Assembly: GCF_008039615.1 (NCBI RefSeq)
Contig: NZ_VDUZ01000006.1
Coordinates: 1-64,000 of the forward strand
Source: Vineibacter terrae
GTDB taxonomy: Bacteria > Pseudomonadota > Alphaproteobacteria > Reyranellales > Reyranellaceae
Length of the DNA: 64,000 bases
Direction of reading: 5' to 3'
Shown here: positions 1 through 64,000 of the stretch, piece after piece
How positions within the stretch are numbered: the first letter of the stretch is position 1
Layout of the letters: the number at the start of each line of letters is the position of its first letter
Notes under the pieces: generated by a model
Told to the model about the DNA's origin: nothing
What the model saw: only the letters and a program-made list of their open reading frames with translations
Databases searched by the model: none
Program-made: the position numbers and the translations under genes

Positions 1-175
1 GGCCCATCGCGAAGCGATGGGAAGGTGAGGGGTACGAGCGATCAGTCCCTATTTTTGCTGCATGGCTTGATCGTTCCTACCCCTCACCTTCCCATGCCTT
101 CGGCATGGGCCCCTTCCTCTCCCCGCTGCCGCGGGGCGAGGAGACGGCGCCGGTGCTCCCATATGCGAATCCCCT
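1..175. repeat. Palindromic intergenic repeat, family A, copy 1 (cut by window start)
   Basis: A GC-rich dispersed repeat made of inverted modules: a GGGCCCAT..ATGGG hairpin, a GGTGAGGGGTA arm, a short AT-richer centre near 50-70, then the mirror-image arm and a block ending with ATATGCGAAT. The same sequence in reverse orientation lies at about 32071-32310. The left end is outside the window. It has no coding potential of its own and ends close to the stop of the VOC gene, so it may also act as a transcription barrier. Confidence 0.8.
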
Positions 176-181
176 GCTGAG

Positions 182-1024
182 CTACGGGATGAACTCCAGG
201 GTGGCATTGAACGCCTGCCGCGCCGGCACGACCAGCCGCTCCTCACTCTCGACGACTCCGGCAATGCCGCCGGTTCGCAAGGCGCGCGCCGCCATGGCCA
301 GGGAGGCAGTCCTGAAGGTCAAGGCAGCCATGTAGGCGGCGCGGCCTTCAGCGTCCGGGCAGGCATCGCCGAACCGGTGCCGCAACGCGGCCTCGGTCAC
401 AATGTCGAAGCGCGCGTTGCCGACGATCAATGCCTTGCCGCCATCGATGTCACGTACCAGCTCGGGGCCGAACATCGTGGCATAGAGGCGTGCAGCGGCT
501 GCCGGGTCGGGCTCGACGATCACGGCGCGTGCGATGGCCACCACGCCGTTGGCGTGGTGGCGCCATTCGTCGCGCCAGACCAGGTCGCGCGTGAAGTGAT
601 GGCAGAAATAGACGCGGCCATAAGGCACGGTTCCGGCCTTCATGCGCACGGTGCGGAACCGCGCGTCGCGGTCGGCGCCGTCGATGCGCACCGGCCGCGT
701 GAACTCGATGGGCGGCTCGACCGGCACGCCAGCGGCGCTGAGCGCGGCATGGGTGGCTGCCGAGTCCTCGCTGCCGAACACCAGGCCGTTAAGGCCGGCG
801 GGAAAGGCCAGGAGCTCCAGTCGCCCGCTGGTGGCACCCTTGGGCACCGCGATCAGCTCGAGATAGTCCGTGCCGAACATCGCCAGGTGGTTCATCGAGC
901 CCAGCGAATGATAACCGCGCGCCGTGAGCGTGAAGCCGAGGCGGCGATAGGTGTCGGCGGCGCTATCCATGTCGTCGCGCGCATTGATCACGACATGATC
1001 GAGCGTGGCTGCGGGCAGTGTCAT
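182..1024 (-). CDS. VOC (glyoxalase-like) superfamily protein
   Basis: A 280-residue protein opening with TLDHVVINARDDMDSA, the typical start of a vicinal-oxygen-chelate (glyoxalase/dioxygenase) beta-alpha-beta module, with a second module in the C-terminal half. The His of LDHVV and acidic residues further on could bind a metal, as in other VOC enzymes, but the substrate cannot be read from the sequence. I start at the ATG before TLPAATLDHV because the longer reading frame upstream only translates a palindromic repeat. The gene is transcribed away from the F420 genes and sits between two repeat elements. The family also includes lactoylglutathione lyase, extradiol dioxygenase and antibiotic-binding proteins, so no finer call is justified. 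Confidence 0.75.
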   Translation of the reverse strand: MTLPAATLDHVVINARDDMDSAADTYRRLGFTLTARGYHSLGSMNHLAMFGTDYLELIAVPKGATSGRLELLAFPAGLNGLVFGSEDSAATHAALSAAGVPVEPPIEFTRPVRIDGADRDARFRTVRMKAGTVPYGRVYFCHHFTRDLVWRDEWRHHANGVVAIARAVIVEPDPAAAARLYATMFGPELVRDIDGGKALIVGNARFDIVTEAALRHRFGDACPDAEGRAAYMAALTFRTASLAMAARALRTGGIAGVVESEERLVVPARQAFNATLEFIP

Positions 1025-1075
1025 GCGAAGCATCCCTTCCCTGACGGTCGCAGGGGATTCGCATATGCCCCTACC

Positions 1076-1162
1076 GTCATCCCGAGCGCAGCGAGGGATC
1101 TCCCGCGAATTGCGCACCGTGCGCCTTGCCGCAGGAGATCCCTCGCTGGCGCTCGGGATGAC
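1076..1162. repeat. Palindromic repeat, family B, copy 1
   Basis: An 87-bp element with near-perfect terminal inverted repeats of about 28 bp (GTCATCCCGAGCGC at one end, GCGCTCGGGATGAC at the other) around a 30-bp centre. A second 87-bp copy lies at 12413-12499, and a fragment of one end at about 32338-32357. It falls between divergent genes and would form a long hairpin. Confidence 0.85.
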
Positions 1163-1285
1163 AGCGAGGTCATGTGCGAATGCCCTGCTGACGGTCCGGA
1201 CACTTTGCGCCGCGGTGCTTTCGATTCTCAAGCGGCAGATCGTGCGCTAGGCTTGGCCTGACACGATTTGCACGGGAGAAGCAAC

Positions 1286-2146
1286 ATGCCCCTCGGACGC
1301 CTCGGCGTGTGGTACCCGACCGACCGGCTTGACGGGCCGCAGCTGCGGGCGCTGCTGCGGACCATCGAGGACAGCGGCTATTCGGCCCTTTGGTACCCCG
1401 AGTCGCGGGGCTACGAATCGCTGGCGCTGGCCGGCTTCCTGCTGCAGCACAGCCGCGGACTTATGATCGGGAGCTCGATCGCCAACATCTACGCGCGCGA
1501 TCCCTACACCGCGCGGCGCGGGCTGCTGACGCTTAACGGATTGTACGACAACCGCTTCATCCTGGGGCTGGGGGTCAGCCATATCCCGATGGTGGAAGGG
1601 CTGCGCGGCCATCGCTACGACAAGCCCATCCCGGCGATGCGCGCCTATCTCGACGGTCTGGCCAAGGACGAGCCCGACTCCGGAAGCTGGCCGGTGGTGC
1701 TCGCGGCGCTGGGCCCCAAGATGCTGGAATTGAGCGCGGCACGCACGCGCGGCGCGGTGCCCTACAACGTGACCCCGGCGCACACGGCGCAGGCCGCGAA
1801 GATCCTGGGGCCGGCAAAGTGGCTGGCGGTGGAGCAGAAGGTCACGCTCGAGACCGACCCGGCGGCGGCGCGCGCGCTGGGCCGCAAGGAGCTCGCCCGC
1901 TACATGGTGCTGCCGAACTACCGCAACAGCTGGCTGCGGGAGGGCTTCACCGAGGCCGACCTGGCCAATGGCGGCAGCGACCGCTTCATCGATGCGATGG
2001 TGCTGTGGGGTGATGCCGATACGGTCAAGGCCGGCCTGCGCCGCCACATCGCCGCCGGCGCGACCCACGTGGCGGTGCAGCCGGTGCACGCCGACGGCGA
2101 CATCGCCGCCCGGGACCGTATCCTGAAGGCCCTGGCGGATACGTAA
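1286..2146 (+). CDS. F420-dependent LLM class oxidoreductase (TIGR03620-like)
   Basis: A 286-residue luciferase-like monooxygenase-fold protein. The N-terminus (PLGRLGVWYPTDRL) and the early ALWYPES motif resemble the TIGR03620 group of predicted F420-dependent oxidoreductases. The fold is a TIM barrel that binds a deazaflavin and usually moves a hydride to or from a small substrate. ATG 1286 is preceded by GGGAGA at good spacing; the upstream TTG in frame is less likely. It is the first gene of the plus-strand run leading into fgd and the cof genes, which supports F420 rather than FMN as cofactor. The substrate is unknown. It is shorter than many LLM enzymes, as is usual for this subgroup. 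Confidence 0.8.
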   Translation: MPLGRLGVWYPTDRLDGPQLRALLRTIEDSGYSALWYPESRGYESLALAGFLLQHSRGLMIGSSIANIYARDPYTARRGLLTLNGLYDNRFILGLGVSHIPMVEGLRGHRYDKPIPAMRAYLDGLAKDEPDSGSWPVVLAALGPKMLELSAARTRGAVPYNVTPAHTAQAAKILGPAKWLAVEQKVTLETDPAAARALGRKELARYMVLPNYRNSWLREGFTEADLANGGSDRFIDAMVLWGDADTVKAGLRRHIAAGATHVAVQPVHADGDIAARDRILKALADT

Positions 2147-2221
2147 GCGGCCAGTCTGGTTCTTGGCAGGCCGGCGGTCTATAGACTGCCGCCGATGCTT
2201 TCCGGCGAGGAGTCCGTCATC

Positions 2222-3226
2222 GTGCTGAAATTGGGATACAAGGCGTCGGCCGAGCAGTTCGGCCCCGGTCCGCTGCTGGAGTTCTCGTGCCTGGCCGAGG
2301 CGGCGGGCTTCGACTCGGTGTTCGTCAGCGATCATTTCCAGCCCTGGAAGCATAATGACGGCCATGCGCCGTCGTCGCTGGCATGGCTGGGCGCGGTCGG
2401 GGCCCGCACCTCGCGCGTGATCATCGGCACCAGCGTGCTCACGCCGACCTTCCGCTATCATCCCTCCATCGTGGCGCAGGCCTTCGGCACGCTGGGGGCG
2501 ATGTTTCCGGGCCGTGTCGTGCTGGGCATCGGTACCGGCGAGTCGCTGAACGAAGTGCCGGCCACGGGCCAGCCCTGGCCCGAGTTCAAGGAACGGTTCG
2601 CGCGGCTGCGCGAGGCGGTGACGCTGATCCGCAAGCTCTGGCGCGAGGAGCGCGTGAGCTTCGAGGGCCAGTATTACCGCACGGAAAAGGCGACGATCTA
2701 CGACCGCCCGGCCACCGAGGTGCCGATCTATGTCGCCGCCGCCGGGGCGCTGGTCGCGAAGTACGCCGGCCGCACCGCCGACGGCTTCATCTGCACCAGC
2801 GGCAAGGACCCCAAGCTCTATACCGAGACGCTGCTGCCCAAGGTGGCGGAAGGCGTCGCCGAGACGCCGGGCAAGGAAAGCACCTATGACCGCATGATCG
2901 AGGTCAAGGTGTCGTTCGATACCGATCGCGAGCGCGCCTTGCAGGATACGCGCCATTGGGCGGCGCTGGCGCTGTCGGCCGAGGAGAAGATGTCGGTCGA
3001 GGACCCGGCCGAGATGGAGCGGCTGGCCAACGCCCTGCCGCTGGAGCGGGCGGCCAGCCGCTGGATCGTGTCGAGCGATCCCGACGAGCAGATCGAGCGC
3101 ATCGCCACCTACGTCAATCTCGGCTTCCGCCACCTCGTGTTCCATGCGCCGGGCCCCGACCAGGCGCGCTTCCTGAAGCTCTATGGCGAGCAGGTGCTGC
3201 CGCGCCTGCGCAAGCGCTTCGGCTGA
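2222..3226 (+). CDS. fgd: F420-dependent glucose-6-phosphate dehydrogenase
   Basis: Oxidises glucose 6-phosphate to 6-phosphogluconolactone while reducing F420 to F420H2. About 334 residues, aligning by eye along its whole length with mycobacterial FGD1: [10 protein letters not shown] at the start, SDHFQPW with His38 and Trp42, GTGE with Glu107, and the phosphate-binding set Lys195 (TSGK), Lys256 (AEEK) and Arg280 (SRWIV). These match His40, Trp44, Glu109, Lys198, Lys259 and Arg283 of the Mycobacterium enzyme. I choose GTG 2222 because it gives the family N-terminus and has GAGGAG upstream; an in-frame ATG at 2195 would add nine residues. It lies directly before cofE, so F420 synthesis and reduction are linked. 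FGD is known mainly from Actinobacteria, so its presence here suggests horizontal transfer. Confidence 0.92.
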
Positions 3227-3288
3227 GCGGCGGCAATGGACAGCATTGCTTCCTCCACTCGGTTCACAGCGCCGCGAAGGATCTGCGC

Positions 3289-4065
3289 ATGAACCGTGCG
3301 AGCGCCGTGCAGATCCTGGCGCTGCCCGGCATCCCCATGGTCAAGGCCGGCGACGATATCGCGGCCTTGATCGAGGCAGGGCTCGTGCGCGCCGGCCTGC
3401 GGCTCCAGGCCGGCGATGTGCTCGTCATCGCGCAGAAGATCGTGTCCAAGGCAGAGGGCCGGCTGATCGACCTCGCCAGCGTCACGCCCTCGGCCGAGGC
3501 CGTGAAGCTGGCGGAGCAGGTGCAGAAGGATCCGCGCGTCATCGAGCTGATCCTGTCGGAGTCGGTGCGCGTGGTGCGGGCGCGGCCCAACCTGGTGATC
3601 ACCCAGCATCGGCTCGGGTTCGTGATGGCCAATGCCGGGGTCGACCAGTCGAACATCGCGTCCGCGGAAGAAGCCGCGCAGCATGCGCTGCTGCTGCCCC
3701 GTGATCCCGACGGCAGCGCCGAGGCGTTGCGCGCCCGTCTGTCGTCGGCGGCCGGGGTGGCGGTGGCCGTGATCATCAACGACAGCTTCGGCCGCGCCTG
3801 GCGCCGCGGCACCGTCGGGGTGGCGATCGGCGCGGCCGGCCTGCCGGCGCTGCTGGATCTGCGCGGCACGCCGGACCTGTTCGGCCGCGCGCTGCAGGTC
3901 ACGGTGTCGGGCTTCGCCGACGAGATCGCCGCGGCGGCGTCCCTGGTGATGGGCCAGGCTGACGAGGCTCAGCCGGTCGTGCTGGTGCGTGGCCTCACAT
4001 GGCGCGCACCGGACGCGCCGGCGTCCGAGCTCGTGCGGCCGCCGGCCGAGGACCTTTTCCGATGA
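3289..4065 (+). CDS. cofE: Coenzyme F420-0:L-glutamate ligase
   Basis: Adds L-glutamate to F420-0 with GTP to make F420-1 and longer gamma-glutamyl tails. A 258-residue protein with the CofE pattern: an early ALPGIPMVKAGDD segment, VLVIAQKIVSKAEGR, a central VVRARPNLVITQHRLGFVMANAGVDQSN block and the IINDSFGRAWRRGTVGVAIG block. It is a free-standing CofE, without the C-terminal nitroreductase-like domain found in actinobacterial FbiB. ATG 3289 gives the expected N-terminus; the frame upstream is only a shadow of fgd. Its stop overlaps the cofD start by ATGA, so the two are probably translationally coupled. Confidence 0.92.
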   Translation: MNRASAVQILALPGIPMVKAGDDIAALIEAGLVRAGLRLQAGDVLVIAQKIVSKAEGRLIDLASVTPSAEAVKLAEQVQKDPRVIELILSESVRVVRARPNLVITQHRLGFVMANAGVDQSNIASAEEAAQHALLLPRDPDGSAEALRARLSSAAGVAVAVIINDSFGRAWRRGTVGVAIGAAGLPALLDLRGTPDLFGRALQVTVSGFADEIAAAASLVMGQADEAQPVVLVRGLTWRAPDAPASELVRPPAEDLFR

Positions 4066-5012
4066 GCAAGGGCCTCGTCGTGGCGCTCTCCGGCGGAGTC
4101 GGCGGCGCCAAGCTGGCCCTCGGGCTCAGCCGCGTGCTGCCGCCGGAGGAACTGCTGGTGGTCGCCAACACCGGCGACGATTTCGAGCATCTCGGGCTCA
4201 GCATCTCGCCCGACATCGACACCCTCACCTACGCGCTGGCCGGCCTCGACAATCCCGAGACCGGCTGGGGCCGGCGCGACGAGACGTGGTCGTTCATGGC
4301 CAGCATCGGGGCGCTGGGCGGCGCCGACTGGTTCCGTCTCGGCGACAGGGACCTGGCCACGCATGTCGAGCGCACGCGCCGCCTGCGAGACAGCCAGACC
4401 CTGTCGCAGGTCACGGCGGATTTCTGCCGGCGCCTGGGCATCGGTGCGCGCGTGCTGCCGATGACGGACGATCGTGTGCGCACGCGGGTGCGCAGCGACG
4501 ACGGCTGGATCGACTTCCAGGACTATTTCGTGCGCCAGCAATGCCGGCCGGTGGTGCAGGCGCTGGATTTCGAAGGAGCCGCGACGGCGCGACCGCAGCC
4601 TGATGTGATGGCTGCCTTGCGCGGCGGCGGCCTGCGCGCGGTGGTGATCTGCCCATCCAATCCCTTCATCAGCATCGAGCCGATCCTGGCGGTGCCTGGC
4701 CTGCGCGCCGCGATCGCCGGGGCAGGCGCGCCCGTGGTCGCGGTATCGCCGATCATCGGCGGGCGTGCGGTCAAGGGGCCGACGGCGAAGATGATGCAGG
4801 AGCTGGGCCTGGAGGCGAGCGCCGCCGCCGTCGCCCGCCGCTACGGCGATCTGCTGGCCGGCTATGTCGTCGATCCCGTCGACGCCGCGGGCGTTGCGGG
4901 CCTGGCCTGCGCCGTCACGCCGGCACCGACGCTGATGACGACGCTCGCCGACAAGGAAGCCCTGGCCCGCGTCGTCCTCGCCGCCGCCGATGCCCTGCGG
5001 CAACGGTCATGA
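4062..5012 (+). CDS. cofD: 2-phospho-L-lactate transferase (or phosphoenolpyruvate-type equivalent)
   Basis: Joins the phospholactyl (or enolpyruvyl) group from the CofC product to FO, giving F420-0 or dehydro-F420-0. 316 residues. Key family features are the N-terminal glycine loop ALSGGVGGAKLALGL, VVANTGDDFEHLG, ISPDIDTLTYALAG and the C-terminal SPIIGGRAVKGPTAKMM. The start overlaps the cofE stop (ATGA), and its own stop overlaps the cofC start (ATGA). The absence of a separate dehydro-F420-0 reductase domain in cofE leaves it open whether the three-carbon donor here is 2-phospholactate, phosphoenolpyruvate or 3-phosphoglycerate. Confidence 0.93.
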   Translation: MSKGLVVALSGGVGGAKLALGLSRVLPPEELLVVANTGDDFEHLGLSISPDIDTLTYALAGLDNPETGWGRRDETWSFMASIGALGGADWFRLGDRDLATHVERTRRLRDSQTLSQVTADFCRRLGIGARVLPMTDDRVRTRVRSDDGWIDFQDYFVRQQCRPVVQALDFEGAATARPQPDVMAALRGGGLRAVVICPSNPFISIEPILAVPGLRAAIAGAGAPVVAVSPIIGGRAVKGPTAKMMQELGLEASAAAVARRYGDLLAGYVVDPVDAAGVAGLACAVTPAPTLMTTLADKEALARVVLAAADALRQRS

Positions 5013-5728
5013 CGGCCGAGGCGGACATCTGGGCCGTGGTGCCGGTCAAGGAGCTGGACGGCGCCAAGCAGCGCCTTGCCGGCCTGCTGACGCCGGCGCA
5101 GCGTTCTGCCCTGGCCGAGGTGATGGTGGTGGAGGTGCTGGACAAGATCGCGACGGTCCGTGGCCTGGCCGGCATCCTCGTCGTCACGCTCGATCCGCGG
5201 ATCGCGGCGCACGCCCGGCGCATCGGCGCGCGCATCGTCACCGACGGCGCGCGCGAGGGCCACACCGGCAGCGTGAATGCCGGGGCGCGCGTGCTGCTGG
5301 CCGAGAAGCGGGGCGGCATGATCACGATGCCCGGCGACATTCCGGCCATGACCGCGGCCGAGGTCGAAGCGGTGCTGGCCGCGCACCAGGCCGCGCCGGC
5401 GTTCACCATCGCGCCGGCGCATGACGACCTGGGCTCCAACGCCGTCGTCTGCTCGCCTCCCGACTCGGTGCCGCTGCGCTTCGGCGACAACAGCTACTTC
5501 CCGCATCTCGACGCGGCGCGACGCTGCGGCATCACCCCGACCGTGGTGCGCCGGCCCGGCATCGCCATGGACATCGATCACCCTGTCGACCTGGCCATGT
5601 TCCTGCGCCGGCCCGAATCCGTCGGCACCCGGACCCGGGCCTTCCTCGAGGAAGCCGGCGTGCCGCGCCTGCTGGTGGAGCGCGAGGTCATTCCCCTCTT
5701 CCCGCGAAAGCGGGGAGAGGCTGGGTGA
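5009..5728 (+). CDS. cofC: 2-phospho-L-lactate guanylyltransferase (CofC/FbiD family)
   Basis: Activates the three-carbon phospho-acid with GTP for transfer to FO. 239 residues of nucleotidyltransferase fold: WAVVPVKELDGAKQRL at the N-terminus (the triphosphate-binding region), MPGDIPAMT with the metal-binding Asp, and GSNAVVCSPPDSVPLRFGDNSY. Starts on an ATGA overlap with cofD. The last dozen codons and the stop come from a copy of a dispersed repeat (GGGAGAGGCTGGGTGAGGGG), so the original C-terminus may have been replaced. The true substrate of CofC enzymes differs between lineages and cannot be told from this sequence. Confidence 0.9.
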   Translation: MTAEADIWAVVPVKELDGAKQRLAGLLTPAQRSALAEVMVVEVLDKIATVRGLAGILVVTLDPRIAAHARRIGARIVTDGAREGHTGSVNAGARVLLAEKRGGMITMPGDIPAMTAAEVEAVLAAHQAAPAFTIAPAHDDLGSNAVVCSPPDSVPLRFGDNSYFPHLDAARRCGITPTVVRRPGIAMDIDHPVDLAMFLRRPESVGTRTRAFLEEAGVPRLLVEREVIPLFPRKRGEAG

Positions 5729-5735
5729 GGGGTAG
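5690..5735. repeat. Short fragment of the dispersed repeat at the cofC 3' end
   Basis: A hairpin-forming CCCTCTTCCCGC / GCGGGGAGAGG unit followed by GGTGAGGGGTAG, the same modules as the family A arms at both other sites. It encodes the last residues and the stop codon of cofC and may also work as the operon end. Confidence 0.6.
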
Positions 5736-5741
5736 CTGGCT

Positions 5742-6200
5742 TCAGTCCTGGATACCGGGCCTTCTGTTGACGATCTCCGACAAGGCGAAACGCAGCACGA
5801 CCTGCCCGGCCTGATTGATCAGCTCCGTGCGGTTCGTGATGATCCCTTGGCCGGGTCGGCTGTTCGATGGCCTCATCGCCGTGATCGTGACTCGGACGGC
5901 CAGGCGATCGCCCGGCAGGACGGGCTTGAGCAATCGCAGCTCATCGACACCCAGGCCTACGACCGGGAGGATGTCGAAGAACCCGGATCGGTGGGCGAGC
6001 TTCATGCTGATCGCCAGGGTGTGAACGCCACAGGCGGAGATGTCGCCGGCAAAGGATGCCTTCGCAGCCTGTTCGTCGACGTGATAGGTCTGGGGGTCCC
6101 AGGCCCTGGCGAAGTCCAGGATGGCGTCCCGCGTGACGTGCTCCGTATCCTCGGATTCGAACGTGTCGCCGACGGCGACGTCCTCGAAGTATCTGGTCAT
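5742..6200 (-). CDS. MaoC family (R)-hydratase / dehydratase
   Basis: A 152-residue single hot-dog domain. RYFEDVAVGDTFES at the start and the segment with DP.TYHVD..AAKASFAG..ACGVHTLAI carry the MaoC/R-hydratase hydration motif (Asp and His of the WDPQTYHVDEQAA region). Such proteins hydrate enoyl-CoA thioesters or serve as related thioesterases. ATG 6200 has a good GAGGAG upstream; the reading frame beyond it runs into the regulator's promoter. It is divergent from the XRE regulator with only about 70 bp between them, so that protein may control it. It ends close to cofC, convergent with it. Substrate unknown. Confidence 0.82.
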   Translation of the reverse strand: MTRYFEDVAVGDTFESEDTEHVTRDAILDFARAWDPQTYHVDEQAAKASFAGDISACGVHTLAISMKLAHRSGFFDILPVVGLGVDELRLLKPVLPGDRLAVRVTITAMRPSNSRPGQGIITNRTELINQAGQVVLRFALSEIVNRRPGIQD

Positions 6201-6269
6201 GGGCTCCTCATCGCTTCCTTTGATAGAGTGGGAGCCATCGCCGTCCCGGCAACTATCTGGGATGTAATC

Positions 6270-7082
6270 ATGAGCAGCGCAGCGACATTCGCGGCGCGCC
6301 TGCGCTGGTGGCGCACGCACCGCGGCTGGTCACAGCTCAGCCTTGCCCACCGCGCCGAGGTATCGCAGCGGCACATCAGCTTCCTGGAACTGGGCCGCAC
6401 GCAGCCGAGCCGCGAGATGGTCCTTCGGTTGGCCGCGGTATTGGAGGTGCCGCTGCGGCAGCAGAACGCCTTGTTGCACGCCGCAGGGTTTGCGCCGATG
6501 TGGCGCGAGAGCGGTCTTGCTGAATCCGCGCTGTCCATCGTGGATCGTGCGCTCGACCACGTGCTGAGACAGCATGAACCTTACCCGGCACTCGTGGTTG
6601 ATCGACAATGGAACGTGCTGCGCGAAAATCGCGCCTCGCGCCAGCTGACGAGCTTTCTCAACGGTACACCGGAACGCGCACCGGATCCGGCAGCGCCGGT
6701 CAATCTCGCGGACGTGCTGCTTGGGCCCCACCTGTTGCGCCCGCTGATCGTCAACTGGCTCGATGTCGCGCACGCGCTCGTGCAGATCGTTCATGCCGAC
6801 GCGCTGTCGGACGGTTCCGAGGAAACTGCTGCGCTGTTGGCTCGGCTCCTGCGCTACCCTGACGTGCCAAAGCTCGCCGACATCCCGCGGCTCGAGCAAC
6901 CGCGGGAGCCGATCCTGACGATCGAATTTCGGAAGGACTCGATCGCTTTCAAGCTCTTCACGGTTATCGCGACATTGGGAACGCCCCAGGACATTACCGC
7001 CCAGGAGATCCGGATCGAGAGCTTCTTCCCGGCCGATTCAAACACGGCGAGATTGCTGGAGGGCTGGGCGGCTGAAGGCTAG
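6270..7082 (+). CDS. XRE family regulator with MmyB-like ligand domain
   Basis: 270 residues. Residues about 8-65 are a helix-turn-helix of the Cro/C1 type (RLRWWRTHRGWSQLSLAHRAEVSQRHISFLE, split here by turn residues). The rest, with HEPYPALVVDRQWNVL and the C-terminal TPQDITAQEIRIESFFP, matches the MmyB/MLTR-like domain found in actinobacterial and proteobacterial regulators, where a fatty acid has been seen bound in one structure. The gene is divergent from the MaoC dehydratase, its likely target. Its stop and the stop of fbiC share the four bases CTAG. Confidence 0.85.
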   Translation: MSSAATFAARLRWWRTHRGWSQLSLAHRAEVSQRHISFLELGRTQPSREMVLRLAAVLEVPLRQQNALLHAAGFAPMWRESGLAESALSIVDRALDHVLRQHEPYPALVVDRQWNVLRENRASRQLTSFLNGTPERAPDPAAPVNLADVLLGPHLLRPLIVNWLDVAHALVQIVHADALSDGSEETAALLARLLRYPDVPKLADIPRLEQPREPILTIEFRKDSIAFKLFTVIATLGTPQDITAQEIRIESFFPADSNTARLLEGWAAEG

Positions 7083-9445
7083 CCCGCCGCCACCCGCTTG
7101 CGCGGCGGGGTCAGCACGATGGGCGCCAGCTCCGCGGCGGTGAACGATGCGGCGCGGCGCTCCTCGGGCACGGGGCGGTAGAGCGTGTCGCGCTGCTGCG
7201 GCGTGCGGCCGATGGAGCGGATCAGCGCCTCCATCGCGGCCGGCGGGAACTCCTGGCCGTGCTGCGTGCCGGCGGCGCGCGAGATGCTTTCGTTCATCAG
7301 CGTGCCGCCCAGGTCGTTGGCGCCGGCCTTCAGGCAGATCGCGGCGCCGGACGGGCCCATCTTCACCCACGACGTCTGGATGTTGGTGATATGCGGATGC
7401 AGCGCCAGCCGTGCGACGGCATGCATCAGCACCGCCTCGCGGAAGGTCGGGCCCTTGCGGGCGCGGCCGTGCAGGTACATCGGCGCTTCCATGTGCACGA
7501 ACGGCAGCGGCACGAACTCGGTGAAGCCGCCGGTCTCGGCCTGCAGGTCGCGCAGCGCCAGCAGGTGGCGGGCCCAGGACAGCGGCGTCTCGACATGGCC
7601 GTACATGATCGTCGATGTCGTGCGCAGGCCGAGCCCGTGCGCGGTGCGCGCCACGTCGAGCCACTGCGCGGTGTTGACCTTGTCGGGGCAGATGATGGCG
7701 CGCACCTCGTCGTCGAGGATCTCGGCCGCCGTGCCGGGCAGGGTGCCCAGGCCACCTTCCTGCAGTGTCGCCAGGAACGTCTGCACCGTCTGGTTCAGCG
7801 TTGCGGCGCCCTGCGTCACCTCCAGCGGCGAGAAGGCGTGGATGTGCATGCCGGGCACCGCCGTCTTGATGGCGCGGCAGATCGCGGCATAGGTCTCGCC
7901 GGTGTAGTCGGGATGGATGCCGCCCTGCAGGCACACCTCGGTGGCGCCGCGCTCCCATGCCTCGACGGCGCGCCGCGTGATCTCCTCCAGGCCCAGGTCA
8001 TAGGGCGCGCCGCGCAGCTCCTCGTGCGTCTTGCCCTTGGAGAAGGCGCAGAAGCGGCATCGGAAATAGCAGATATTGGTGTAGTTGATGTTGCGGTTGA
8101 CGACGTAGCGCACCACGTCGCCGCTGACCGCGCGGCGCAGCGCGTCGGCGGCGCCCGTGACATGCACATAGTCGGCATCGCGGGCCGCGAACAGCCGCAC
8201 GATCTCGCCATGCTCGAGCCGGCCGCCGGAAGCGGCGCGCTCGACCATCCGGCTCAGCTGCGGGTCGACGGCCGCCAGCAGCACCTGCGGCCGCGGCGGC
8301 GGCGTGGTGCTGCCCGGCGCCCAGTCGTCGTCGCGCGCCAGGCCGTCGGCGTCGCTCATGCGGCGCACGCGCGTCGCGACCTCGGGCGCCAGCCACGTGT
8401 CGGGGGCGCGCGCGTAGGCGGGATAGACGGGCAGGCGGTTCACCAGCAGCTTGCCGGTCTCGGCCGTGCGCTGCGCCAGCTCGACGATGGCCGGCCATGG
8501 CGCTTCCGGGTTGACGTGATCAGGCGTCACCGGCGAGACGCCGCCCCAGTCGTTCAGCCCGGCGGCCACGAGGCGCTGGTAGACGCCCGGAGACAGGTTG
8601 GGGGGCGCCTGGATGTTCATGTCAGGGCCCAGCACCAGCCGCGCGGCGGCGATGGTCCACAGCAGGTCGTCGAGATCGGGCTCCGGCGCGCCGGCACGCT
8701 TGGTGCCCGGCTTGGCGCGGAAGTTCTGGATGATCACTTCCTGGATGTGGCCATAGCGCGCATGCAGGTCGGCGATGGCGCGCAGCGAGTCGAGGCGCTC
8801 GGCCCGGGTCTCGCCGATGCCGATCAGGATGCCGGTGGTGAAGGGCACCTTCAGCTCGCCCGCCAGCCGGATCGTCTCCAGCCGCACCGCCGGATCCTTG
8901 TCAGGAGAGCCGTGATGGACGCCGCCGGGCTCGCATAACCGCGCGCTGGTCGTCTCCAGCATGATGCCCTGGCTCGCCGTCACCAGGCGCAGGTCGGCGA
9001 TCTCCTGGCGCGTCATCACGCCGGGATTGGCATGCGGCAGCAGGCCGGTCTCGCGCAGCACCAGCTCGCACATGGCGCGCAGGTAGCCGATCGTGGTCTC
9101 GTGGCCCAGCGCCTGCAGCGCCTCGCGCGCGGCGCGGTAGCGCAGCTCCGGCTTGTCGCCCAGGGTGAACAGCGCCTCGGTGCAGCCGGCGGCGGCGCCG
9201 GCGCGGGCGATGCCCAGCACCTGCTCGGGCGACAGGTACGCCGGTCGGCCGGCGCGCGGCCGCTGCGCGAAGGTGCAGTAGTGGCACACATCCCGGCACA
9301 GATGGGTGAGCGGGATGAACACCTTGCGCGAATAGGACATCAGCCGGCCGTGGCCCTCATCGCGCAGGGCCGCGGCCGCGGACAGCAATTCGCTGAGGGG
9401 CGCCTGCTGCAGGCGATCCTCCAGAGGAATAGGCGACTCGTTCAT
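7079..9445 (-). CDS. fbiC: FO synthase, fused CofG/CofH (FbiC type)
   Basis: Makes FO (7,8-didemethyl-8-hydroxy-5-deazariboflavin), the chromophore of F420, from tyrosine and a ribityl uracil, using two radical SAM centres. About 788 residues. The first centre is Cys50, Cys54, Cys57 (LCRDVCHYC), in a CofG-like half to about residue 370. The second is Cys459, Cys463, Cys466 (ICYFRCRFC) in a CofH-like half. CofG and CofH are separate proteins in methanogens and fused in Actinobacteria, so the fusion fits an actinobacterial type of gene. ATG 9445 is chosen; ATG 9454 is also possible. It runs against the cof genes and ends in a CTAG shared with the XRE regulator. Confidence 0.95.
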   Translation of the reverse strand: MNESPIPLEDRLQQAPLSELLSAAAALRDEGHGRLMSYSRKVFIPLTHLCRDVCHYCTFAQRPRAGRPAYLSPEQVLGIARAGAAAGCTEALFTLGDKPELRYRAAREALQALGHETTIGYLRAMCELVLRETGLLPHANPGVMTRQEIADLRLVTASQGIMLETTSARLCEPGGVHHGSPDKDPAVRLETIRLAGELKVPFTTGILIGIGETRAERLDSLRAIADLHARYGHIQEVIIQNFRAKPGTKRAGAPEPDLDDLLWTIAAARLVLGPDMNIQAPPNLSPGVYQRLVAAGLNDWGGVSPVTPDHVNPEAPWPAIVELAQRTAETGKLLVNRLPVYPAYARAPDTWLAPEVATRVRRMSDADGLARDDDWAPGSTTPPPRPQVLLAAVDPQLSRMVERAASGGRLEHGEIVRLFAARDADYVHVTGAADALRRAVSGDVVRYVVNRNINYTNICYFRCRFCAFSKGKTHEELRGAPYDLGLEEITRRAVEAWERGATEVCLQGGIHPDYTGETYAAICRAIKTAVPGMHIHAFSPLEVTQGAATLNQTVQTFLATLQEGGLGTLPGTAAEILDDEVRAIICPDKVNTAQWLDVARTAHGLGLRTTSTIMYGHVETPLSWARHLLALRDLQAETGGFTEFVPLPFVHMEAPMYLHGRARKGPTFREAVLMHAVARLALHPHITNIQTSWVKMGPSGAAICLKAGANDLGGTLMNESISRAAGTQHGQEFPPAAMEALIRSIGRTPQQRDTLYRPVPEERRAASFTAAELAPIVLTPPRKRVAAG

Positions 9446-9496
9446 GGGGCACATCGTGTAGCATCGCCCGGCCTGATGCAATCAACGGAGAGAGCA

Positions 9497-10450
9497 ATGC
9501 AGATCGGCTTCAATGCGCCGACAGCCGGGCCCCTGTCGACGCCGGAAAACCTTACACGCCTTGTGGTCGAAGGCGAGGCCATGGGCTTCGACTACGCGAC
9601 CTTCAGCGATCATGTCGTGATCCCCAGCGACATCCAGGCCAAGTATCCCTACAGCGCCACCGGCGAGTTCCCCGCCGGGGCGCGCGCCGAGCGCCACGAG
9701 CAGCTGACCGAGGTCGCCTTCCTGGCCGCCAAGACGTCACGGCTGCGCCTGGTGACCTCGGTGATGGTGGTGCCGCACCGGCCGGCGGTGCTGACGGCCA
9801 AGATCCTGTCCACCATCGACGTGCTGTCCGGCGGCCGGCTGACCGTGGGTATCGGCGCCGGCTGGCTGAAGGAGGAGTTCGAGGCCCTGGAAGCGCCCGA
9901 TTTCGCCGCCCGTGGGGCCGTGACCGACGACTATCTCGATGCCTTCATTGCGCTATGGACCCAGGACGCGCCGCGGCATTCTGGCCCGCATGTGCGCTTC
10001 GGCGACATCACCTTCGCGCCCAAGCCGGTGCAGAAGCCGCACCCGCCGATCTGGGTGGGCGGCGAGAGCGGGCCGGCGCTGCGGCGCACGGCGCGCATCG
10101 GCACGGCCTGGTACCCGATCGGCACCAACCCGGCGTTTCCCCTGGACAGCCTGGCCCGTCTGGGCGCCGGCATCGCGCGCCTGCGGAAGCTGACCCAGGA
10201 GGCCGGGCGCGACCCGCAAAGCGTGGGGGTCGCGCTGCGGGTCCATCGCTACGGCGAGGCGGCGCCGCCCAAGGCCGGCGACGGCGAGCGCTATCTGCTG
10301 GGCGGCAGCGCGGCCGACATGGCCGCCGACCTGCGCGCCTTGCGCGGCCTGGGCGTGGGCCATGTCGATTTCGACTTCGGCGGCGCCACCGTCGAGGCGG
10401 TGCTGGACAAGATGCAGCGCTTCCGCCGCGAGGTGGCGTCGCAGCTGTAA
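9497..10450 (+). CDS. F420-dependent LLM class oxidoreductase (TIGR03619-like)
   Basis: 317 residues of luciferase-like TIM barrel: MQIGFNAPTAGPL, the FDYATFSDHVVIP segment, LSGGRLTVGIGAGWLKEEF and KPVQKPHPPIWVGGES, all hallmarks of the TIGR03619-type F420 group. ATG 9497 follows GGAGAGAGCA. It is divergent from fbiC across about 50 bp, so its promoter probably overlaps that of FO synthase. The physical link suggests it uses the cofactor made next door; the substrate is unknown. Confidence 0.87.
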   Translation: MQIGFNAPTAGPLSTPENLTRLVVEGEAMGFDYATFSDHVVIPSDIQAKYPYSATGEFPAGARAERHEQLTEVAFLAAKTSRLRLVTSVMVVPHRPAVLTAKILSTIDVLSGGRLTVGIGAGWLKEEFEALEAPDFAARGAVTDDYLDAFIALWTQDAPRHSGPHVRFGDITFAPKPVQKPHPPIWVGGESGPALRRTARIGTAWYPIGTNPAFPLDSLARLGAGIARLRKLTQEAGRDPQSVGVALRVHRYGEAAPPKAGDGERYLLGGSAADMAADLRALRGLGVGHVDFDFGGATVEAVLDKMQRFRREVASQL

Positions 10451-10523
10451 GGAACCACTTGAATCGGCCGGCGGCATGCACCATTTCGTGTGCCGCCGAA
10501 ATTGCCTATGGGGCTTCACCGAC

Positions 10524-12407
10524 ATGACTGATGCTGCATCGACGGAAAGCCGGCCGTTCGAGGCCGACGTCGCCAAGCTGCTGCACCTGATGGTGCATTC
10601 CGTCTATTCCGACAAGGATGTCTTCCTGCGCGAGCTGATCTCGAACGCCGCCGACGCCTGCGAGCGGCTGCGCTACGAGGCCATCGCCACGCCGGCGCTG
10701 CTGGGCGACGACCCCAAGCCGCGCATCACGCTCGCGATCGATCCGGAGCAGCGGCGGCTGACCGTCGAGGACAACGGCATCGGCATGAGCCGCGACGAGA
10801 TGGTGGAGGCGCTGGGCACCATCGCGCGGTCCGGCACCAAGGCCTTCCTGGACCGCCTGCAGGCCGCCGAGGGCGAGGCCGGCGCCAACCTGATCGGCCA
10901 GTTCGGTGTCGGCTTCTATTCCGCCTTCATGGTGGCCGACCGCGTCGACGTCGTGTCGCGGCGCGCCGGGTCGGACCAGGCCTGGCTGTGGTCGTCCGAC
11001 GGCAAGGGCAGCTACACCATGGCGGCGGCGGCCCCCGAGGACGCGCCGGCGCGCGGCACCCGCGTGGTGCTGCACCTGATGGCGGACGCCAAGAACTATA
11101 CCGAGCGGCCGGAGCTGGAGCGCATCGTCAAGGCGCAGTCCGGGCATGTGCCGGTGCCGATCGCGATCATCGACAAGCCGGGTGAGGCGCCGGCCGAGGT
11201 GGCGGATGGCGCCGCCCTGTGGACCAAGCCCAAGTCCGAGATCACGCCGGCCGAGTACACCGACTTCTATCGCAGCGTCGCCGGCCAGTTCGACGAGCCG
11301 GCGCTCACCGTGCACTACCGTGCCGAAGGCCGCCAGGAATACACGGCGCTCCTTTTCGTGCCGGGCACGCGGCCGTTCGATCTGTTCGACGCCGAGCGCA
11401 AGGGCCGCATCAAGCTCTACGTCCGGCGCGTGTTCATCACCGACGACGTCGAGATCGTGCCGCGCTTCCTGCGCTTCGTGCGGGGGCTGGTCGATTCCGC
11501 CGACCTGCCCCTCAACGTCTCGCGCGAGATGATCCAGGAAAGTCCGATCCTGGAGTCCATCCGCAAGGGCGTCACCACCCGCGTGCTGGGCGACCTCGAG
11601 AAGTTCGCGGACAAGGAGCCCGAGGCCTACAACAAGGTCTGGGACGCTTTCGGCGCCGTGCTGAAGGAAGGCCTCTACGAGAATTTCGAGCGTCGCGAGG
11701 GGCTGCTGGGCCTGTCGCGTTTCAGGACGACAGCGGCGCCGGAAGGCTGGTGCAGCCTGAAGGACTACGTTGCCGGTCTGAAGGAGAACCAGACCGCGAT
11801 CTACTACCTGGCCGGCGACGATATCGCCCGGCTGCAGGCGTCGCCGCATCTGGAGGGCTTCCGCGCCCGCGGCGTGGAGGTGCTGCTGCTGAGCGATCCG
11901 GTCGACAGCTTCTGGGTCACGATGGCGCCGTCGTTCGACGGCAAGCCGTTCCGTTCGGTGACCCAGGGCGAGGCCGACCTGGCGCTGATCCCGCGCAGCG
12001 ACTCCGGCAGCGATCAGAAGCCGGCGGACGATGTCCCGACGGCTGACTTCGTGTCGTTCGTCAAGACGACCCTGGGTGATGCCGTCTCCGATGTCCGGGT
12101 GTCGGAGCGGTTGACGGAAAGCGCCGTCTGCCTGGTGGCGCCGACCAGCGGCCCCGACCGCCAGCTCGAGAAGATGCTGGCCGGCGCCGGACGGCTGCGG
12201 GCCGGTGCCAAGCCGGTGCTGGAGATCAACCCGCACCACGCCCTGGTCGCGTCGCTGATCGGCCTGAAGGACGACGACTCGATCAAGGCCGATGCCGCCC
12301 ATCTGCTGCTCGACCAGGCGCGCGTGCTGGACGGCGAGCCGCCGGGCGATCCACGCGCCTTCGCCGATCGGCTGGCGCGCGTGATCGGACGGGCGCTGCC
12401 GGCCTGA
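10524..12407 (+). CDS. htpG: Molecular chaperone HtpG (bacterial Hsp90)
   Basis: ATP-dependent chaperone acting as a cytoplasmic homodimer. 627 residues, normal for the family. The N-terminal GHKL ATPase shows FLRELISNAADACERLR, DNGIGM and LIGQFGVGFYSAF; the middle domain carries the RRVFITDD and LPLNVSRE segments with the catalytic Arg region. The C-terminal dimer domain follows. It starts at ATG 10524; there is no obvious strong ribosome site. Followed at once by a family B palindrome, which may end the transcript. It is unrelated in function to the F420 genes around it. Confidence 0.96.
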   Translation: MTDAASTESRPFEADVAKLLHLMVHSVYSDKDVFLRELISNAADACERLRYEAIATPALLGDDPKPRITLAIDPEQRRLTVEDNGIGMSRDEMVEALGTIARSGTKAFLDRLQAAEGEAGANLIGQFGVGFYSAFMVADRVDVVSRRAGSDQAWLWSSDGKGSYTMAAAAPEDAPARGTRVVLHLMADAKNYTERPELERIVKAQSGHVPVPIAIIDKPGEAPAEVADGAALWTKPKSEITPAEYTDFYRSVAGQFDEPALTVHYRAEGRQEYTALLFVPGTRPFDLFDAERKGRIKLYVRRVFITDDVEIVPRFLRFVRGLVDSADLPLNVSREMIQESPILESIRKGVTTRVLGDLEKFADKEPEAYNKVWDAFGAVLKEGLYENFERREGLLGLSRFRTTAAPEGWCSLKDYVAGLKENQTAIYYLAGDDIARLQASPHLEGFRARGVEVLLLSDPVDSFWVTMAPSFDGKPFRSVTQGEADLALIPRSDSGSDQKPADDVPTADFVSFVKTTLGDAVSDVRVSERLTESAVCLVAPTSGPDRQLEKMLAGAGRLRAGAKPVLEINPHHALVASLIGLKDDDSIKADAAHLLLDQARVLDGEPPGDPRAFADRLARVIGRALPA

Positions 12408-12412
12408 TACCT

Positions 12413-12499
12413 GTCATCCCGAGCGCAGCGAGGGATCTCCTGCGGCAAGGCGCACGGTGCGTCTTTCGCGGGAGATCCCTCGCTGGCGCTCGGGATGAC
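12413..12499. repeat. Palindromic repeat, family B, copy 2
   Basis: An 87-bp copy of the element at 1076-1162, with the same outer arms in the same orientation, but with the 30-bp centre in reverse-complement orientation. It lies between the convergent htpG and nitrobindin-like genes and could act as a bidirectional terminator. Confidence 0.85.
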
Positions 12500-12540
12500 A
12501 GTGAAGATGTGTGAATGCCGTAGGCCCTCCGAAGGGGAGA

Positions 12541-13182
12541 TCACCCCTTCGGCTGGCCAACGATCGGGTTCGGTGTCGGTGGCCCGATCCGTCGCAGGGT
12601 GTTGGTGTCGTGGTGGTTGAAGGGCGGCTCGCTGCCCCGGACCGCCAGGTCCGTGCGCGTCACATAGGTCCAGCTGCCGTCATCGTTGAAGGTGATGTCG
12701 ATGCGGTAGTAGTCGGTGCGGAACGCTTCCTCGAGGAAGGTTGTCGAGCAGATTCCGAAGCGGGTATCGCCGCGCCGTGCTTCCACGGAGATGCGCTTGT
12801 CGTCCGGTGCCGCCGTCCCGCCCGCCAGCACCGCCTGGCCGCGCGGGATGGTGATGGACTGCATGATCAGCCCGGTGGCCGGTTCCCACAGCCAGTACCC
12901 GACCTGGTCATGGAACGTGATGGCTTCCTCCGGCGTGTTGATGTGGATGTGGTAGCGCAGCCCGTAGAGGAGCTGGGGGCCGTTGGTTTGCGGATCGATC
13001 GGCTCCATCCGGATATGCTCGCGGAACACCCGCCGTTCGGGGCCTTCCGCCTTGGGACTGACGTCCACGCCTCGATCGGACTGCCACACGCCGGCCAGGC
13101 GGCGCAGCGGGCCCAGGTTGGCGAGCGTGTCCGGCGAGAAATCCTCGGGCTCGGTGAAGATGTCGTCGGATCTGGTCGGCAT
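12541..13182 (-). CDS. Heme-binding beta-barrel (nitrobindin/FABP-like) domain protein
   Basis: 213 residues. LGPLRRLAGVWQSDRGVDVSP near residue 30 is a variant of the GxWxG start of nitrobindin/THAP4-like ten-stranded barrels, and the following pattern of alternating beta strands (FREHIRMEP, LLYGLRYHIHI, FHDQVGYWLWEP, LIMQSITIPRGQAV) fits that family. Related proteins bind heme or a fatty-acid-like ligand. I cannot place the heme His with confidence. It runs convergent to htpG and is likely a single gene. Confidence 0.7.
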   Translation of the reverse strand: MPTRSDDIFTEPEDFSPDTLANLGPLRRLAGVWQSDRGVDVSPKAEGPERRVFREHIRMEPIDPQTNGPQLLYGLRYHIHINTPEEAITFHDQVGYWLWEPATGLIMQSITIPRGQAVLAGGTAAPDDKRISVEARRGDTRFGICSTTFLEEAFRTDYYRIDITFNDDGSWTYVTRTDLAVRGSEPPFNHHDTNTLRRIGPPTPNPIVGQPKG

Positions 13183-13283
13183 GGTGTTCCCTGTCAGGGG
13201 TTGGACCTGGACAGAGTGCGTGCCCCTCCTTGCAATGACAAGCCGTCGTCTGCTGTCGATCGGGACGCGTGCGGGCTTGATGC

Positions 13284-14135
13284 TCAGCCCTTGATTTCGC
13301 GCGCGACTTCGGCCCAGCGGTCCAGCACCGGCAGGACGAGGTCGGCCTTCGCGGTCTGGAGCTGCAGGATCACGCGGTCGACGCCGGCATCGCGGTCGCG
13401 CCTGATCTGATCGGCATCCTTGACGCCCCAGATCGTCACGGGGACGCTGTCCAGCGGGCGGCTGGCCTCGGCCGCCATCTGCTTGAACTGCGGCAGCAGG
13501 GCAGCGACGTCATCGTAGTGCTTGCGCCGGCGATGCGGCATCCAGCCATCGCCGTAGCGCAGGGCGCGGCGGGCGGCATAGGGGAAGGCGCCGCCCACGA
13601 TCACCGGCGGGTGCGGCTTCTGCACCGGCTTGGGCCACGTCATCATGGGATCGAAGTCGACGAATTCGCCGTGATACTCCGGCTTCGATTGCGTCCAGAT
13701 CAGCTTCATGGCCTCGACGCGCTCGCGCGCCAGCTTATGCCGGGTCTCGAAGGCCGTGCCGTGGTCGGCCATCTCCTCGGCGTTCCAGCCGTTGCCGATC
13801 CCGAACAGGAAGCGTCCGTTCGAAACCTGGTCGATCGATGCCACCAGCTTGGCGGTCTGGATCGGGTCGCGCTGCGCCACCAGGCAGACGCCGGTGCCGA
13901 CGCGCAGGGTGCGGGTGACCGCCGCCGCCGCGGTCAGCGCCACGAAAGGATCCATCAGGTCGTAATACTGCTTGGGCAGGTCGCCGCCCTGCGGGAACGG
14001 CGTCCGGCGCGACAGCGGGATATGCGAATGCTCCGGTGACCACACCGATTCGAACCCGCGTTCCTCCAGCGCCCGCGCCAGATCGGCAGGAGTCATCGAG
14101 TAGTCCGTGAAGAACATTGCCGCGCCGAGCTTCAT
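13284..14135 (-). CDS. F420-dependent LLM class oxidoreductase (TIGR03619-like)
   Basis: 283 residues. KLGAAMFFTDYSMTPADLARALEERGFESVWSPEHSHIP is a typical N-terminus of the F420 branch of LLM oxidoreductases, followed by GRFLFGIGNGWNAEEM and KPVQKPHPPVIVGGAF. ATG 14135 has GGGAGG upstream; the longer frame is not needed. It is the fourth LLM enzyme within 14 kb. It stands alone on the minus strand, convergent to nothing and just downstream of the IclR regulator in the same direction. Substrate unknown. Confidence 0.87.
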   Translation of the reverse strand: MKLGAAMFFTDYSMTPADLARALEERGFESVWSPEHSHIPLSRRTPFPQGGDLPKQYYDLMDPFVALTAAAAVTRTLRVGTGVCLVAQRDPIQTAKLVASIDQVSNGRFLFGIGNGWNAEEMADHGTAFETRHKLARERVEAMKLIWTQSKPEYHGEFVDFDPMMTWPKPVQKPHPPVIVGGAFPYAARRALRYGDGWMPHRRRKHYDDVAALLPQFKQMAAEASRPLDSVPVTIWGVKDADQIRRDRDAGVDRVILQLQTAKADLVLPVLDRWAEVAREIKG

Positions 14136-14186
14136 GGGGCCTCCCGTCCATCGGTCGACGGGATGGTGCCGCACTGGCGCGCGGCG

Positions 14187-15005
14187 TCAAGGCGCGAGGA
14201 TGTAGTCGCCGGCGAGGCCCAGCATGCGCGACATCTCCTCGCCGGCATCACGGATGCAGGCGACGAGGTGCGCGTGGTTGCGCTGCGCGCGGTCGGTCGG
14301 CGCGGCGATCATCACCGCTGCCACCAGCGTGCGATTGGCATCGAACACCGGCGAGCCGAAGCCCCATACGCCTATTGAGACCTGGTCGCGGCTCTCGGCG
14401 ATGCCGGTGCGCCGCACATGCTCGATCAGCGCCCGCAGCGCGTTCTTGTCGGTGGTCGTGTGCTTCGTGAGCGCCATCGGCGTGACGGCAGCGAAGTAGG
14501 CTTGCGTCAGGGTGGGGTCGCGAAAGGCGAGCATGACGCGGCCCGCCGCCGTGCAATAGAGCGGCCGCCGCGCGCCCGTGCTCGAGGCATAGCGGATCGC
14601 CTGCGGCCCCTCGACGATGTCGACATAGAACGCTTCCAGCCCGTCGCTCGTGGGCACCGCCACCATCGCGGTCTCGCCGGCGCGCGTCGCCAGGGCCGGC
14701 AGCAGCGCGCTGATCTTGCGGAATTGCGGTGTCCCGCCGCTGATCATGGACGCGAGCTGGATTGTCGCCATGCCCAGGCGATACACGCCGCGCCCGTTCA
14801 CGACATAGCCGTCGGTCTCCAGCGCCCGCAGCAGGCTGAAGAGGCTCGTCTTGGGCAGATCCAGATCGCGGCTCAGCGCCGCCAGGGTCGCGCCGTCGGG
14901 GGCACGTGCCAGCGCTTCGATCACGCTCATGACCCGCGCGGGTGACCGTGGCGTCATACCGGACATGCGCGAGGCGCCTGATGTTGGGGTTGCACTCGAG
15001 CTCAT
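14187..15005 (-). CDS. IclR family transcriptional regulator
   Basis: 272 residues: an N-terminal winged helix-turn-helix (about residues 22-85, SVIEALARAPDGATLAALSRDLDLPKTSLFSLLRALE in two helices and a wing) and a C-terminal IclR effector domain with YASSTGARRPLYCTAAGRVMLAF and VWGFGSPVFDANRTLVAAVMIA. The gene is divergent from the amidohydrolase operon, and two tandem inverted repeats lie between them, so it most likely represses or activates that operon and itself. The first start at 15005 is used; an ATG at 14966 is an alternative. Confidence 0.9.
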   Translation of the reverse strand: MSSSATPTSGASRMSGMTPRSPARVMSVIEALARAPDGATLAALSRDLDLPKTSLFSLLRALETDGYVVNGRGVYRLGMATIQLASMISGGTPQFRKISALLPALATRAGETAMVAVPTSDGLEAFYVDIVEGPQAIRYASSTGARRPLYCTAAGRVMLAFRDPTLTQAYFAAVTPMALTKHTTTDKNALRALIEHVRRTGIAESRDQVSIGVWGFGSPVFDANRTLVAAVMIAAPTDRAQRNHAHLVACIRDAGEEMSRMLGLAGDYILAP

Positions 15006-15018
15006 GAGAGGGGCAGAT

Positions 15019-15052
15019 TTCCGTTACAGGAATGATGTTCTGATATCGGAAC
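15019..15052. promoter_or_regulatory. Tandem palindromic operator, likely for the IclR regulator
   Basis: Two related 14-bp inverted repeats, TTCCGTTACAGGAA at 15019-15032 and TTCTGATATCGGAA at 15038-15051 (extended to GTTC..GAAC), sharing TTC-N-G-N-TA-N2-GGAA and offset by 19 bp. They sit in the 96 bp between the divergent iclR-type gene and the amidohydrolase operon. Site and partner are inferred; the repeat itself is visible. Confidence 0.6.
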
Positions 15053-15101
15053 GATGTCAAGTGCCGTTTCCAGTGTGGCCTGGGTGGACGAGGAGGAAGA
15101 C

Positions 15102-16301
15102 ATGGATCAGGTGGTCGTGGACGAGGCAAATCGCTGGCGTGCGGGCACGCCGGGCGTCGAGGGATGGCCGCGGACGGCCCGGCCCGGTGACGCGCGCAAG
15201 TACTTCATGGTGTCGGCCGACTGCCACGTGAACGAGCCGGTCGACCTGTGGCTCAAGCGGATGGACAAGAAGTATCACGATCGCCTGCCGCGGGTGATCA
15301 CCGACAAGGACGGCGTGCAGTGGCGCATCACCGAAGGGCATCGCCCTGATCGCCTGCGCATCACGGAGATGACGGGCGAGGACCTGGCGCGCACCAAGGC
15401 CGGCGCTGACGCGGCTGGACGCATCGCCGATCATGACAACGACGGCATCGACGTCGAGCTGATGTTCCCCAACAAGGGGCTGGCAATGTGGGCCACGCCC
15501 GATGCCGAGTTCGCGCAGGCGCAGTGCCGGGCCTGGAACGACTGGGCCTGGGAGATGTTTGGCGCCTACAAGGACCGCATCGTGATCGCCGCGCCGATCT
15601 CGACCGGCGATCTCGAGGGCTCGATCGCCGAGGTCAAGCGCCTGGCGAAGCTCGGCATCCGCTGCCTGACCTTGCCGTGCAAGCCGGTGTGGGGTTCGCA
15701 CGACGTCAACCACGTCAACTACAACCTGCCGCATTTCGATCCGCTGTGGGCGGTGATCCAGGACGCCGATCTCGCGATCACGTTCCACGTCTCCACCGGC
15801 CGCGACCCGCGCGCCTCGCGCGGCAACGGCGGCGCGATCATCAACTACGTCTCGCACGGCATGGCGCCCAGCGTCGAGCCGGTGGCCAATCTCTGCGCCT
15901 CGGGCGTGTTCGAGCGCTTCCCGGGCCTGCGCTTCGCGACCATCGAGGCCGGCATCGGCTGGATCCCCTGGCTGCTGGACGCGATGGACGAGTCCTACCG
16001 CAAGCATCACTTCTGGGTGCGGCCCAAGCTGAAGAACCTGCCGAGCGAGTATTTCCGCGCCCACGGCTTTGCCTCCTTCCAGGAGGACCAGTCGGGCCTC
16101 GATCTCGCCGACCTGCACGGCCTGGCCGACAACTTCATGTGGGCCAACGACTACCCGCACCACGAGGGCACCTGGCCGCATTCGGCGGCGGCGATCGAGC
16201 GCACGATGGGCAAGCTGCCGGATCAGACACGGGCCAAGATCCTGGGGCTGAACGCCGCGCGCTTCCTCAAGATCGACGTGCCGGCCCGCTTCCGGCAGTG
16301 A
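15102..16301 (+). CDS. Amidohydrolase_2 family metal-dependent hydrolase, paralogue 1
   Basis: 399 residues. MVSADCHVNEP near residue 40 gives the DxH metal site of the ACMSD/gamma-resorcylate decarboxylase type of amidohydrolase, with further His residues in LPHFDPLW and ITFHVSTG, and the late Asp in FMWANDYPHHEGTWPHS. Such enzymes hydrolyse or decarboxylate ring-derived acids. ATG 15102 follows AGGAGGA. It is the first gene of the operon behind the IclR operator and is very similar along its whole length to the gene at 17588. A 10-bp-arm hairpin follows the stop. Confidence 0.85.
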   Translation: MDQVVVDEANRWRAGTPGVEGWPRTARPGDARKYFMVSADCHVNEPVDLWLKRMDKKYHDRLPRVITDKDGVQWRITEGHRPDRLRITEMTGEDLARTKAGADAAGRIADHDNDGIDVELMFPNKGLAMWATPDAEFAQAQCRAWNDWAWEMFGAYKDRIVIAAPISTGDLEGSIAEVKRLAKLGIRCLTLPCKPVWGSHDVNHVNYNLPHFDPLWAVIQDADLAITFHVSTGRDPRASRGNGGAIINYVSHGMAPSVEPVANLCASGVFERFPGLRFATIEAGIGWIPWLLDAMDESYRKHHFWVRPKLKNLPSEYFRAHGFASFQEDQSGLDLADLHGLADNFMWANDYPHHEGTWPHSAAAIERTMGKLPDQTRAKILGLNAARFLKIDVPARFRQ

Positions 16302-16308
16302 CGCCGAT

Positions 16309-16339
16309 GGCGGCCCGTTCGCCTGACGGACGGGCCGCC
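16309..16339 (+). terminator. Hairpin after the first amidohydrolase gene
   Basis: Perfect 10-bp arms GGCGGCCCGT and ACGGGCCGCC around an 11-nt loop, starting 8 bp after the stop codon. There is no T-run, so it may be a partial terminator or an mRNA-stability element within the operon. Confidence 0.45.
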
Positions 16340-16453
16340 GATCACCAGAACCGTATGACCGTCATGCGGTACGCGGTTGAGGTTGTGATTGCTTTCCCGC
16401 TTGTCGGGGCGCCTAGTTTTTTGGTGACGCGGAGCTTTGACGGAGCGGGGGCG

Positions 16454-17566
16454 ATGAAGAACCGGATGTGCGAGATGTTCGGCATCGACGTGCCGATCTT
16501 CGCCTTCTCGCATTGCCGCGATGTCGTCGTCGAGGTCTCCAAGGCCGGTGGCATGGGCGTGCTGGGCATGGCGCGCATGAGCCCCGAGCGGCTGCGGCGC
16601 GAGCTGGCCTGGATCGACTCGCATATCGAGGGCAAGCCCTACGGCATCGACGTGCTGATGCCGACCACCTACCAGGAAGCCGGCGACCTGAAGTTCGATC
16701 CCGATCGCCTCTTTCCCAAGGAGCATCTCGATTTCGTGCGCGGCCTGCTCGACGACGCGGGTGTTCCGCCGCTGCCGTCCGCGGATGCCGACGCGATCGT
16801 GCGCGAGCTGTTGAGCGAGCTTTCCTTCACGCCGGCGGAAAGCGCGCGCATGCTCGAGATCGCGATGGAGCATCCCATCAAGCTGATCGTCAACGCGCTG
16901 GGCTCGCCGCCCAAGGCCCTGGTCGATGCGGCGCACGCCAAGGGCATCAAGGTGGCGGCGCTGGCCGGGCGGCCCAAGCATGCGCTGCGCCACAAGGAGA
17001 ACGGCTGCGATTTCGTGATCGCGGTCGGCACCGAGGCCGGCGGCCACACCGGCTCGGTCACGTCGATGGTGCTGTGGCCGCGTATCGTCGATGCCGTGGC
17101 GCCGATGCCGGTGCTGGGCGCGGGCGGTGTCGGCCGCGGGCGGCAGATGGCGGCCGCATTGGCGCTGGGCTGCGAAGGCGTGTGGTGCGGCTCGATCTGG
17201 CTGAAGACCATCCAGAGCGAGGTGATCCCCGAGATCAAGGCCAGGATGTTCGCAGCCGATTCAGACGATGCCGTGCTGACGCGCAGCGTCACCGGCAAGC
17301 CCTGCCGCACGCTGCGCTGCGCCTTCACGGACGCTTACGAGAAGCCCGGCGCGCCCGAGCCGCTGCCGGCGCCGCTGCAGAACATCCTGTGGTGGAGCGA
17401 GGGACGCGTGCGCGTCGAGCGCGTGCGCGCGCCCGATTTCCTGACCTATCCCGTGGGCCAGATCGTGGGCGACATGACCCAGCAGTCGACGGTCAAGGAC
17501 GTGGTCTACGAGATGATGGACGAGCTCGTCGAAGCCCAGCAGCGGCTGAGCGCGATGTTCGAGTGA
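16454..17566 (+). CDS. Nitronate monooxygenase / 2-nitropropane dioxygenase family
   Basis: 370 residues of FMN-dependent TIM barrel. MKNRMCEMFGIDVPIFAF at the start, VSKAGGMGVLGMARMSPERL, then GCDFVIAVGTEAGGHTGSVTSMVLWPRIVD and PVLGAGGVGRGRQMAAALALGCEGVWCGS with the flavin-phosphate glycine loops and the GGHTG segment that holds the catalytic His. Family members oxidise alkyl nitronates, or act as related flavin oxidoreductases. A central insert of about 60 residues (PFLFPKEHLDF region) makes it longer than classic enzymes. Lies between two near-identical amidohydrolases, so it probably acts in their pathway. Confidence 0.85.
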   Translation: MKNRMCEMFGIDVPIFAFSHCRDVVVEVSKAGGMGVLGMARMSPERLRRELAWIDSHIEGKPYGIDVLMPTTYQEAGDLKFDPDRLFPKEHLDFVRGLLDDAGVPPLPSADADAIVRELLSELSFTPAESARMLEIAMEHPIKLIVNALGSPPKALVDAAHAKGIKVAALAGRPKHALRHKENGCDFVIAVGTEAGGHTGSVTSMVLWPRIVDAVAPMPVLGAGGVGRGRQMAAALALGCEGVWCGSIWLKTIQSEVIPEIKARMFAADSDDAVLTRSVTGKPCRTLRCAFTDAYEKPGAPEPLPAPLQNILWWSEGRVRVERVRAPDFLTYPVGQIVGDMTQQSTVKDVVYEMMDELVEAQQRLSAMFE

Positions 17567-17587
17567 TGGCAACCGAGGAGGGATGTG

Positions 17588-18787
17588 ATGAGTCAGATCG
17601 TCGTCAATCCACCCAACCGCTGGCGCCTGGAAACGCCGGGGGCTGAGGGCTGGCCGCGCACCGCGCGCCCGGATGCCGCGCGCAAGTATTTCATGGTGTC
17701 GGCCGATTGCCATGCCAACGAGCCGGTCGATCTGTGGCTCAAGCGGATGGACAAGAAGTACCACGACCGCCTGCCGCGGGTGGTCACCGACAAGGATGGC
17801 GTGCAGTGGCGCGTCACCGAGGGGCACCGTCCCGACCGCCTGCGCATCACGGCGATGGAAGGCGAGGACGCGGTGCGCAACAAGTCGGGCGCCGACGCGG
17901 CGGGCCGCATCGCCGATCACGACAACGACGGCATCGACGTCGAGCTGATGTTCCCCAACAAGGGGCTGGCGATGTGGGCCACGCCCGATGCCGCGTTCGC
18001 GCAGGCGCAGTGCCGGGCCTGGAACGAGTGGGCCTGGGAGATGTTCGCCGCCCACCAGGACCGCATCGTCATTGCCGGCGCGATCGCGACGGGAGATTTG
18101 GAGGGCTCGATTGCCGAGGTCCAGCGCCTGGCGAAGCTCGGGTTCCGCTGCCTCACCCTGCCGTGCAAGCCGATCTGGGGATCGCACGACGTCAACCACG
18201 TCAACTACAATCTGCCGCATTTCGACCCGCTATGGGCGGCGATCCAGGACGCCGACCTGCCGATCACCTTCCATATCTCCACCGGCCGCGACCCGCGCGC
18301 CTCGCGCGGCAATGGCGGCGCGGTGATCAACTACGTCTCGCACTCGTTGTCGCCGACCATCGAGCCGGTGGCCAATCTCTGTGCCTCGGGCGTGCTGGAG
18401 CGCTTCCCCGGCCTGCGCTTCGCGACCATCGAGGCCGGCGTCGGCTGGATTCCGTGGCTGCTGGTAGCGATGGACGAGGCCTACAAGAAGCACCACTTCT
18501 GGGTGCGGCCCAAGCTGCAGGGCCTGCCCAGCGACTACTTCCGTGCCCACGGCTTTGCTTCCTTCCAGGAGGATCAGCCCGGGCTCGACCTCGCCGAGTC
18601 GAACAACCTCGCGAGCAACTTCATGTGGGCCAACGACTACCCGCACCACGAAGGCACCTGGCCGCATTCGGCCGAGGCCATCGAGCGCACGATGGGCGGG
18701 CTGTCCGACGAGACCCGGGCCAAGATCCTGGGCCTCAACGCGGCCCGGTTCCTCAAGCTGGAGGTGCCGGCCCGCTATCGCATGTGA
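17588..18787 (+). CDS. Amidohydrolase_2 family metal-dependent hydrolase, paralogue 2
   Basis: 399 residues, nearly the same as the product of 15102-16301 from end to end (same DxH, HFDPLW and NDYPHHEG motifs). ATG 17588 follows GAGGAGGG; GTG 17585 is also possible. The duplication is tandem but separated by the nitronate monooxygenase gene. Differences cluster in the first 25 residues, around residues 85-95, and in the ASNNLASNF region where the first copy has ADLHGLADNF. Either copy could have a distinct substrate or they could form a heteromer. Confidence 0.85.
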   Translation: MSQIVVNPPNRWRLETPGAEGWPRTARPDAARKYFMVSADCHANEPVDLWLKRMDKKYHDRLPRVVTDKDGVQWRVTEGHRPDRLRITAMEGEDAVRNKSGADAAGRIADHDNDGIDVELMFPNKGLAMWATPDAAFAQAQCRAWNEWAWEMFAAHQDRIVIAGAIATGDLEGSIAEVQRLAKLGFRCLTLPCKPIWGSHDVNHVNYNLPHFDPLWAAIQDADLPITFHISTGRDPRASRGNGGAVINYVSHSLSPTIEPVANLCASGVLERFPGLRFATIEAGVGWIPWLLVAMDEAYKKHHFWVRPKLQGLPSDYFRAHGFASFQEDQPGLDLAESNNLASNFMWANDYPHHEGTWPHSAEAIERTMGGLSDETRAKILGLNAARFLKLEVPARYRM

Positions 18788-18913
18788 CGGGAGGGCGCGC
18801 AGGGCGCGCCACGTCCGCCATATCGAGCGCAACGAGGCGTCCTGTCGAATGGAGCCACCATTCGCAGCAGCGGCGTGTTGCGCTCGCAGTTACCCGAACG
18901 CAAAGGAGGAGCA

Positions 18914-20095
18914 ATGACCGAGCGCACGCTGCGCGGCAAGGTGGCGATCGTGGGGGTTGGAGAGACAACCTACTACAAGCACGGCAAGTCGCCCGACCCC
19001 GAATTCGTCCTGGCCCTCAAGGCGATCCTGGCCGCTTGCGCCGATGCCGGCATCGATCCGCGCAAGATCGATGGCTTCGCCTCCTACAGCAACGACCGCA
19101 ACGAGCCGTCGCGCCTGGCGGCGGCGCTGGGCCTGCCCGACCTGCGGTTTTCCAACATGATGTGGGGCGGCGGCGGCGGCGGCGGTGCCGGCGCCGTCGG
19201 CAATGCTGCCGCGGCCGTGGCCGCTGGCATGGCCGACTGCGTCGTGGTCTATCGCGCGCTGGCCCAGGGCCAGTTCCAGCGCTTCGGGGCGGCTGCCCCG
19301 GGCGGGGTCGCCTCGGGCGAGCCGGCGCTGAACGCGCCCTACGGCCTGATGTCGCCGGCCCAGCGCTTCGCCATGCGGGCCATGCGCTTCATGCACGAGA
19401 ACGGCATCGGCCACAATGCGCAGCGGGCGATCGCGCTGGCCGCCTACGCCCATGCGCAGCGCAATCCGCGCGCGGTGATGCATGGCAAGCCGTTGACGGC
19501 CGAGGCTTACGACGCGTCGCGCTGGATCGTCGAGCCGTGGCGGCTCTACGATTGCTGCATGGAGAACGACGGCGCTGCGGCCGTGATCATCGTGCCGGCC
19601 GAGCGGGCGCGCGATTTCCAGCACAAGCCGGCCTACCTGCTGGGCTCGGCGCAGGGCTCCGAGTATCGCAACGGCGCCCGCGGCCACAACGCGCCACTCT
19701 ACGCCACCTCCAGCTTCACCACCGTGGCGCCGCGTTTGTACGGCATGGCGAAGGTGAAGCCGTCCGATGTCGACGTGCTGCAGAGCTACGAGAACTTCAC
19801 GGGCGGCGTGCTGATGAGCCTGGTCGAGCACGGCTTCTTCAAGGCCGAGGAGGCCAACGAGTTCCTCGTGCCCGAGAACCTGATGGCGCCGACCGGCAAG
19901 CTGCCGCTCAACACCAGCGGCGGCAATCTGGCCGAGTGCTACATGCACGGGCTGGAGCTGCAGATCGAAGCCGTGCGCCAGCTGCGTGGCACGTCGACGG
20001 CGCAGGTGCCGGACGTCAACGTCTCGATGGTGATCTCCGGCCCCATGGTGACACCGGTGTCGAGCATGATCCTGGGCAGTGGGGAGACTCTGTGA
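18914..20095 (+). CDS. Thiolase-fold protein lacking the thiolase cysteine (Ltp2/SCP-thiolase-like)
   Basis: 393 residues. KVAIVGVGETTYYKHGKSPD is the usual start of lipid-transfer-type thiolases. Where thiolases have the nucleophilic Cys, this protein has a glycine run (MMWGGGGGGGAG, residues 82-93), and the GHP motif near the C-terminus reads NLAECYMHG. Loss of Cys and His with a Tyr in place resembles Ltp2-type proteins, which pair with a DUF35 protein and cleave steroid side chains by retro-aldol reaction. The next gene is indeed a DUF35 protein, overlapping by one base. ATG 18914 follows AAAGGAGGA, the best ribosome site in the region. The substrate is inferred, not shown. Confidence 0.85.
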   Translation: MTERTLRGKVAIVGVGETTYYKHGKSPDPEFVLALKAILAACADAGIDPRKIDGFASYSNDRNEPSRLAAALGLPDLRFSNMMWGGGGGGGAGAVGNAAAAVAAGMADCVVVYRALAQGQFQRFGAAAPGGVASGEPALNAPYGLMSPAQRFAMRAMRFMHENGIGHNAQRAIALAAYAHAQRNPRAVMHGKPLTAEAYDASRWIVEPWRLYDCCMENDGAAAVIIVPAERARDFQHKPAYLLGSAQGSEYRNGARGHNAPLYATSSFTTVAPRLYGMAKVKPSDVDVLQSYENFTGGVLMSLVEHGFFKAEEANEFLVPENLMAPTGKLPLNTSGGNLAECYMHGLELQIEAVRQLRGTSTAQVPDVNVSMVISGPMVTPVSSMILGSGETL

Positions 20096-20541
20096 TGACG
20101 ACCGCGACCTATCTGCGGCCGGGCTTGCCGACCCCGGTGCCCGAGAATGACGGCCTCGACAAGCCCTACTGGGACGGCACGCGCCGCGGCGTCCTGCTGG
20201 TGCAGCGCTGCAAGGCGTGCGGCACCTGGCAATGGGGGCCGGAGTGGATCTGCCATAAGTGCCACTCGTTCGATGTCGGCTGGGAAGAGGTCGCCGGACG
20301 CGGCCGCATCTACAGCTGGGAGCGTGCCTGGCATCCCGTGCATCCGGCGCTCAAGGAGCAGGGCCCCTACATCGTCGTGCTGGTGGAGCTGCCGCACGCC
20401 GGCAACATCCGCATGCTGGGCAACCTGCTCGGCGACCCTCGCCAGGAGGTGCGCATCGGCGCCGAAGTCGAGGCCGTGTTCGAGCCCCACGACGACGCCA
20501 AGCCGCCCTTCACCCTGGTGCAGTGGCGCTACGGCGGCTGA
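20095..20541 (+). CDS. Zn-ribbon/OB-fold DUF35 protein, partner of the thiolase-fold protein
   Basis: 148 residues. A rubredoxin-like zinc ribbon with Cys39, Cys42, Cys53, Cys56 (CKACGTW..WICHKC) leads into a short OB-fold ending with FTLVQWRYGG. Such proteins bridge acyl-CoA substrates into thiolase-fold partners (ChsH2 C-terminus with Ltp2; archaeal HMG-CoA synthase complex). The start overlaps the stop of the thiolase-like gene (TGATG), which supports an obligate complex. The 3' end overlaps the convergent LysR gene by 32 bp. Confidence 0.88.
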   Translation: MTTATYLRPGLPTPVPENDGLDKPYWDGTRRGVLLVQRCKACGTWQWGPEWICHKCHSFDVGWEEVAGRGRIYSWERAWHPVHPALKEQGPYIVVLVELPHAGNIRMLGNLLGDPRQEVRIGAEVEAVFEPHDDAKPPFTLVQWRYGG

Positions 20542-21505
20542 AGCCATTCCCTCCCTCGACGATGTCGGGGGAGGGAACCTCGATCGCGGTGACGGTCCGC
20601 TCCACCTCGCGGGCCAGCCAGGCCACGAACAGCATGACCCGCCGGTCGCCGATCAGCCGCGGCGCCCAGCGCGCCACGTGCACCTTGCTCGACGCCACGG
20701 CGACGGACTCGTCGGCCAGCGCCGGCACGAGACGCCCTTCGCTCAGCGCATCGTGGACGAGCAGCGACCGGCAGAGCGCGACACCGATGCCATTGATGGC
20801 GGCCGTGAGGCTGAGCCCGATCTCGCTGAAGCGCAGCTCGCCGCTCTTCATCTCCGGCCGTTGCAGGCCGAGCCGGCGCAGCCATACCGGCCAGCTCCAC
20901 TCGCCGGCCCCGCCGCTGTCCTTGTGGATCAGCGGCAGCCGCAGCAGGCCGGCCGTGTCCGCCAGCGGCTGGCCGGTCGGGAGCAGCGACGGGGCACAGA
21001 CCGGAAAGACCCGTTCCGAGAACAGCGGCGCTTGAGTCGTCGTGCGCCGGGCTTCATCGCCGGGCATCCACAGGATTCGGACATCGACGGGCTGCGCCAG
21101 GCTGCTGCCGTTCTCGCTGGGCACGAGGTCGACGGTGATCGCAGGGTGGGCGGCGGCGAAGCGTGGCAGCCGTCGGATCAGCCACCAGTTCGAGAGCGCG
21201 GCGCCCGCGCTCACGGTCAGGGTCGAGCGGTCGGCCCGGCGGCGGCGATGGCTCTCCAGCGCGGCGAGGCCGTCCAGCGCCGTTCCGACGTCACCGGCCA
21301 GCGCCCGGCCAGCCTCGGTCAGCCGGATCCCGGGATTGAGCCGTTCGAGAAGCGGGGTTCCCAGATGCTGCTCCAGCCGCTTGAGCTGGTGGCTGACCGC
21401 GCTCTGTGTGACTCCGAGCTCGGCTGCCGCGCGTGTGAACGACCCGTGCCGTATGATGGCATCGAAGGCGAGCAGCGGTGCCAAGGGCGGCAGGGTGCGG
21501 GACAT
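20510..21505 (-). CDS. LysR family transcriptional regulator (GcvA-like)
   Basis: 331 residues: N-terminal winged helix-turn-helix (LLAFDAIIRHGSFTRAAAELGVTQSAVSHQLKRLE in sequence blocks) and a periplasmic-binding-fold effector domain. The ASVSH-type recognition helix and the PLIHKDS..W pattern fit the GcvA branch. The last 32 bp overlap the convergent DUF35 gene. No divergent target is adjacent, so its regulon is not evident; the catabolic operon it overlaps is one possibility. Confidence 0.9.
   Translation of the reverse strand: MSRTLPPLAPLLAFDAIIRHGSFTRAAAELGVTQSAVSHQLKRLEQHLGTPLLERLNPGIRLTEAGRALAGDVGTALDGLAALESHRRRRADRSTLTVSAGAALSNWWLIRRLPRFAAAHPAITVDLVPSENGSSLAQPVDVRILWMPGDEARRTTTQAPLFSERVFPVCAPSLLPTGQPLADTAGLLRLPLIHKDSGGAGEWSWPVWLRRLGLQRPEMKSGELRFSEIGLSLTAAINGIGVALCRSLLVHDALSEGRLVPALADESVAVASSKVHVARWAPRLIGDRRVMLFVAWLAREVERTVTAIEVPSPDIVEGGNGFSRRSATAPG
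20547..20577 (+). terminator. Hairpin after the DUF35 gene, inside the LysR 3' end
   Basis: TTCCCTCCCTCGAC pairs with GTCGGGGGAGGGAA across a GAT loop with minor mismatch. It is within LysR coding sequence, 6 bp past the DUF35 stop, and could end transcripts in the plus direction. No T-run. Confidence 0.35.
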
Positions 21506-21671
21506 TCAGCCTCACTCCGACCAGGACAACGGCGCGTTCGACCGGCCGATATCATGTTGGTGGGCGCAGCATAACCCGGATCGACGCAAACCGCGCGGTG
21601 CCGCAGCGGTGCTGGTTACGCACCTATCACCAAGGATGATCTTTCTTCCTTGGAGAGCAAACGGTCGCGTC

Positions 21672-21815
21672 CTATGAGCGCTTCGCGCCGGTTTTGCGGC
21701 GCATGGTGATAGGCCTCGAGGTACCGGACAGCCACTCGATCGCGATTGCGAAGGGCAGCAGGGCGACAGCGATCCCCACCATCCAGGCGGCCACAGTGAG
21801 CAGCGCCGCAAGCAT
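21672..21815 (-). CDS. Small single-pass membrane peptide
   Basis: A 47-residue reading frame too small for most gene finders: a hydrophobic stretch from residue 3 to about 30 (LAALLTVAAWMVGIAVALLP, then FAIAIEWL) and a basic tail ending RRKTGAKRS. Its ATG at 21815 is preceded by AAGGAG with 8 nt spacing, a strong ribosome site, and the basic-in topology is reasonable. It lies between the LysR and CarD genes on the same strand. I know no family for it; function unknown. Confidence 0.55.
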   Translation of the reverse strand: MLAALLTVAAWMVGIAVALLPFAIAIEWLSGTSRPITMRRKTGAKRS

Positions 21816-21885
21816 GTCGTGATCTCCTTCCATGCGCCTTCACATCACGCGGCGTTGGCCGCGCGCCGCCGGGGTATGACCTTCC

Positions 21886-22464
21886 CTATTTCGATGGTGC
21901 GTCCAGGAAGTGCGTCAGCTTCCGCGTGGCGGCGTCCTTGTCGGTGCGCTCGACGGCAGCCAGCTCGCGTGCGAGCCGGTCCAGCGCTGCTTCGTAGATC
22001 TGGCGCTCGCTGTAGGAGCGATCCGGGTCGCCGACATTCGCATGAAGGTCGCGCAGGACCTCGGCGATCGAAACGGGATCGCCCGAGTTGATCTTGAGCC
22101 CGTATTCCTGCGCACGACGGTTCCACATCGCGCGGCGGATGCGAGAGCGTCCCTTGAGTGTCTTCAGTGCGTTGTCCATGGTCTTGCGTGAGCTCAGCCG
22201 GCGCAGGCCCGAGGCTTGGGCCTTGGCGGTCGGAACGCGCAGCGTCAGGCGAGCTTGCTCGAACGAGATCACCACGAGGTCGAGCGTGCTGCCGGCGATG
22301 TGGCGTTTCTCGATGTCAGCCACCCGACCGACGCCGTGAGCCGGGTAGACGACAAGATCTCCCTTGGCAAACGCCGGGTTCGTGGTCGGCGGCCCGCTGG
22401 CGGGCGCCGTTGCCGGCGCCGTGCTGGCCGACGGGTCGGGCATGGAAGAGGCGGTGATGTCCAT
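21886..22464 (-). CDS. CarD/CdnL family transcription regulator
   Basis: 192 residues. After a Pro/Ala-rich leader (about 35 residues), AFAKGDLVVYPAHGVGRVADIEKRHI opens the RNA-polymerase-interacting (Tudor-like) domain also present in TRCF, followed by a helical domain (RMWNRRAQEYGLKINSG and SYSERQIYEAALDRLARELA regions). CarD binds the RNA polymerase beta subunit and stabilises open complexes. ATG 22464 is preceded by an AGG-type site; longer frame upstream has no support. Divergence from the canonical family is mainly the N-terminal extension. Confidence 0.88.
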   Translation of the reverse strand: MDITASSMPDPSASTAPATAPASGPPTTNPAFAKGDLVVYPAHGVGRVADIEKRHIAGSTLDLVVISFEQARLTLRVPTAKAQASGLRRLSSRKTMDNALKTLKGRSRIRRAMWNRRAQEYGLKINSGDPVSIAEVLRDLHANVGDPDRSYSERQIYEAALDRLARELAAVERTDKDAATRKLTHFLDAPSK

Positions 22465-22567
22465 CTTGTCGCTACCTGGTGATGCCAGGTATCTGGGTGG
22501 CTCGATGATGCTCCGCCAACGACCGGCCTTCATGATGGTCATGAATGATGTGCATGATGGTCGGCAG

Positions 22568-23518
22568 CTAGGCAGCGGTGGGCACGACCGCGAACGCCTC
22601 TGCGGCAAATCGGCGGACTTCCTGTCGAACCACGCGCCTGAGCCAGGCATGCCCCGGATCGCGGCGACGTCCCGTATGCCAGGTCAGCACGATCGGCACA
22701 GGGGCTTGATTCAAGGGCAGAGGCAGCAGGTGCAAGAGCCCTATGGAACGGAGCTGCCTGGCGATCGACATGGGCATGATGCCGAGCAGGTCGGTTGATG
22801 CGACGACAGCGGGTATTTCAAGGAACTCGCTCACTCGGAATGCGGTCTTGAAGCTGTTGGCGACCAGGAGCTTGCGTAGCGCGTCCGGTGCTGACCCCAT
22901 TGATGGTCGCAGGTGCAGCGCGACGAAGCGCTCACGATCCAGCGCCGACGATGTCGGCGCGGCGCCTATCCGCGGATGGTCGCGGCGGGCGATCAGGATG
23001 AGCTCGTCGTCGAACAGGTGCTGATTGATGAACATCCCCTGTGACGCCGGCATCCAGTCGATGGCGGCATCCGTGCGTCCCTCTTCCATGTCCGACAGCA
23101 GATCGAATGGCAGCGTGCGGGTATCGAAGTTGAGCTCGACGGACGGCGCCGCGGTAGCCACGTGCTCCTCGAGCTGAAGACCGATGAATGGTCCCATCAC
23201 GTGGGGGATGGCGATGCGGAACGAGCGACGTGACCGTGCCGGAGCGAATGTGGCTTTGCCCGACACCGCTTCCCGGATGGTGTCAAGAGCATCGCGGATC
23301 GCGGGGTACAGCGCCTGTGCCGATGCAGTCGGCACCAGCCCGTCGTTGGACCGCACGAACAAGTCATCCCGCAGGGCGTCGCGCAATCGGCCCAGGGCAT
23401 GGCTGGCGGCGGATTGCGTTATCCCGAGGCGTTCGGCTGCGGCGGTGATGCTCCGCATCTCATAGACGGCCTCCATGACCGTCAGCAGATTGAGGTCAAG
23501 AGCACGCAAATTGTACAT
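22568..23518 (-). CDS. LysR family transcriptional regulator (NodD/LeuO-like)
   Basis: 316 residues. MYNLRALDLNLLTVMEAVYEMRSITAAAERLGITQ leads a winged helix-turn-helix, followed by the effector domain with the RRDHPRI block typical of the NodD-like branch. ATG 23518 has GGGAGGAG upstream. It is divergent from the molybdenum hydroxylase operon across about 240 bp with an inverted repeat containing a T-N11-A core, so it is the likely regulator of those genes. Confidence 0.9.
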   Translation of the reverse strand: MYNLRALDLNLLTVMEAVYEMRSITAAAERLGITQSAASHALGRLRDALRDDLFVRSNDGLVPTASAQALYPAIRDALDTIREAVSGKATFAPARSRRSFRIAIPHVMGPFIGLQLEEHVATAAPSVELNFDTRTLPFDLLSDMEEGRTDAAIDWMPASQGMFINQHLFDDELILIARRDHPRIGAAPTSSALDRERFVALHLRPSMGSAPDALRKLLVANSFKTAFRVSEFLEIPAVVASTDLLGIMPMSIARQLRSIGLLHLLPLPLNQAPVPIVLTWHTGRRRDPGHAWLRRVVRQEVRRFAAEAFAVVPTAA

Positions 23519-23654
23519 GACGTCTCCTCCCGTGAGACGGCCTTGGCATGCCGCATCATGCATGACAGTCGAGGGTGGAGGCGCTCCTTTCTGACGCCAG
23601 TGACGCGGCCGTTACCCCGTCAATGTGGCTTTCGGTATCGCAGGACGGGCGGGG

Positions 23655-23675
23655 CCCATGACGATGGATCATGGG
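23655..23675. promoter_or_regulatory. Inverted repeat, candidate LysR operator
   Basis: CCCATGA-N7-TCATGGG, perfect 7-bp arms containing the T-N11-A spacing usual for LysR-type sites. It lies 84 bp before the GTG start of the 2Fe-2S subunit and between divergent genes. Confidence 0.5.
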
Positions 23676-23758
23676 TTTTGGAGCAGCCTTCATTGGCTTG
23701 AAGACGGGCCGGGATGGCAGCGTCGGCGCAACAGGGCGCTGACAGAGAGGCACGACGC

Positions 23759-24247
23759 GTGATCGACTCATCTCGGCATCATGGGAACCACCGTCGCCGG
23801 CTATGCGTGAACGGGCAGGCGCATGACGTCGACATCCCGGACAACACGACGCTGGCGGTGGTCTTGCGTGACATGCTGGCCCTGACCGGGACCAAGGTCG
23901 CGTGCAACCAGGCGGCATGCGGTGCCTGCACGGTTCTGCTCGATGGTCGCCCCGTCTTCTCGTGCCATCTGCTCGCCGCGCAGGTGGGTGACCGTCCGGT
24001 ACGCACCGTCGAAGCGCTGGCTGACGGGATGACATTGCACCCGCTGCAGGCGGCCTTCATCGAGCACGACGCGTTGCAATGCGGCTTCTGCACGCCCGGG
24101 ATGCTGATGGCCATCATGGGCGCGGGCAGCGGCATGGCCGACCGGGACGATGTCGTGCGTGCGATCTCCGGCAATCTGTGCCGATGCGGCGCGTATCCGC
24201 ACATCATCGATGCCGTGCTTTCCTGCCGGGGACGGGCCGCGCCATGA
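23759..24247 (+). CDS. Molybdenum hydroxylase, [2Fe-2S] small subunit (PaoA/CoxS type)
   Basis: 162 residues if GTG 23759 is used (AGAGAGG eight bases upstream); ATG 23714 would add 15 residues. The N-terminal plant-ferredoxin motif is CNQAACGACTVLLDG with a fourth Cys in FSC; the second cluster has CGFCTPG and CRCGAYPH. It passes electrons from the molybdenum site to the FAD subunit. It begins a coupled trio in the order FeS-Mo-FAD, its stop overlapping the next start by ATGA. No twin-arginine signal is visible, so the complex is probably cytoplasmic, unlike periplasmic E. coli PaoABC. Confidence 0.92.
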   Translation: MIDSSRHHGNHRRRLCVNGQAHDVDIPDNTTLAVVLRDMLALTGTKVACNQAACGACTVLLDGRPVFSCHLLAAQVGDRPVRTVEALADGMTLHPLQAAFIEHDALQCGFCTPGMLMAIMGAGSGMADRDDVVRAISGNLCRCGAYPHIIDAVLSCRGRAAP

Positions 24248-26514
24248 TCACCGATCCATCGCCGTCCCTCGATCCGTGGCCGCAGGGGGCATTGCGCGTC
24301 GTGGGACGCCGTGTCACGCGCGCCTCGGCCACGGACAAGGTCACCGGTCGGACCTGCTTTGCCTCCGACGTCGCGCTGCCCGGCATGGCGCATGCCGTGG
24401 TCCTGCGGGCGGCCATTCCGCGAGGCCGTGTCCTGGGCGTCGATGCCGCCGCCGCCATGACAGTCCCGGGGGTGATCCACATCGCCGGTCCGTTCGATTT
24501 CCCGCTGCCCCCGGGAACAGCCTATAGCCTCGGTCCGAGCTTCCGGCCACGCCCGGTCATCGATGCCGAGGTCCGGTTCGTCGGCGAGGAGATCGGTGCC
24601 GTGGTGGCGGAAACGCCCGTCGCCGCGCGCCTGGCGGCGCGCCTGGTGCAGTTCGACTATGCGCCGCAGCCAGCCGTCCTGACGATGGCGGCAGCGCTGG
24701 CGCCGGACGCGCCCCGGCTTGCTGCCGACGGCAACATCGTGGGTGGCGGCGATGTCCTGTCCGCCGGCGATCTCGAGGGCGGCATCGCGGCGTCGGATGT
24801 CGTCGTCGAGGCCTGCTATGCGACCGAGGCGCAGCATCACAACGTGCTGGAGCCGCATGGTTGCGTCGCCGCCTGGGATGCCGGGACGCTGATCATGTGG
24901 GATTCGAGCCAGGGTTGCCATGCGATCCGCGAGCGGCTGGCCGCCGTGTTCGAGCTGCCCCTGAAGCGCGTGCGCGTGATCAGTGAGCATGTCGGCGGCG
25001 GCTTCGGCAGCAAGATCACCCTCAAGCCCTATCATGTGATCGCCGCCCAGCTGGCACGCCTGGTGGGGCGCCCGATCCGCCTGTTCACGGAGCGGCGCGA
25101 CGAATTCATCGCCAGCCACCACCGCGCGCCGACGGAGCGGACCATCTGGCTGGGCGCGACAAGTGCCGGCCGCCTGACGTTCATTGCCCAGCGCGTGTCG
25201 GGCCAGGCCGGCCCGTCGGCGCTGTTCGCGCGCAATGCCGCTGGCGCCGCCAACGGACTGCGCCTGCACGGCTGTCCGAATGTGAGGGCGGAAATCCGGC
25301 GTGTGCTGACCAACACGCAGGCGCCGATCCCGTTCCGCGGTCCGACCGCGGCTGAGGACATTTTCTGCCTGGAGCAGGCCATCGACGAGATGGCCCACGC
25401 GCTGGCGATGGACCCGCTGGACTTTCACCGGCGCAACATCGCCGACATCGAGCCGTTCACGCGCCTGCCATATGCCGGCAACGGCCTGCGGGCCTGCTAC
25501 GATCGCGGGGCCGCGGCGTTCGGCTGGAACTGGCGACCGCCGCAGGATGCGGACGACAGCGTCCTGGCTCGCGGCATCGGCATGGGCGCCGTCGCCTATG
25601 ACGGAACGCTCTACGAGGACAGCCAGGCCACCGTCGCCGCGCACGGTGACGGACGGATCGAGGTTTGCGTCGGGTTGACGGAAATCGGCTGCGGTGCCGA
25701 TACCGTCTTCGCGCAGATCGCGGCCGAGGCGTTCGAGGTGCCGGTGGATCTCCTGCACACGCGTTTCGGCGACACGCACGCGACGCCGCGCTCGATCGAC
25801 TCGACAAACCACAGCCGCACCACGACGGTGGTCGGCCCGGCAGTGCGGGCGGCGGCACAGGCCTTGCGCGCGTTGCTGATGGAGCGGGGCGCTCGCCTGT
25901 TGCAGACGGAAGCCGCTCACGTGATGCAGCGTGGCGCCGCCGTCGCACGGCGCGACGATCCGGGCGTGGCCGTCACTTTCGGTGTCATCGCCGCCGCGGC
26001 CGGCGGCGTGCTGAGCGCGACCCGCAGCCGTGAGGCGGCGCCCGACGGCGTGTTCCAGGCCATGTTCGGCGCCCATTTCGTCGAGGTCGAGGTCGACCGG
26101 CGGACCGGCCGCGTGCGTGTCCTGCGCGCCGTGTGCGCGCACGATGCCGGCCGCGTGGTCAACCCGCTGCTGGCCGAGAGCCAGGTCCAGGGTGGCTTCC
26201 TGCAGGGGATGGGCATGGCGCTGTTCGAGGAGCGGGTGACGGACCCGCGGGGTGGACATTTGCTGAACGCCACCATGTGGGCCTATCGGATGCCGGGAGT
26301 CGCGGACACGCCGGCCTCCATCCGCTTTGTCGACGGGTCGGTGCCGGATATTTCCAACAGCCTGGGCGTGAAAGGCATCGGCGAGCCGCCGTTGATCGCC
26401 GCCGGTGCCGCGATTGCCAATGCCATCTTCAACGCCTGCGGCGTGCGCATCCGCAGCTATCCCATCACACCCGACAAGGTGCTGGCCGCTCTGGCCGGCA
26501 GGAGCCGGGCATGA
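24244..26514 (+). CDS. Molybdenum hydroxylase, molybdopterin-binding large subunit
   Basis: 756 residues, xanthine dehydrogenase family. Mo-cofactor contacts: VGGGFGSK (residues near 255), PFRGPTAAED in the place of the ALRAPG/AYRGAGR loop, and the catalytic Glu of VKGIGEPPLIAAGAAIANAI near the C-terminus. The loop sequence PFRGPT differs from the CO dehydrogenase CoxL loop (which has a Cys), so it is not a CO dehydrogenase. Starts on ATGA with the FeS gene and overlaps the FAD gene the same way. Together with the [4Fe-4S]-bearing FAD subunit, an aldehyde or aromatic/heterocycle hydroxylase of PaoC type is likeliest. Confidence 0.9.
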   Translation: MITDPSPSLDPWPQGALRVVGRRVTRASATDKVTGRTCFASDVALPGMAHAVVLRAAIPRGRVLGVDAAAAMTVPGVIHIAGPFDFPLPPGTAYSLGPSFRPRPVIDAEVRFVGEEIGAVVAETPVAARLAARLVQFDYAPQPAVLTMAAALAPDAPRLAADGNIVGGGDVLSAGDLEGGIAASDVVVEACYATEAQHHNVLEPHGCVAAWDAGTLIMWDSSQGCHAIRERLAAVFELPLKRVRVISEHVGGGFGSKITLKPYHVIAAQLARLVGRPIRLFTERRDEFIASHHRAPTERTIWLGATSAGRLTFIAQRVSGQAGPSALFARNAAGAANGLRLHGCPNVRAEIRRVLTNTQAPIPFRGPTAAEDIFCLEQAIDEMAHALAMDPLDFHRRNIADIEPFTRLPYAGNGLRACYDRGAAAFGWNWRPPQDADDSVLARGIGMGAVAYDGTLYEDSQATVAAHGDGRIEVCVGLTEIGCGADTVFAQIAAEAFEVPVDLLHTRFGDTHATPRSIDSTNHSRTTTVVGPAVRAAAQALRALLMERGARLLQTEAAHVMQRGAAVARRDDPGVAVTFGVIAAAAGGVLSATRSREAAPDGVFQAMFGAHFVEVEVDRRTGRVRVLRAVCAHDAGRVVNPLLAESQVQGGFLQGMGMALFEERVTDPRGGHLLNATMWAYRMPGVADTPASIRFVDGSVPDISNSLGVKGIGEPPLIAAGAAIANAIFNACGVRIRSYPITPDKVLAALAGRSRA

Positions 26515-27500
26515 TGCCGTTCCGGCTGATCGACGCGCAGTCGGCGGCACATGCCGTGAGGCTGCTGACCGAGCATGGTCCTGCGGCGCGGCCGATCGCG
26601 GCAGGCGGCGATCTGCTCGATCTGCTCAAGGAGGGCGTGGCCGGCGCGCTCCAGCCGGCCCCGGCTGTGCTGGTCAATCTCGGCACCGCGGGCATGGCGG
26701 GCGTATCCCGGTCCGGCGCCACGCTGCGGCTGGGGGCGATGGCGACACTGGTCGACCTGGCGGCACATGCCGAGGTGCAGGCAGCAGCGCCGGTGTTGGC
26801 CGAAGCCATAGGCCGCATCGCGTCGCCCCAGTTGCGCAATGTCACGACCCTCGCAGGCAACCTGCTGCAGCGGCCGCGGTGCCTCTACTTCCGGCATCCC
26901 CTGATCGACTGCTTCAAGAAAGGCGGGCACGGTTGTCCGGCCGCCGACGGCGATGAGCGCCTGCCGCGGGCCGTGTTCGCGACCGGACCATGCTGTGCGG
27001 TGCATCCGTCGGACGTGGCGCCGGTCCTGGTGGCGCTCGATGCGACGCTGGAGATCGCCAGCCCGTCGGGATTGCGAATGGTCTGCATGGACGAGGTCTA
27101 TGCCGGCGCCGAGCGCAATCCCAGGACCGAAGCCGCTGTCGCGCCCGACGAGATCGTTGCGGCCGTCCGGATCATACCCGGCGTGTTTTCGGGGCAGGCG
27201 TTTGACAAGTTCACCGTGCGTGGTGCCAATGACTTCGCCACCGCGTCGGTGGCCGTGTCCGTTGCCGTGACCGCCGGGATGGTGCGCGACTGCCGCATCG
27301 TTCTGGGGGGTGCCGCGCTGCGGCCGGTACGCTGCCTGGAAGCCGAGAGTCTGGTGACCGGGCATCCGGCAGCGGAGGTCATGCCGGCTGACGTCGCCGC
27401 CATGGCCGTCCGTGGCGCACGCCCGCTGGACGGCACGGCGCGCATCGACGTCCTGCGGACCCTGGTCGCGCGCACCTTGACCCGGGCCATCGGCGTGTAG
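26511..27500 (+). CDS. Molybdenum hydroxylase, FAD-binding subunit with extra Fe-S cysteines (PaoB type)
   Basis: 329 residues. The FAD-binding region carries the LRNVTTLAGNLLQR block and the second half the FRGANDFATASVAVSVAV segment, as in CoxM/PaoB proteins. Between them is the insert with Cys in RPRC, IDC, HGC and PCC, the pattern that binds an extra [4Fe-4S] cluster in E. coli PaoB and 4-hydroxybenzoyl-CoA reductase. This links it to the PaoABC branch rather than CoxM. The start overlaps the large-subunit stop (ATGA); ATG 26514 is an alternative. Confidence 0.88.
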   Translation: MMPFRLIDAQSAAHAVRLLTEHGPAARPIAAGGDLLDLLKEGVAGALQPAPAVLVNLGTAGMAGVSRSGATLRLGAMATLVDLAAHAEVQAAAPVLAEAIGRIASPQLRNVTTLAGNLLQRPRCLYFRHPLIDCFKKGGHGCPAADGDERLPRAVFATGPCCAVHPSDVAPVLVALDATLEIASPSGLRMVCMDEVYAGAERNPRTEAAVAPDEIVAAVRIIPGVFSGQAFDKFTVRGANDFATASVAVSVAVTAGMVRDCRIVLGGAALRPVRCLEAESLVTGHPAAEVMPADVAAMAVRGARPLDGTARIDVLRTLVARTLTRAIGV

Positions 27501-27512
27501 TCGTTCGCCCTC

Positions 27513-27554
27513 TGGCGCATTCCGTCAAATGTTTGGCGGGAAATGTCAAATCTC
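27513..27554 (+). promoter_or_regulatory. Tandem AraC-type operator upstream of the binding-protein gene
   Basis: Two direct copies of TGGCG-N6-GTCAAAT, spaced 21 bp (two helical turns), at 27513 and 27534. The same arrangement occurs at 29844-29885. Located 60-100 bp before the ATG at 27614. The adjacent AraC-type regulator (28809-29825) is the probable ligand. Confidence 0.7.
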
Positions 27555-27613
27555 GCCCTCGGAGCGCCCGTTAAGAGGAGCGGGCAGACGCTACGCCAGG
27601 GGGAGGAAAACAG

Positions 27614-28825
27614 ATGATGTTTCGTGTAGCCACCGCGGCTCTGGTGGCCGCAAGCATGACGGTGGCAACGCCGGCCTTGGCACAGAAGAAATACGATCCC
27701 GGCGCCAGCGACAGCGAGATCAAGATCGGCAACACCGGTCCCTATTCGGGTCCGGCCTCGGCCTTCGGCACAGTCGGAACGGCCATGTCCGCCTACTTCA
27801 AGATGATCAACGACAAGGGCGGCGTGCGCCGGCGCAAGATCAATTTCCTCAGCCTCGACGACGGCTACAGCCCGCCCAAGACGGTCGAGCAGGTGCGCCG
27901 CCTGGTCGAGCAGGAGCAGGTGTTGATGCTGTTCAGTAACCTCGGCACCGCCACCAGCGTCGCGATCCATAAATACAACAACGCGAAGAAGGTGCCGCAT
28001 GTGTTTGTCGCCAGCGGACTTCACAAATGGGCCGACCCGCAGCGCTTCCCGTGGACGATCGGCTGGGTGCCGTCCTATTTCATCGAGGGCGCGATCTATG
28101 GCCGCTACGTGCTGGAGAACGTGCCCAACCCCAAGGTGGCGCTGCTGAGCCAGAACGACGATGCCGGCAAGGAGTTCGTCGCCGGCTTCAAGCACGGCCT
28201 GGGCGACAGGGCGAAGACGATCGTCGTCGGCGACGTGACGTACGAGTCGACCGACGGCACGATCGACTCCCAGGTCATCATGCTGGCAGGCACCGGCGCC
28301 AACGTCTTCTTCAACGCCGCCAGCCCGAAATTCGCTGCCCAGGCGATCCGCAAGGCAAGCGATCTCGGCTGGAAGCCGGTTCAGTTCCTGATCAACACGG
28401 CCGCCTCCGTGCAGGCGACCTTGCGGCCGGCGGGCTTCGAGAAGTCGGTTGGGATCATCACGGCGCAGTACCTGAAGGATCCGTCGGACCCGGCGTGGGA
28501 CAACGATCCCGAGATGAATGCCTGGCGCGCCTTCATGGACAAGTACTATCCGAACGGCAGCAAGATTGACTCCTTCAACGTCTATGCCGCCGCGGTGTCG
28601 GCATCGTTGGTCCATGTCCTGGAGCAGAGCGGTGATGACCTGACGCGCGCCAACATCATGCGCCAGGCCGCCAGCCTGAAGGATGTACGGGTTCCGCTGC
28701 TGTTGCCGGGCATTCGCCTGAACACCACGCCGGCGGACTTCTCGCCCATCAGGCAGGTCCAGCTGGCGAAGTTCAACGGCAAGAACTGGGAGCTGTTCGG
28801 CCAGCTTATCAGCAGCCCGAAGTAG
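27614..28825 (+). CDS. ABC transporter substrate-binding protein (branched-chain amino acid type)
   Basis: 403 residues with a clear Sec signal peptide (MMFRVATAALVAASMTVATP then ALA cut before QKKYDPG), so periplasmic. IKIGNTGPYSGPASAFG and the long two-lobe sequence fit the LivK/Leu-Ile-Val binding-protein family, here with no permease or ATPase gene beside it. It could deliver a substrate to a distant transporter or sense it. Its promoter has the AraC-type tandem operator. Its last 17 bp overlap the convergent AraC gene. Confidence 0.88.
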   Translation: MMFRVATAALVAASMTVATPALAQKKYDPGASDSEIKIGNTGPYSGPASAFGTVGTAMSAYFKMINDKGGVRRRKINFLSLDDGYSPPKTVEQVRRLVEQEQVLMLFSNLGTATSVAIHKYNNAKKVPHVFVASGLHKWADPQRFPWTIGWVPSYFIEGAIYGRYVLENVPNPKVALLSQNDDAGKEFVAGFKHGLGDRAKTIVVGDVTYESTDGTIDSQVIMLAGTGANVFFNAASPKFAAQAIRKASDLGWKPVQFLINTAASVQATLRPAGFEKSVGIITAQYLKDPSDPAWDNDPEMNAWRAFMDKYYPNGSKIDSFNVYAAAVSASLVHVLEQSGDDLTRANIMRQAASLKDVRVPLLLPGIRLNTTPADFSPIRQVQLAKFNGKNWELFGQLISSPK

Positions 28826-29825
28826 GGCTGGGAGCCCCGATCATCGACCGTGCCGACCGGCCGAACTGTGTCTTGATGAAGCGGCTGGCGGCGCTGGGCT
28901 CGGAGTAGCCCAGCAGATGGCACAGCCGGCCCAGCGACGGCGGTGGTTGCTGGGACAGGTGGTCCTTCACGACCTGCATCCGTACGAACGCCAGGATCTC
29001 GCCGAAGTCGGTGCCCTGTTCGGCCAGCCGTCGCTGCAGGGTGCGCGGCGACGTGGCGAGCAGCGCGGCAATACGCTCCAACGAGGCGCCGCCGCCGGCC
29101 AGCTGGGCGGCGATCAGGTTCTCCACCTGGCTGCGCAGGTCGGTAGGCCACTGCGCCTCCTGTCCGGCCAGGTGCTTTTCGAGGAACACGACGATCTGCA
29201 TGTCGCCATTGGGCAGCCGGCGGTTGAAGTCAGCGCGACTCATCAGGATCGCGTCTCGGTCGGCCCGGTAGTGGATCGGACACCGGAAGAGGCGCCTGTG
29301 AACCACGATCGACGGCGGTGGCGCGTGGGCGAGCTCGATGCGCACCGGGTTCCAGCCGGCGCCCAGCATGGCGCGCACGTTCTTGATGCTCTTGCCGACG
29401 ATGGTCTCGGTGTATTGCCGCGCGTAGGGTCGCAGCGACGGGTGCATGCCGCAGATCAGCGCGACGTCGTCGCCCTCGTACCGGCGTTCGAACGAGCGCG
29501 CGTTGTTATGGGTGTGCACATAGCGCTGCGCCAGCCGGAAGCGCTCGGCGAACGTGGCGCAATGGGCGCCCAGCAGGCTGAGCGGGCTGACGCTGCGCGG
29601 ATCGAGCCACTCGGCGAAGCGGACACCGATGTCGGGCTGCCGCATCGCGATCGCGGCGGCTTCCATGAGGTCGAGGATCAGCCGCGCCGAGACCGCCATC
29701 GGCGCCGAAGAGGCGCGCAAGGCCGGATCGAGGCCGCCCACTTTCAGAGCGCGCTCATCAACGCCGACATGATCGAGATAGGCGAGGAATTGCCGTACGG
29801 TCGCGGCCTGCGCGATCAGCTCCAT
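28809..29825 (-). CDS. AraC family regulator with OruR/Arabinose_bd-type N-terminus
   Basis: 338 residues. The N-terminal part (to about residue 200, with LSLLGAHCATFAERFRLAQRY) is the effector domain of the OruR/AntC group; the C-terminal 100 residues hold the two AraC helix-turn-helices (SLERIAALLATSPRTLQRRLAEQG and LGRLCHLLGYSEPSAASRFIKTQFG blocks). Tandem operators of the same form lie at the promoter of the binding-protein gene and of the LLM gene, the latter starting 18 bp from its own start codon. It probably regulates both and itself. Confidence 0.92.
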   Translation of the reverse strand: MELIAQAATVRQFLAYLDHVGVDERALKVGGLDPALRASSAPMAVSARLILDLMEAAAIAMRQPDIGVRFAEWLDPRSVSPLSLLGAHCATFAERFRLAQRYVHTHNNARSFERRYEGDDVALICGMHPSLRPYARQYTETIVGKSIKNVRAMLGAGWNPVRIELAHAPPPSIVVHRRLFRCPIHYRADRDAILMSRADFNRRLPNGDMQIVVFLEKHLAGQEAQWPTDLRSQVENLIAAQLAGGGASLERIAALLATSPRTLQRRLAEQGTDFGEILAFVRMQVVKDHLSQQPPPSLGRLCHLLGYSEPSAASRFIKTQFGRSARSMIGAPSPTSGC

Positions 29826-29843
29826 CGGATCATGGTATCGCCG

Positions 29844-29885
29844 TGGCGCGTTCTGTCAAATGATTGGCGGTGATCGTCAACGGCC
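29844..29885 (+). promoter_or_regulatory. Tandem AraC-type operator between the regulator and the LLM operon
   Basis: TGGCG-N6-GTCAA repeated with 21-bp period at 29844 and 29865. Over the first 37 bases 30 match the operator at 27513. It lies between the divergent AraC gene (start 29825) and the LLM gene (start 29948). Confidence 0.7.
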
Positions 29886-29947
29886 CGGAGCGCGACCTGA
29901 CTACAGTCCCGCTGCCTGTGCGCAGGCCATGCAGCCGAGGGCAGCCG

Positions 29948-31216
29948 ATGAAGACGATCTTCTTCCACATGCAGGGCTATCGCGATCTGCCGGACGACTT
30001 CTCGAGCCGATACGAGAGCATCTGGATCACCCCGCCCAACAGCGAGCTGTGCGATCCGGCGAAGGTCAGCCAGTACATGCGCTGGAATGTGGAGGAGCTC
30101 GAGCTCGCCGATGAACTGGGCTTCGATGGCCTGGGTGTGAACGAGCATCATCAGAACGGCTACGGCTTCTGCAATTCACCCAATCTCGTCGCGTCGATCC
30201 TGGCGCGACACCCGTCGGATGCGGCGATCGTGGTGCTGGGCAACACGCTGCCGCTGTACAACCCGCCGATCCGCGTCGCCGAGGAGTTCGCCATGATCGA
30301 CTGCCTCAGCGGCGGCCGGCTGGTGGCGGGCTTCCCGGTCGGCTCGCCGCCTGACTCGATCGGCAACTACGGCGTGCCGCCGACCCAGATTCGGCCGCGC
30401 TACTACGAGGCGCATGACCTCATCATGCAGGCGTGGACGCGGCCAGGGCCGTTTCCGTTCAACGGCGAGTTCACCAAGCTGCGCTACGTCAATCCCTGGC
30501 CGCAGCCGCTGCAGAAGCCGCATCCGCCGGTGTGGCTTGCTGGCGGCGGCTCGGTGGAGACCTGGAAGTTCGCGACCGACAACGACTACACCTACAGCTA
30601 CCTGAGCTTCAACGGGCATCAGTCCGCCAAGGGGATGATGGACAGCTACTGGGACCAGATCGAGAAGGCGGGCCTGGACGACAACCCCTATCGCGCGGGT
30701 TTCGCGCAGCTGGTGGTCGTGGGCGCCACGGACACGGAGGCCGAGAAGCTCTACCTGAAGCACATCCGGAACTTCTACGCCAAGGCGCTGCATGTGCCGA
30801 TGCACCAGGCCGCCGTGCCTGGCTTCATGACCAAGAAGAGTGTCGAGCTTGCCCTGCGCCAGGGTGCAGCCCGCGGCGCCTACAAGAACCTGATCGGCGA
30901 TCCGCGCACGGCCTCGTGGAAGGACTTCACCGAGACGACCCGCATGGTGATCGGCGGCAGCCCGGCGACGGTGGCAGAGCAGCTCGAGGCGGCGATCCGC
31001 AACCTGCGCATCGGCCACCTGATGGTCGTGCTGCAGATCCAGTCGATGGATCGCGAGCTCACGGAATACAGCATGCGCCTGTTCGCCGACGATGTGCTGC
31101 CCAAGATCCGCGGGATCTGGGACCGCGAGGGCTACCAGGATCACTGGTGGCCGCAGGGCGCGACGCGCCACCGTGCACCGACGAAGACCACGGCAACCGC
31201 GGAGATGGCGCCATGA
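29948..31216 (+). CDS. LLM class flavin/deazaflavin-dependent oxidoreductase
   Basis: 422 residues, larger than the F420-type LLM enzymes at 1-14 kb. IFFHMQGYRDLPDDF, DGLGVNEHHQNGYGF, LSGGRLVAGFPVGSPPD and KPHPPVWLAGGGS are LLM hallmarks; the NEHH motif resembles FMN-dependent bacterial luciferase-like monooxygenases, so FMN is at least as likely as F420. Coupled to an alpha/beta hydrolase by ATGA overlap, a pairing seen where a Baeyer-Villiger-type or ring-opening oxidation is followed by ester hydrolysis. Start at ATG 29948 with GAGGG upstream. Confidence 0.87.
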   Translation: MKTIFFHMQGYRDLPDDFSSRYESIWITPPNSELCDPAKVSQYMRWNVEELELADELGFDGLGVNEHHQNGYGFCNSPNLVASILARHPSDAAIVVLGNTLPLYNPPIRVAEEFAMIDCLSGGRLVAGFPVGSPPDSIGNYGVPPTQIRPRYYEAHDLIMQAWTRPGPFPFNGEFTKLRYVNPWPQPLQKPHPPVWLAGGGSVETWKFATDNDYTYSYLSFNGHQSAKGMMDSYWDQIEKAGLDDNPYRAGFAQLVVVGATDTEAEKLYLKHIRNFYAKALHVPMHQAAVPGFMTKKSVELALRQGAARGAYKNLIGDPRTASWKDFTETTRMVIGGSPATVAEQLEAAIRNLRIGHLMVVLQIQSMDRELTEYSMRLFADDVLPKIRGIWDREGYQDHWWPQGATRHRAPTKTTATAEMAP

Positions 31217-31998
31217 CCGCGTCTGTTCACACCATCGATGTCGCCGCCGGCTTTCAGCCCAACCCGGTGCTGGTCAAGGGCGAGGGGCCGCCGCTGGTCT
31301 ATCTCCATGGCCTGCTGGGCCAGGAATGGGACGGCCTGCTCGATGGCCTGTCGGCGACGCGCCGTGTCCATGCGCCGGCCCATGCCGGCGCCGACGAGCC
31401 GGACGACTTGCGCGGCATCAGCGGCATGCACGACCTCATCCTCTACTACGACGATGTCCTCGATGCGCTGGGTCTCGACCGGATTGATCTGGTCGGCCAT
31501 TCGTTCGGCGGCATGGTGGCGGCCGAGATCGCCGCCGCCCGTCCCGACCGCGTGCGGCGGCTGGTACTGATCGATGCGCTGGGCTTGTGGCGCGACGATG
31601 CGCCGGTGGCGGACTATCTCCTCGTGCCGTCCGACAAGCAGGCGGCCCTGCTGCTGGGCGATCCAAACAGCGACGCCGTGCGTGCCCGGCTGGCCTTGCC
31701 CGACGATCCGGAGCAGAGGATCACGCAGACCCTGCGGCGCACCACGTCGATGGCCAGCATTACGCACTTCCTGTGGCCGATCCCGGAACGCGGCCTGTCG
31801 CAGCGCCTGCGCCGGATCAAGGCCCCGACGCTGGTCGTGTGGGGTGCCGAGGACAGGCTGGTGCCGTCGGTCTACGCCCGGGACTTTGCCGGGGCGATCG
31901 CCTCCGCCCGGATCGAGATGATCGCCGGCGCCGGCCACACGCCGCACTTCCCCGACTGCCGCACCGTCCTGGACAAGGTGGCCGCTTTCCTGGCGTAG
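31213..31998 (+). CDS. Alpha/beta hydrolase
   Basis: 261 residues. Catalytic set: Ser97 in VGHSFGGMVAAE, Asp in WGAEDRLVP, and His in GAGHTPHFPD; oxyanion region LVYLHGLLGQ. Ester or C-C hydrolase. ATG 31213 overlaps the stop of the LLM gene, so the two form one operon under the AraC-type operator. Downstream lies a long repeat region. Probably hydrolyses a lactone or ester made by the LLM enzyme (inferred). Confidence 0.88.
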   Translation: MTASVHTIDVAAGFQPNPVLVKGEGPPLVYLHGLLGQEWDGLLDGLSATRRVHAPAHAGADEPDDLRGISGMHDLILYYDDVLDALGLDRIDLVGHSFGGMVAAEIAAARPDRVRRLVLIDALGLWRDDAPVADYLLVPSDKQAALLLGDPNSDAVRARLALPDDPEQRITQTLRRTTSMASITHFLWPIPERGLSQRLRRIKAPTLVVWGAEDRLVPSVYARDFAGAIASARIEMIAGAGHTPHFPDCRTVLDKVAAFLA

Positions 31999-32394
31999 GA
32001 TCTGGAATCGCTCGCCGCTGATGCACCGTCATCGCGAGCGCCTTCCCTTCTCCCCGCCTGCGCGGCAGGGCATTCGCACATAGGAGCACCGGCGCCGTCT
32101 CCTCGCCCCGCGGCAGCGGGGAGAGGAAGGGGCCCATGCCGAAGGCATGGGAAGGTGAGGGGTAGGAACGATCGAGCCATGCAGCAAAAATGGGGACTGA
32201 TCGCTCGTACCCCTCACCTTCCCATCGCTACGCGATGGGCCCCTCCCTCTCCCCGCTGCTGCGGGGAGAGGGGTAAACGGCAGCATATGCGAATGCCCTG
32301 GCCTGCGCGGGGAGAAGGGAGGTTTCCCCGGATACCCCTGCTGCGCTCGGGATGACAGTCACGACTCACCTTCAACCGATAGCCGGTAGTAGAC
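31999..32394. other. Intergenic region filled by dispersed repeats
   Basis: A 396-bp gap between the convergent alpha/beta hydrolase and dioxygenase genes. Nearly all of it is repeat sequence: a family A copy (about 32071-32310), a partial ACC..CTTCTCCCCGCCTGCG hairpin on the left, and the end of a family B element (GCTCGGGATGACAGTC near 32345). I see no gene in it. Confidence 0.75.
32071..32310. repeat. Palindromic intergenic repeat, family A, copy 2 (inverse to copy 1)
   Basis: Reverse-complement match to bases 1-175, including the GCCGTCTCCTCGCCCCGCGG block, the ATGCCGAAGGCAT hairpin, GGTGAGGGGTA, the central AGCCATGCAGCAAAAAT and the CATCGCTACGCGATG hairpin. It extends on one side with an extra CCCTCCCTCTCCCCGC / GCGGGGAGAGGGG hairpin. 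Confidence 0.85.
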
Positions 32395-33435
32395 TCAGTT
32401 GGCTTGCAGTCGCACGCCTTCGGCGTTGCGGATGTGGTCGTAGTTCTGGCTCTGGTACCATTCCATGAATTTCAAATAGGTCGTCGGCTCGAACCTGGGC
32501 GGGTTGTCGGGGCCGGTGCAGGACGGCAGGCACGTCATCTCGTGCTCGATGGCGCAATCGAAGAAGAAGGGAATCGCATAGCGATCGCCGCCTGATCTGT
32601 TGACGACCCGGTGCGGCGTGGCTCGGAAACGGCCGTTGCTCCAGCGGTTCAACATCTGGCCGCTGTTGACCAGGAAGGCACCCGCGATCGCCGGCGCGTC
32701 GATCCATCGACCGGAAGCGGTACGCAGCGACAGGCCGGGGATCTTGTTCTGCGCCAGCAGGGTCATGAACGAGGTATCGGCGTGCGGCGCCAGGCCGTAT
32801 TCGTTCTGCGCCAGGCTGGGCGTGTAGGGATAGTGCGACATGCGCAGCGTGTACTGCGGGTCGGCGAACGCCGCTGAGAAATAGTCCGCCGGCAGGTCGA
32901 GTGCGGTGGCGTAGATCGGCAGAATGCCCAGCGCCAGCGCTTCCATGGCATCGCAATAGGCGACGATCGTCTCGCGGAAGCCCGGCAAAGCCGCCGGCCA
33001 CAGGTTGACGCCGCGGAAGCGCTTGTTGGCACGCACGTCGGGATGATTGGCTGGCAGGTCGCGCTTGACGAAGTAGGCCTCGTTGAGGTTGGGGCGGTTG
33101 TTGGTGCTGACGTCGGAATGGCGCGTGGTCGCGGCTTTCATCGGCAGGTAGCCGATATTGTGCTCGTTGATCTTGAGCTTCAGCTTTTCCTCGAGCGGCT
33201 GGGCGTGGAAGCGCGCGGCTTCGGTGAACACCCGGTCGACCAGCGGCTGCGGCACGCGATGCCCTGTCAGGAACCAGAAGCCGACATCCTCGTAGGCATG
33301 CCGCAGCTGCGCGGCGCAGTCGGCAAGCGCGGCCGGATCACCGGCCAGCACATCCGAGACGTCGATGATGGGTATCTCATCGCTGACGCCGGAGCGGCCA
33401 TGAGCAGAGGTGGGAACGTGGGCTTGATGGGACAT
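32395..33435 (-). CDS. Isopenicillin-N-synthase-family 2-oxoglutarate/Fe(II) dioxygenase
   Basis: 346 residues. N-terminal DIOX_N segment (EIPIIDVSDVLAGDPAAL..HAYEDVGFWFLTGH) and a C-terminal cupin with Fe ligands His218 and Asp220 (LAPHADTSF) and His275 (RATPHRV), plus Arg285 in RYAIPFF for 2-oxoglutarate. ATG 33435 gives the expected N-terminus. Such enzymes hydroxylate or desaturate small molecules; substrate unknown. It is divergent from the crotonase across 155 bp. Confidence 0.9.
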   Translation of the reverse strand: MSHQAHVPTSAHGRSGVSDEIPIIDVSDVLAGDPAALADCAAQLRHAYEDVGFWFLTGHRVPQPLVDRVFTEAARFHAQPLEEKLKLKINEHNIGYLPMKAATTRHSDVSTNNRPNLNEAYFVKRDLPANHPDVRANKRFRGVNLWPAALPGFRETIVAYCDAMEALALGILPIYATALDLPADYFSAAFADPQYTLRMSHYPYTPSLAQNEYGLAPHADTSFMTLLAQNKIPGLSLRTASGRWIDAPAIAGAFLVNSGQMLNRWSNGRFRATPHRVVNRSGGDRYAIPFFFDCAIEHEMTCLPSCTGPDNPPRFEPTTYLKFMEWYQSQNYDHIRNAEGVRLQAN

Positions 33436-33590
33436 GGTGATTTCCGTGCAACAATCAGGCCTGGGGCTCGGTCGGCTGGAAAGTACCTTAGTACGCTTCG
33501 GCAACGCCAGTCCGGGTGGATTCGCAAGGCTTCCCGTGGCTGTCGTTTCGCTGCCGGACGGCTATAGTGCCGCGCAGAGGAGAGCGGCGC

Positions 33591-34379
33591 ATGCAGGACG
33601 AGAAGATCTATGCAAGACGCGACGGCGCAGTCGGCCACGTCGTGTTCAACAACCCGGCCAAGCTGAACGCCGTGTCGCTCGACATGTGGGACCGGCTGCT
33701 GGCGATCCTGGGCGACTTCGCGGCTGACGGCGCGGTGCGCTGCGTCGTAGTCAGCGGCGCCGGCGGCAAGGCGTTCGTCTCCGGCGCCGACATCTCGAAG
33801 TTCGAAAGCGAGCGTGCCAATGCCGAGGCGCAGGAGCGCTACAACGCGATCTCCGGCCGTGGCTACGAGGCGCTGTACGATTTTCCCAAGCCGACCATCG
33901 CCAAGATCACCGGTTACTGCATCGGCGGCGGCATGAACCTGGCGGCTTGCTGCGACCTGCGCTTCTGCAATGAAGGGGCGCGCTTCGGTGTGCCGGCGGC
34001 GCGGCTGGGGCTGGGCTACGGCCTGATGCGCATCGAGCGCCTGGCCACGATCATCGGCCTGCCACGCGCCATGGAGATGCTGTTCACGGCGCGCCAGTAT
34101 TCGTCAGCCGAGGCGCTCGATATCGGGCTGGTCCATCGCGTCGCCGGCGATGCCGAGCTGGACGCGGTCGTGGCCGAGGCGACCGGGCAGATCGCCCAGA
34201 ACGCGCCCCTCACCATTGCGCTCGCCAAGGCGGCGGCGCGCGAGCTCGCCAAACCCGATCAGCAGCGCGACCATGCGCGGCTGGAGCGCATGACCCAGGC
34301 CTGCTTCGACAGCCAGGACTATGTCGAGGGCCGCCGTGCCTTCATGGAAAAGCGCAAACCGGTGTTCCAGGGGAAATGA
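33591..34379 (+). CDS. Crotonase superfamily protein without the hydratase glutamates
   Basis: 262 residues. The crotonase fold is clear (NNPAKLNAVSLDMW, GKAFVSGADISKF, GYCIGGGMNLAACCDLRF). However, the two acid residues of enoyl-CoA hydratases are replaced: Asn116 in GGGMNL, and Ala in FGVPAARLGLG. It is therefore more likely an isomerase, hydrolase or decarboxylase-type crotonase than a hydratase. ATG 33591 follows AGAGGAGAG. It is coupled by an ATGA overlap to a CaiB-type CoA transferase, so both act on one acyl-CoA. Confidence 0.85.
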   Translation: MQDEKIYARRDGAVGHVVFNNPAKLNAVSLDMWDRLLAILGDFAADGAVRCVVVSGAGGKAFVSGADISKFESERANAEAQERYNAISGRGYEALYDFPKPTIAKITGYCIGGGMNLAACCDLRFCNEGARFGVPAARLGLGYGLMRIERLATIIGLPRAMEMLFTARQYSSAEALDIGLVHRVAGDAELDAVVAEATGQIAQNAPLTIALAKAAARELAKPDQQRDHARLERMTQACFDSQDYVEGRRAFMEKRKPVFQGK

Positions 34380-35563
34380 CCATGACCGCATTGCCGTTGG
34401 CCCATATCCTGGTGCTCGACCTGACGGCGCATCGCGCCGGCCCGACCGCGGTGCGCCAGCTCGCCGACTGGGGCGCGCAGGTGATCAAGATCGAGCAGCC
34501 CGGCCCGGAGGTGGCTGACGCCACCGGCAGCCGGCGCCATGGCTTCGATTTCCAGAACCTGCATCGCAACAAGCGCAGCATGACCATCAACCTGAAGAGC
34601 CCGGAAGGACGCGCCGTCTTCATGAAGCTCGCCGGCCAGGCGGACGTCGTGGTCGAGAACTACCGCTCCGACGTCAAGTATCGGCTGGGCGTGGACTACG
34701 AGGCGGTGAGGGCCGTCAACCCGCGCATCGTGTACGGCAGCATCGCCGGCTTCGGCCAGACCGGTCCTGACGCCACGCGGCCGGGCGTCGACCAGATCGC
34801 CCAGGGCATGGGCGGCCTGATGTCGATCACCGGCGCGCCGGGGCAGGGGCCGATGCGGGTCGGCATTCCCATTGCCGACCTGACGTCGGGCCTGCTGCTG
34901 GCGCAGGCCATCCTGCTGGCCATGCTGCAGCGCGAGCAGACCGGGGTCGGGCAGTGGGTGCACACCTCGCTGATCGAGGCGCAGATCTTTATGCTCGATT
35001 TCCAGGCCGCGCGCTGGCTGATCGACGGCGAGGTGGCGAAGCAGGCCGGCAACGATCACCCGACGGGGATACCCACCGGCGTCTTCCCCACCGCCGACGG
35101 CCATATCAACATCGCCGCTTCGGGCGATGGCCTGTGGAAGCGCTTCTGCGAGGCGATCGGCGCGCCCGAGCTGCTGGCGCATCCCGACCATGCCACCGGC
35201 CAGCTGCGCTCGCGCAACCGCAAGGCGCTCAACGAGCGCATCGGCGAGATCACCCGCACCAGGCCCAGCGCGCACTGGATCGCAGCGCTGAACAAGGCCG
35301 GCGTGCCGTGCGGGCCGATCAACACCATCGACCAGACCTTCGCCGAGCCGCAGGTGCAGCACCTGGGCATCGCGCGCCCGGTGCGCCATCCCAAGCTCGG
35401 CGATATCAAGGTGGTCGGTCAGCCCATCAACATGAGCGCCGCGCCGCAGCCGGCCGAGCTGCAGCCGACGCCGGATCTGGGCCAGCACACCGACGAGGTG
35501 CTGCGCGGCCTGGGCTACGATCAGGCCGCCATCGAGGCTCTGCGCGCCAGCGGCGCGGTGTGA
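34376..35563 (+). CDS. CoA transferase, CaiB/BaiF family (class III)
   Basis: 395 residues. N-terminal LPLAHILVLDLTAHRAGPTAVRQLADWGAQVIKIEQP is the typical class III start; the catalytic Asp is likely Asp139 in PGVDQIAQGMGGLMS; VWHTSLIEAQ and the C-terminal substrate region follow. Moves CoA between carboxylic acids without free intermediate anhydride release. The ATG 34376 overlaps the crotonase stop; ATG 34382 is also in frame. Activates the acid on which the crotonase works, by inference. Confidence 0.9.
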   Translation: MTMTALPLAHILVLDLTAHRAGPTAVRQLADWGAQVIKIEQPGPEVADATGSRRHGFDFQNLHRNKRSMTINLKSPEGRAVFMKLAGQADVVVENYRSDVKYRLGVDYEAVRAVNPRIVYGSIAGFGQTGPDATRPGVDQIAQGMGGLMSITGAPGQGPMRVGIPIADLTSGLLLAQAILLAMLQREQTGVGQWVHTSLIEAQIFMLDFQAARWLIDGEVAKQAGNDHPTGIPTGVFPTADGHINIAASGDGLWKRFCEAIGAPELLAHPDHATGQLRSRNRKALNERIGEITRTRPSAHWIAALNKAGVPCGPINTIDQTFAEPQVQHLGIARPVRHPKLGDIKVVGQPINMSAAPQPAELQPTPDLGQHTDEVLRGLGYDQAAIEALRASGAV

Positions 35564-35607
35564 GGCTAGCCTGGCCGACGAGCCCCAGCGGTGGCCGAAC
35601 GGAATCT

Positions 35608-36876
35608 TCAAACCAACCCGTGATTCAACAAGAAGCGACGCATCCCCCGCACATCGAGAGGGCGTCCCCGGCTCACCAACTCACGCATGATCGGTGCTCG
35701 TGTGTCGTCAGGCAGTCGGTCGAGGATCAGGCTGCAGTCGTGCTCAAGATAGATGGCGCGCGCCAGCAAGTCCTTCTTCACCAGTGGGCAGTCCAGGACC
35801 CGATGGTATAGGCCAAAACCGAAGTGTATCTGACTGCTCTGGGTGATCTCCATCATCAACCGGTCGATCAGCGCATGGCGTGCCAGGGTCTCGGTTACGA
35901 CCCGTGCCGCTTCGGTTGACCGGGGTGCGTTGCGCAGAGCTTCTCTACGCACGGCATAGCTGCTGATCGTCGGCGGTCCGGATGCGGCGCTATCGACACT
36001 ATCGCGACTCTCGTCATGATCGGCGATCGCCTTGGCCAGGCGGCGGGCCGTGAGTGGGCGCGCCACCAGATCGTCGAGAGGGTGCATGCGAAACGCGGGG
36101 CGCATGTACTGCACAAGGCCCACCAAGCTGACGAGATCCATTGCATACAGCCGCTGCGCCAGCCTCTCCGCGGAGTAGACCACATCGATGCTGTAGCCGC
36201 CGCGCCTGAATTGCTGTGAGAGGGGGATTTCCCCCTTGTTGATGGCGTGCGTGCGCAGATCGTAGGGACGATAGCGGCGCCAGAACCGCTGCAGTCGGGG
36301 GTCATGAAAGACCGTTCCCGACACGGCGAACACGTACGATCCGATGTGGTAGTCGAATTGGTGGTTCTCGAATGCCCCAACCACATCGTATCGATTGTTG
36401 AGAAGCCGCGTGATCAGATCGCCAAGGCTCGGTCCCGTGAGGTAGAGAACACTGTCGTTGAAATACAGCATCCTACCAGCGCGCAGGCCCCGATCGTTCA
36501 GGTAGAGCGTTGCGGCACGATAGGCGCCCATGTCGCGGCCGACATTGGCGCGCACTAGGATGCGGTGAGCATAGGGCTTCAAGCGAGCTTGATCGGCGGC
36601 GCTTGGTTGGCCGTTGCAGACGATGATCGTGTTGACGCCGGCATCGCGGAGCGAGGCCAGCAGGCCCAGATAGTTGTCGCCGAGGCTGAATCCTGCGTAT
36701 CGCACGACAATGGCATAGCTATCGCTGATGGGTTCAGACAGTACTTCATCAGCTAAAAAGGATGGCCTCTTCTCACGTAGAATAGCTGGAAATTGCCTCG
36801 CCTTGATGCTCATGCAAAAGGCGTGATACATGAGTTTGTCGCCAATATCGGACAGAAATCTATGAACGCGGCGCAT
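35608..36876 (-). CDS. Rhamnan-synthesis F (RgpF)-like glycosyltransferase
   Basis: 422 residues. AIVVRYAGFSLGDNYLGLLASLRDAGVNTIIVCNG, the ILVRANVGRDMGAYRAA block and LYFNDSVLYL are the core of the RgpF family, which transfers sugars in polysaccharide assembly. It opens an AT-richer stretch with two methyltransferases, the usual look of a horizontally moved surface-glycan island. The start ATG lies before an AT-rich region (36877-36950). Substrate sugars cannot be told. Confidence 0.8.
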   Translation of the reverse strand: MRRVHRFLSDIGDKLMYHAFCMSIKARQFPAILREKRPSFLADEVLSEPISDSYAIVVRYAGFSLGDNYLGLLASLRDAGVNTIIVCNGQPSAADQARLKPYAHRILVRANVGRDMGAYRAATLYLNDRGLRAGRMLYFNDSVLYLTGPSLGDLITRLLNNRYDVVGAFENHQFDYHIGSYVFAVSGTVFHDPRLQRFWRRYRPYDLRTHAINKGEIPLSQQFRRGGYSIDVVYSAERLAQRLYAMDLVSLVGLVQYMRPAFRMHPLDDLVARPLTARRLAKAIADHDESRDSVDSAASGPPTISSYAVRREALRNAPRSTEAARVVTETLARHALIDRLMMEITQSSQIHFGFGLYHRVLDCPLVKKDLLARAIYLEHDCSLILDRLPDDTRAPIMRELVSRGRPLDVRGMRRFLLNHGLV

Positions 36877-36952
36877 CAGTAGTTTCCAGTTTCTTTTTAT
36901 CTATAGTATAATACTATCGTATCCGATAGGAAAATAGTTCGCCAACAATGGA
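36877..36952. promoter_or_regulatory. AT-rich divergent promoter region
   Basis: The lowest-GC stretch in the window (TTTCTTTTTATC, TATAGTATAATACTATCG) between the divergent glycosyltransferase and double-methyltransferase genes. GTATAATAC is a perfect 9-base inverted repeat resembling a -10 element. No assay or second copy is known. Confidence 0.4.
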
Positions 36953-38611
36953 ATGGCGAGTACGTCTAACACGCCGGATCGGGCGGATACCATGGATTTT
37001 CGACAGCTCATACGCGAAATGATCGCCAAGTCCGAGCGCGGAATCGAACTGGGTGCGTCCGTTGCGCCGATCTTGCCGAAGGCCGACGGCTACGATGTCC
37101 TGGTGATTGACCACGCTGATGCCGACGGCTTGCGGACCAAGTATACCGCTCTTGGGGTTGATACGAGTCGGATCGAGGAAGTAGACGCCATCGATGACGG
37201 AGCAGAGTTCACGGCTCTGCTGGCGCCCGGCGAACGCTTTGACTACATCGTGGTCAGTCATGTGCTCGAGCACATGCCCGACCCGATCCATTTCCTTCAA
37301 CGCTGCGAGCGGGCGTTGACGGATGGCGGCAAGCTGATCCTGCTGGTTCCGGACCGGCGCTTCTGCTTCGACTACCTGCGGCCCGTCAGCACGGCCGGGC
37401 AGATGCTGAGGGCTTATCTCGCCGGTCAGCGGCGGCATGATGCCGGTGCTCTTTACGACCACTATGCGTCGCATGCGACACGCAATGGTGTGGCGGTATG
37501 GGCTGAGGCCGACGGTGGCGATTTTGCGTTCGCAGGTAGCCCTGCGGCGGGTTACGCCATGGCGGTGCAGGAGTCGTCGGACTACGTCGACTGTCACGCC
37601 TGGGTATTCACGCCGTCGAGCTTTCGCCTCATCCTCGCCGATTTGCGGTCGTTGGGACTGACCGCCATGGGGGAGGTGTTTTTTCACGGCAGCATCGGCT
37701 GTGAATTCATGGTGGTATTGTCCCGGGCAGCAGCCGCGTCGACGCCCGACCGTGCCGCCCTTGCGCGCCAAGCCATTCTGGAGGCGGCCGAAGGCGGCGT
37801 GAACAGGGCAGACGGGCCTCCGCAGGCATCGCCGACGCTCGAGACCGCCTACGTCGAGGATCTGCCGCGCGCTCAGAATGCCGTCGACCTCTTCAAAGGG
37901 GCATGGGTTTGCGCCTTTCCGTCGAACCATGGCGTGAATGCTGGTGACATCGCGCTTCATGCCGATCCGCGCATCACGTGGCTTCTGTCAGCGGTCGGGA
38001 ATGTGAGAGGACTCGAGGTTCTTGAACTCGGTCCGCTCGAAGCCAGTCATACCGCGATGTTGCTGGCTGCGGGCGCCCGTTCGGTGGTGGCTATCGAGGC
38101 CAATCCACAGGCCTTCCTGCGTTGCCTGATTGTGAAGGAAATCCGCCGCCTGCGCGATGCCGCATTCCTGCTCGGCGATTTCACCCGCTTCCTGGAAGAG
38201 GATCAGAGGCGCTGGCCGTTGATCGTCGCCAGCGGTGTGCTGTACCACGCGAAGGATCCTCTGCGGCTGCTGGAGGCGCTGGCTGCCAGGACAGACACTC
38301 TGTTCCTGTGGACCCATGTCGTAGATGCAGCAGCCATGCCGCTGGATGATCCGCGTCGCCTTGTGATCGCCAGGCAGGAGATGCGGGAGTGGCGCGGCGA
38401 GCGCATTGTGCTGCATGTCCGTCCGTACGGCCATGCCAACGATCCCAAGTTTTGCGGCGGCCCCCACAGCGAACCCCGCTGGATGGAGCGCGACGATCTG
38501 CTCAAGGTCCTGGACAGGCTGGGTTTCGCTGACATCCGTCTCGCATTCGAGGAGCCGGATCATGCCGCAGGTCCCGCGCTCGCCATCCTCGCTCGGCGGC
38601 TGGCAGACTGA
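36953..38611 (+). CDS. Double-domain SAM-dependent methyltransferase
   Basis: 552 residues with two methyltransferase-like halves. The first (to about 230) has VLVIDHADADGL, the motif IV-like FDYIVVSHVLEHMPDP and LLVPDRRFCF. The second (about 340-550) has LEVLELGPLEASHTAMLLAAGARSVVAIEAN (split motif I) and VASGVLYHAKDP. Fused methyltransferases of this kind modify capsule or O-antigen sugars. ATG 36953 used; ATG 36992 would drop 13 residues. It belongs to the glycan patch and is divergent from the RgpF-like gene. Confidence 0.85.
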   Translation: MASTSNTPDRADTMDFRQLIREMIAKSERGIELGASVAPILPKADGYDVLVIDHADADGLRTKYTALGVDTSRIEEVDAIDDGAEFTALLAPGERFDYIVVSHVLEHMPDPIHFLQRCERALTDGGKLILLVPDRRFCFDYLRPVSTAGQMLRAYLAGQRRHDAGALYDHYASHATRNGVAVWAEADGGDFAFAGSPAAGYAMAVQESSDYVDCHAWVFTPSSFRLILADLRSLGLTAMGEVFFHGSIGCEFMVVLSRAAAASTPDRAALARQAILEAAEGGVNRADGPPQASPTLETAYVEDLPRAQNAVDLFKGAWVCAFPSNHGVNAGDIALHADPRITWLLSAVGNVRGLEVLELGPLEASHTAMLLAAGARSVVAIEANPQAFLRCLIVKEIRRLRDAAFLLGDFTRFLEEDQRRWPLIVASGVLYHAKDPLRLLEALAARTDTLFLWTHVVDAAAMPLDDPRRLVIARQEMREWRGERIVLHVRPYGHANDPKFCGGPHSEPRWMERDDLLKVLDRLGFADIRLAFEEPDHAAGPALAILARRLAD

Positions 38612-38677
38612 AGCCCCGGTGACGGCCGGACAGTAGCGAGGGCTCTGGCTCCAGATGTTGACAGCAACGGCCCGGTG

Positions 38678-39754
38678 CTACGCCGGATAGACATCTTGCG
38701 CAATGTTCTCCATGTCCACCGGCCAGTCCAGCGTCGTCTCACCAACCTTGCGGAAGATGACGCTCGCCATGAGAGCGGCCGTGTGCTGTTCGCCGAAGCA
38801 GCTGGCGGCGGTGAGGCTGCGTGGCACCACATAGGCCGTGGCACCGTGGACCGCATCGACGATCTCGAACCCGGTAGCGCGATTGAACAGCGCTTTCCAG
38901 GCGTGCCGCGAGAAGCGGAAATAGTCACAAGGCTCCTCGTGCAGGGGCCATGTCTGCGGCGCCACGATAAGGCCCAGGGCACCGACCCGCAGCACGCGGT
39001 TGAGCTCGATGGCAGCCTTCCACGGCATCAGCAAGTGCTCGAACACCGAGAAGGACATGACCGCATCGTAGGCGCCGTGTGGCAGGAAGCGGCTCGCCTG
39101 GTGGGCGTCACCGACGACGTCCACATTGGGGCCATCCATCACGTCAAAGCCGGTGTAGCGCCAGCCCGGTGGCAGCAGGGACGTGTAGGTCGCGCCGGTC
39201 CGGGCACGCGATCCGACCTCGAGCATGTGGCCGGGCGGTCGCTTCGCCAGGTCGGCGAGAAAGCGACTTATCATGCCGCCGGACGCATCGCTGGAGTCCG
39301 AGGCGGCCAAGGGCATCGCCTCGGTCCGGCCATCGGCCAGCGTCACCACCAGGGTCGCTGACAGCACCGCCGCGCCGGCGGCGAGCAGCAGCACTTGGTC
39401 GAAGCGGCATGCAGCCGCTTGTCGGCCATACAGACGCGCCACGTCGGGACTAGGTAGCCCGGCGTTCGGGATCGGGACCATCCCGTGGCCGGGGAGGCCG
39501 ACTGCCATGCTAACGACGCGGCTGGTGCGGCTGAACGCGAAGCCGATGATGTGCAGGGTATTGTGAAAGTAGGAGTAGCGTTCAATGGACCAGACGACAT
39601 CGGTCGTCCATCCTCGCATTTCGGGCGCCGTCGCAGCGCCGCCACATGCTGCTTGCGATAGCAGGGGCGTTGATTCGGACACACACACCGCCAAAGGCAC
39701 CTTCTGGATTCGAGTGGCATGCCCATACCATGGCGAAAGCCGAGGATTGAACAT
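38678..39754 (-). CDS. SAM-dependent methyltransferase
   Basis: 358 residues. A leader of some 160 residues, with no recognised domain and a hydrophobic stretch (LLLAAGAAVLSATLVVTLADG), precedes a methyltransferase-11-like domain: HMLEVGSRARTGATYTSLLP (motif I), VVGDAHQ, YDAVMSFSVFEHLLMPWKAAIELNRVLRVGALGLIVAP. The CDYFRFSRHAWKALF segment is found in glycan methyltransferases. Converges with the double methyltransferase. Start is uncertain because the leader has no homology support; it may begin further inside. Confidence 0.75.
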   Translation of the reverse strand: MFNPRLSPWYGHATRIQKVPLAVCVSESTPLLSQAACGGAATAPEMRGWTTDVVWSIERYSYFHNTLHIIGFAFSRTSRVVSMAVGLPGHGMVPIPNAGLPSPDVARLYGRQAAACRFDQVLLLAAGAAVLSATLVVTLADGRTEAMPLAASDSSDASGGMISRFLADLAKRPPGHMLEVGSRARTGATYTSLLPPGWRYTGFDVMDGPNVDVVGDAHQASRFLPHGAYDAVMSFSVFEHLLMPWKAAIELNRVLRVGALGLIVAPQTWPLHEEPCDYFRFSRHAWKALFNRATGFEIVDAVHGATAYVVPRSLTAASCFGEQHTAALMASVIFRKVGETTLDWPVDMENIAQDVYPA

Positions 39755-40049
39755 GGCTCTTGTTCTTCCGAAGAGAAGCGAGCATCTGCGCTGCTGCTAT
39801 GCTGGCTGCTACCGCTGCTCGGCAGCGAGCCGTTCACAGGCACCCGTGCTGGCCGATCCCGGGCTGCGCTTCCTGTTCTGGAACAGGCTGTATCACGCCG
39901 AGCATCACACATGCCTCGACGTTGAGACATGCGCCGTGAGCGGACCCTGTCATTACAACTAGTTCTTGTTCTCTGAAGAAGAATAGCATATAGATACCCG
40001 AGCTTGCGTACCCGACTCTGAGCCGACGGGCGTTCGAAGACGGATCCGG

Positions 40050-40142
40050 GTTTCTGTCGGTTTCTGTCCGGTTTCTGTCGCTACGTTGGAACGACCCAAG
40101 CCCTTGGGATCATAAGCAAAACGAGTTTCTGTCGTTTCTGTC
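40050..40142. repeat. Cluster of GTTTCTGTC short direct repeats
   Basis: Five exact copies of a 9-mer at spacings of 10, 11, 54 and 9 bp, with extra G or C between copies. Too short and irregular for CRISPR. Could be an array of protein sites or replication-slippage product upstream of hydA. Confidence 0.6.
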
Positions 40143-40172
40143 GTGGAGCGTGACCCGCAATCGGCGTTAAGC

Positions 40173-41682
<1,510 letters not shown>

Positions 41683-41696
41683 GTTTTCCATACCTT

Positions 41697-41822
41697 CCCC
41701 CGCTTGCGGGGGAAGGTGGCGCGTAGCGCCGGATGGGGGACGCCTGCGCCAAACTGAGTGCGTGAAAAACAACCCCCATCCGCCCTTCGGGCACCTTCCC
41801 CCGCGAGCGTGGGAAGGTAAGG
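41697..41822. repeat. Palindromic repeat, family C, between convergent genes
   Basis: A roughly 125-bp inverted repeat: CCTTCCCCCGCTTGCGGGGGAAGG hairpin and GGATGGGGG on the left, matched by CCCCCATCC and ACCTTCCCCCGCGAGCGTGGGAAGG on the right (shown here in pieces), about an AACTGAGTGCGTGAAAAAC centre. It lies between the stops of hydA and the binding-protein gene and could terminate both. Confidence 0.75.
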
Positions 41823-41825
41823 CTC

Positions 41826-42824
41826 CTACTTCTTCATCGCCGCGTCGATGATCTGATGCGTCCAGGCGCCGACCGGCTTCTTGGTGATCACCGGATCGGA
41901 CTTGCCGCCCAGCAGCGTGGCCACGGTGCGCTCGTAGTCGGCGGGCTCGAGGTAGCCGATGCCCTTGGGCTGGTCGGCCACCAGCTTGGCCACCTCGCTC
42001 ATCATGCGCGTCTGGTGGTTCGCCTTCTGGGCGCCGGTGGCGTCGTTGTTGAGCACGATCTTCACGGCCTCGGCCTGGTTCTTGACGGCGTAGTCCCAGC
42101 CCTTGGCGGTGGCGCGCACGAAGCGGGCCAGCCGATCGGCCATCGCCGGATCCTTGAGCTTGGCTTCGGTGGTGTAGAAGCCGTCCTCGAGCGTGGCGAC
42201 GCCCTGGTCCTCGTACTTGAACACCAGCAGCTGGTCGGGCTTGATGCCGGCGTCGATCACCTGCCAGTACTCGTTGTAGGTCATGGTCGAGATGCAGTCG
42301 GCCTGCTTCTGCAGCAGCGGATCGACGTTGAAGCCCTGCTTCAGCACCTTGATGTCGGGGTTGGCACCGCTGGTCTTCAGCCCCAGCTTGTCCATCCAGG
42401 ACAGGAAAGGATATTCGTTGCCGGCGAACCAGACGCCCAGCGTGCGGCCCTTGAAGTCGGCCGGGGTCTTGATGCCGCTGTCCTTGCGGCAGGTCAGCAT
42501 CATGCCGGAGCGCTTGTAGATCTGGGCGATGTTGACCAGCGGCACGCCCTTCTCGCGCGAGGCCAGCGCAGCCGGCATCCAGTCGATGATCACGTCGGCA
42601 CCGCCGCCGGCCGCCACCTGCGGCGGCGCGATGTCGGGCCCGCCCGGCTTGATCGTGACGTCCAGCTTCTCGTCCTTGTAGAAGCCCTTGTCCTTGGCCA
42701 CGTAATAGCCGGCGAACTGCGCCTGCGTCACCCATTTCAGCTGCAGCGTCAGCTTGTCCTGCGCCTGCGCCGCCGCCGTGAGCGCGACGGCCGCGACGCC
42801 GGCCAGCAATCCGATCAGTCTCAT
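41826..42824 (-). CDS. NitT/TauT-type ABC transporter binding protein (pyrimidine-linked)
   Basis: 332 residues with a Sec signal peptide (MRLIGLLAGVAAVALTAAAQ then AQ). KLTLQLKWVTQAQFAGYYVAKDKGFY and the GPDIAPPQVAAGGGADVIIDW region fit the NMT1/THI5-like (ThiY) family that binds pyrimidine-like or sulfonate ligands. It is the last gene of the minus-strand operon preT-preA-ATPase-permease-permease-binding protein, so it likely captures uracil, thymine or a related base. The ligand is inferred from context only. Confidence 0.87.
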   Translation of the reverse strand: MRLIGLLAGVAAVALTAAAQAQDKLTLQLKWVTQAQFAGYYVAKDKGFYKDEKLDVTIKPGGPDIAPPQVAAGGGADVIIDWMPAALASREKGVPLVNIAQIYKRSGMMLTCRKDSGIKTPADFKGRTLGVWFAGNEYPFLSWMDKLGLKTSGANPDIKVLKQGFNVDPLLQKQADCISTMTYNEYWQVIDAGIKPDQLLVFKYEDQGVATLEDGFYTTEAKLKDPAMADRLARFVRATAKGWDYAVKNQAEAVKIVLNNDATGAQKANHQTRMMSEVAKLVADQPKGIGYLEPADYERTVATLLGGKSDPVITKKPVGAWTHQIIDAAMKK

Positions 42825-42863
42825 GGTGCTCTCCTCCTCTTGGTTGCTCCCACGCCTGCTGCC

Positions 42864-43985
42864 TCACTGCCGATAGGATGGATGCCAGAAGGTCAGGGCC
42901 CGCTCGCCCAGCGCCAGCACGGCGTAGAACAGCGAGCCGGCCACGGCCGCGACCGCGATGGTTGCCCATACCATCTCGATATTCATGCGGCCGACCTCCG
43001 TCGAGATGCGGAAGCCCATGCCCAGGATGGGCGTGCCGAAGAACTCGGCGACGATAGCGCCGATCAACGATAGCGTCGAATTGATCTTGAGCGCGTTGAA
43101 GATGAAGGGCAGCGCATTGGGCAGCCGCAGGCGCAGCAGCGTCTGCCAGTAGCTGGCGGCGTAGGAACGCATCAGGTCGCGCTCCATGTCGCCGGCGGCG
43201 TGCAGTCCGGCCAGGGCGTTCACCAGCATCGGGAAGAAGGTCATCACGACGATGACGGCGACCTTGGACTGCCAGTCGAAGCCGAACCACATCACCATGA
43301 TGGGCGCGATGCCCACGATCGGGATGGCGCTGACCAGCGCCCCCAGCGGCAGCAGTCCGCGCTGCAGGAAAGGCGAGCGGTCGATCAGGATGGCGACCAG
43401 GAAGCCGCTGCCGGAGCCCAGCGCGAAGCCCGTCAGCACTGACTTCAGGAAGGTCTGGCGGAAATCCTGGGCCAGCACGTCGGCGCTGGCGGCGATCACC
43501 CGGCCGATCTGGCTCGGGCCGGGCAGCAGCACGCGCGGGATCGCGAAGCCGCCCACCACGACTTCCCAGAGGTAGAGCAGCCACAGCCCGAACAGGGCGG
43601 GCACGAGGACGTCGTGCACCAGGCGGTTGGGCGCCGTGCCGGCCAGCAGCTGGAGCGCGCGCCAAGTCAGGCACACGAGCGCGACGACCACCAGCCACAG
43701 GCCCGGCGCCTCCGTCTCCAGCGTCAGGCCGGCGCCCAGCAGCGCCAGCGGCCCGGCCGCGCCCAGCACGACGGCCACCGCCAATGTCAGGCCTGCGGCC
43801 AATCCCTGTGGCCGCGTCAGCGCCGCCCAGCCCGCCAGCACGCAAGCCGCAGCCAGGCCGATGATCACGGGGCCCTGGCCGGACCAGTACGCCGCGCCGG
43901 CCTCGTCGCGACCCACCGGCAGGACCAGGGCCGCCAGAAGCAGGACCAGGGCCAGGGCGCACAGCCAGTCAGGCCGGCGGCTCAT
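42864..43985 (-). CDS. ABC transporter permease (NitT/TauT type), long form
   Basis: 373 residues, about 120 longer at the N-terminus than a standard SsuC-type permease, with extra membrane segments (LCALALVLLLAALVLPVG, VIIGLAAACVLAGWAAL, LAVAVVLGAAGPLALLGAG). The C-terminal BPD domain has the DLMRSYAASYWQTLLRLRLPNALPFIFNALK EAA-type loop (in pieces) that meets the ATPase. Its ATG overlaps the stop of the other permease by ATGA. The two form a heterodimeric channel. Confidence 0.88.
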   Translation of the reverse strand: MSRRPDWLCALALVLLLAALVLPVGRDEAGAAYWSGQGPVIIGLAAACVLAGWAALTRPQGLAAGLTLAVAVVLGAAGPLALLGAGLTLETEAPGLWLVVVALVCLTWRALQLLAGTAPNRLVHDVLVPALFGLWLLYLWEVVVGGFAIPRVLLPGPSQIGRVIAASADVLAQDFRQTFLKSVLTGFALGSGSGFLVAILIDRSPFLQRGLLPLGALVSAIPIVGIAPIMVMWFGFDWQSKVAVIVVMTFFPMLVNALAGLHAAGDMERDLMRSYAASYWQTLLRLRLPNALPFIFNALKINSTLSLIGAIVAEFFGTPILGMGFRISTEVGRMNIEMVWATIAVAAVAGSLFYAVLALGERALTFWHPSYRQ

Positions 43986-44869
43986 GGCCGGGCCCCCATA
44001 CGCTGCAGGGTCAGGCGCTCGGCCAGCCCGACCAGGGCCACCAGCACCATGCCCAGAAGCGCCGCCATCACCAGCGCGGCCCAGATCTGGACGGTCTGAC
44101 CATAGTAGGAGCCGCTGAGCAGCCGCGCGCCGATGCCTTCCTGGCCGCCGGTCGGCAACTCGCCCACGATGGCGCCCACCAGGCTGATGCCGATCGCCAC
44201 CTTGAGCGAGGCGAACAGGAAGGGCACCGAGGCGGGACTGTGCAGCTTCCAGAACACCTGTGCCGGCGACGCCGAGTAGGTGCGCATCAGGTCGAGCTGC
44301 AGCGGATCGGGCGAGCGCAGGCCCTTGATCATGCCGATCGCCACCGGGAAGAAGCACAGGTACATCGAGATGATGGCCTTGGGCAGCAGACCGGTGAAGC
44401 CGGCGTTGCCCAGCACCACGATGATCATCGGCGCGATGGCCAGGATCGGGATGGTCTGGGAGGCGATGATCCAGGGCAGCAGCGACCGGTCGAGCGTGCG
44501 CACATGCACGATGCCGACCGCCAGCAGCACACCCAGCACGATGCCCAGCGCGAAGCCGAGCACGGTCGATGACGCCGTCACCAGCGTGTGGTAGGCGAGG
44601 CTGCGGCGTGACGTGATCTCCTGCTCGAACACCGACTCGTAGAGCTCGATCGCCACCTGGTGCGGCGCCGGCAGCACCGGGCGCTCCATCGACCAGGTCG
44701 CGTCGACCAGCTCCCGCAAGGTCCAGTCGGGCTTGTCGCTGAAGACGATCGAGATCACCTGCGGCGCGTTCAGCCACACAGCCGCGGCGTACCAGATCAC
44801 CAGCAGCACCAGCAGCACGGTGGCGAGCGGCAGCGCATAGCCCTCGCGCCAGGACCGCAGCAGGGTCAT
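43982..44869 (-). CDS. ABC transporter permease (NitT/TauT type)
   Basis: 295 residues, with about six membrane segments and the EAA loop DLMRTYSASPAQVFWKLHSPASVPF. A large periplasmic-type loop between the first and second segments (PDWTLRELVDATWSMERPVLPAPHQV) is usual for this family. ATG 44869 used; 44881 is an option. Upstream of and coupled to the long permease. Cytoplasmic-membrane part of the pyrimidine-linked transporter. Confidence 0.88.
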   Translation of the reverse strand: MTLLRSWREGYALPLATVLLVLLVIWYAAAVWLNAPQVISIVFSDKPDWTLRELVDATWSMERPVLPAPHQVAIELYESVFEQEITSRRSLAYHTLVTASSTVLGFALGIVLGVLLAVGIVHVRTLDRSLLPWIIASQTIPILAIAPMIIVVLGNAGFTGLLPKAIISMYLCFFPVAIGMIKGLRSPDPLQLDLMRTYSASPAQVFWKLHSPASVPFLFASLKVAIGISLVGAIVGELPTGGQEGIGARLLSGSYYGQTVQIWAALVMAALLGMVLVALVGLAERLTLQRMGARP

Positions 44870-44917
44870 GCCGCCTCCCATGCCTTCCGCGTGTGGAAGG
44901 CAGAAGGCGTGACGAGG

Positions 44918-45715
44918 CTAGTCGTCATAGCTATGCCCGGCCCGCAGCGCGACGCGCACGCGGTGCGCGATCTTCAGGAACGCCGCGGTCTCGCGCACGT
45001 CCAGCGTGCGGTCGGGCGGCAGGTCGCTGTCGATCACCTCCAGGATGCGGCCCGGCCGCGGCGACATCACCACGATGCGGTTGGACAGGAACACGGCCTC
45101 CGAGATCGAATGTGTCACGAAGATCACCGTCACCCGCGTGCGCTCCCACAGCCGCAGGAGATGCTCGTTGAGGTGGTCGCGGGTGATCTCGTCCAGCGCC
45201 CCGAACGGCTCGTCCATCAGCAGCAGGTCGGGCTCGAAGCCCAGCGCGCGTGCGATCGAGACGCGCTGCTGCATGCCACCGGAGAGCTGCCACGGGAACT
45301 TGTTCTCGAACCCCTGCAGGCCCACCAGCGCCAGGTACTTCTCGGCTCGGGCCCGGCGTTCGGCCTTGGCCATGCCCATGATCTCCAGCGGCAGGGTGAG
45401 GTTGCGCCGCACCGTGCGCCAGGGATAGAGCGCCGGTGCCTGGAAGACATAGCCGTAGGCGCGCTGCAGGCGTGCCTGCTCCGGGCTCATGCCGTTGACG
45501 GTGATGCTGCCGTCGGTCGGCTCGACCAGGTTGGCGATCACCCGCATCAGCGTGGTCTTGCCGCAGCCCGAGGGCCCGATGAACGAGACGAACTCGCCGC
45601 GCTGGACCCGCAGGTCGACATCCGACAGGGCCAGCACGGGCGCATCGGCGGTGTGATACGTCAGCGACAGCTTGCGGATATCGATCGCGGCCGTACGGGC
45701 ATCAGGCGCGGTCAT
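44918..45715 (-). CDS. ABC transporter ATP-binding protein (NitT/TauT type)
   Basis: 265 residues. Walker A GPSGCGKTT, Q-loop FQAPALYPWRTV, signature LSGGMQQRVSIARAL, Walker B LLLMDEPFGALDE, and H-loop FVTHSISEAV are all intact. Drives the transporter with the two permeases and the binding protein. A 19-bp-arm hairpin separates it from preA upstream in the same operon. Confidence 0.93.
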   Translation of the reverse strand: MTAPDARTAAIDIRKLSLTYHTADAPVLALSDVDLRVQRGEFVSFIGPSGCGKTTLMRVIANLVEPTDGSITVNGMSPEQARLQRAYGYVFQAPALYPWRTVRRNLTLPLEIMGMAKAERRARAEKYLALVGLQGFENKFPWQLSGGMQQRVSIARALGFEPDLLLMDEPFGALDEITRDHLNEHLLRLWERTRVTVIFVTHSISEAVFLSNRIVVMSPRPGRILEVIDSDLPPDRTLDVRETAAFLKIAHRVRVALRAGHSYDD

Positions 45716-45729
45716 GCATCACACCGAGG

Positions 45730-45782
45730 CTGTCAGCCCGGATGCAGCGACGGCTCTTTCCCGGCTGCGTCCGGGCTGACAG
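45730..45782 (-). promoter_or_regulatory. Long hairpin between preA and the transporter ATPase gene
   Basis: Arms of 19 bases (CTGTCAGCCCGGATGCAGC and its complement with one mismatch) about a 15-nt loop, within the minus-strand operon. No T-run follows. It may attenuate or stabilise the downstream transporter message, or be a short dispersed repeat. Confidence 0.5.
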
Positions 45783-45808
45783 GAGGGCGCGCTCGACATG
45801 GTCGTCAT

Positions 45809-47086
45809 CTACTCCGCGGCCTGGCGCATCGGGTTGTTGGGGTGCTGCGTCCAGTTGAGGTAAGGCTTGCCGGTCTCCACCTCGACCATGCTGATGCAGC
45901 CGGTCACCGGACAGGCATGCATGCAGAGATTGCAGCCCACGCACTCGGCGTCGATCACCTCGTAGTGGCGCTCGCCGTCGATGCGCGTGGCCGCGACCGC
46001 CTGGTGCGAGGTGTCCTCGCAGGCGATATGGCACAGGCCGCATTTGATGCAGCGGTCCTGATCGATGCGCGCCACGATCCTGTGGTTGAGGTTGAGGTAT
46101 TGCCAGTCGGTGACGTTGGGCACGGCGCGGCCGACCACCGCCGGCAGGTCGGCGTAGCCCTTCTCGTCCAGCCAGTTGCCGAGACCGTCGACCAGGTCGT
46201 CGATGATCTTGAAGCCGTAGTGCATGGCTGCGGTGCAGACCTGGACCGAGCCTGCACCCAGCGCCAGGAACTCGGCGGCGTCGCGCCAGGTGGCGATGCC
46301 GCCGATGCCCGAGATCGGCAGGCCGGCGCAGTGCGGGTCGCGCGCGATCTCGGCCACCATGTGCAGCGCGATCGGCTTGACGGCCGGCCCGCAATAGCCG
46401 CCATGCGTGCCCTTGCCGTCGACCGTCGGCGCCGGCGCCATCGCGTCGAGGTCGACCGCGATGATGGAGTTCACGGTATTGATCAGCGACACCGCGTCGG
46501 CGCCGCCTTGCCGCGCCGCGCGTGCCGGGCCCAGGATGTTCGTGACGTTGGGCGTCAGCTTGACCAGAACGGGCATGCGGGTGTGCTGCTTGCACCAGCG
46601 CGTCACCATCTCGATGTATTCCGGCACCTGGCCCACCGCGGCCCCCATGCCGCGCTCGGACATGCCGTGCGGGCAGCCGAAGTTCAGCTCGACGCCGTCG
46701 CAGGCGGTGTCCTCGACCGTGGCGAGGATGCTCTTCCAGCTCTCCTCGACGCAGGGCACCATCAGGGAGACGATCAGCGCCCGGTCAGGCCAGTCGCGCT
46801 TGACCTGCTTGATCTCGCGCAGGTTCACCTCCAGCGGCCGGTCGGTGATCAGCTCGATGTTGTTGAAGCCGACCATGCGCTGGCCGTTGACCTCCAGCGT
46901 GCCATAGCGCGAGGCGGTGTTGACGACCGGCGGTCCGGCCTCGCCCAGGGTCTTCCAGACGGCGCCGCCCCAGCCGGCCTTGAAGGCCCGCACGACGTTG
47001 TATTCCTTGTCGGTGGGCGGCGCCGATGCCAGCCAGAACGGGTTGGGCGACTTGATGCCGGCGAAGGTGCAACGCAGGTCGGCCAT
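45809..47086 (-). CDS. preA: Dihydropyrimidine dehydrogenase, catalytic subunit PreA
   Basis: Reduces uracil and thymine to the 5,6-dihydro forms with NADH, together with PreT. 425 residues. FMN barrel: LELNFGCPHGMSERGMG-type block with Asn135 and the catalytic base Cys138, LTPNVTNI, and GGIATWRDAAEFLALGAGSVQVCTA. Two C-terminal [4Fe-4S] motifs: CIKCGLCHIACE and CVGCNLCMHACP. Twelve bases separate it from preT. All DPD key residues seem present. Confidence 0.94.
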   Translation of the reverse strand: MADLRCTFAGIKSPNPFWLASAPPTDKEYNVVRAFKAGWGGAVWKTLGEAGPPVVNTASRYGTLEVNGQRMVGFNNIELITDRPLEVNLREIKQVKRDWPDRALIVSLMVPCVEESWKSILATVEDTACDGVELNFGCPHGMSERGMGAAVGQVPEYIEMVTRWCKQHTRMPVLVKLTPNVTNILGPARAARQGGADAVSLINTVNSIIAVDLDAMAPAPTVDGKGTHGGYCGPAVKPIALHMVAEIARDPHCAGLPISGIGGIATWRDAAEFLALGAGSVQVCTAAMHYGFKIIDDLVDGLGNWLDEKGYADLPAVVGRAVPNVTDWQYLNLNHRIVARIDQDRCIKCGLCHIACEDTSHQAVAATRIDGERHYEVIDAECVGCNLCMHACPVTGCISMVEVETGKPYLNWTQHPNNPMRQAAE

Positions 47087-47098
47087 GGCGGTCCTCCC

Positions 47099-48430
47099 TC
47101 AGGCGTTTCGCAGGTAGCGGTCGATCGCATGCGCTGCGCGCTTGCCGTCCTGCACCGCGCTCACGGTGAGATCGGGGCCCGCGACACAGTCGCCGCCGGC
47201 CCAGACATCGGGCAGCGAGGTGCGGCCTTCGGCGTCGACGGCGATGCGGCCGGCCTGCAGCTCAAGCAGGGCCTGTCCGCCTTCGCTCACGGGCGCGGCC
47301 ACGAACACCTGTCCGATCGCCTTGAACAGCATGTCCGTTTCCAAGGTGAAGCGGCGGCCCGGGCCGCCGGCGGCGGTCGACTCGAATTCGGCCGCGGCCA
47401 GCCGTCCGCTATCGCCGATCAGGCGCACCGGCCGCGCCCAGTGCCGGATGCGAACGCCGTTGGTCTGGGCGAAATCCTGCTCATGACCCGTTGCGCCCAT
47501 GTTCTGCGGCCCGCGACGATAGACGATCGTGACATCCTCGGCGCCCAGCCGTCGCGCCTGCACCGCGATGTCGATTGCGGTGTTGCCGCCGCCGATCACC
47601 ACCACGCGCCGGCCGATGGACAGTGCCGACTTGTCGTCGGCCTGACGCAGCCGCTCGATATAGGCCACCGCGTCCTCGACCCCGGCCAGCGCTTCATTGT
47701 CCAGCTGCAGCGCGTTCACGCCGCCGAGGCCGGTGCCGATAAACACCGCGTCGTGGTCGCGGCGCAGCTGGGCGAGGGTCACGTCGCGCCCCAGCGCCTG
47801 GCCGGTCCGCAGCTCGATGCCGCCCAACGACAGGATGAAGCCGACTTCACGCTGGGCGAAATCGTGCGGCACCTTGTAGGCGGCCACGCCGTGCTCGTTG
47901 AGGCCGCCGGCCTTGGGCCGCGCCTCGAACACCGTGACGGCATGGCCCAGCAGCGCCAGACGATGGGCGCAGGCCAGCCCCGCCGGGCCGGCACCGACGA
48001 CAGCGACCGTCTTGCCGCTGGACTTGGCGCGCTGGAACGGCTGGATGCCTCTGTCGAGCAGCCAGTCGGTGGCGTAGCGCTGCAGGGCACCGATATTGAC
48101 CGGCTTGCCTTCCTGCGCCGTGCGCACACAGGCCTGCTCGCACAGGATCTCCGTCGGGCAGACGCGGGCGCAGGCGCCGCCCATGATGTTCTCTTCCAGG
48201 ATGGTGACGGCCGAGCCCTTGACGTTGTCGGTCGCGATCTTGCGGATGAAGCCTGGTATGTCGATGCCGGTCGGGCAGGCCTCCAGGCAGGGCGCGTCGT
48301 GGCAGAAATAGCAGCGGCTGGCCTCGACCAGCGCCCGCTTGCGGTCGAGCGGCGCCTCGATGTCGTCGAAGTTGCGCTGGTACTGGTCGGCAGAAAGCCG
48401 ATTGGCCGCGATATCACCGATGTCTGGCAT
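47099..48430 (-). CDS. preT: Dihydropyrimidine dehydrogenase, NAD-binding subunit PreT
   Basis: 443 residues. N-terminal Fe-S domain with CYFCHDAPCLEACP and CARVCPTEILCEQAC, then FAD site VGAGPAGLACA and NAD site VVIGGGNTAIDIA, as in PreT and the glutamate synthase small subunit. It feeds electrons to PreA. First gene of the six-gene minus-strand operon, divergent from rutR with a RutR box 86-101 bp upstream. Confidence 0.93.
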   Translation of the reverse strand: MPDIGDIAANRLSADQYQRNFDDIEAPLDRKRALVEASRCYFCHDAPCLEACPTGIDIPGFIRKIATDNVKGSAVTILEENIMGGACARVCPTEILCEQACVRTAQEGKPVNIGALQRYATDWLLDRGIQPFQRAKSSGKTVAVVGAGPAGLACAHRLALLGHAVTVFEARPKAGGLNEHGVAAYKVPHDFAQREVGFILSLGGIELRTGQALGRDVTLAQLRRDHDAVFIGTGLGGVNALQLDNEALAGVEDAVAYIERLRQADDKSALSIGRRVVVIGGGNTAIDIAVQARRLGAEDVTIVYRRGPQNMGATGHEQDFAQTNGVRIRHWARPVRLIGDSGRLAAAEFESTAAGGPGRRFTLETDMLFKAIGQVFVAAPVSEGGQALLELQAGRIAVDAEGRTSLPDVWAGGDCVAGPDLTVSAVQDGKRAAHAIDRYLRNA

Positions 48431-48515
48431 CGTCGCCCTGGCCTTCGGATGGCATGTCCGCGGGGCCGGCTGGATGCCGGCGTGCCTTCCTCTTGCGAAT
48501 CACAGTAGTCAAGAA

Positions 48516-48531
48516 CTGACCAAACGGTCAA
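48516..48531. promoter_or_regulatory. RutR box between rutR and preT
   Basis: CTGACCAAACGGTCAA matches TTGACCA-N2-TGGTCAA at 12 of 14 fixed positions. It ends nine bases before the rutR start codon and lies upstream of the divergent preT, so it probably represses both and is released by uracil or thymine. Confidence 0.8.
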
Positions 48532-48540
48532 GATTTAGGG

Positions 48541-49215
48541 ATGAGCAAGCGAGCCCAGGGAAGGGGCGGCAGCATCCGCGCCCGCAACGAGGCGCGTATC
48601 CTGGTCGCCGCCGAGGCGGTCTTTGCTGAAGCCGGGTTCCAAGGCGCTACCACGGCGGCGATCGCTGCCCGGGCCAAGCTGCCCAAGGCCAACCTGCACT
48701 ACTACTTCGGCACCAAGCAGGCGCTGTACCGCGCCGTGCTGGCCAATATCCTGGATCTTTGGTTGGGGGCGCTCGACGCCATCCGCGCCGATCGGCAACC
48801 CGCCGAAGCGCTGCGTGACTACATCAGCAGCAAGATGCACTGGTCAAGGCAGCGGCCCAACGCGTCGAAGGTGTTCGCCAACGAGATCCTGCACGGCGCG
48901 CCGCAGCTCGGCGGCTATCTGGCGACGGATCTGCGCCGCCGCGTGGGGCAGAAAGCCGTAGTGCTGCGGCGCTGGGCGCGGCAGGGCCTGATGGATCCGG
49001 TCGACCCGGTGCATCTCGTTTTCACCCTCTGGGCGATGACACAGCACTATGCTGACTTCGAGATGCAGGTGCGGGCCGTCCTGGGGCGCCAGCGGCTGAC
49101 CGAGGCCGACTACACCGCAGCGACCGACACGATCGTGAAGCTGGTCCTTGATGGCTGCAAGGTGACGTCAGGGCCACCCCGCAAGGCCGGTCAGGGCCTC
49201 AGGAGGTCGCCGTAG
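48541..49215 (+). CDS. rutR: TetR family regulator of pyrimidine catabolism (RutR type)
   Basis: 224 residues. N-terminal TetR helix-turn-helix (ILVAAEAVFAEAGFQGATTAAIAARAKLPKANLHYYFGTKQALY in blocks) and a C-terminal domain with KVFANEILHGAP and the LWAMTQHYADFEMQ segment, as in RutR, which binds uracil and thymine. Divergent from preT with a RutR box between. The 3' end overlaps the convergent ureidopropionase gene by 25 bp. The KLPKANLHYYF recognition helix closely follows the E. coli RutR form. Confidence 0.9.
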   Translation: MSKRAQGRGGSIRARNEARILVAAEAVFAEAGFQGATTAAIAARAKLPKANLHYYFGTKQALYRAVLANILDLWLGALDAIRADRQPAEALRDYISSKMHWSRQRPNASKVFANEILHGAPQLGGYLATDLRRRVGQKAVVLRRWARQGLMDPVDPVHLVFTLWAMTQHYADFEMQVRAVLGRQRLTEADYTAATDTIVKLVLDGCKVTSGPPRKAGQGLRRSP

Positions 49216-50054
49216 GTTTCCGGCCGGCGATCGCGGAAGAACTGCCAGAGGTTGCGCACCTCGCGCACCATCTCGAGGTCCATGTCGGCGGTGACGAGCT
49301 CGTCCTTGTCGCTGCTGGCCTGGGCGATGATCTCGCCGCGCGGATTGACGAAATAGCTCGAGCCGTAGAACGTGCCGATGTTCCACGGTGCCTCGGTGCC
49401 GATGCGGTTGACCGCGCCGATGTAGCAGCCGTTGGCTACGGCGGCGGCGGGCTGCTCCAGCTCCCACAGATACTGGCTGAGGCCTGCCACCGTGGCGGAC
49501 GGATTGACGATGTACTCGGCGCCGTTCAGCGCCAGAGCCCGCCATCCCTCGGGGAAGTGGCGATCGTAGCAGATGTAGACGCCCAGCTTGCAGTAAGCGG
49601 TCTGGAACACCGGGTAGCTGAGGTTCCCCGGCCGAAAGAAGAACTTTTCGTAGAAGCCGGCCACCTGCGGGATATGCACCTTGCGGTACTTGCCGAGATA
49701 CTTGCCGTCGGCGTCGATCACGGCGGCCGTGTTGTAGTAGACGCCGGTGATCTCCTCCTCATAGATCGGTGCCACGATCACCATGGCATGCTTGCGGGCC
49801 AGCTCCTGCATCAGCGTCACGGTCGGGCCGTCGGGGATCCGCTCGACGGCGGCATACCATTTGCTGTCCTGGCTCGGACAGAAATAGGGCTGGGTGAACA
49901 CCTCCTGCATGCACAGGACCTGCACGCCTTGCCGCGCGGCGGCCTCGATCAACGGCGTGTGCGCCTCGATCATGTGCCTGCGGATGACGGCCGGCTCCAG
50001 GTTGGTGCCGCCTTTGAGCTGCATCTGGATCAGTCCGCCCTTGAGCGTGGTCAT
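49191..50054 (-). CDS. pydC: Beta-ureidopropionase / N-carbamoyl-beta-alanine hydrolase (nitrilase fold)
   Basis: Completes reductive pyrimidine breakdown: N-carbamoyl-beta-alanine to beta-alanine, CO2 and ammonia. 287 residues. Catalytic triad Glu51 (MQEVF), Lys125 (KYRKVHIP) and Cys162 (YICYDRHFPE). The ALNGAEYIVNPSA block and FFRPGNL fit the beta-ureidopropionase subgroup. ATG 50054 is used. It lies beyond rutR on the minus strand and overlaps it, so the two are linked physically. No RutR box is visible upstream. Confidence 0.88.
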   Translation of the reverse strand: MTTLKGGLIQMQLKGGTNLEPAVIRRHMIEAHTPLIEAAARQGVQVLCMQEVFTQPYFCPSQDSKWYAAVERIPDGPTVTLMQELARKHAMVIVAPIYEEEITGVYYNTAAVIDADGKYLGKYRKVHIPQVAGFYEKFFFRPGNLSYPVFQTAYCKLGVYICYDRHFPEGWRALALNGAEYIVNPSATVAGLSQYLWELEQPAAAVANGCYIGAVNRIGTEAPWNIGTFYGSSYFVNPRGEIIAQASSDKDELVTADMDLEMVREVRNLWQFFRDRRPETYGDLLRP

Positions 50055-50153
50055 GGTGCGCTCCCGGCGCCGCGATCGGGCGCCGGTGCATCCTGGCACG
50101 AAATACAGGCGGCAGCGACTGGCGAGGTCAGAGCTGCGGCCGTGGTCGGACCG

Positions 50154-50357
50154 CTACAGGGCGGTGGTGACGGACGAGCCGAAGAGGAAATTGGACACAA
50201 AGCCGACGAGAAGGATGCCGATAGCGATCAACCCGATAAGCGTCGCGTAATCCAGGATGGTTCTCCCCAACGCCGCAATCCGGCGAGAGCGGTCGTTCAT
50301 CTGCCCGGTCGGTTCGGCTGCATGGGCTCGCGCTTCATACATGTCCCGAGGGTTCAT
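50154..50357 (-). CDS. Small single-pass membrane protein
   Basis: 67 residues: a soluble basic N-terminal half (MNPRDMYEARAHAAEPTG, then MNDRSRRIAALG) and one hydrophobic helix (YATLIGLIAIGILLVGFVSN), ending SSVTTAL. ATG 50357 has GGGAGAG eight bases upstream. It resembles Flp-type pilin or small inner-membrane proteins in plan only; no family is recognised. Confidence 0.6.
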   Translation of the reverse strand: MNPRDMYEARAHAAEPTGQMNDRSRRIAALGRTILDYATLIGLIAIGILLVGFVSNFLFGSSVTTAL

Positions 50358-50668
50358 AAAGTCTCTCCCGTCCAGAACCTTGGTGTCGGCTGATGGGCTC
50401 GGCGGCATGCCCGTACTGCATGGGACATGCATCTTGCCGATTTCCCCGACCACGGTACGGCCGGCTGGCAGCTTGCCCCGCGGCGCCGATCCTGCGCGGT
50501 CTTGCTGGACCAATGCCGCAGAACCGGATTGGTTGCCAGCGGTGGGTCCACGAGCCACAAGATTCTTACAGCGAGCAGTCGCCTTTGACGGTAAACTCTT
50601 CACGTGCAACGCAAACACTCCCTCGTTGCACGGGGTGTGCACAGGGAGGCTGCCGACTGGAGCGGCCC
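50358..50668. other. Intergenic gap without clear features
   Basis: About 310 bp between the divergent small membrane protein and the small plus-strand ORF. It presumably holds both promoters; I see a possible TTGACG box near 50583 but no matching second element, and no repeat or RNA gene. Confidence 0.4.
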
Positions 50669-50959
50669 ATGGCGCGAAGCGCTGATGCGCGTACCCTCAA
50701 GCGGATGGTCGAGGATCTCGACGATGCGCTCGAGTTCAACCTTCCTTTCATCGCCACGGCCGAGAGTGACGCTTGGCAGCAGGTGCACGAGCTTTTGCGG
50801 TTGATCGGACATTTTGCCGACGAAGCGCACGCGCCTGACATGGTCTGGCGTGATGCCGAGGCGAGCCTGCAGGAGCTGCACGAAGCGCTGCTGGCTGCAG
50901 TCTCCCGCGGCCGCGACCAAGCGCGGCAGGCGGCTGACCCGGCGCAGCCAGCGAGCTAG
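50669..50959 (+). CDS. Small acidic helical protein of unknown function
   Basis: 96 residues, highly helical and acidic (RMVEDLDDALEFNLPFIATAESDAWQQVHELLRLIGHFADEAH). Start at ATG 50669 with GGAG seven bases upstream. It ends just before the pcp stop, convergent. No family is recognised; it could be a small regulatory or chaperone-like protein, or not be real. Confidence 0.45.
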   Translation: MARSADARTLKRMVEDLDDALEFNLPFIATAESDAWQQVHELLRLIGHFADEAHAPDMVWRDAEASLQELHEALLAAVSRGRDQARQAADPAQPAS

Positions 50960-50966
50960 ACCGCAA

Positions 50967-51617
50967 TCAGTGAAGCGCTCCGGCGGCAAGTTGAATGTCG
51001 TCGCTCACCTCGATGGACGTCTCGATCGCGATGCGCAGCGCTGCGATCAGGGTATCGAGCGCCAGGCTCGGGCTGCCGGGATGGCGGGCCGCCTGCTCCG
51101 GCAGGTAAGGTATGTGGATGAAGCCCGCGCGATGCACACCGCGGTGCGTCGTCTCCGCGAGATGGCGCAGCACATAGAAAGTGTGGTTGCAAACGAATGT
51201 GCCGGCGGTGTTGGACACCTGCGCCGGCAATCCGGCGCGACGCAGGCGCTGCAGGATCGCCTTTACGGGCAGCGTGGTGAAATAGGCCGCGGGCGCGCCG
51301 GCCACGACCGGCCGGTCGATGGGTTGCGCACCATCATTGTCGGCAATCCGCGCGTCGTCGACATTGATGGCGATGCGTTCCAGCGACACGTCGACCCGGC
51401 CTCCGGCTTGGCCGACGCAGATCACGATTTCCGGTGCAAGCGCCGTCAGCTCGTGGTCGAGGGCGTCGCGGACGGCACCGAAGGCACAAGGCAGCCGGCG
51501 CGCCACGACGGCATGTGATCCGCTGCGCCATCCGTCCAGCCGGCGCGCGACCTCCCAGGCCGGATTGATGCTCTCGCCGTCGAACGGCTCGAAGCCCGTG
51601 ACCAGAACCCGCTTCAC
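50967..51617 (-). CDS. pcp: Pyroglutamyl-peptidase I
   Basis: Removes N-terminal pyroglutamate from peptides. 216 residues if GTG 51617 is used, giving VKRVLVTGFEPFDGE, the family start; ATG 51671 would add 18 residues and has no support. Catalytic triad Glu80 (VSLERIAIN), Cys143 (NTAGTFVCN) and His168 (GFIHIP). Divergent from a gamma-glutamyltransferase gene: both deal with glutamyl-derived peptides, which may be meaningful. Confidence 0.9.
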   Translation of the reverse strand: MKRVLVTGFEPFDGESINPAWEVARRLDGWRSGSHAVVARRLPCAFGAVRDALDHELTALAPEIVICVGQAGGRVDVSLERIAINVDDARIADNDGAQPIDRPVVAGAPAAYFTTLPVKAILQRLRRAGLPAQVSNTAGTFVCNHTFYVLRHLAETTHRGVHRAGFIHIPYLPEQAARHPGSPSLALDTLIAALRIAIETSIEVSDDIQLAAGALH

Positions 51618-51763
51618 GCCCCGCAGCCTCCATGCTTGTGGCCGACCGTCGCGCCACGAACGGGAGCGCATCGTAGACCCGTCCTGCCCCGGGCTGTACG
51701 ATTTTGTCGGTTCATGGCGCCGTTCGCCGAGAAGCCCCAGGACGACAGAGGAACACCCGAGAA

Positions 51764-53380
51764 ATGATCCAGCGTAAGCAAGCGATGATCGTGGCGCCGC
51801 AGCCCGAGGCGGCCGAGGCGGGGGCCGAGATGCTCAAGGCCGGTGGCAATGCCGTCGACGCCGGCATTGCCTGCGCCCTGGTGCAGGGCGTGGTCGACCC
51901 GATGATGTGCGGGATCGCGGGCTTCGGCAGCTGCGGCATCTACATGCCGGCAAAGAAGTTTCATGGCTATATCGATGCGCACGCCCCGGCGCCGTTGGCG
52001 GCGCGGCCCGAGATGTGGGCCAACCTGATCGAGAGCGAGGCGCGCGACGGCTACGGCTTCATCTTGAAAGGCCGGGTCAACGATATCGGCTATCGCTCGA
52101 TTTGCGCGCCGGCGAACCTGCGCATGTACTACGCCGCTCAGCGTGCGCATGGCGCGCTGCCATGGGCGCAGGTGGTGGAGCCGGCCATCCACTGGGCGGA
52201 GCATGGCTGGACCGTGCGGCCACACGTGCATTTCTGGTGGGCCGATGAAGGCGCCATGGGGCGCGCGCCCAATCACGAGCGTCTGCGCTTCACGCCGGCC
52301 GCGCGCCGCCTCTACTGCCGCGACGACGGCTCACCCAAGCGCGTGGGCGATACGGTGATCAACCGTGACTATGCCGCCGTGCTGCGCCGGATCGCCGAAG
52401 GCGGCGCCGATGTCTTCTATGAAGGTGAGATTGCCCACGCCATCGCCGATGATATGAAACGGCATGATGGCCTGATCTCGCTGGACGACCTCAGGCAGTG
52501 GCAGCCGGCCCACAATGCGCCGCTCTGGGGCTCCTATCGCGACTGGCGGGTGTCGAGCAACCCGCCGCCGGGCGGCGGCGTGATGCTGATCCAGATGCTG
52601 AACATCCTGGAGCATTTCGATCTCGCTGCGCTGGAGCATAATTCGGTCGAATACGTCCGGGTGGTGGCCGAGGCCATGAAGCGGGCCACGATCGACAAGG
52701 ACCTGCATGTCGGCGATCCGAAGTTCGTCGATGTGCCGGTCGCCCGGCTCATCTCGAAAGACTATGCGCGCGAATCGGCCGACGAGATCCGGCGTGGGGT
52801 CAAGGCGAGCGTGCCGCGTTTCAACGCCGGCACGCCGACCAAGGACACCACGCATATCTCGGCGATCGACAAGGACGGCAACTGCTTCACGATGACCCAT
52901 TCGCTGGGCATGCCCTCGGGAGTCATCACCGATGGCCTGGGCTTCATGTACAACGGCTGCATGGGCGTCTTCGATCCGCGGCCGGGGCGCGCCGGCAGCA
53001 TCGCGCCGGGCAAGGCGCGCTTCAGCTCCGTGGTGCCGTCGATCGTGTTCAAGGGCGACAAGCCGGAGCTGATCATCGGTGCGCCGGGCGCAACGCAGAT
53101 CGCCATGGGTGTCCTGCACGTGGTGTTGAACGCGCTCGACCATCGCATGACCATGGTCGAGGCGGTGTCGGCGGCGCGCTTCTCGGCGACGAGCGATGCC
53201 ATCGATATCGCCAACCGGATCCCCTGGAGCACGGAGCGGGAGCTGCAGGGCCTGGGGTACGAGGTGGTGCGCAGCCCCTATACGTTCGGCTTTGCCGCCG
53301 TCCATGCCATTCGGGTCCATCCCGAGGGCCTCGATGGTGGGGCTGATCCGGGCCATGACGGGATCGCGCTCGCCGTGTGA
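51764..53380 (+). CDS. ggt: Gamma-glutamyltransferase family Ntn hydrolase
   Basis: 538 residues. The auto-cleavage nucleophile is Thr362 in DTTHISAIDKDGN, with PPPGGG, SIAPGKARFSSVVPSIVF and GAPGATQIAMGV further along, as in GGT. No clear signal peptide, which differs from periplasmic E. coli Ggt, so this member may act in the cytoplasm on other gamma-glutamyl or related amides. ATG 51764 follows GAGGA. Adjacent to pcp and a MATE exporter. Confidence 0.88.
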   Translation: MIQRKQAMIVAPQPEAAEAGAEMLKAGGNAVDAGIACALVQGVVDPMMCGIAGFGSCGIYMPAKKFHGYIDAHAPAPLAARPEMWANLIESEARDGYGFILKGRVNDIGYRSICAPANLRMYYAAQRAHGALPWAQVVEPAIHWAEHGWTVRPHVHFWWADEGAMGRAPNHERLRFTPAARRLYCRDDGSPKRVGDTVINRDYAAVLRRIAEGGADVFYEGEIAHAIADDMKRHDGLISLDDLRQWQPAHNAPLWGSYRDWRVSSNPPPGGGVMLIQMLNILEHFDLAALEHNSVEYVRVVAEAMKRATIDKDLHVGDPKFVDVPVARLISKDYARESADEIRRGVKASVPRFNAGTPTKDTTHISAIDKDGNCFTMTHSLGMPSGVITDGLGFMYNGCMGVFDPRPGRAGSIAPGKARFSSVVPSIVFKGDKPELIIGAPGATQIAMGVLHVVLNALDHRMTMVEAVSAARFSATSDAIDIANRIPWSTERELQGLGYEVVRSPYTFGFAAVHAIRVHPEGLDGGADPGHDGIALAV

Positions 53381-53405
53381 CGGCAGCGCGCCGTGAGGGC
53401 GGCGG

Positions 53406-54842
53406 TTACTTCGCGGTAGCCGTCGATACCTGGGCTACCGTGGGTGGTGCTGCGCGACCGGCTGGCTCGGGCGCACGCCACGGCGTGAAGACGAGCGCGG
53501 CACCAGCCAGCAAGCCGTAGGCTATCATGGCTGCCGCGATGACCCAGCACAGCATTGTGTAGTCACCACCCCACCGGATCACCAGGGTGGCGCCCACCAG
53601 CACCAGGACCAGCCGCGCCGTGGCCGCCAGCACCGGCTCGATGACGCGGCCGGAGCCCTGGGTGGCGAAGTACAGGCAGATGCCGAAACCGAACAGCGCG
53701 AAGGTCGGCCCGACCCGCTGCAGATAGGTCGCCGTGGCCTCGCGCAGCAGCGGGTCGGCGGTGTAGAGGCCGCTCCACCATTGCGGCATCACCGCGAAGA
53801 CGGTGCCAATGATGCCCGAGATCGCCGCCGCGGCCAGCGCGCCGACAAGCGTTATCCGGCGCGCCCGGGCGATCTGGCCGGCGCCGAAATTCATGCCCAC
53901 CATCGGGACAAGCGCCGCGCCAATGCCGAACACGATCGAGATCTGCAGCATCTCCAGCCGCGCGCCGATGCCGTAGCCGGCGACCGCCGCGGCGCCGAAG
54001 CCACCGATGACGCCCGACAGCACCATCACCGCGAAGGCATTCTGCAGGGAGAAGAAGATCGCCACGCCACCCACGCGCAGGATGTCGCGGAACATAGGCC
54101 ATGACGGCCGCACGCCGGCGACGGCGGGCCGCACGCGGGATTGCGGCGAGAAGAGAAATGCGAGCGTCGTTGCGGCGCCGAGGCCGTTGGCCAGGATGGT
54201 CGACCAGCCGATCCCGGCGATGCCGGCCGAGGGGAGGGGACCGACTCCTTGCGTCAGGGCATAGCCCAGCGTCATCTGCACGCCGGCGGTTGCCAGCAGG
54301 ATCGCTGTCGGCATCGCCATGTTGCCGGTGCCACGCACGATGCTCAGCAAGGTGTTGGCCAGCCAGATCGTCGTGACTCCGGCGAACAGCGTATCAGAAT
54401 AGCGCAGCGCCAGATCGAGCACGGTGCCGCGTGCACCCATCGCGCCGTAGATCGCCGGACCGAAGCCGCGCATCAGCAGTGTGAACAGCAGCCCGAAGCC
54501 GATGGCGATCAGCGTCGCATGCAGGACCAGCGCGCGTGCGCGCGCCAGGTCGCCGGCGCCCAGGGCACGCGCCACCGACGACGACACGCCCCCGCCCATG
54601 GCGCCGGTCGACATGGTCTGCATCAGCACGAGGAACGGAAAGACATAGGCATTCGCGGCCAGGGCCTGAGGCCCGAGCGTGCCGACGAACACCGTCTCGA
54701 CCACGATCACCAGGCTCTGGACGATGACGGTGAAGGCGTTGGGCGCCGCCAGCCGCAGGATCGTCGGCAGGATCGGACCGGTCAGGATCGCCTGTTCGCG
54801 GGCGGTGCGCGTAGGAAGCGACGACAAGCTGGATCCTCGCAA
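53406..54842 (-). CDS. MATE family efflux transporter
   Basis: 478 residues, about 12 membrane helices arranged as two similar halves. LTGPILPTILRLAAPNAFTVIVQSLVIVVETVFVGTLG opens the first MatE domain in pieces; the second begins near residue 255 (FRDILRVGGVAIFFSLQNAF). Exports cationic or other drugs using Na+ or H+. Converges with the ggt gene, separated by 25 bp. Substrate unknown. Confidence 0.92.
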   Translation of the reverse strand: MRGSSLSSLPTRTAREQAILTGPILPTILRLAAPNAFTVIVQSLVIVVETVFVGTLGPQALAANAYVFPFLVLMQTMSTGAMGGGVSSSVARALGAGDLARARALVLHATLIAIGFGLLFTLLMRGFGPAIYGAMGARGTVLDLALRYSDTLFAGVTTIWLANTLLSIVRGTGNMAMPTAILLATAGVQMTLGYALTQGVGPLPSAGIAGIGWSTILANGLGAATTLAFLFSPQSRVRPAVAGVRPSWPMFRDILRVGGVAIFFSLQNAFAVMVLSGVIGGFGAAAVAGYGIGARLEMLQISIVFGIGAALVPMVGMNFGAGQIARARRITLVGALAAAAISGIIGTVFAVMPQWWSGLYTADPLLREATATYLQRVGPTFALFGFGICLYFATQGSGRVIEPVLAATARLVLVLVGATLVIRWGGDYTMLCWVIAAAMIAYGLLAGAALVFTPWRAPEPAGRAAPPTVAQVSTATAK

Positions 54843-54990
54843 TCGGGTCGCGTGTAACTACACGTATCTACGGGCCGCGACACCAGAGAATGGCAGTCCG
54901 CATGATAAATTTTCCTCATGGATCTGAGGCTGTGCCGCTGCACGGGACCCAGGCTTGACAGCGCGGGTGTCGGCGGAAACTGTGCGTCTC

Positions 54991-56100
54991 ATGAATATCG
55001 ACGGCAAAGCATACCGCACGATCTGGCTCGCCGATGATGGCCGCTCCGTCGAGGTGATCGACCAGACACGCCTGCCGCATGCGTTTGCCGTCCGCCGCCT
55101 GGCCACACTGCCGCAGGCGGCCGACGCCATCCGCACCATGGTGGTGCGCGGGGCGCCATTGATCGGCGCCACCGGCGCTTACGGCCTGGCGTTGGCGATG
55201 GCGGAGGACCCGACCGACGCCATGCTGGATCGTGCTTACGCGATCCTGCTGCAGACCCGGCCCACGGCGGTCAACCTGCGCTGGGCGTTGGATGATCTGC
55301 GCGACCGGCTGCGGCAATTGCCGCCGGACAAGCGACGTGCAGCGGCCTTTGCCCGCGCTGCTGCGATCTGCGATGAGGACGTCGCGATCTGCCGCGCGAT
55401 CGGCGACAATGGGCTGCGCTTGATCAGGGACATCGCGGCGCGAAAGCCGGGCGGCGCGCGGATCAATGCGCTCACCCATTGCAACGCCGGCTGGCTGGCC
55501 ACGGTCGACTGGGGCACGGCGTTGGCACCGATCTATCGGGCGCATGACGAGGGCACCCCGATTCATGTGTGGGTCGATGAGACCCGGCCGCGCAATCAGG
55601 GCGCGAGCCTGACCGCATTCGAGCTCGGCCGGCACGGCGTGCCGCACACCGTGATCGCCGACAATGTCGGTGGCCACCTGATGCAGCATGGCATGGTCGA
55701 TTTCTGCATCGTCGGCACCGACCGCACGACGCGGCGCGGCGATGTCTGCAACAAGATCGGCACCTACCTGAAAGCGCTGGCGGCGCACGACAATGGCGTG
55801 CCGTTCTACGTGGCGCTGCCCTATCCCACGATCGACTGGGCGCTCAGCGATGGTGTGCGCGAAATCCCGATCGAGCAGCGCGATGGCCGTGAAGTCTCGC
55901 ATATCACAGGCCGCACCGAATCAGGCGCCTGTGCCGAGGTGGCGCTGGTGCCCGACGGCAGCGACGTTGCAAACTATGCTTTCGATGTCACGCCGGCGCG
56001 GCTGGTCACCGCCCTGATCACCGAGCGCGGTGTCTGCCCGGCGAGCGAGGCGGGGCTGTTGTCGCTCTACCCGGAACGGCGCACCCGTCATTCGGCGTGA
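54991..56100 (+). CDS. mtnA: S-methyl-5-thioribose-1-phosphate isomerase
   Basis: Turns methylthioribose 1-phosphate (or 5-deoxyribose 1-phosphate) into the ribulose form in methylthioadenosine salvage. 369 residues. [32 protein letters not shown], catalytic Cys164 (LTHCNAG) and Asp244 ([19 protein letters not shown]) match MtnA. ATG 54991 gives the family start. No mtnK, mtnP or mtnB lies in the window, but a class II aldolase 4.5 kb on could complete a DHAP-type shunt. Confidence 0.93.
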
Positions 56101-56310
56101 TCGCCACGGCGATGGCGCCACAACTCCCGCTGGCAGCGCTGGCTCTGATTTGATACGGTTCTTCCGTTTGGGGTGAAAGGCCACTCAATCGCACGTGGCC
56201 GCTGTTGGGTTTCTAGCTTTGGCATCATCAGGATTGCTTGCCGCGAGACTGCGCGGGATGAGCAATCTCGTCACAGTCACGGGCAGGCAACGGATCCGGA
56301 GGTCTGTGTC

Positions 56311-57250
56311 ATGCCTAGCGAAACGGTAAACTCAGGTGGTATGGCCGGCAGCGTCGCCGAGGCTCGGCTGGACGAGCAATCGCTCCACGCCGTGCCGAAC
56401 CCGCTGCCCTTGACGCTGGCCGGCATGCTGGCGGCCGTCGGGCCGCAGGCCATCAACTTCGGCATCTCGATCGGCGGCGGCGAGGCCTATCTGCTGCCGA
56501 ACGTCGCCGCTCGCGGCACCTTGCACATGCACTGGCTGATGACGCTTTCGGTGATCCTCGAGACCGCGCTGGTCTATGAGTGCGTCAAGTACAGCATCTG
56601 CACGGGCCGGTCCTTCTTCGCCGCCACCAACGACCTAAGCCGTACGGGTTCTGGCCGGTGTTCTGGGCCGTCGTGACCATCCTGACCTGGGCGTGGCCAG
56701 CCTGGATGGGCGGCGCGATTATCGCTGCGGAGCGCTTCACCGGCATCGGCAATCCGCCCATCTGGGGCCTGCCGTGCAGGTTCCCCTTCAGATGGCCACC
56801 GTCGCCCAGGGCGTGCTTGGGCCGACGGCGGGATGGCTGATGCTGCTGGTCATCATGGTGACGCTCTATGATGCCCAGTTCCCCTTCTATGACACCTACA
56901 TCGGACGCACGACCTGCGACGCGATCGCGGTCACTGGAAGGGCACGGCGATCCTACCGCTTCTACTACTTCCTCGTTGTCACGATAGCGGTCGTGGCCGG
57001 CCTCTACCTCGTCACCGTCGCGCAGCCCTTCGTCCTCTGGATCGGCGTCGCCATCTCCGCCCTGGTCTATCGATCGATCGGAGCCTGGCAGATCCTGCTG
57101 CTGAACAACCGGAGACTCCCTGAAGGGTTCAAGGTCAGTCGCCTCAACACGTGGCTGCTCTGGATCACCGTGGTCACCGGCTTCGGTGGCGTCGGGCTCT
57201 GGGCCGTTTTCGTGCTTCCGGGCGAAATTGCCAAGCGGTTCGGGACTTGA
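56311..57250 (+). pseudogene. Decayed Nramp-like divalent-metal or related transporter
   Basis: Three reading-frame pieces of one transporter. First, from ATG 56311: PNPLPLTLAGMLAAVGPQA, SIGGGEAYLLPNV and ECVKYSICTGRSFFAATNDL. Then a shift near 56640 to PYGFWPVFWAVVTILTWAWP. Then a shift and apparent internal loss near 56770-56790, leading to QMATVAQGVLGPTAGWLM and NNRRLPEGFKVSRLNTWLLW. The total is far shorter than an 11-helix Nramp protein. The family call rests on the GGGEA and EYARY-like helices and is moderate. It is best read as a pseudogene, though sequence errors could add to it. Confidence 0.65.
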
Positions 57251-57332
57251 TCGGCGCGCACCGTCCAAAGGTGATCGAAGGGTTCGCCACGCTGCTGGCG
57301 GCCAATGATCGGCTCGCGGCGTCGTCGTATGT

Positions 57333-57351
57333 TATTTTGCTTTGCGAAATA
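57333..57351. promoter_or_regulatory. Inverted repeat before the TRAP transporter genes
   Basis: TATTTTGC-TTT-GCGAAATA, 8-bp arms with one mismatch, in an AT-richer spot about 100 bp before the binding-protein start. Looks like an operator for an IclR- or GntR-type regulator, none of which is adjacent. Confidence 0.4.
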
Positions 57352-57449
57352 AAGGATAGTCGATCCGACAGCCAAGCCGGCGAAGCAAGCCGGCGCGGGC
57401 AGGCAGTCGTCAGTACCGGCCCGCCGAGAGCAGGGAAGGGAGGCGACTC

Positions 57450-58497
57450 ATGTTCAAGCTCTTGACGGCGGCCTTCCTGGCCGCAACCGCCATATCTTTC
57501 GGTGTGCCGCCGGCGACCGCGCAGGACAAGATCCGCTGGAAGATGCAGAGCGCGTTCGGCAGCCAGCTGCCGCATCTGGGCCCGCCGGCCATACGCTTCA
57601 CCAAGGACATCGAGGTGATGTCTGCCGGCAAATTCGAGATCAAATTCTACGAGCCCGGCGCGCTGGTGCCGCCGCTGGAAAGGCTCGATCGAGTCATGCT
57701 GGACCACGCCAGGCTACCATACCGGCAAGTATCCAGCGCTTGCCTTCTTCACCACCGTGCCGTTCGGGCCGGGGATCGGCGAGTTCCTGGCGTGGAAGTG
57801 GCACGGCGGCGGCAACAAGCTGCGTGACGAGATCTACGCCCAGCATGGCCTGAAGGCGTTTGACTGCTTCTGCATCGGCCCCGAGACGTCGGGCTGGTTC
57901 CGCAAGGAGGTCAAGGGCATTGAGGACATGAAGGGCATCAAGATGCGCTTCTTCGGGCTCGGCGCGCGGGTGATGGAGAAGATGGGTGTGTCGACCCAGC
58001 TGCTGGCGGCGGCCGACATCTTCCCGGCGCTGGAGCGCGGCGTGATCGACGCCACCGAGTTCTCGATGCCGACGATGGACATCCAGCTCGGCTTCCACCA
58101 GATCGCGAAGTACAACTACTTCCCGGGCTGGCACCAGCAGGTGTCGTGCAGCGAGTTCCTGATGAACGCCAAGGCGTTCGATGCGCTGCCCGCACACTAC
58201 AAGGCGATGATCGAGGTTGCAGCGCAGGCGCAGGTGATCTTCACGTATGCCGAGACCGAGGCGTCGCAATTCGGTCCGATGCAGGAGATGCAGGCCAAGC
58301 ACGGCGTGCAGATTCGTCGCTGGAGCGACAAGGATCTGGCAGCGTATGAGAAGGCTTGGCTCGAGGTGATCGCCGAGGATTCAGCCAAGGATCCACTGTT
58401 CAAGAAGATCGCCGATCACTACCTGGACTTCCGCAAGAAGTACGCCGTGTGGGGCGAGTCGCAGACGATGAAGGCGACCTACCTCAACAGCAAGTAA
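57450..58497 (+). pseudogene. TRAP transporter binding protein (DctP type), frameshifted
   Basis: The first part (57450 to about 57705) has a signal peptide (MFKLLTAAFLAATAISFG to ATA) and IRWKMQSAFGSQLPHLGPPA, ending with EPGALVPPLE. The frame is then lost. From about 57708 another frame reads WTTPGYHTGKYPALAFFTTVPFGPGIGEF and continues to the end (FFGLGARVMEKMGVSTQLLAAADIFPALERGVIDATEF in pieces). About 7 residues normally present between LEVFD and WTTPGY are missing, so a small deletion broke the frame. Without repair the protein would be truncated. Confidence 0.8.
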
Positions 58498-58520
58498 CGG
58501 CACGCCACGGCATGGTGACG

Positions 58521-58551
58521 GCCGGGCATCGATAAACAACCGATGCCCGGC
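58521..58551 (+). promoter_or_regulatory. Hairpin between TRAP binding-protein and small permease genes
   Basis: Perfect 11-bp arms GCCGGGCATCG and CGATGCCCGGC about a 9-nt AT-rich loop. Such hairpins after TRAP binding-protein genes usually raise their mRNA level over the permease message. Confidence 0.6.
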
Positions 58552-58637
58552 AGCTCGTTTGCGGATTGAGGTGCACGCGAACGGATCTACCGACTTCCGG
58601 ACGCGTCCGCCTGCGCTGCCTGACGGGGGTCGACGCC

Positions 58638-59198
58638 ATGAAGACAGTGCTTGCGATCGCCGAGGCCATCCGCCGGACGCTCGAGTGGATTGCCTTTGCG
58701 TCGGGCTGGCTGATGGTGATCATGGCCACCGTCATCACCTTCGACGTTCTGGCGCGCAAGGCAGGCCTGGAGCTCCCTTACACCAAGCTGCAGGAGCTCG
58801 AATGGCATTTCCATGCCGCCATCTTCTCGCTGTGGATGGGCTATTGCTATACAATCAACGCCCATCCCCGCGTCGATTCACTCACCGAGCACCTCAGCCT
58901 GCGCCGCAAGGCCTGGATCGAGCTGGCCGGCTGCGTGCTGTTCGCGATGCCGTACGTCATGCTTGTGTCCTGGTACAGCCTCGACTTCGTGGCCCAGTCG
59001 TATCGGTTGAATGAGATGTCCGACGCCGCGGTCGGGCTCACGCATCGCTGGGTGCTCAAGGGTATCTATGCCGCCGGCTTGTGGATGGTGGTGGCCGGCA
59101 TCCTGAGCGTGCTGCTCCGCGTGATCGCCTTCCTGTTCGGCGGTCGGCCGCAGGAAGAGGTCAATCTGCAAATCGGCCATACGGTCGCGGAAGTTTAG
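58638..59198 (+). CDS. TRAP transporter small permease (DctQ type)
   Basis: 186 residues with four membrane helices: WIAFASGWLMVIMATVITFDVLARK, LEWHFHAAIFSLWMGYCYTI, the FAMPYVMLVSWY helix and the last VVAGILSVLLRVIAFLF. RVDSLTEHLSLRRKAWIEL is the usual loop. Intact, unlike its two partner genes. ATG 58638. It forms the membrane complex with DctM; 10 bp separate them. Confidence 0.88.
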   Translation: MKTVLAIAEAIRRTLEWIAFASGWLMVIMATVITFDVLARKAGLELPYTKLQELEWHFHAAIFSLWMGYCYTINAHPRVDSLTEHLSLRRKAWIELAGCVLFAMPYVMLVSWYSLDFVAQSYRLNEMSDAAVGLTHRWVLKGIYAAGLWMVVAGILSVLLRVIAFLFGGRPQEEVNLQIGHTVAEV

Positions 59199-59208
59199 GG
59201 GGGCTGCC

Positions 59209-60599
59209 GTGCTCGATTGGCTCGCCGACAACCTCGCCTTGATCATGTTCGTGGCGATGTTTTTCGTCATCTTCTGCGGCTACTCCGTGGGTTACGTGAT
59301 GGGGGGATGGCGCTGGTCTTTGCCGTGCTGGGTTCGTGGCTGGGGGTGTTCAGGCTCATCAGCCTGTCTGACGTCGTTCTGCGCATGTGGGGTCAGGTGG
59401 CGATAGACCCGGTATTGGCCTCGGTCCCGATGTTCATCTTCATGGGGTCGATTCTCGAACGGTCGGGATCGGCCAAAGCGATGCTGGATGCAACCGAGGT
59501 GATGCTGAAGCGGGTTCCGGGGGCGCTGGCCGTGGCCGTGATGGCGATGGGCACCATCCTCGCCGCACCGATCGGCGTGGTCGGTGCTGCCGTGGTCACG
59601 CTCTCGGTGATCGCGCTGCCGCAGATGCTTAAAGCGGGCTACGACAAGCGGCTTGCGATTGGCACCATTGCCTCGGCCGGCACCTTGGGCATCCTTATCC
59701 CGCCGGCAATCATGCTGGTGGTCATGGCCGACATGCTAGGCACGTCGGCCGGCTATCTGTTCCTGTCGTCGATCATGCCGGGCTTCCTGCTCTCGGGCCT
59801 CTACATGCTTTACATCCTGGGCGTCGCCGTTCTGCGTCCGGGCGCGGCGCCCAAGCTGACGGCGGAATACGGGCCGCAGAGCCGCAGAGAATTCTGGTGG
59901 ACGCTCTGGCGCGGAATGTTCCCGATGACGGCGCTGATGGTGATCGTGCTCGGCTCGATCTTCGCCGGCTGGGCGACGCCCACCGAGAGTGGCGGTGTCG
60001 GCGTGCTGGGCTCGATGCTGATCGCGGCCCTGAACAATCGTCTGAACATCAAGATGCTGAACGAGGCCATCCGCTCGGCCTGTCGTGCCAATGGCCTGGT
60101 GTTCATGATCTTCCTTGGCGCGACCGGATTCTCCCTGGTCTTCCGGCTGTTAGGCGGCGACGAACTGATGATCTCGACCCTGTTGGGCCTGGGAGTTGAC
60201 ACCAAGTGGGAGATGCTCATCTTCGTGATGATCCTGATCTTCCTACTGGGCTTTCCCTTCGAGTGGATCGAGATTTGCCTGATCGTGCTGCCGATCTTCG
60301 GGCCGATCCTGGCCAAGTATGACTTTTCCGACCATCTTGGTGCCGGTGCGGGCCAGGCGCATCTGCTGACCTGGTTCGGGACGATCGTCGCGGTCAACCT
60401 GCAGACCGCGTTCATGACTCCGCCTTTCGGCGCCACGCTGTTCTACATGAAGGGCACGGCGCCGCCCGGAGTCACCATGAATGACGTGTACCGCGGCATG
60501 TACCCCTTCGTCGCCCTGCAGGTTGTCGGGCTGCTGCTTTGCATCTACTACCCCAGCATCAGTCTGTGGCTCCCCAGGCTGGCCGGCTTCCTTGACTAG
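59209..60599 (+). pseudogene. TRAP transporter large permease (DctM type), single frameshift
   Basis: From GTG 59209: LADNLALIMFVAMFFVIFCG and GYSVGYVMGG, after which the frame breaks at a run of six G (59300-59310). Adding one G gives GGMALVFAVLGSWLGVF and an unbroken frame to the stop at 60599, with all the expected TRAP membrane helices (MFIFMGSILERSG, GTLGILIPPAIMLV, MTPPFGATLFYMKG). A single-base loss in a G tract can be a real mutation or a sequence error. If an error, the transporter is complete apart from the binding protein. Confidence 0.8.
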
Positions 60600-60650
60600 G
60601 GCCGTGTGCTGCGGCAGGGGAGGGGTGGTTCCCCCTCCCGAGTGCCGGGT

Positions 60651-61373
60651 ATGACGAAGGCAAAACAACCCGTTGCGGCAAGGCCCACCGAAGCCACGCT
60701 GCGTCGTGCCTTGATCGGTACCTGTCGCCGGATGAATGCCCTGGGCATCAACCAGGGAACGTCGGGGAACGCCAGCGTACGGATCGGTCGCGACCGGTTC
60801 CTCATCACACCCAGTGGCGTGTCGTATGACGCCATGCTGCCGGCGCAGATCCCGACCATGACCTTGAGCGGGCGCTGGTACGGCGCGCGACGGCCGTCGT
60901 CGGAATGGCGCTTTCACCGCGACATCCTCGCAGCACGGGCTGACGCGGGTGCGGTGATCCATACGCATGGGCCGCTGGCCACGACCTTGGCGGTGCTGCG
61001 TCGCGATATCCCGCCTTTCCACTACATGGTGGCGGTGGCGGGCGGCGACTCGATCCGCTGCGCGCCTTACGCCACTTTCGGCACCCAGGCGCTGAGTGAC
61101 TTGGCGCTGGCGGCGCTCGCGGGCCGCCGCGCTTGCCTGCTGGCCAATCACGGGCTGATCGCCATCGGCGCCACGCTCGAAAAGGCGCTGGCGCTGGCGG
61201 TCGAGGTCGAGGCGCTGGCGGGCATGTACCTGCGCGCCTGCGCCATCGGCGAGCCGGCGCTGCTGTCGGCGGCGCAGATGGCCGAGGCCTTGGCGTTGTT
61301 CCGTACCTACGGCACGCCGGATTTTCCGGACGCCGATCTGGTCCATGCCGGGACACGCCTGCCACGTGGGTAG
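60651..61373 (+). CDS. Class II aldolase (Ald2/FucA-like)
   Basis: 240 residues. TSGNASVR, LITPSGVSYD, the catalytic Glu85 in SSEWRFH, zinc ligands His104 and His106 (HTHG) and His167 (NHGLIAIG): all as in L-fuculose-1-phosphate aldolase. Splits a ketose 1-phosphate into DHAP and an aldehyde. Near mtnA, it could take methylthioribulose 1-phosphate (as Ald2 of Rhodospirillum and E. coli). ATG 60651. It directly follows the TRAP genes, perhaps sharing their transcript. Confidence 0.88.
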   Translation: MTKAKQPVAARPTEATLRRALIGTCRRMNALGINQGTSGNASVRIGRDRFLITPSGVSYDAMLPAQIPTMTLSGRWYGARRPSSEWRFHRDILAARADAGAVIHTHGPLATTLAVLRRDIPPFHYMVAVAGGDSIRCAPYATFGTQALSDLALAALAGRRACLLANHGLIAIGATLEKALALAVEVEALAGMYLRACAIGEPALLSAAQMAEALALFRTYGTPDFPDADLVHAGTRLPRG

Positions 61374-61440
61374 CCGGCGCCCAGGGGACAGTGTCCGAAA
61401 ACCGCGAGACGGCGGCGGGGCGGCGGAGGATGATGGTTTC

Positions 61441-62949
61441 ATGGACCTCGATCATGACGCCTGCTACCGCGCCATCCAGACGCGCGATGCCCGCTTTGAC
61501 GGACGCCTGTTTGTCGCCGTCAAGACGACCGGGATCTACTGCCGGCCGATCTGTCCGGCGCGCACGCCCAAGCGCGAGAACGTCCTGTTCTTTTCAACCG
61601 CCACGGCTGCGCAGGGAGCGGGCTTCAGGCCCTGTCTGCGTTGTCGGCCGGAAACCTCGCCCGATCTTGCTGCCTGGCGCGGCACGTCCAACACTGTCTC
61701 GCGGGCGCTGGCGCTGATCGAAAGCGGCGCGCTGGATGCCGCCGACGTCGAGGCGCTGGCCGATCGCCTGGGGGTCGGCGAGCGTCAGCTGCGGCGGCTC
61801 TTCCGCCAGCACCTTGGCGCCTCGCCGGTCGCGGTGGCGCAGACACGGCGCGTGCTGCTGGCCAAGCAGCTGATCCACGACACGCAGCTGTCGATGGCCC
61901 ATGTTGCCTTGGCGGCCGGGTTCGGCAGCGTGCGCCGCTTCAACGAGACCTTCCAGCAGCTCTTCGACCGGCCGCCGATCGCTCTGCGGCGAAGCCGGGC
62001 GACGCAAGCGGTGAGCACCGGCGGCGGGGCTGTGTCCGTGACGCTGGCCTATCGGCCGCCTTACGACTGGAGCGCGATGCTGACGTTCCTGGCGGCGCGC
62101 GCGATCCCCGGTGTGGAGGTCGTCTCGGGCGACCGCTACGCGCGCACGATCGCGATCGGCGACGGCAAGGGCACGCTCATGGTCGAGCCCACCGCCAATG
62201 CACGCGTCAAGGCGACCGTCCGCTTCCCGCATTTGCGCGCGCTGCCGACGATCATCGCCCGCGTGCGGCGCGTGTTCGACCTGGCGGCCGATCCTGTCGC
62301 GATCGGTGCCCATCTGGCGCAGGATCCCACCTTGGCGCCGCTGGTCGCCGCACGCCCGGGACTGCGTGTGCCCGGCGCCTGGGATGGCTTCGAGCTCGCC
62401 GTGCGCGCTGTCCTGGGTCAGCAGATCACGGTCGCAGCGGCGACCGGGCTCGCCGGCAAGCTGGTACGAGCCCATGGCGAGGCGCTGCCATCGCCGGACG
62501 GTGCGATGCCGGGCTTGACGCACGTGTTTCCCGCGCCCGGGACGCTGGCGGCGGCGGATGTCGCCGCGCTGGGCATGCCGGGCGCACGTGCCGCAGCGCT
62601 GCGGTCGCTGGCCGCGGCGGTGGTGGCGGATCCGCTGATCTTCGGTCCGCGGCGCAGCCTTGACGAGGCGATCGCCCGCCTGCAGTCGTTGGCCGGCGTC
62701 GGTGAGTGGACGGCGCAATACATCGCCATGCGCGAGCTGCGCGAGCCCGATGCCTTTCCGGCCAGCGACATCGGCCTGCTGCGTGCCATGGCTGACGGCG
62801 CCGGAGCGCGGCCGTCGCCGGCGCAGCTGCTGGCCCGCGCCGAGGCGTGGCGGCCGTGGCGCGCCTATGCAGCGCTGCATCTGTGGGCCGCCGATGCCCG
62901 GAATGCGATCATCGACAGGGAGACAACCGATGCCCGCCGCGCCGCCTGA
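61441..62949 (+). CDS. Ada N-terminus fused to AlkA: methyl-phosphotriester sensor and 3-methyladenine glycosylase
   Basis: 502 residues in three parts. The Ada zinc domain has Cys34, Cys38, Cys65, Cys68 (GIYCRPICPAR, PCLRCRPE), one of which takes a methyl from DNA phosphotriesters. An AraC-type helix-turn-helix follows (about 95-185). The AlkA half (about 200-502) has the helix-hairpin-helix LQSLAGVGEWTAQYIAMRELREPD and the catalytic Asp in FPASDIGLLRAM. It so joins adaptive-response control and base excision in one protein. ATG 61441. It overlaps ogt by 20 bp. Confidence 0.93.
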   Translation: MDLDHDACYRAIQTRDARFDGRLFVAVKTTGIYCRPICPARTPKRENVLFFSTATAAQGAGFRPCLRCRPETSPDLAAWRGTSNTVSRALALIESGALDAADVEALADRLGVGERQLRRLFRQHLGASPVAVAQTRRVLLAKQLIHDTQLSMAHVALAAGFGSVRRFNETFQQLFDRPPIALRRSRATQAVSTGGGAVSVTLAYRPPYDWSAMLTFLAARAIPGVEVVSGDRYARTIAIGDGKGTLMVEPTANARVKATVRFPHLRALPTIIARVRRVFDLAADPVAIGAHLAQDPTLAPLVAARPGLRVPGAWDGFELAVRAVLGQQITVAAATGLAGKLVRAHGEALPSPDGAMPGLTHVFPAPGTLAAADVAALGMPGARAAALRSLAAAVVADPLIFGPRRSLDEAIARLQSLAGVGEWTAQYIAMRELREPDAFPASDIGLLRAMADGAGARPSPAQLLARAEAWRPWRAYAALHLWAADARNAIIDRETTDARRAA

Positions 62950-63484
62950 CCGCTTTCGCCTCGACCGCCTCAAGACGCCGATCGGCGAGGCGCTGCTCGT
63001 CACCGACGGCGATGGGCATCTGCGCATGCTCGACTGGAGCGATTTCGAAACACGCCTGGAGCGGTTGCTGCGCCGGCAATACGGCGCCGTCGACCTCATG
63101 CCCGGCCGTGCACCGGCCGACATGCGCCATGCGCTGGACAGCTACTTTTCCGGCGATCTTGCGCAGCTTCGCGCTATCAGCTGGCGCACTGCCGGCACGC
63201 CGTTCCAGCGCAAGGTGTGGAAGGCGCTGTGCAGCATCCCGGCTGGCGAGACGTTGAGCTACGGGGCGCTTGCGGCCAGGCTTGGTATTCCGCGTGCCAT
63301 GCGCGCCGTTGGCCTTGCCAACGGAGCCAATCCGATCAGCGTGGTTGTGCCTTGCCATCGGGTGATCGGCTCCGATGGTTCGCTGACCGGCTACGGCGGC
63401 GGCCTCGACCGCAAGCGCTGGCTGCTGACGCACGAGGGCGCTGCGTTTCGCGACAAGCCGCAGCCGGGAGCGCTGGCGGCGTAG
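62930..63484 (+). CDS. ogt: Methylated-DNA-[protein]-cysteine S-methyltransferase
   Basis: 184 residues. Acceptor Cys142 in VVPCHRVIGSDG, with FQRKVWKALCSIPAGETLSYG before it and GYGGGLDRKRWLLTHE after it. Repairs O6-methylguanine by suicide methyl transfer. The start lies within the last 20 bp of the Ada-AlkA gene, so they are translationally linked and together cover phosphotriester, N3 and O6 lesions. Followed by a strong hairpin. Confidence 0.95.
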   Translation: MPAAPPDRFRLDRLKTPIGEALLVTDGDGHLRMLDWSDFETRLERLLRRQYGAVDLMPGRAPADMRHALDSYFSGDLAQLRAISWRTAGTPFQRKVWKALCSIPAGETLSYGALAARLGIPRAMRAVGLANGANPISVVVPCHRVIGSDGSLTGYGGGLDRKRWLLTHEGAAFRDKPQPGALAA

Positions 63485-63486
63485 AA

Positions 63487-63517
63487 TGCAAGCGCGAGCT
63501 TCTGGCTCGCGCTTGCA
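63487..63517. terminator. Bidirectional hairpin between ogt and the GNAT gene
   Basis: Perfect 13-bp arms TGCAAGCGCGAGC and GCTCGCGCTTGCA with a 5-nt loop, placed exactly between two convergent stop codons (63484 and 63520). The best terminator-like structure in the window, though it has no U-tract on either side. Confidence 0.7.
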
Positions 63518-63519
63518 GG

Positions 63520-64000
63520 TCAGAAACGCACCAGACCCCAGTCGTCGATCGGCTCGAAGCCGAGCGCACGATAGGCGCGCTGTGCTGCGTTGTTGCTCAC
63601 GTCGGTGAACAGCACGGCGCGGTCGGCGCCGGCCTGCCGCGCCCGCAGCAGGCTGCCGGCGACCGCCACGCGTGCGAAGCCGCGGGCGCGGCCGAATGGT
63701 GGCGTGTAGACGCCGCCGACCTGCACCACGTCGGGCAGCGCCGCGTTGAAGCCCGTGAAGGCGACCGGCCGGCCCTGGGCTTCGACCACCCAGGCACGGC
63801 CTTCAGCGTGCAGCGCCGCGACATCCTGCGCCGCGACATCCCAGGTCGTGGCCGTGCGCGGCAGGTCGAACATCTCGACGAGGTATTCCACGCGCCACGC
63901 TGCCAGCAGAGGCAGATCGTCGTCGCCCATGCTGCGCACCGTGATGTCACCGGCCGACAGGGCCTGTGGCACGACCAGCTCGGTGAGCGGCAGCGCGAAC
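63520..64000 (-). CDS. GNAT family N-acetyltransferase (5' end outside window)
   Basis: The visible part has about 159 residues and reads through the window edge with no start there (the frame continues as FALPLTELVVPQALSAG). A GNAT domain fills most of it: QVGGVYTPPFGRARGFARVAV (acetyl-CoA loop), then LFTDVSNNAAQRAYRALGFEPIDDW (the C-terminal signature). A GTG at 63972 could be an internal start, but the open frame before it suggests a longer protein, perhaps with a second domain. Substrate unknown. Confidence 0.75.
   Translation of the reverse strand, partial: FALPLTELVVPQALSAGDITVRSMGDDDLPLLAAWRVEYLVEMFDLPRTATTWDVAAQDVAALHAEGRAWVVEAQGRPVAFTGFNAALPDVVQVGGVYTPPFGRARGFARVAVAGSLLRARQAGADRAVLFTDVSNNAAQRAYRALGFEPIDDWGLVRF

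Follow-up and report, generated by a model that had tools for sequence, protein, structure and literature searches.

Layout of the mtnA-aldolase locus

The window, the whole stretch of 64,000 nucleotides of Vineibacter terrae DNA that was analysed, contains four genes lying head to tail on the forward (+) strand, flanked by mtnA on the left and a class II aldolase gene on the right, both of which are read in the same direction. The four are an Nramp-like gene (56311-57250), dctP (57450-58497), dctQ (58638-59198) and dctM (59209-60599), the last three belonging to the solute-binding protein, the small permease and the large permease of a TRAP transporter. The left flank, mtnA (S-methyl-5-thioribose-1-phosphate isomerase; 54955-56100, with a possible alternative start at 54991), is intact, scores 409.5 bits against TIGR00512 (cut-off 279) and is 89% identical to its counterpart in G002, a genome of the same genus. 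The right flank, the aldolase gene (60651-61373), is likewise intact, matches PF00596 and is 89% identical to a G002 gene that stands there beside mtnA. Its best NCBIfam matches are L-fuculose-phosphate and ribulose-1-phosphate aldolase models, and every one of the 25 best of 27 matches scores below its cut-off. Between 50000 and 64000 no RNA families were found; the only tRNA call, a tRNA-Asp at 61230-61320, sits within the aldolase frame and was taken as false. A promoter scan gave 0 sites against 0.9 expected, and a terminator scan gave 4 against 2.7 expected.

Frame breaks in three of the four genes

The original prediction, made from the letters of the window, described at least two shifts and an internal loss in the Nramp-like gene, a small deletion in the TRAP binding-protein gene and the loss of one G from a G tract in the large permease gene, with dctQ and the flanking genes intact, and proposed a comparison with relatives. 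That comparison bore the description out. Unbroken, single-frame homologues were available for dctP (8) and for dctM (7), and every homologue tried aligned to the window in two frames. In dctP, the downstream part of which also matches PF03480, the eight homologues placed the end of the upstream piece at 57695 and the downstream piece from 57679 to 58482-58494; the upstream piece began at 57510 or 57513 in seven alignments and at 57381 in the eighth (L030). Taken from the alignment coordinates, the net shortfall is ~20 nt at 57678-57681. In dctM, with PF06808 on its downstream part, all seven homologues gave a main match at 59307-60596 and an upstream piece in a different frame that ended at 59307-59319, so that a single nt is missing from a run of six Gs (59301-59306). 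Between them, dctQ is a single open frame with no in-frame stop that scores 34.1 bits against PF04290 (Pfam DctQ; cut-off 28.3). The TRAP set found here is made up of a broken binding protein, a broken large permease and an intact small permease.

The coding pieces of the Nramp-like gene are spread over three frames in succession. When the gene is set beside the Nramp divalent metal transporters, its N-terminal piece (56311-56637) aligns with positions 1-64 (or 1-68) only of the 404 positions of the NCBIfam model Nramp_1 (NF037982), its score of 29.4 bits does not reach the curated cut-off of 50, the remainder lies in other frames and the middle is apparently lost. Only distant unbroken relatives were found. 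On a profile of two of these the pieces fall at 99-197, 209-232 and 493-536 of 596, and ~180 residues seem to be missing from the middle of the protein, a figure that is an estimate only because the profile match of the last piece (493-536) is not significant (E 0.24).

A lineage-specific insertion between mtnA and the aldolase gene

In G002 the corresponding site has mtnA running directly into the class II aldolase gene. Because the two frames overlap there by 4 nt where the window has ~4.55 kb that G002 lacks at this site, the four genes are one lineage-specific insertion (56101-60650, +). The DNA alignment with G002 jumps from 56075 to 60700, and the edges of the block lie within ~56076-56101 on the left and ~60650-60700 on the right. 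Over a much longer distance, G002:C17 (~29.0-108.5 kb) is collinear with the window's contig (C6:1-77.7 kb) at ~76-88% DNA identity in matched pieces longer than 300 nt. This collinearity is interrupted at several places, one of which is exactly this block. Other gaps in the collinearity occur on both sides of the block, for example at 35.6-40.2 kb of the window.

The arrangement seen in G002 recurs in other genomes. A match to mtnA was found in 40 of 61 genomes, and in 5 of the 14 mtnA loci that were fetched (L090, L091, L097, L098 and L099, two of them from the same genus and three from another genus) the aldolase gene directly follows mtnA. No aldolase gene was found beside mtnA in the other 9, and in none of the 14 does an Nramp or TRAP gene lie between the two. 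The three same-genus genomes compared lack the four-gene block at this site; in G003, which is of the same genus, no aldolase gene was found beside mtnA. A second strain carrying the block was not found. L098 carries a TRAP permease match ~11 kb away from its aldolase gene.

Background rate of frame breaks

The original prediction had also held that the decay is local, all other genes in the window reading cleanly. As a control, the open frames of G002 were compared with the first 85,000 positions of the contig (C6:1-85000), which gave 54 conserved matches covering 53.4 kb. The strict form of this control is confined to genes with an identity to G002 of 72% or more; faster-evolving and window-specific genes, such as those at 35.6-39.8 kb, lie outside it. 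One of the 54 matches contained an extra out-of-frame piece, and since this piece sits inside the neighbouring carbon-nitrogen hydrolase gene, it is most likely a shadow frame. With a single flagged match of this kind in 54 over 85 kb, three broken genes in four exceed the background, and the claim of locality stands for the genes that the control covers. Were all of the 53 others unbroken, three breaks would fall together within the four block genes with a probability of 1.4e-4, a value computed after the one gene flagged in the strict control had been dropped. The insertion supplies what the original prediction did not contain, namely a cause for this locality. The damage is local because the four genes sit together in one inserted block between mtnA and the aldolase gene, so that the pattern is explained by origin and not by chance.

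A looser filter flagged four of the 54 matches, the one from the strict control and three at or beyond the right end of the window. In these four, one piece was 81-89% identical in one frame, and the others were 52-70% identical, or 79% identical over 24 residues that already lay within the main piece. One of these three, the stretch 64429-65239 just beyond the window, was rejected as a broken gene: an intact frame of 114 aa (64901-65245) is preceded there by an upstream extension of poor conservation.

Origin of the block and a mosaic TRAP operon

Of the fetched loci, seven from Bradyrhizobium have a DctM 81-82% identical to that of the window, and four others, including one from a Reyranella MAG (78%), have one 77-79% identical; for DctQ the values are 72-74% with those seven Bradyrhizobium loci and 73% with the Reyranella MAG. 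The DctM tree places the window just outside a group that holds Bradyrhizobium loci and assorted MAGs, one of them a Reyranella MAG. The GC content of the block, 0.630, is below the flank mean (0.674, sd 0.018) but inside the flank range (minimum 0.621), and the GC3 of its genes is similar to that of the flanks. Since relatives carry other Nramp-family genes and related DctP genes, neither family is foreign in itself. The complete Nramp_1 model has matches in 33 of the 61 genomes; Vineibacter terrae is one of the 33, and its sole match is the broken piece. Searched against the same 61 genomes, the Nramp-like C-terminal piece matched its own genome alone and none of the 60 relatives; 385 genomes of the class yielded its own genome and one weak match, and the 30 genomes behind the DctP loci, plasmids and viral contigs yielded none. 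The N-terminal piece matched its own genome and gave three weak matches in 398 genomes of the phylum, two weak matches in 295 genomes of the G782 family and none on plasmids. All non-self matches of the Nramp-like pieces were 26-30% identical. No match to the DctP body or to DctM was found on plasmids at 60% identity or above. Horizontal transfer from elsewhere is the likeliest source, and the block was probably acquired in this way. No direct repeat of at least 9 nt is common to 56001-56320 and 60591-60800, and no mobile-element gene was recognised at the block.

Within the block, the relationships of the predicted proteins mark the TRAP operon as a mosaic, in which DctP and DctM are of different TRAP lineages and the binding protein and the permease would have had different histories. 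DctP groups with L027-L029 (support 99/97 in a reduced tree of 21 rows and 87/93 in a 33-row tree). In those operons the gene order is P-M-Q, and their DctM is only 46-47% identical to that of the window, whose own DctQ and DctM belong with P-Q-M operons. Constraining the window DctP into the P-Q-M group was rejected (AU p 3.7e-5; 0.029 with L041 allowed), p-values that are indicative since the constrained group was picked after the identities were known. Such re-pairing of DctP and DctM is probably not unique to the window, because L041, too, joins a P-Q-M-like DctP to a DctM that shares 45% identity with the window's own. It is conceivable, and in our view improbable, that this hybrid operon was lost quickly as the borrowed DctP and the permease were incompatible, in which case the locus would be a naturally occurring, failed exchange of parts in a TRAP transporter. 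The middle of dctP is closer to L027-L029 and its left end less so; with few informative sites at the ends, gene conversion is not claimed.

Age of the damage

The breaks look recent, because no in-frame stop is present in the 8 coding pieces and the pN/pS values of dctP and dctM are close to those of their homologues. The median pN/pS between window and homologues is 0.239 for dctM (0.204 among homologues) and 0.367 for dctP (0.357 among homologues). Together these data suggest that selection acted on the genes through most of their history and that the breaks came late. For dctQ the median is 0.374, above the 0.278 seen among homologues. Changes private to the window are the highest of any row in dctM (26 of 318 sites; next 12 of 304) and in dctQ (18 of 116; next 9 of 107), and there is no such excess in dctP (2 of 124). 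The excess in dctM and dctQ may reflect either a longer branch or selection that had already relaxed to some degree.

Predicted function of the locus

TRAP transport requires a secreted binding protein. Since the DctP body is out of frame with its own N-terminal signal region, the TRAP locus most likely does nothing as a transporter. Among the nearest proteins of solved structure, the DctP body (246 aa) is similar to 2hzk (E 1.3e-44; record name sorbitol/mannitol SmoM), which we take to be the keto-acid protein TakP, and to 7ug8 ('Ketoacid-binding protein'; E 3.8e-39). Unlike in keto-acid-type TRAP transporters, dctP and dctM are broken here. The neighbours of related operons gave no shared hint of a substrate (10 proteins from four loci). 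As to a functional link between TRAP genes and mtnA or the aldolase, no match to either was present in L007-L059, where the flanks extend to at most 6 kb and often much less.

A probable failed horizontal transfer

We consider it likely, with good confidence, that an acquired 4.55-kb block between mtnA and the aldolase gene proved unbeneficial and is now decaying, in other words that the locus records a failed horizontal transfer. An ancestral mtnA-aldolase pair would have received the Nramp-like gene together with dctP-dctQ-dctM, in the same direction as the pair. The block would have brought no lasting advantage, and its genes would since have been undergoing loss through indels. The Nramp-like gene would have suffered a large internal loss as well as two frame shifts, dctP would have been shortened by ~20 nt, and dctM would have slipped by one nt at its G run. 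As a TRAP system cannot work without its secreted binding protein, the intact dctQ would be a leftover. In this account the insertion as judged against relatives, the broken frames and the intact flanks are observed, whereas entry by horizontal transfer, the absence of benefit, the sequence of events and the loss of transport are inferred.

Some or all of the lesions might instead be sequencing or assembly errors, and the suspicion falls mainly on dctM, where a single nt is missing at a six-G run, a classic error site. We regard this as unlikely. The ~20-nt shortfall in dctP and the apparent large loss from the middle of the Nramp-like gene are atypical of base-call errors, one doubtful break turned up in 54 conserved matches spread over 85 kb of this contig, and another six-G run, at 8600, sits in a gene that aligns in a single frame with its G002 counterpart over residues 18-804 of 804.

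A different history, in which the block is old and native, disappeared in separate events from the relatives studied and is decaying here too, would be in keeping with the flank-like GC3 of its genes and with the related dctPQM of one Reyranella MAG (L034). This history is very unlikely, however, given that mtnA and the aldolase gene are adjacent without the block in two same-genus and three other-genus genomes, that the 8.2 kb of L034 contain no mtnA or aldolase match, and that the Nramp-like C-terminal piece is unmatched in 60 relatives. It is scarcely credible that the TRAP system still works, with slippage in the six-G tract or initiation at 59307 allowing dctM to be expressed, and a binding protein provided from elsewhere in the genome. 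While dctQ is intact, dctM is open from 59307 and the genome holds 22 DctM and 18 DctP matches, this locus counted, the best other genomic DctP is 37% identical among the matches listed and the best other DctM 39%, and a start at 59307 loses the first 33 codons. A run of six Gs is also short for phase variation.

Relation to known systems

The reading that we prefer, a failed horizontal transfer, has precedents. In the survey by Liu et al. (2004; PMC522871), putative transfers make up 19.9% of prokaryotic pseudogenes as opposed to 8.6% of genes, and transporter families are among the top pseudogene families. The apparently acquired genes of the window, disabled by frameshifts, resemble the failed horizontal transfers of that survey (PMC522871). 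They differ from them in being a single case, the insertion of which is evidenced by collinearity with a relative and not by base composition. The decay of acquired genes after insertion is ordinary and has been described for many prokaryotes (PMC522871), and the present locus leaves general views unchanged. It offers a clean single case in which the inserted block, a relative's empty site and more than one type of gene damage can be read side by side. None of the papers found on Reyranella pseudogenes or on TRAP transporter pseudogenes concerned this locus, judging by their titles.

The flanking genes have a counterpart of their own. The DHAP shunt (PMC10986504) combines mtnA with ald2, which codes for a class II aldolase, and with a kinase or phosphorylase, and the flanking MtnA and class II aldolase, neighbours in relatives, resemble its mtnA-ald2 part. 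They depart from it in that the aldolase scores below the cut-offs of its 25 best models of 27 and the pair is separated; a likely 5'-deoxynucleoside salvage pair has been split by the insertion.

TRAP binding protein and permease pairing

One TRAP binding-protein family was accompanied by two quite different permease types and by differing gene orders, as seen in the window operon (57450-60599) and in loci from other genomes (L027-L030, L032, L034, L039 and L041). Both kinds of pairing were present in a single MAG, since L027 and L039 come from the same genome. A related dctM on a Bradyrhizobium valentinum contig (L038:6651-7927) was found in two frames, split near 7320-7370, which, judged from its sequence, would mean either that this permease has been broken a second time, independently, or that the L038 sequence is in error. 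In L107 and L108, the distant relatives of the Nramp-like gene are adjoined by a putative HemN-like radical SAM protein, which was named by eye from its translation.

Other features of the window

The class II aldolase gene contains a 91 nt tRNA-Asp call (61230-61320) that is probably false. At 61345-62949 we observed a protein in which Ada-type metal-binding, AraC-type and AlkA glycosylase parts are fused, followed by a putative methylguanine methyltransferase-like frame, the latter label being assigned by eye. The amidohydrolase gene at 15054-16298 seems, from sequence, to be duplicated within 15054-18781. When the window was aligned to the same-genus genome G002, positions 15147-16285 and 17.6-18.8 kb both matched a common G002 stretch. 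A further stretch without a collinear G002 match (35600-40150) encodes one protein that is rhamnan-synthesis-like (RgpF) and another that resembles a methyltransferase, and is possibly a surface-polysaccharide cassette.
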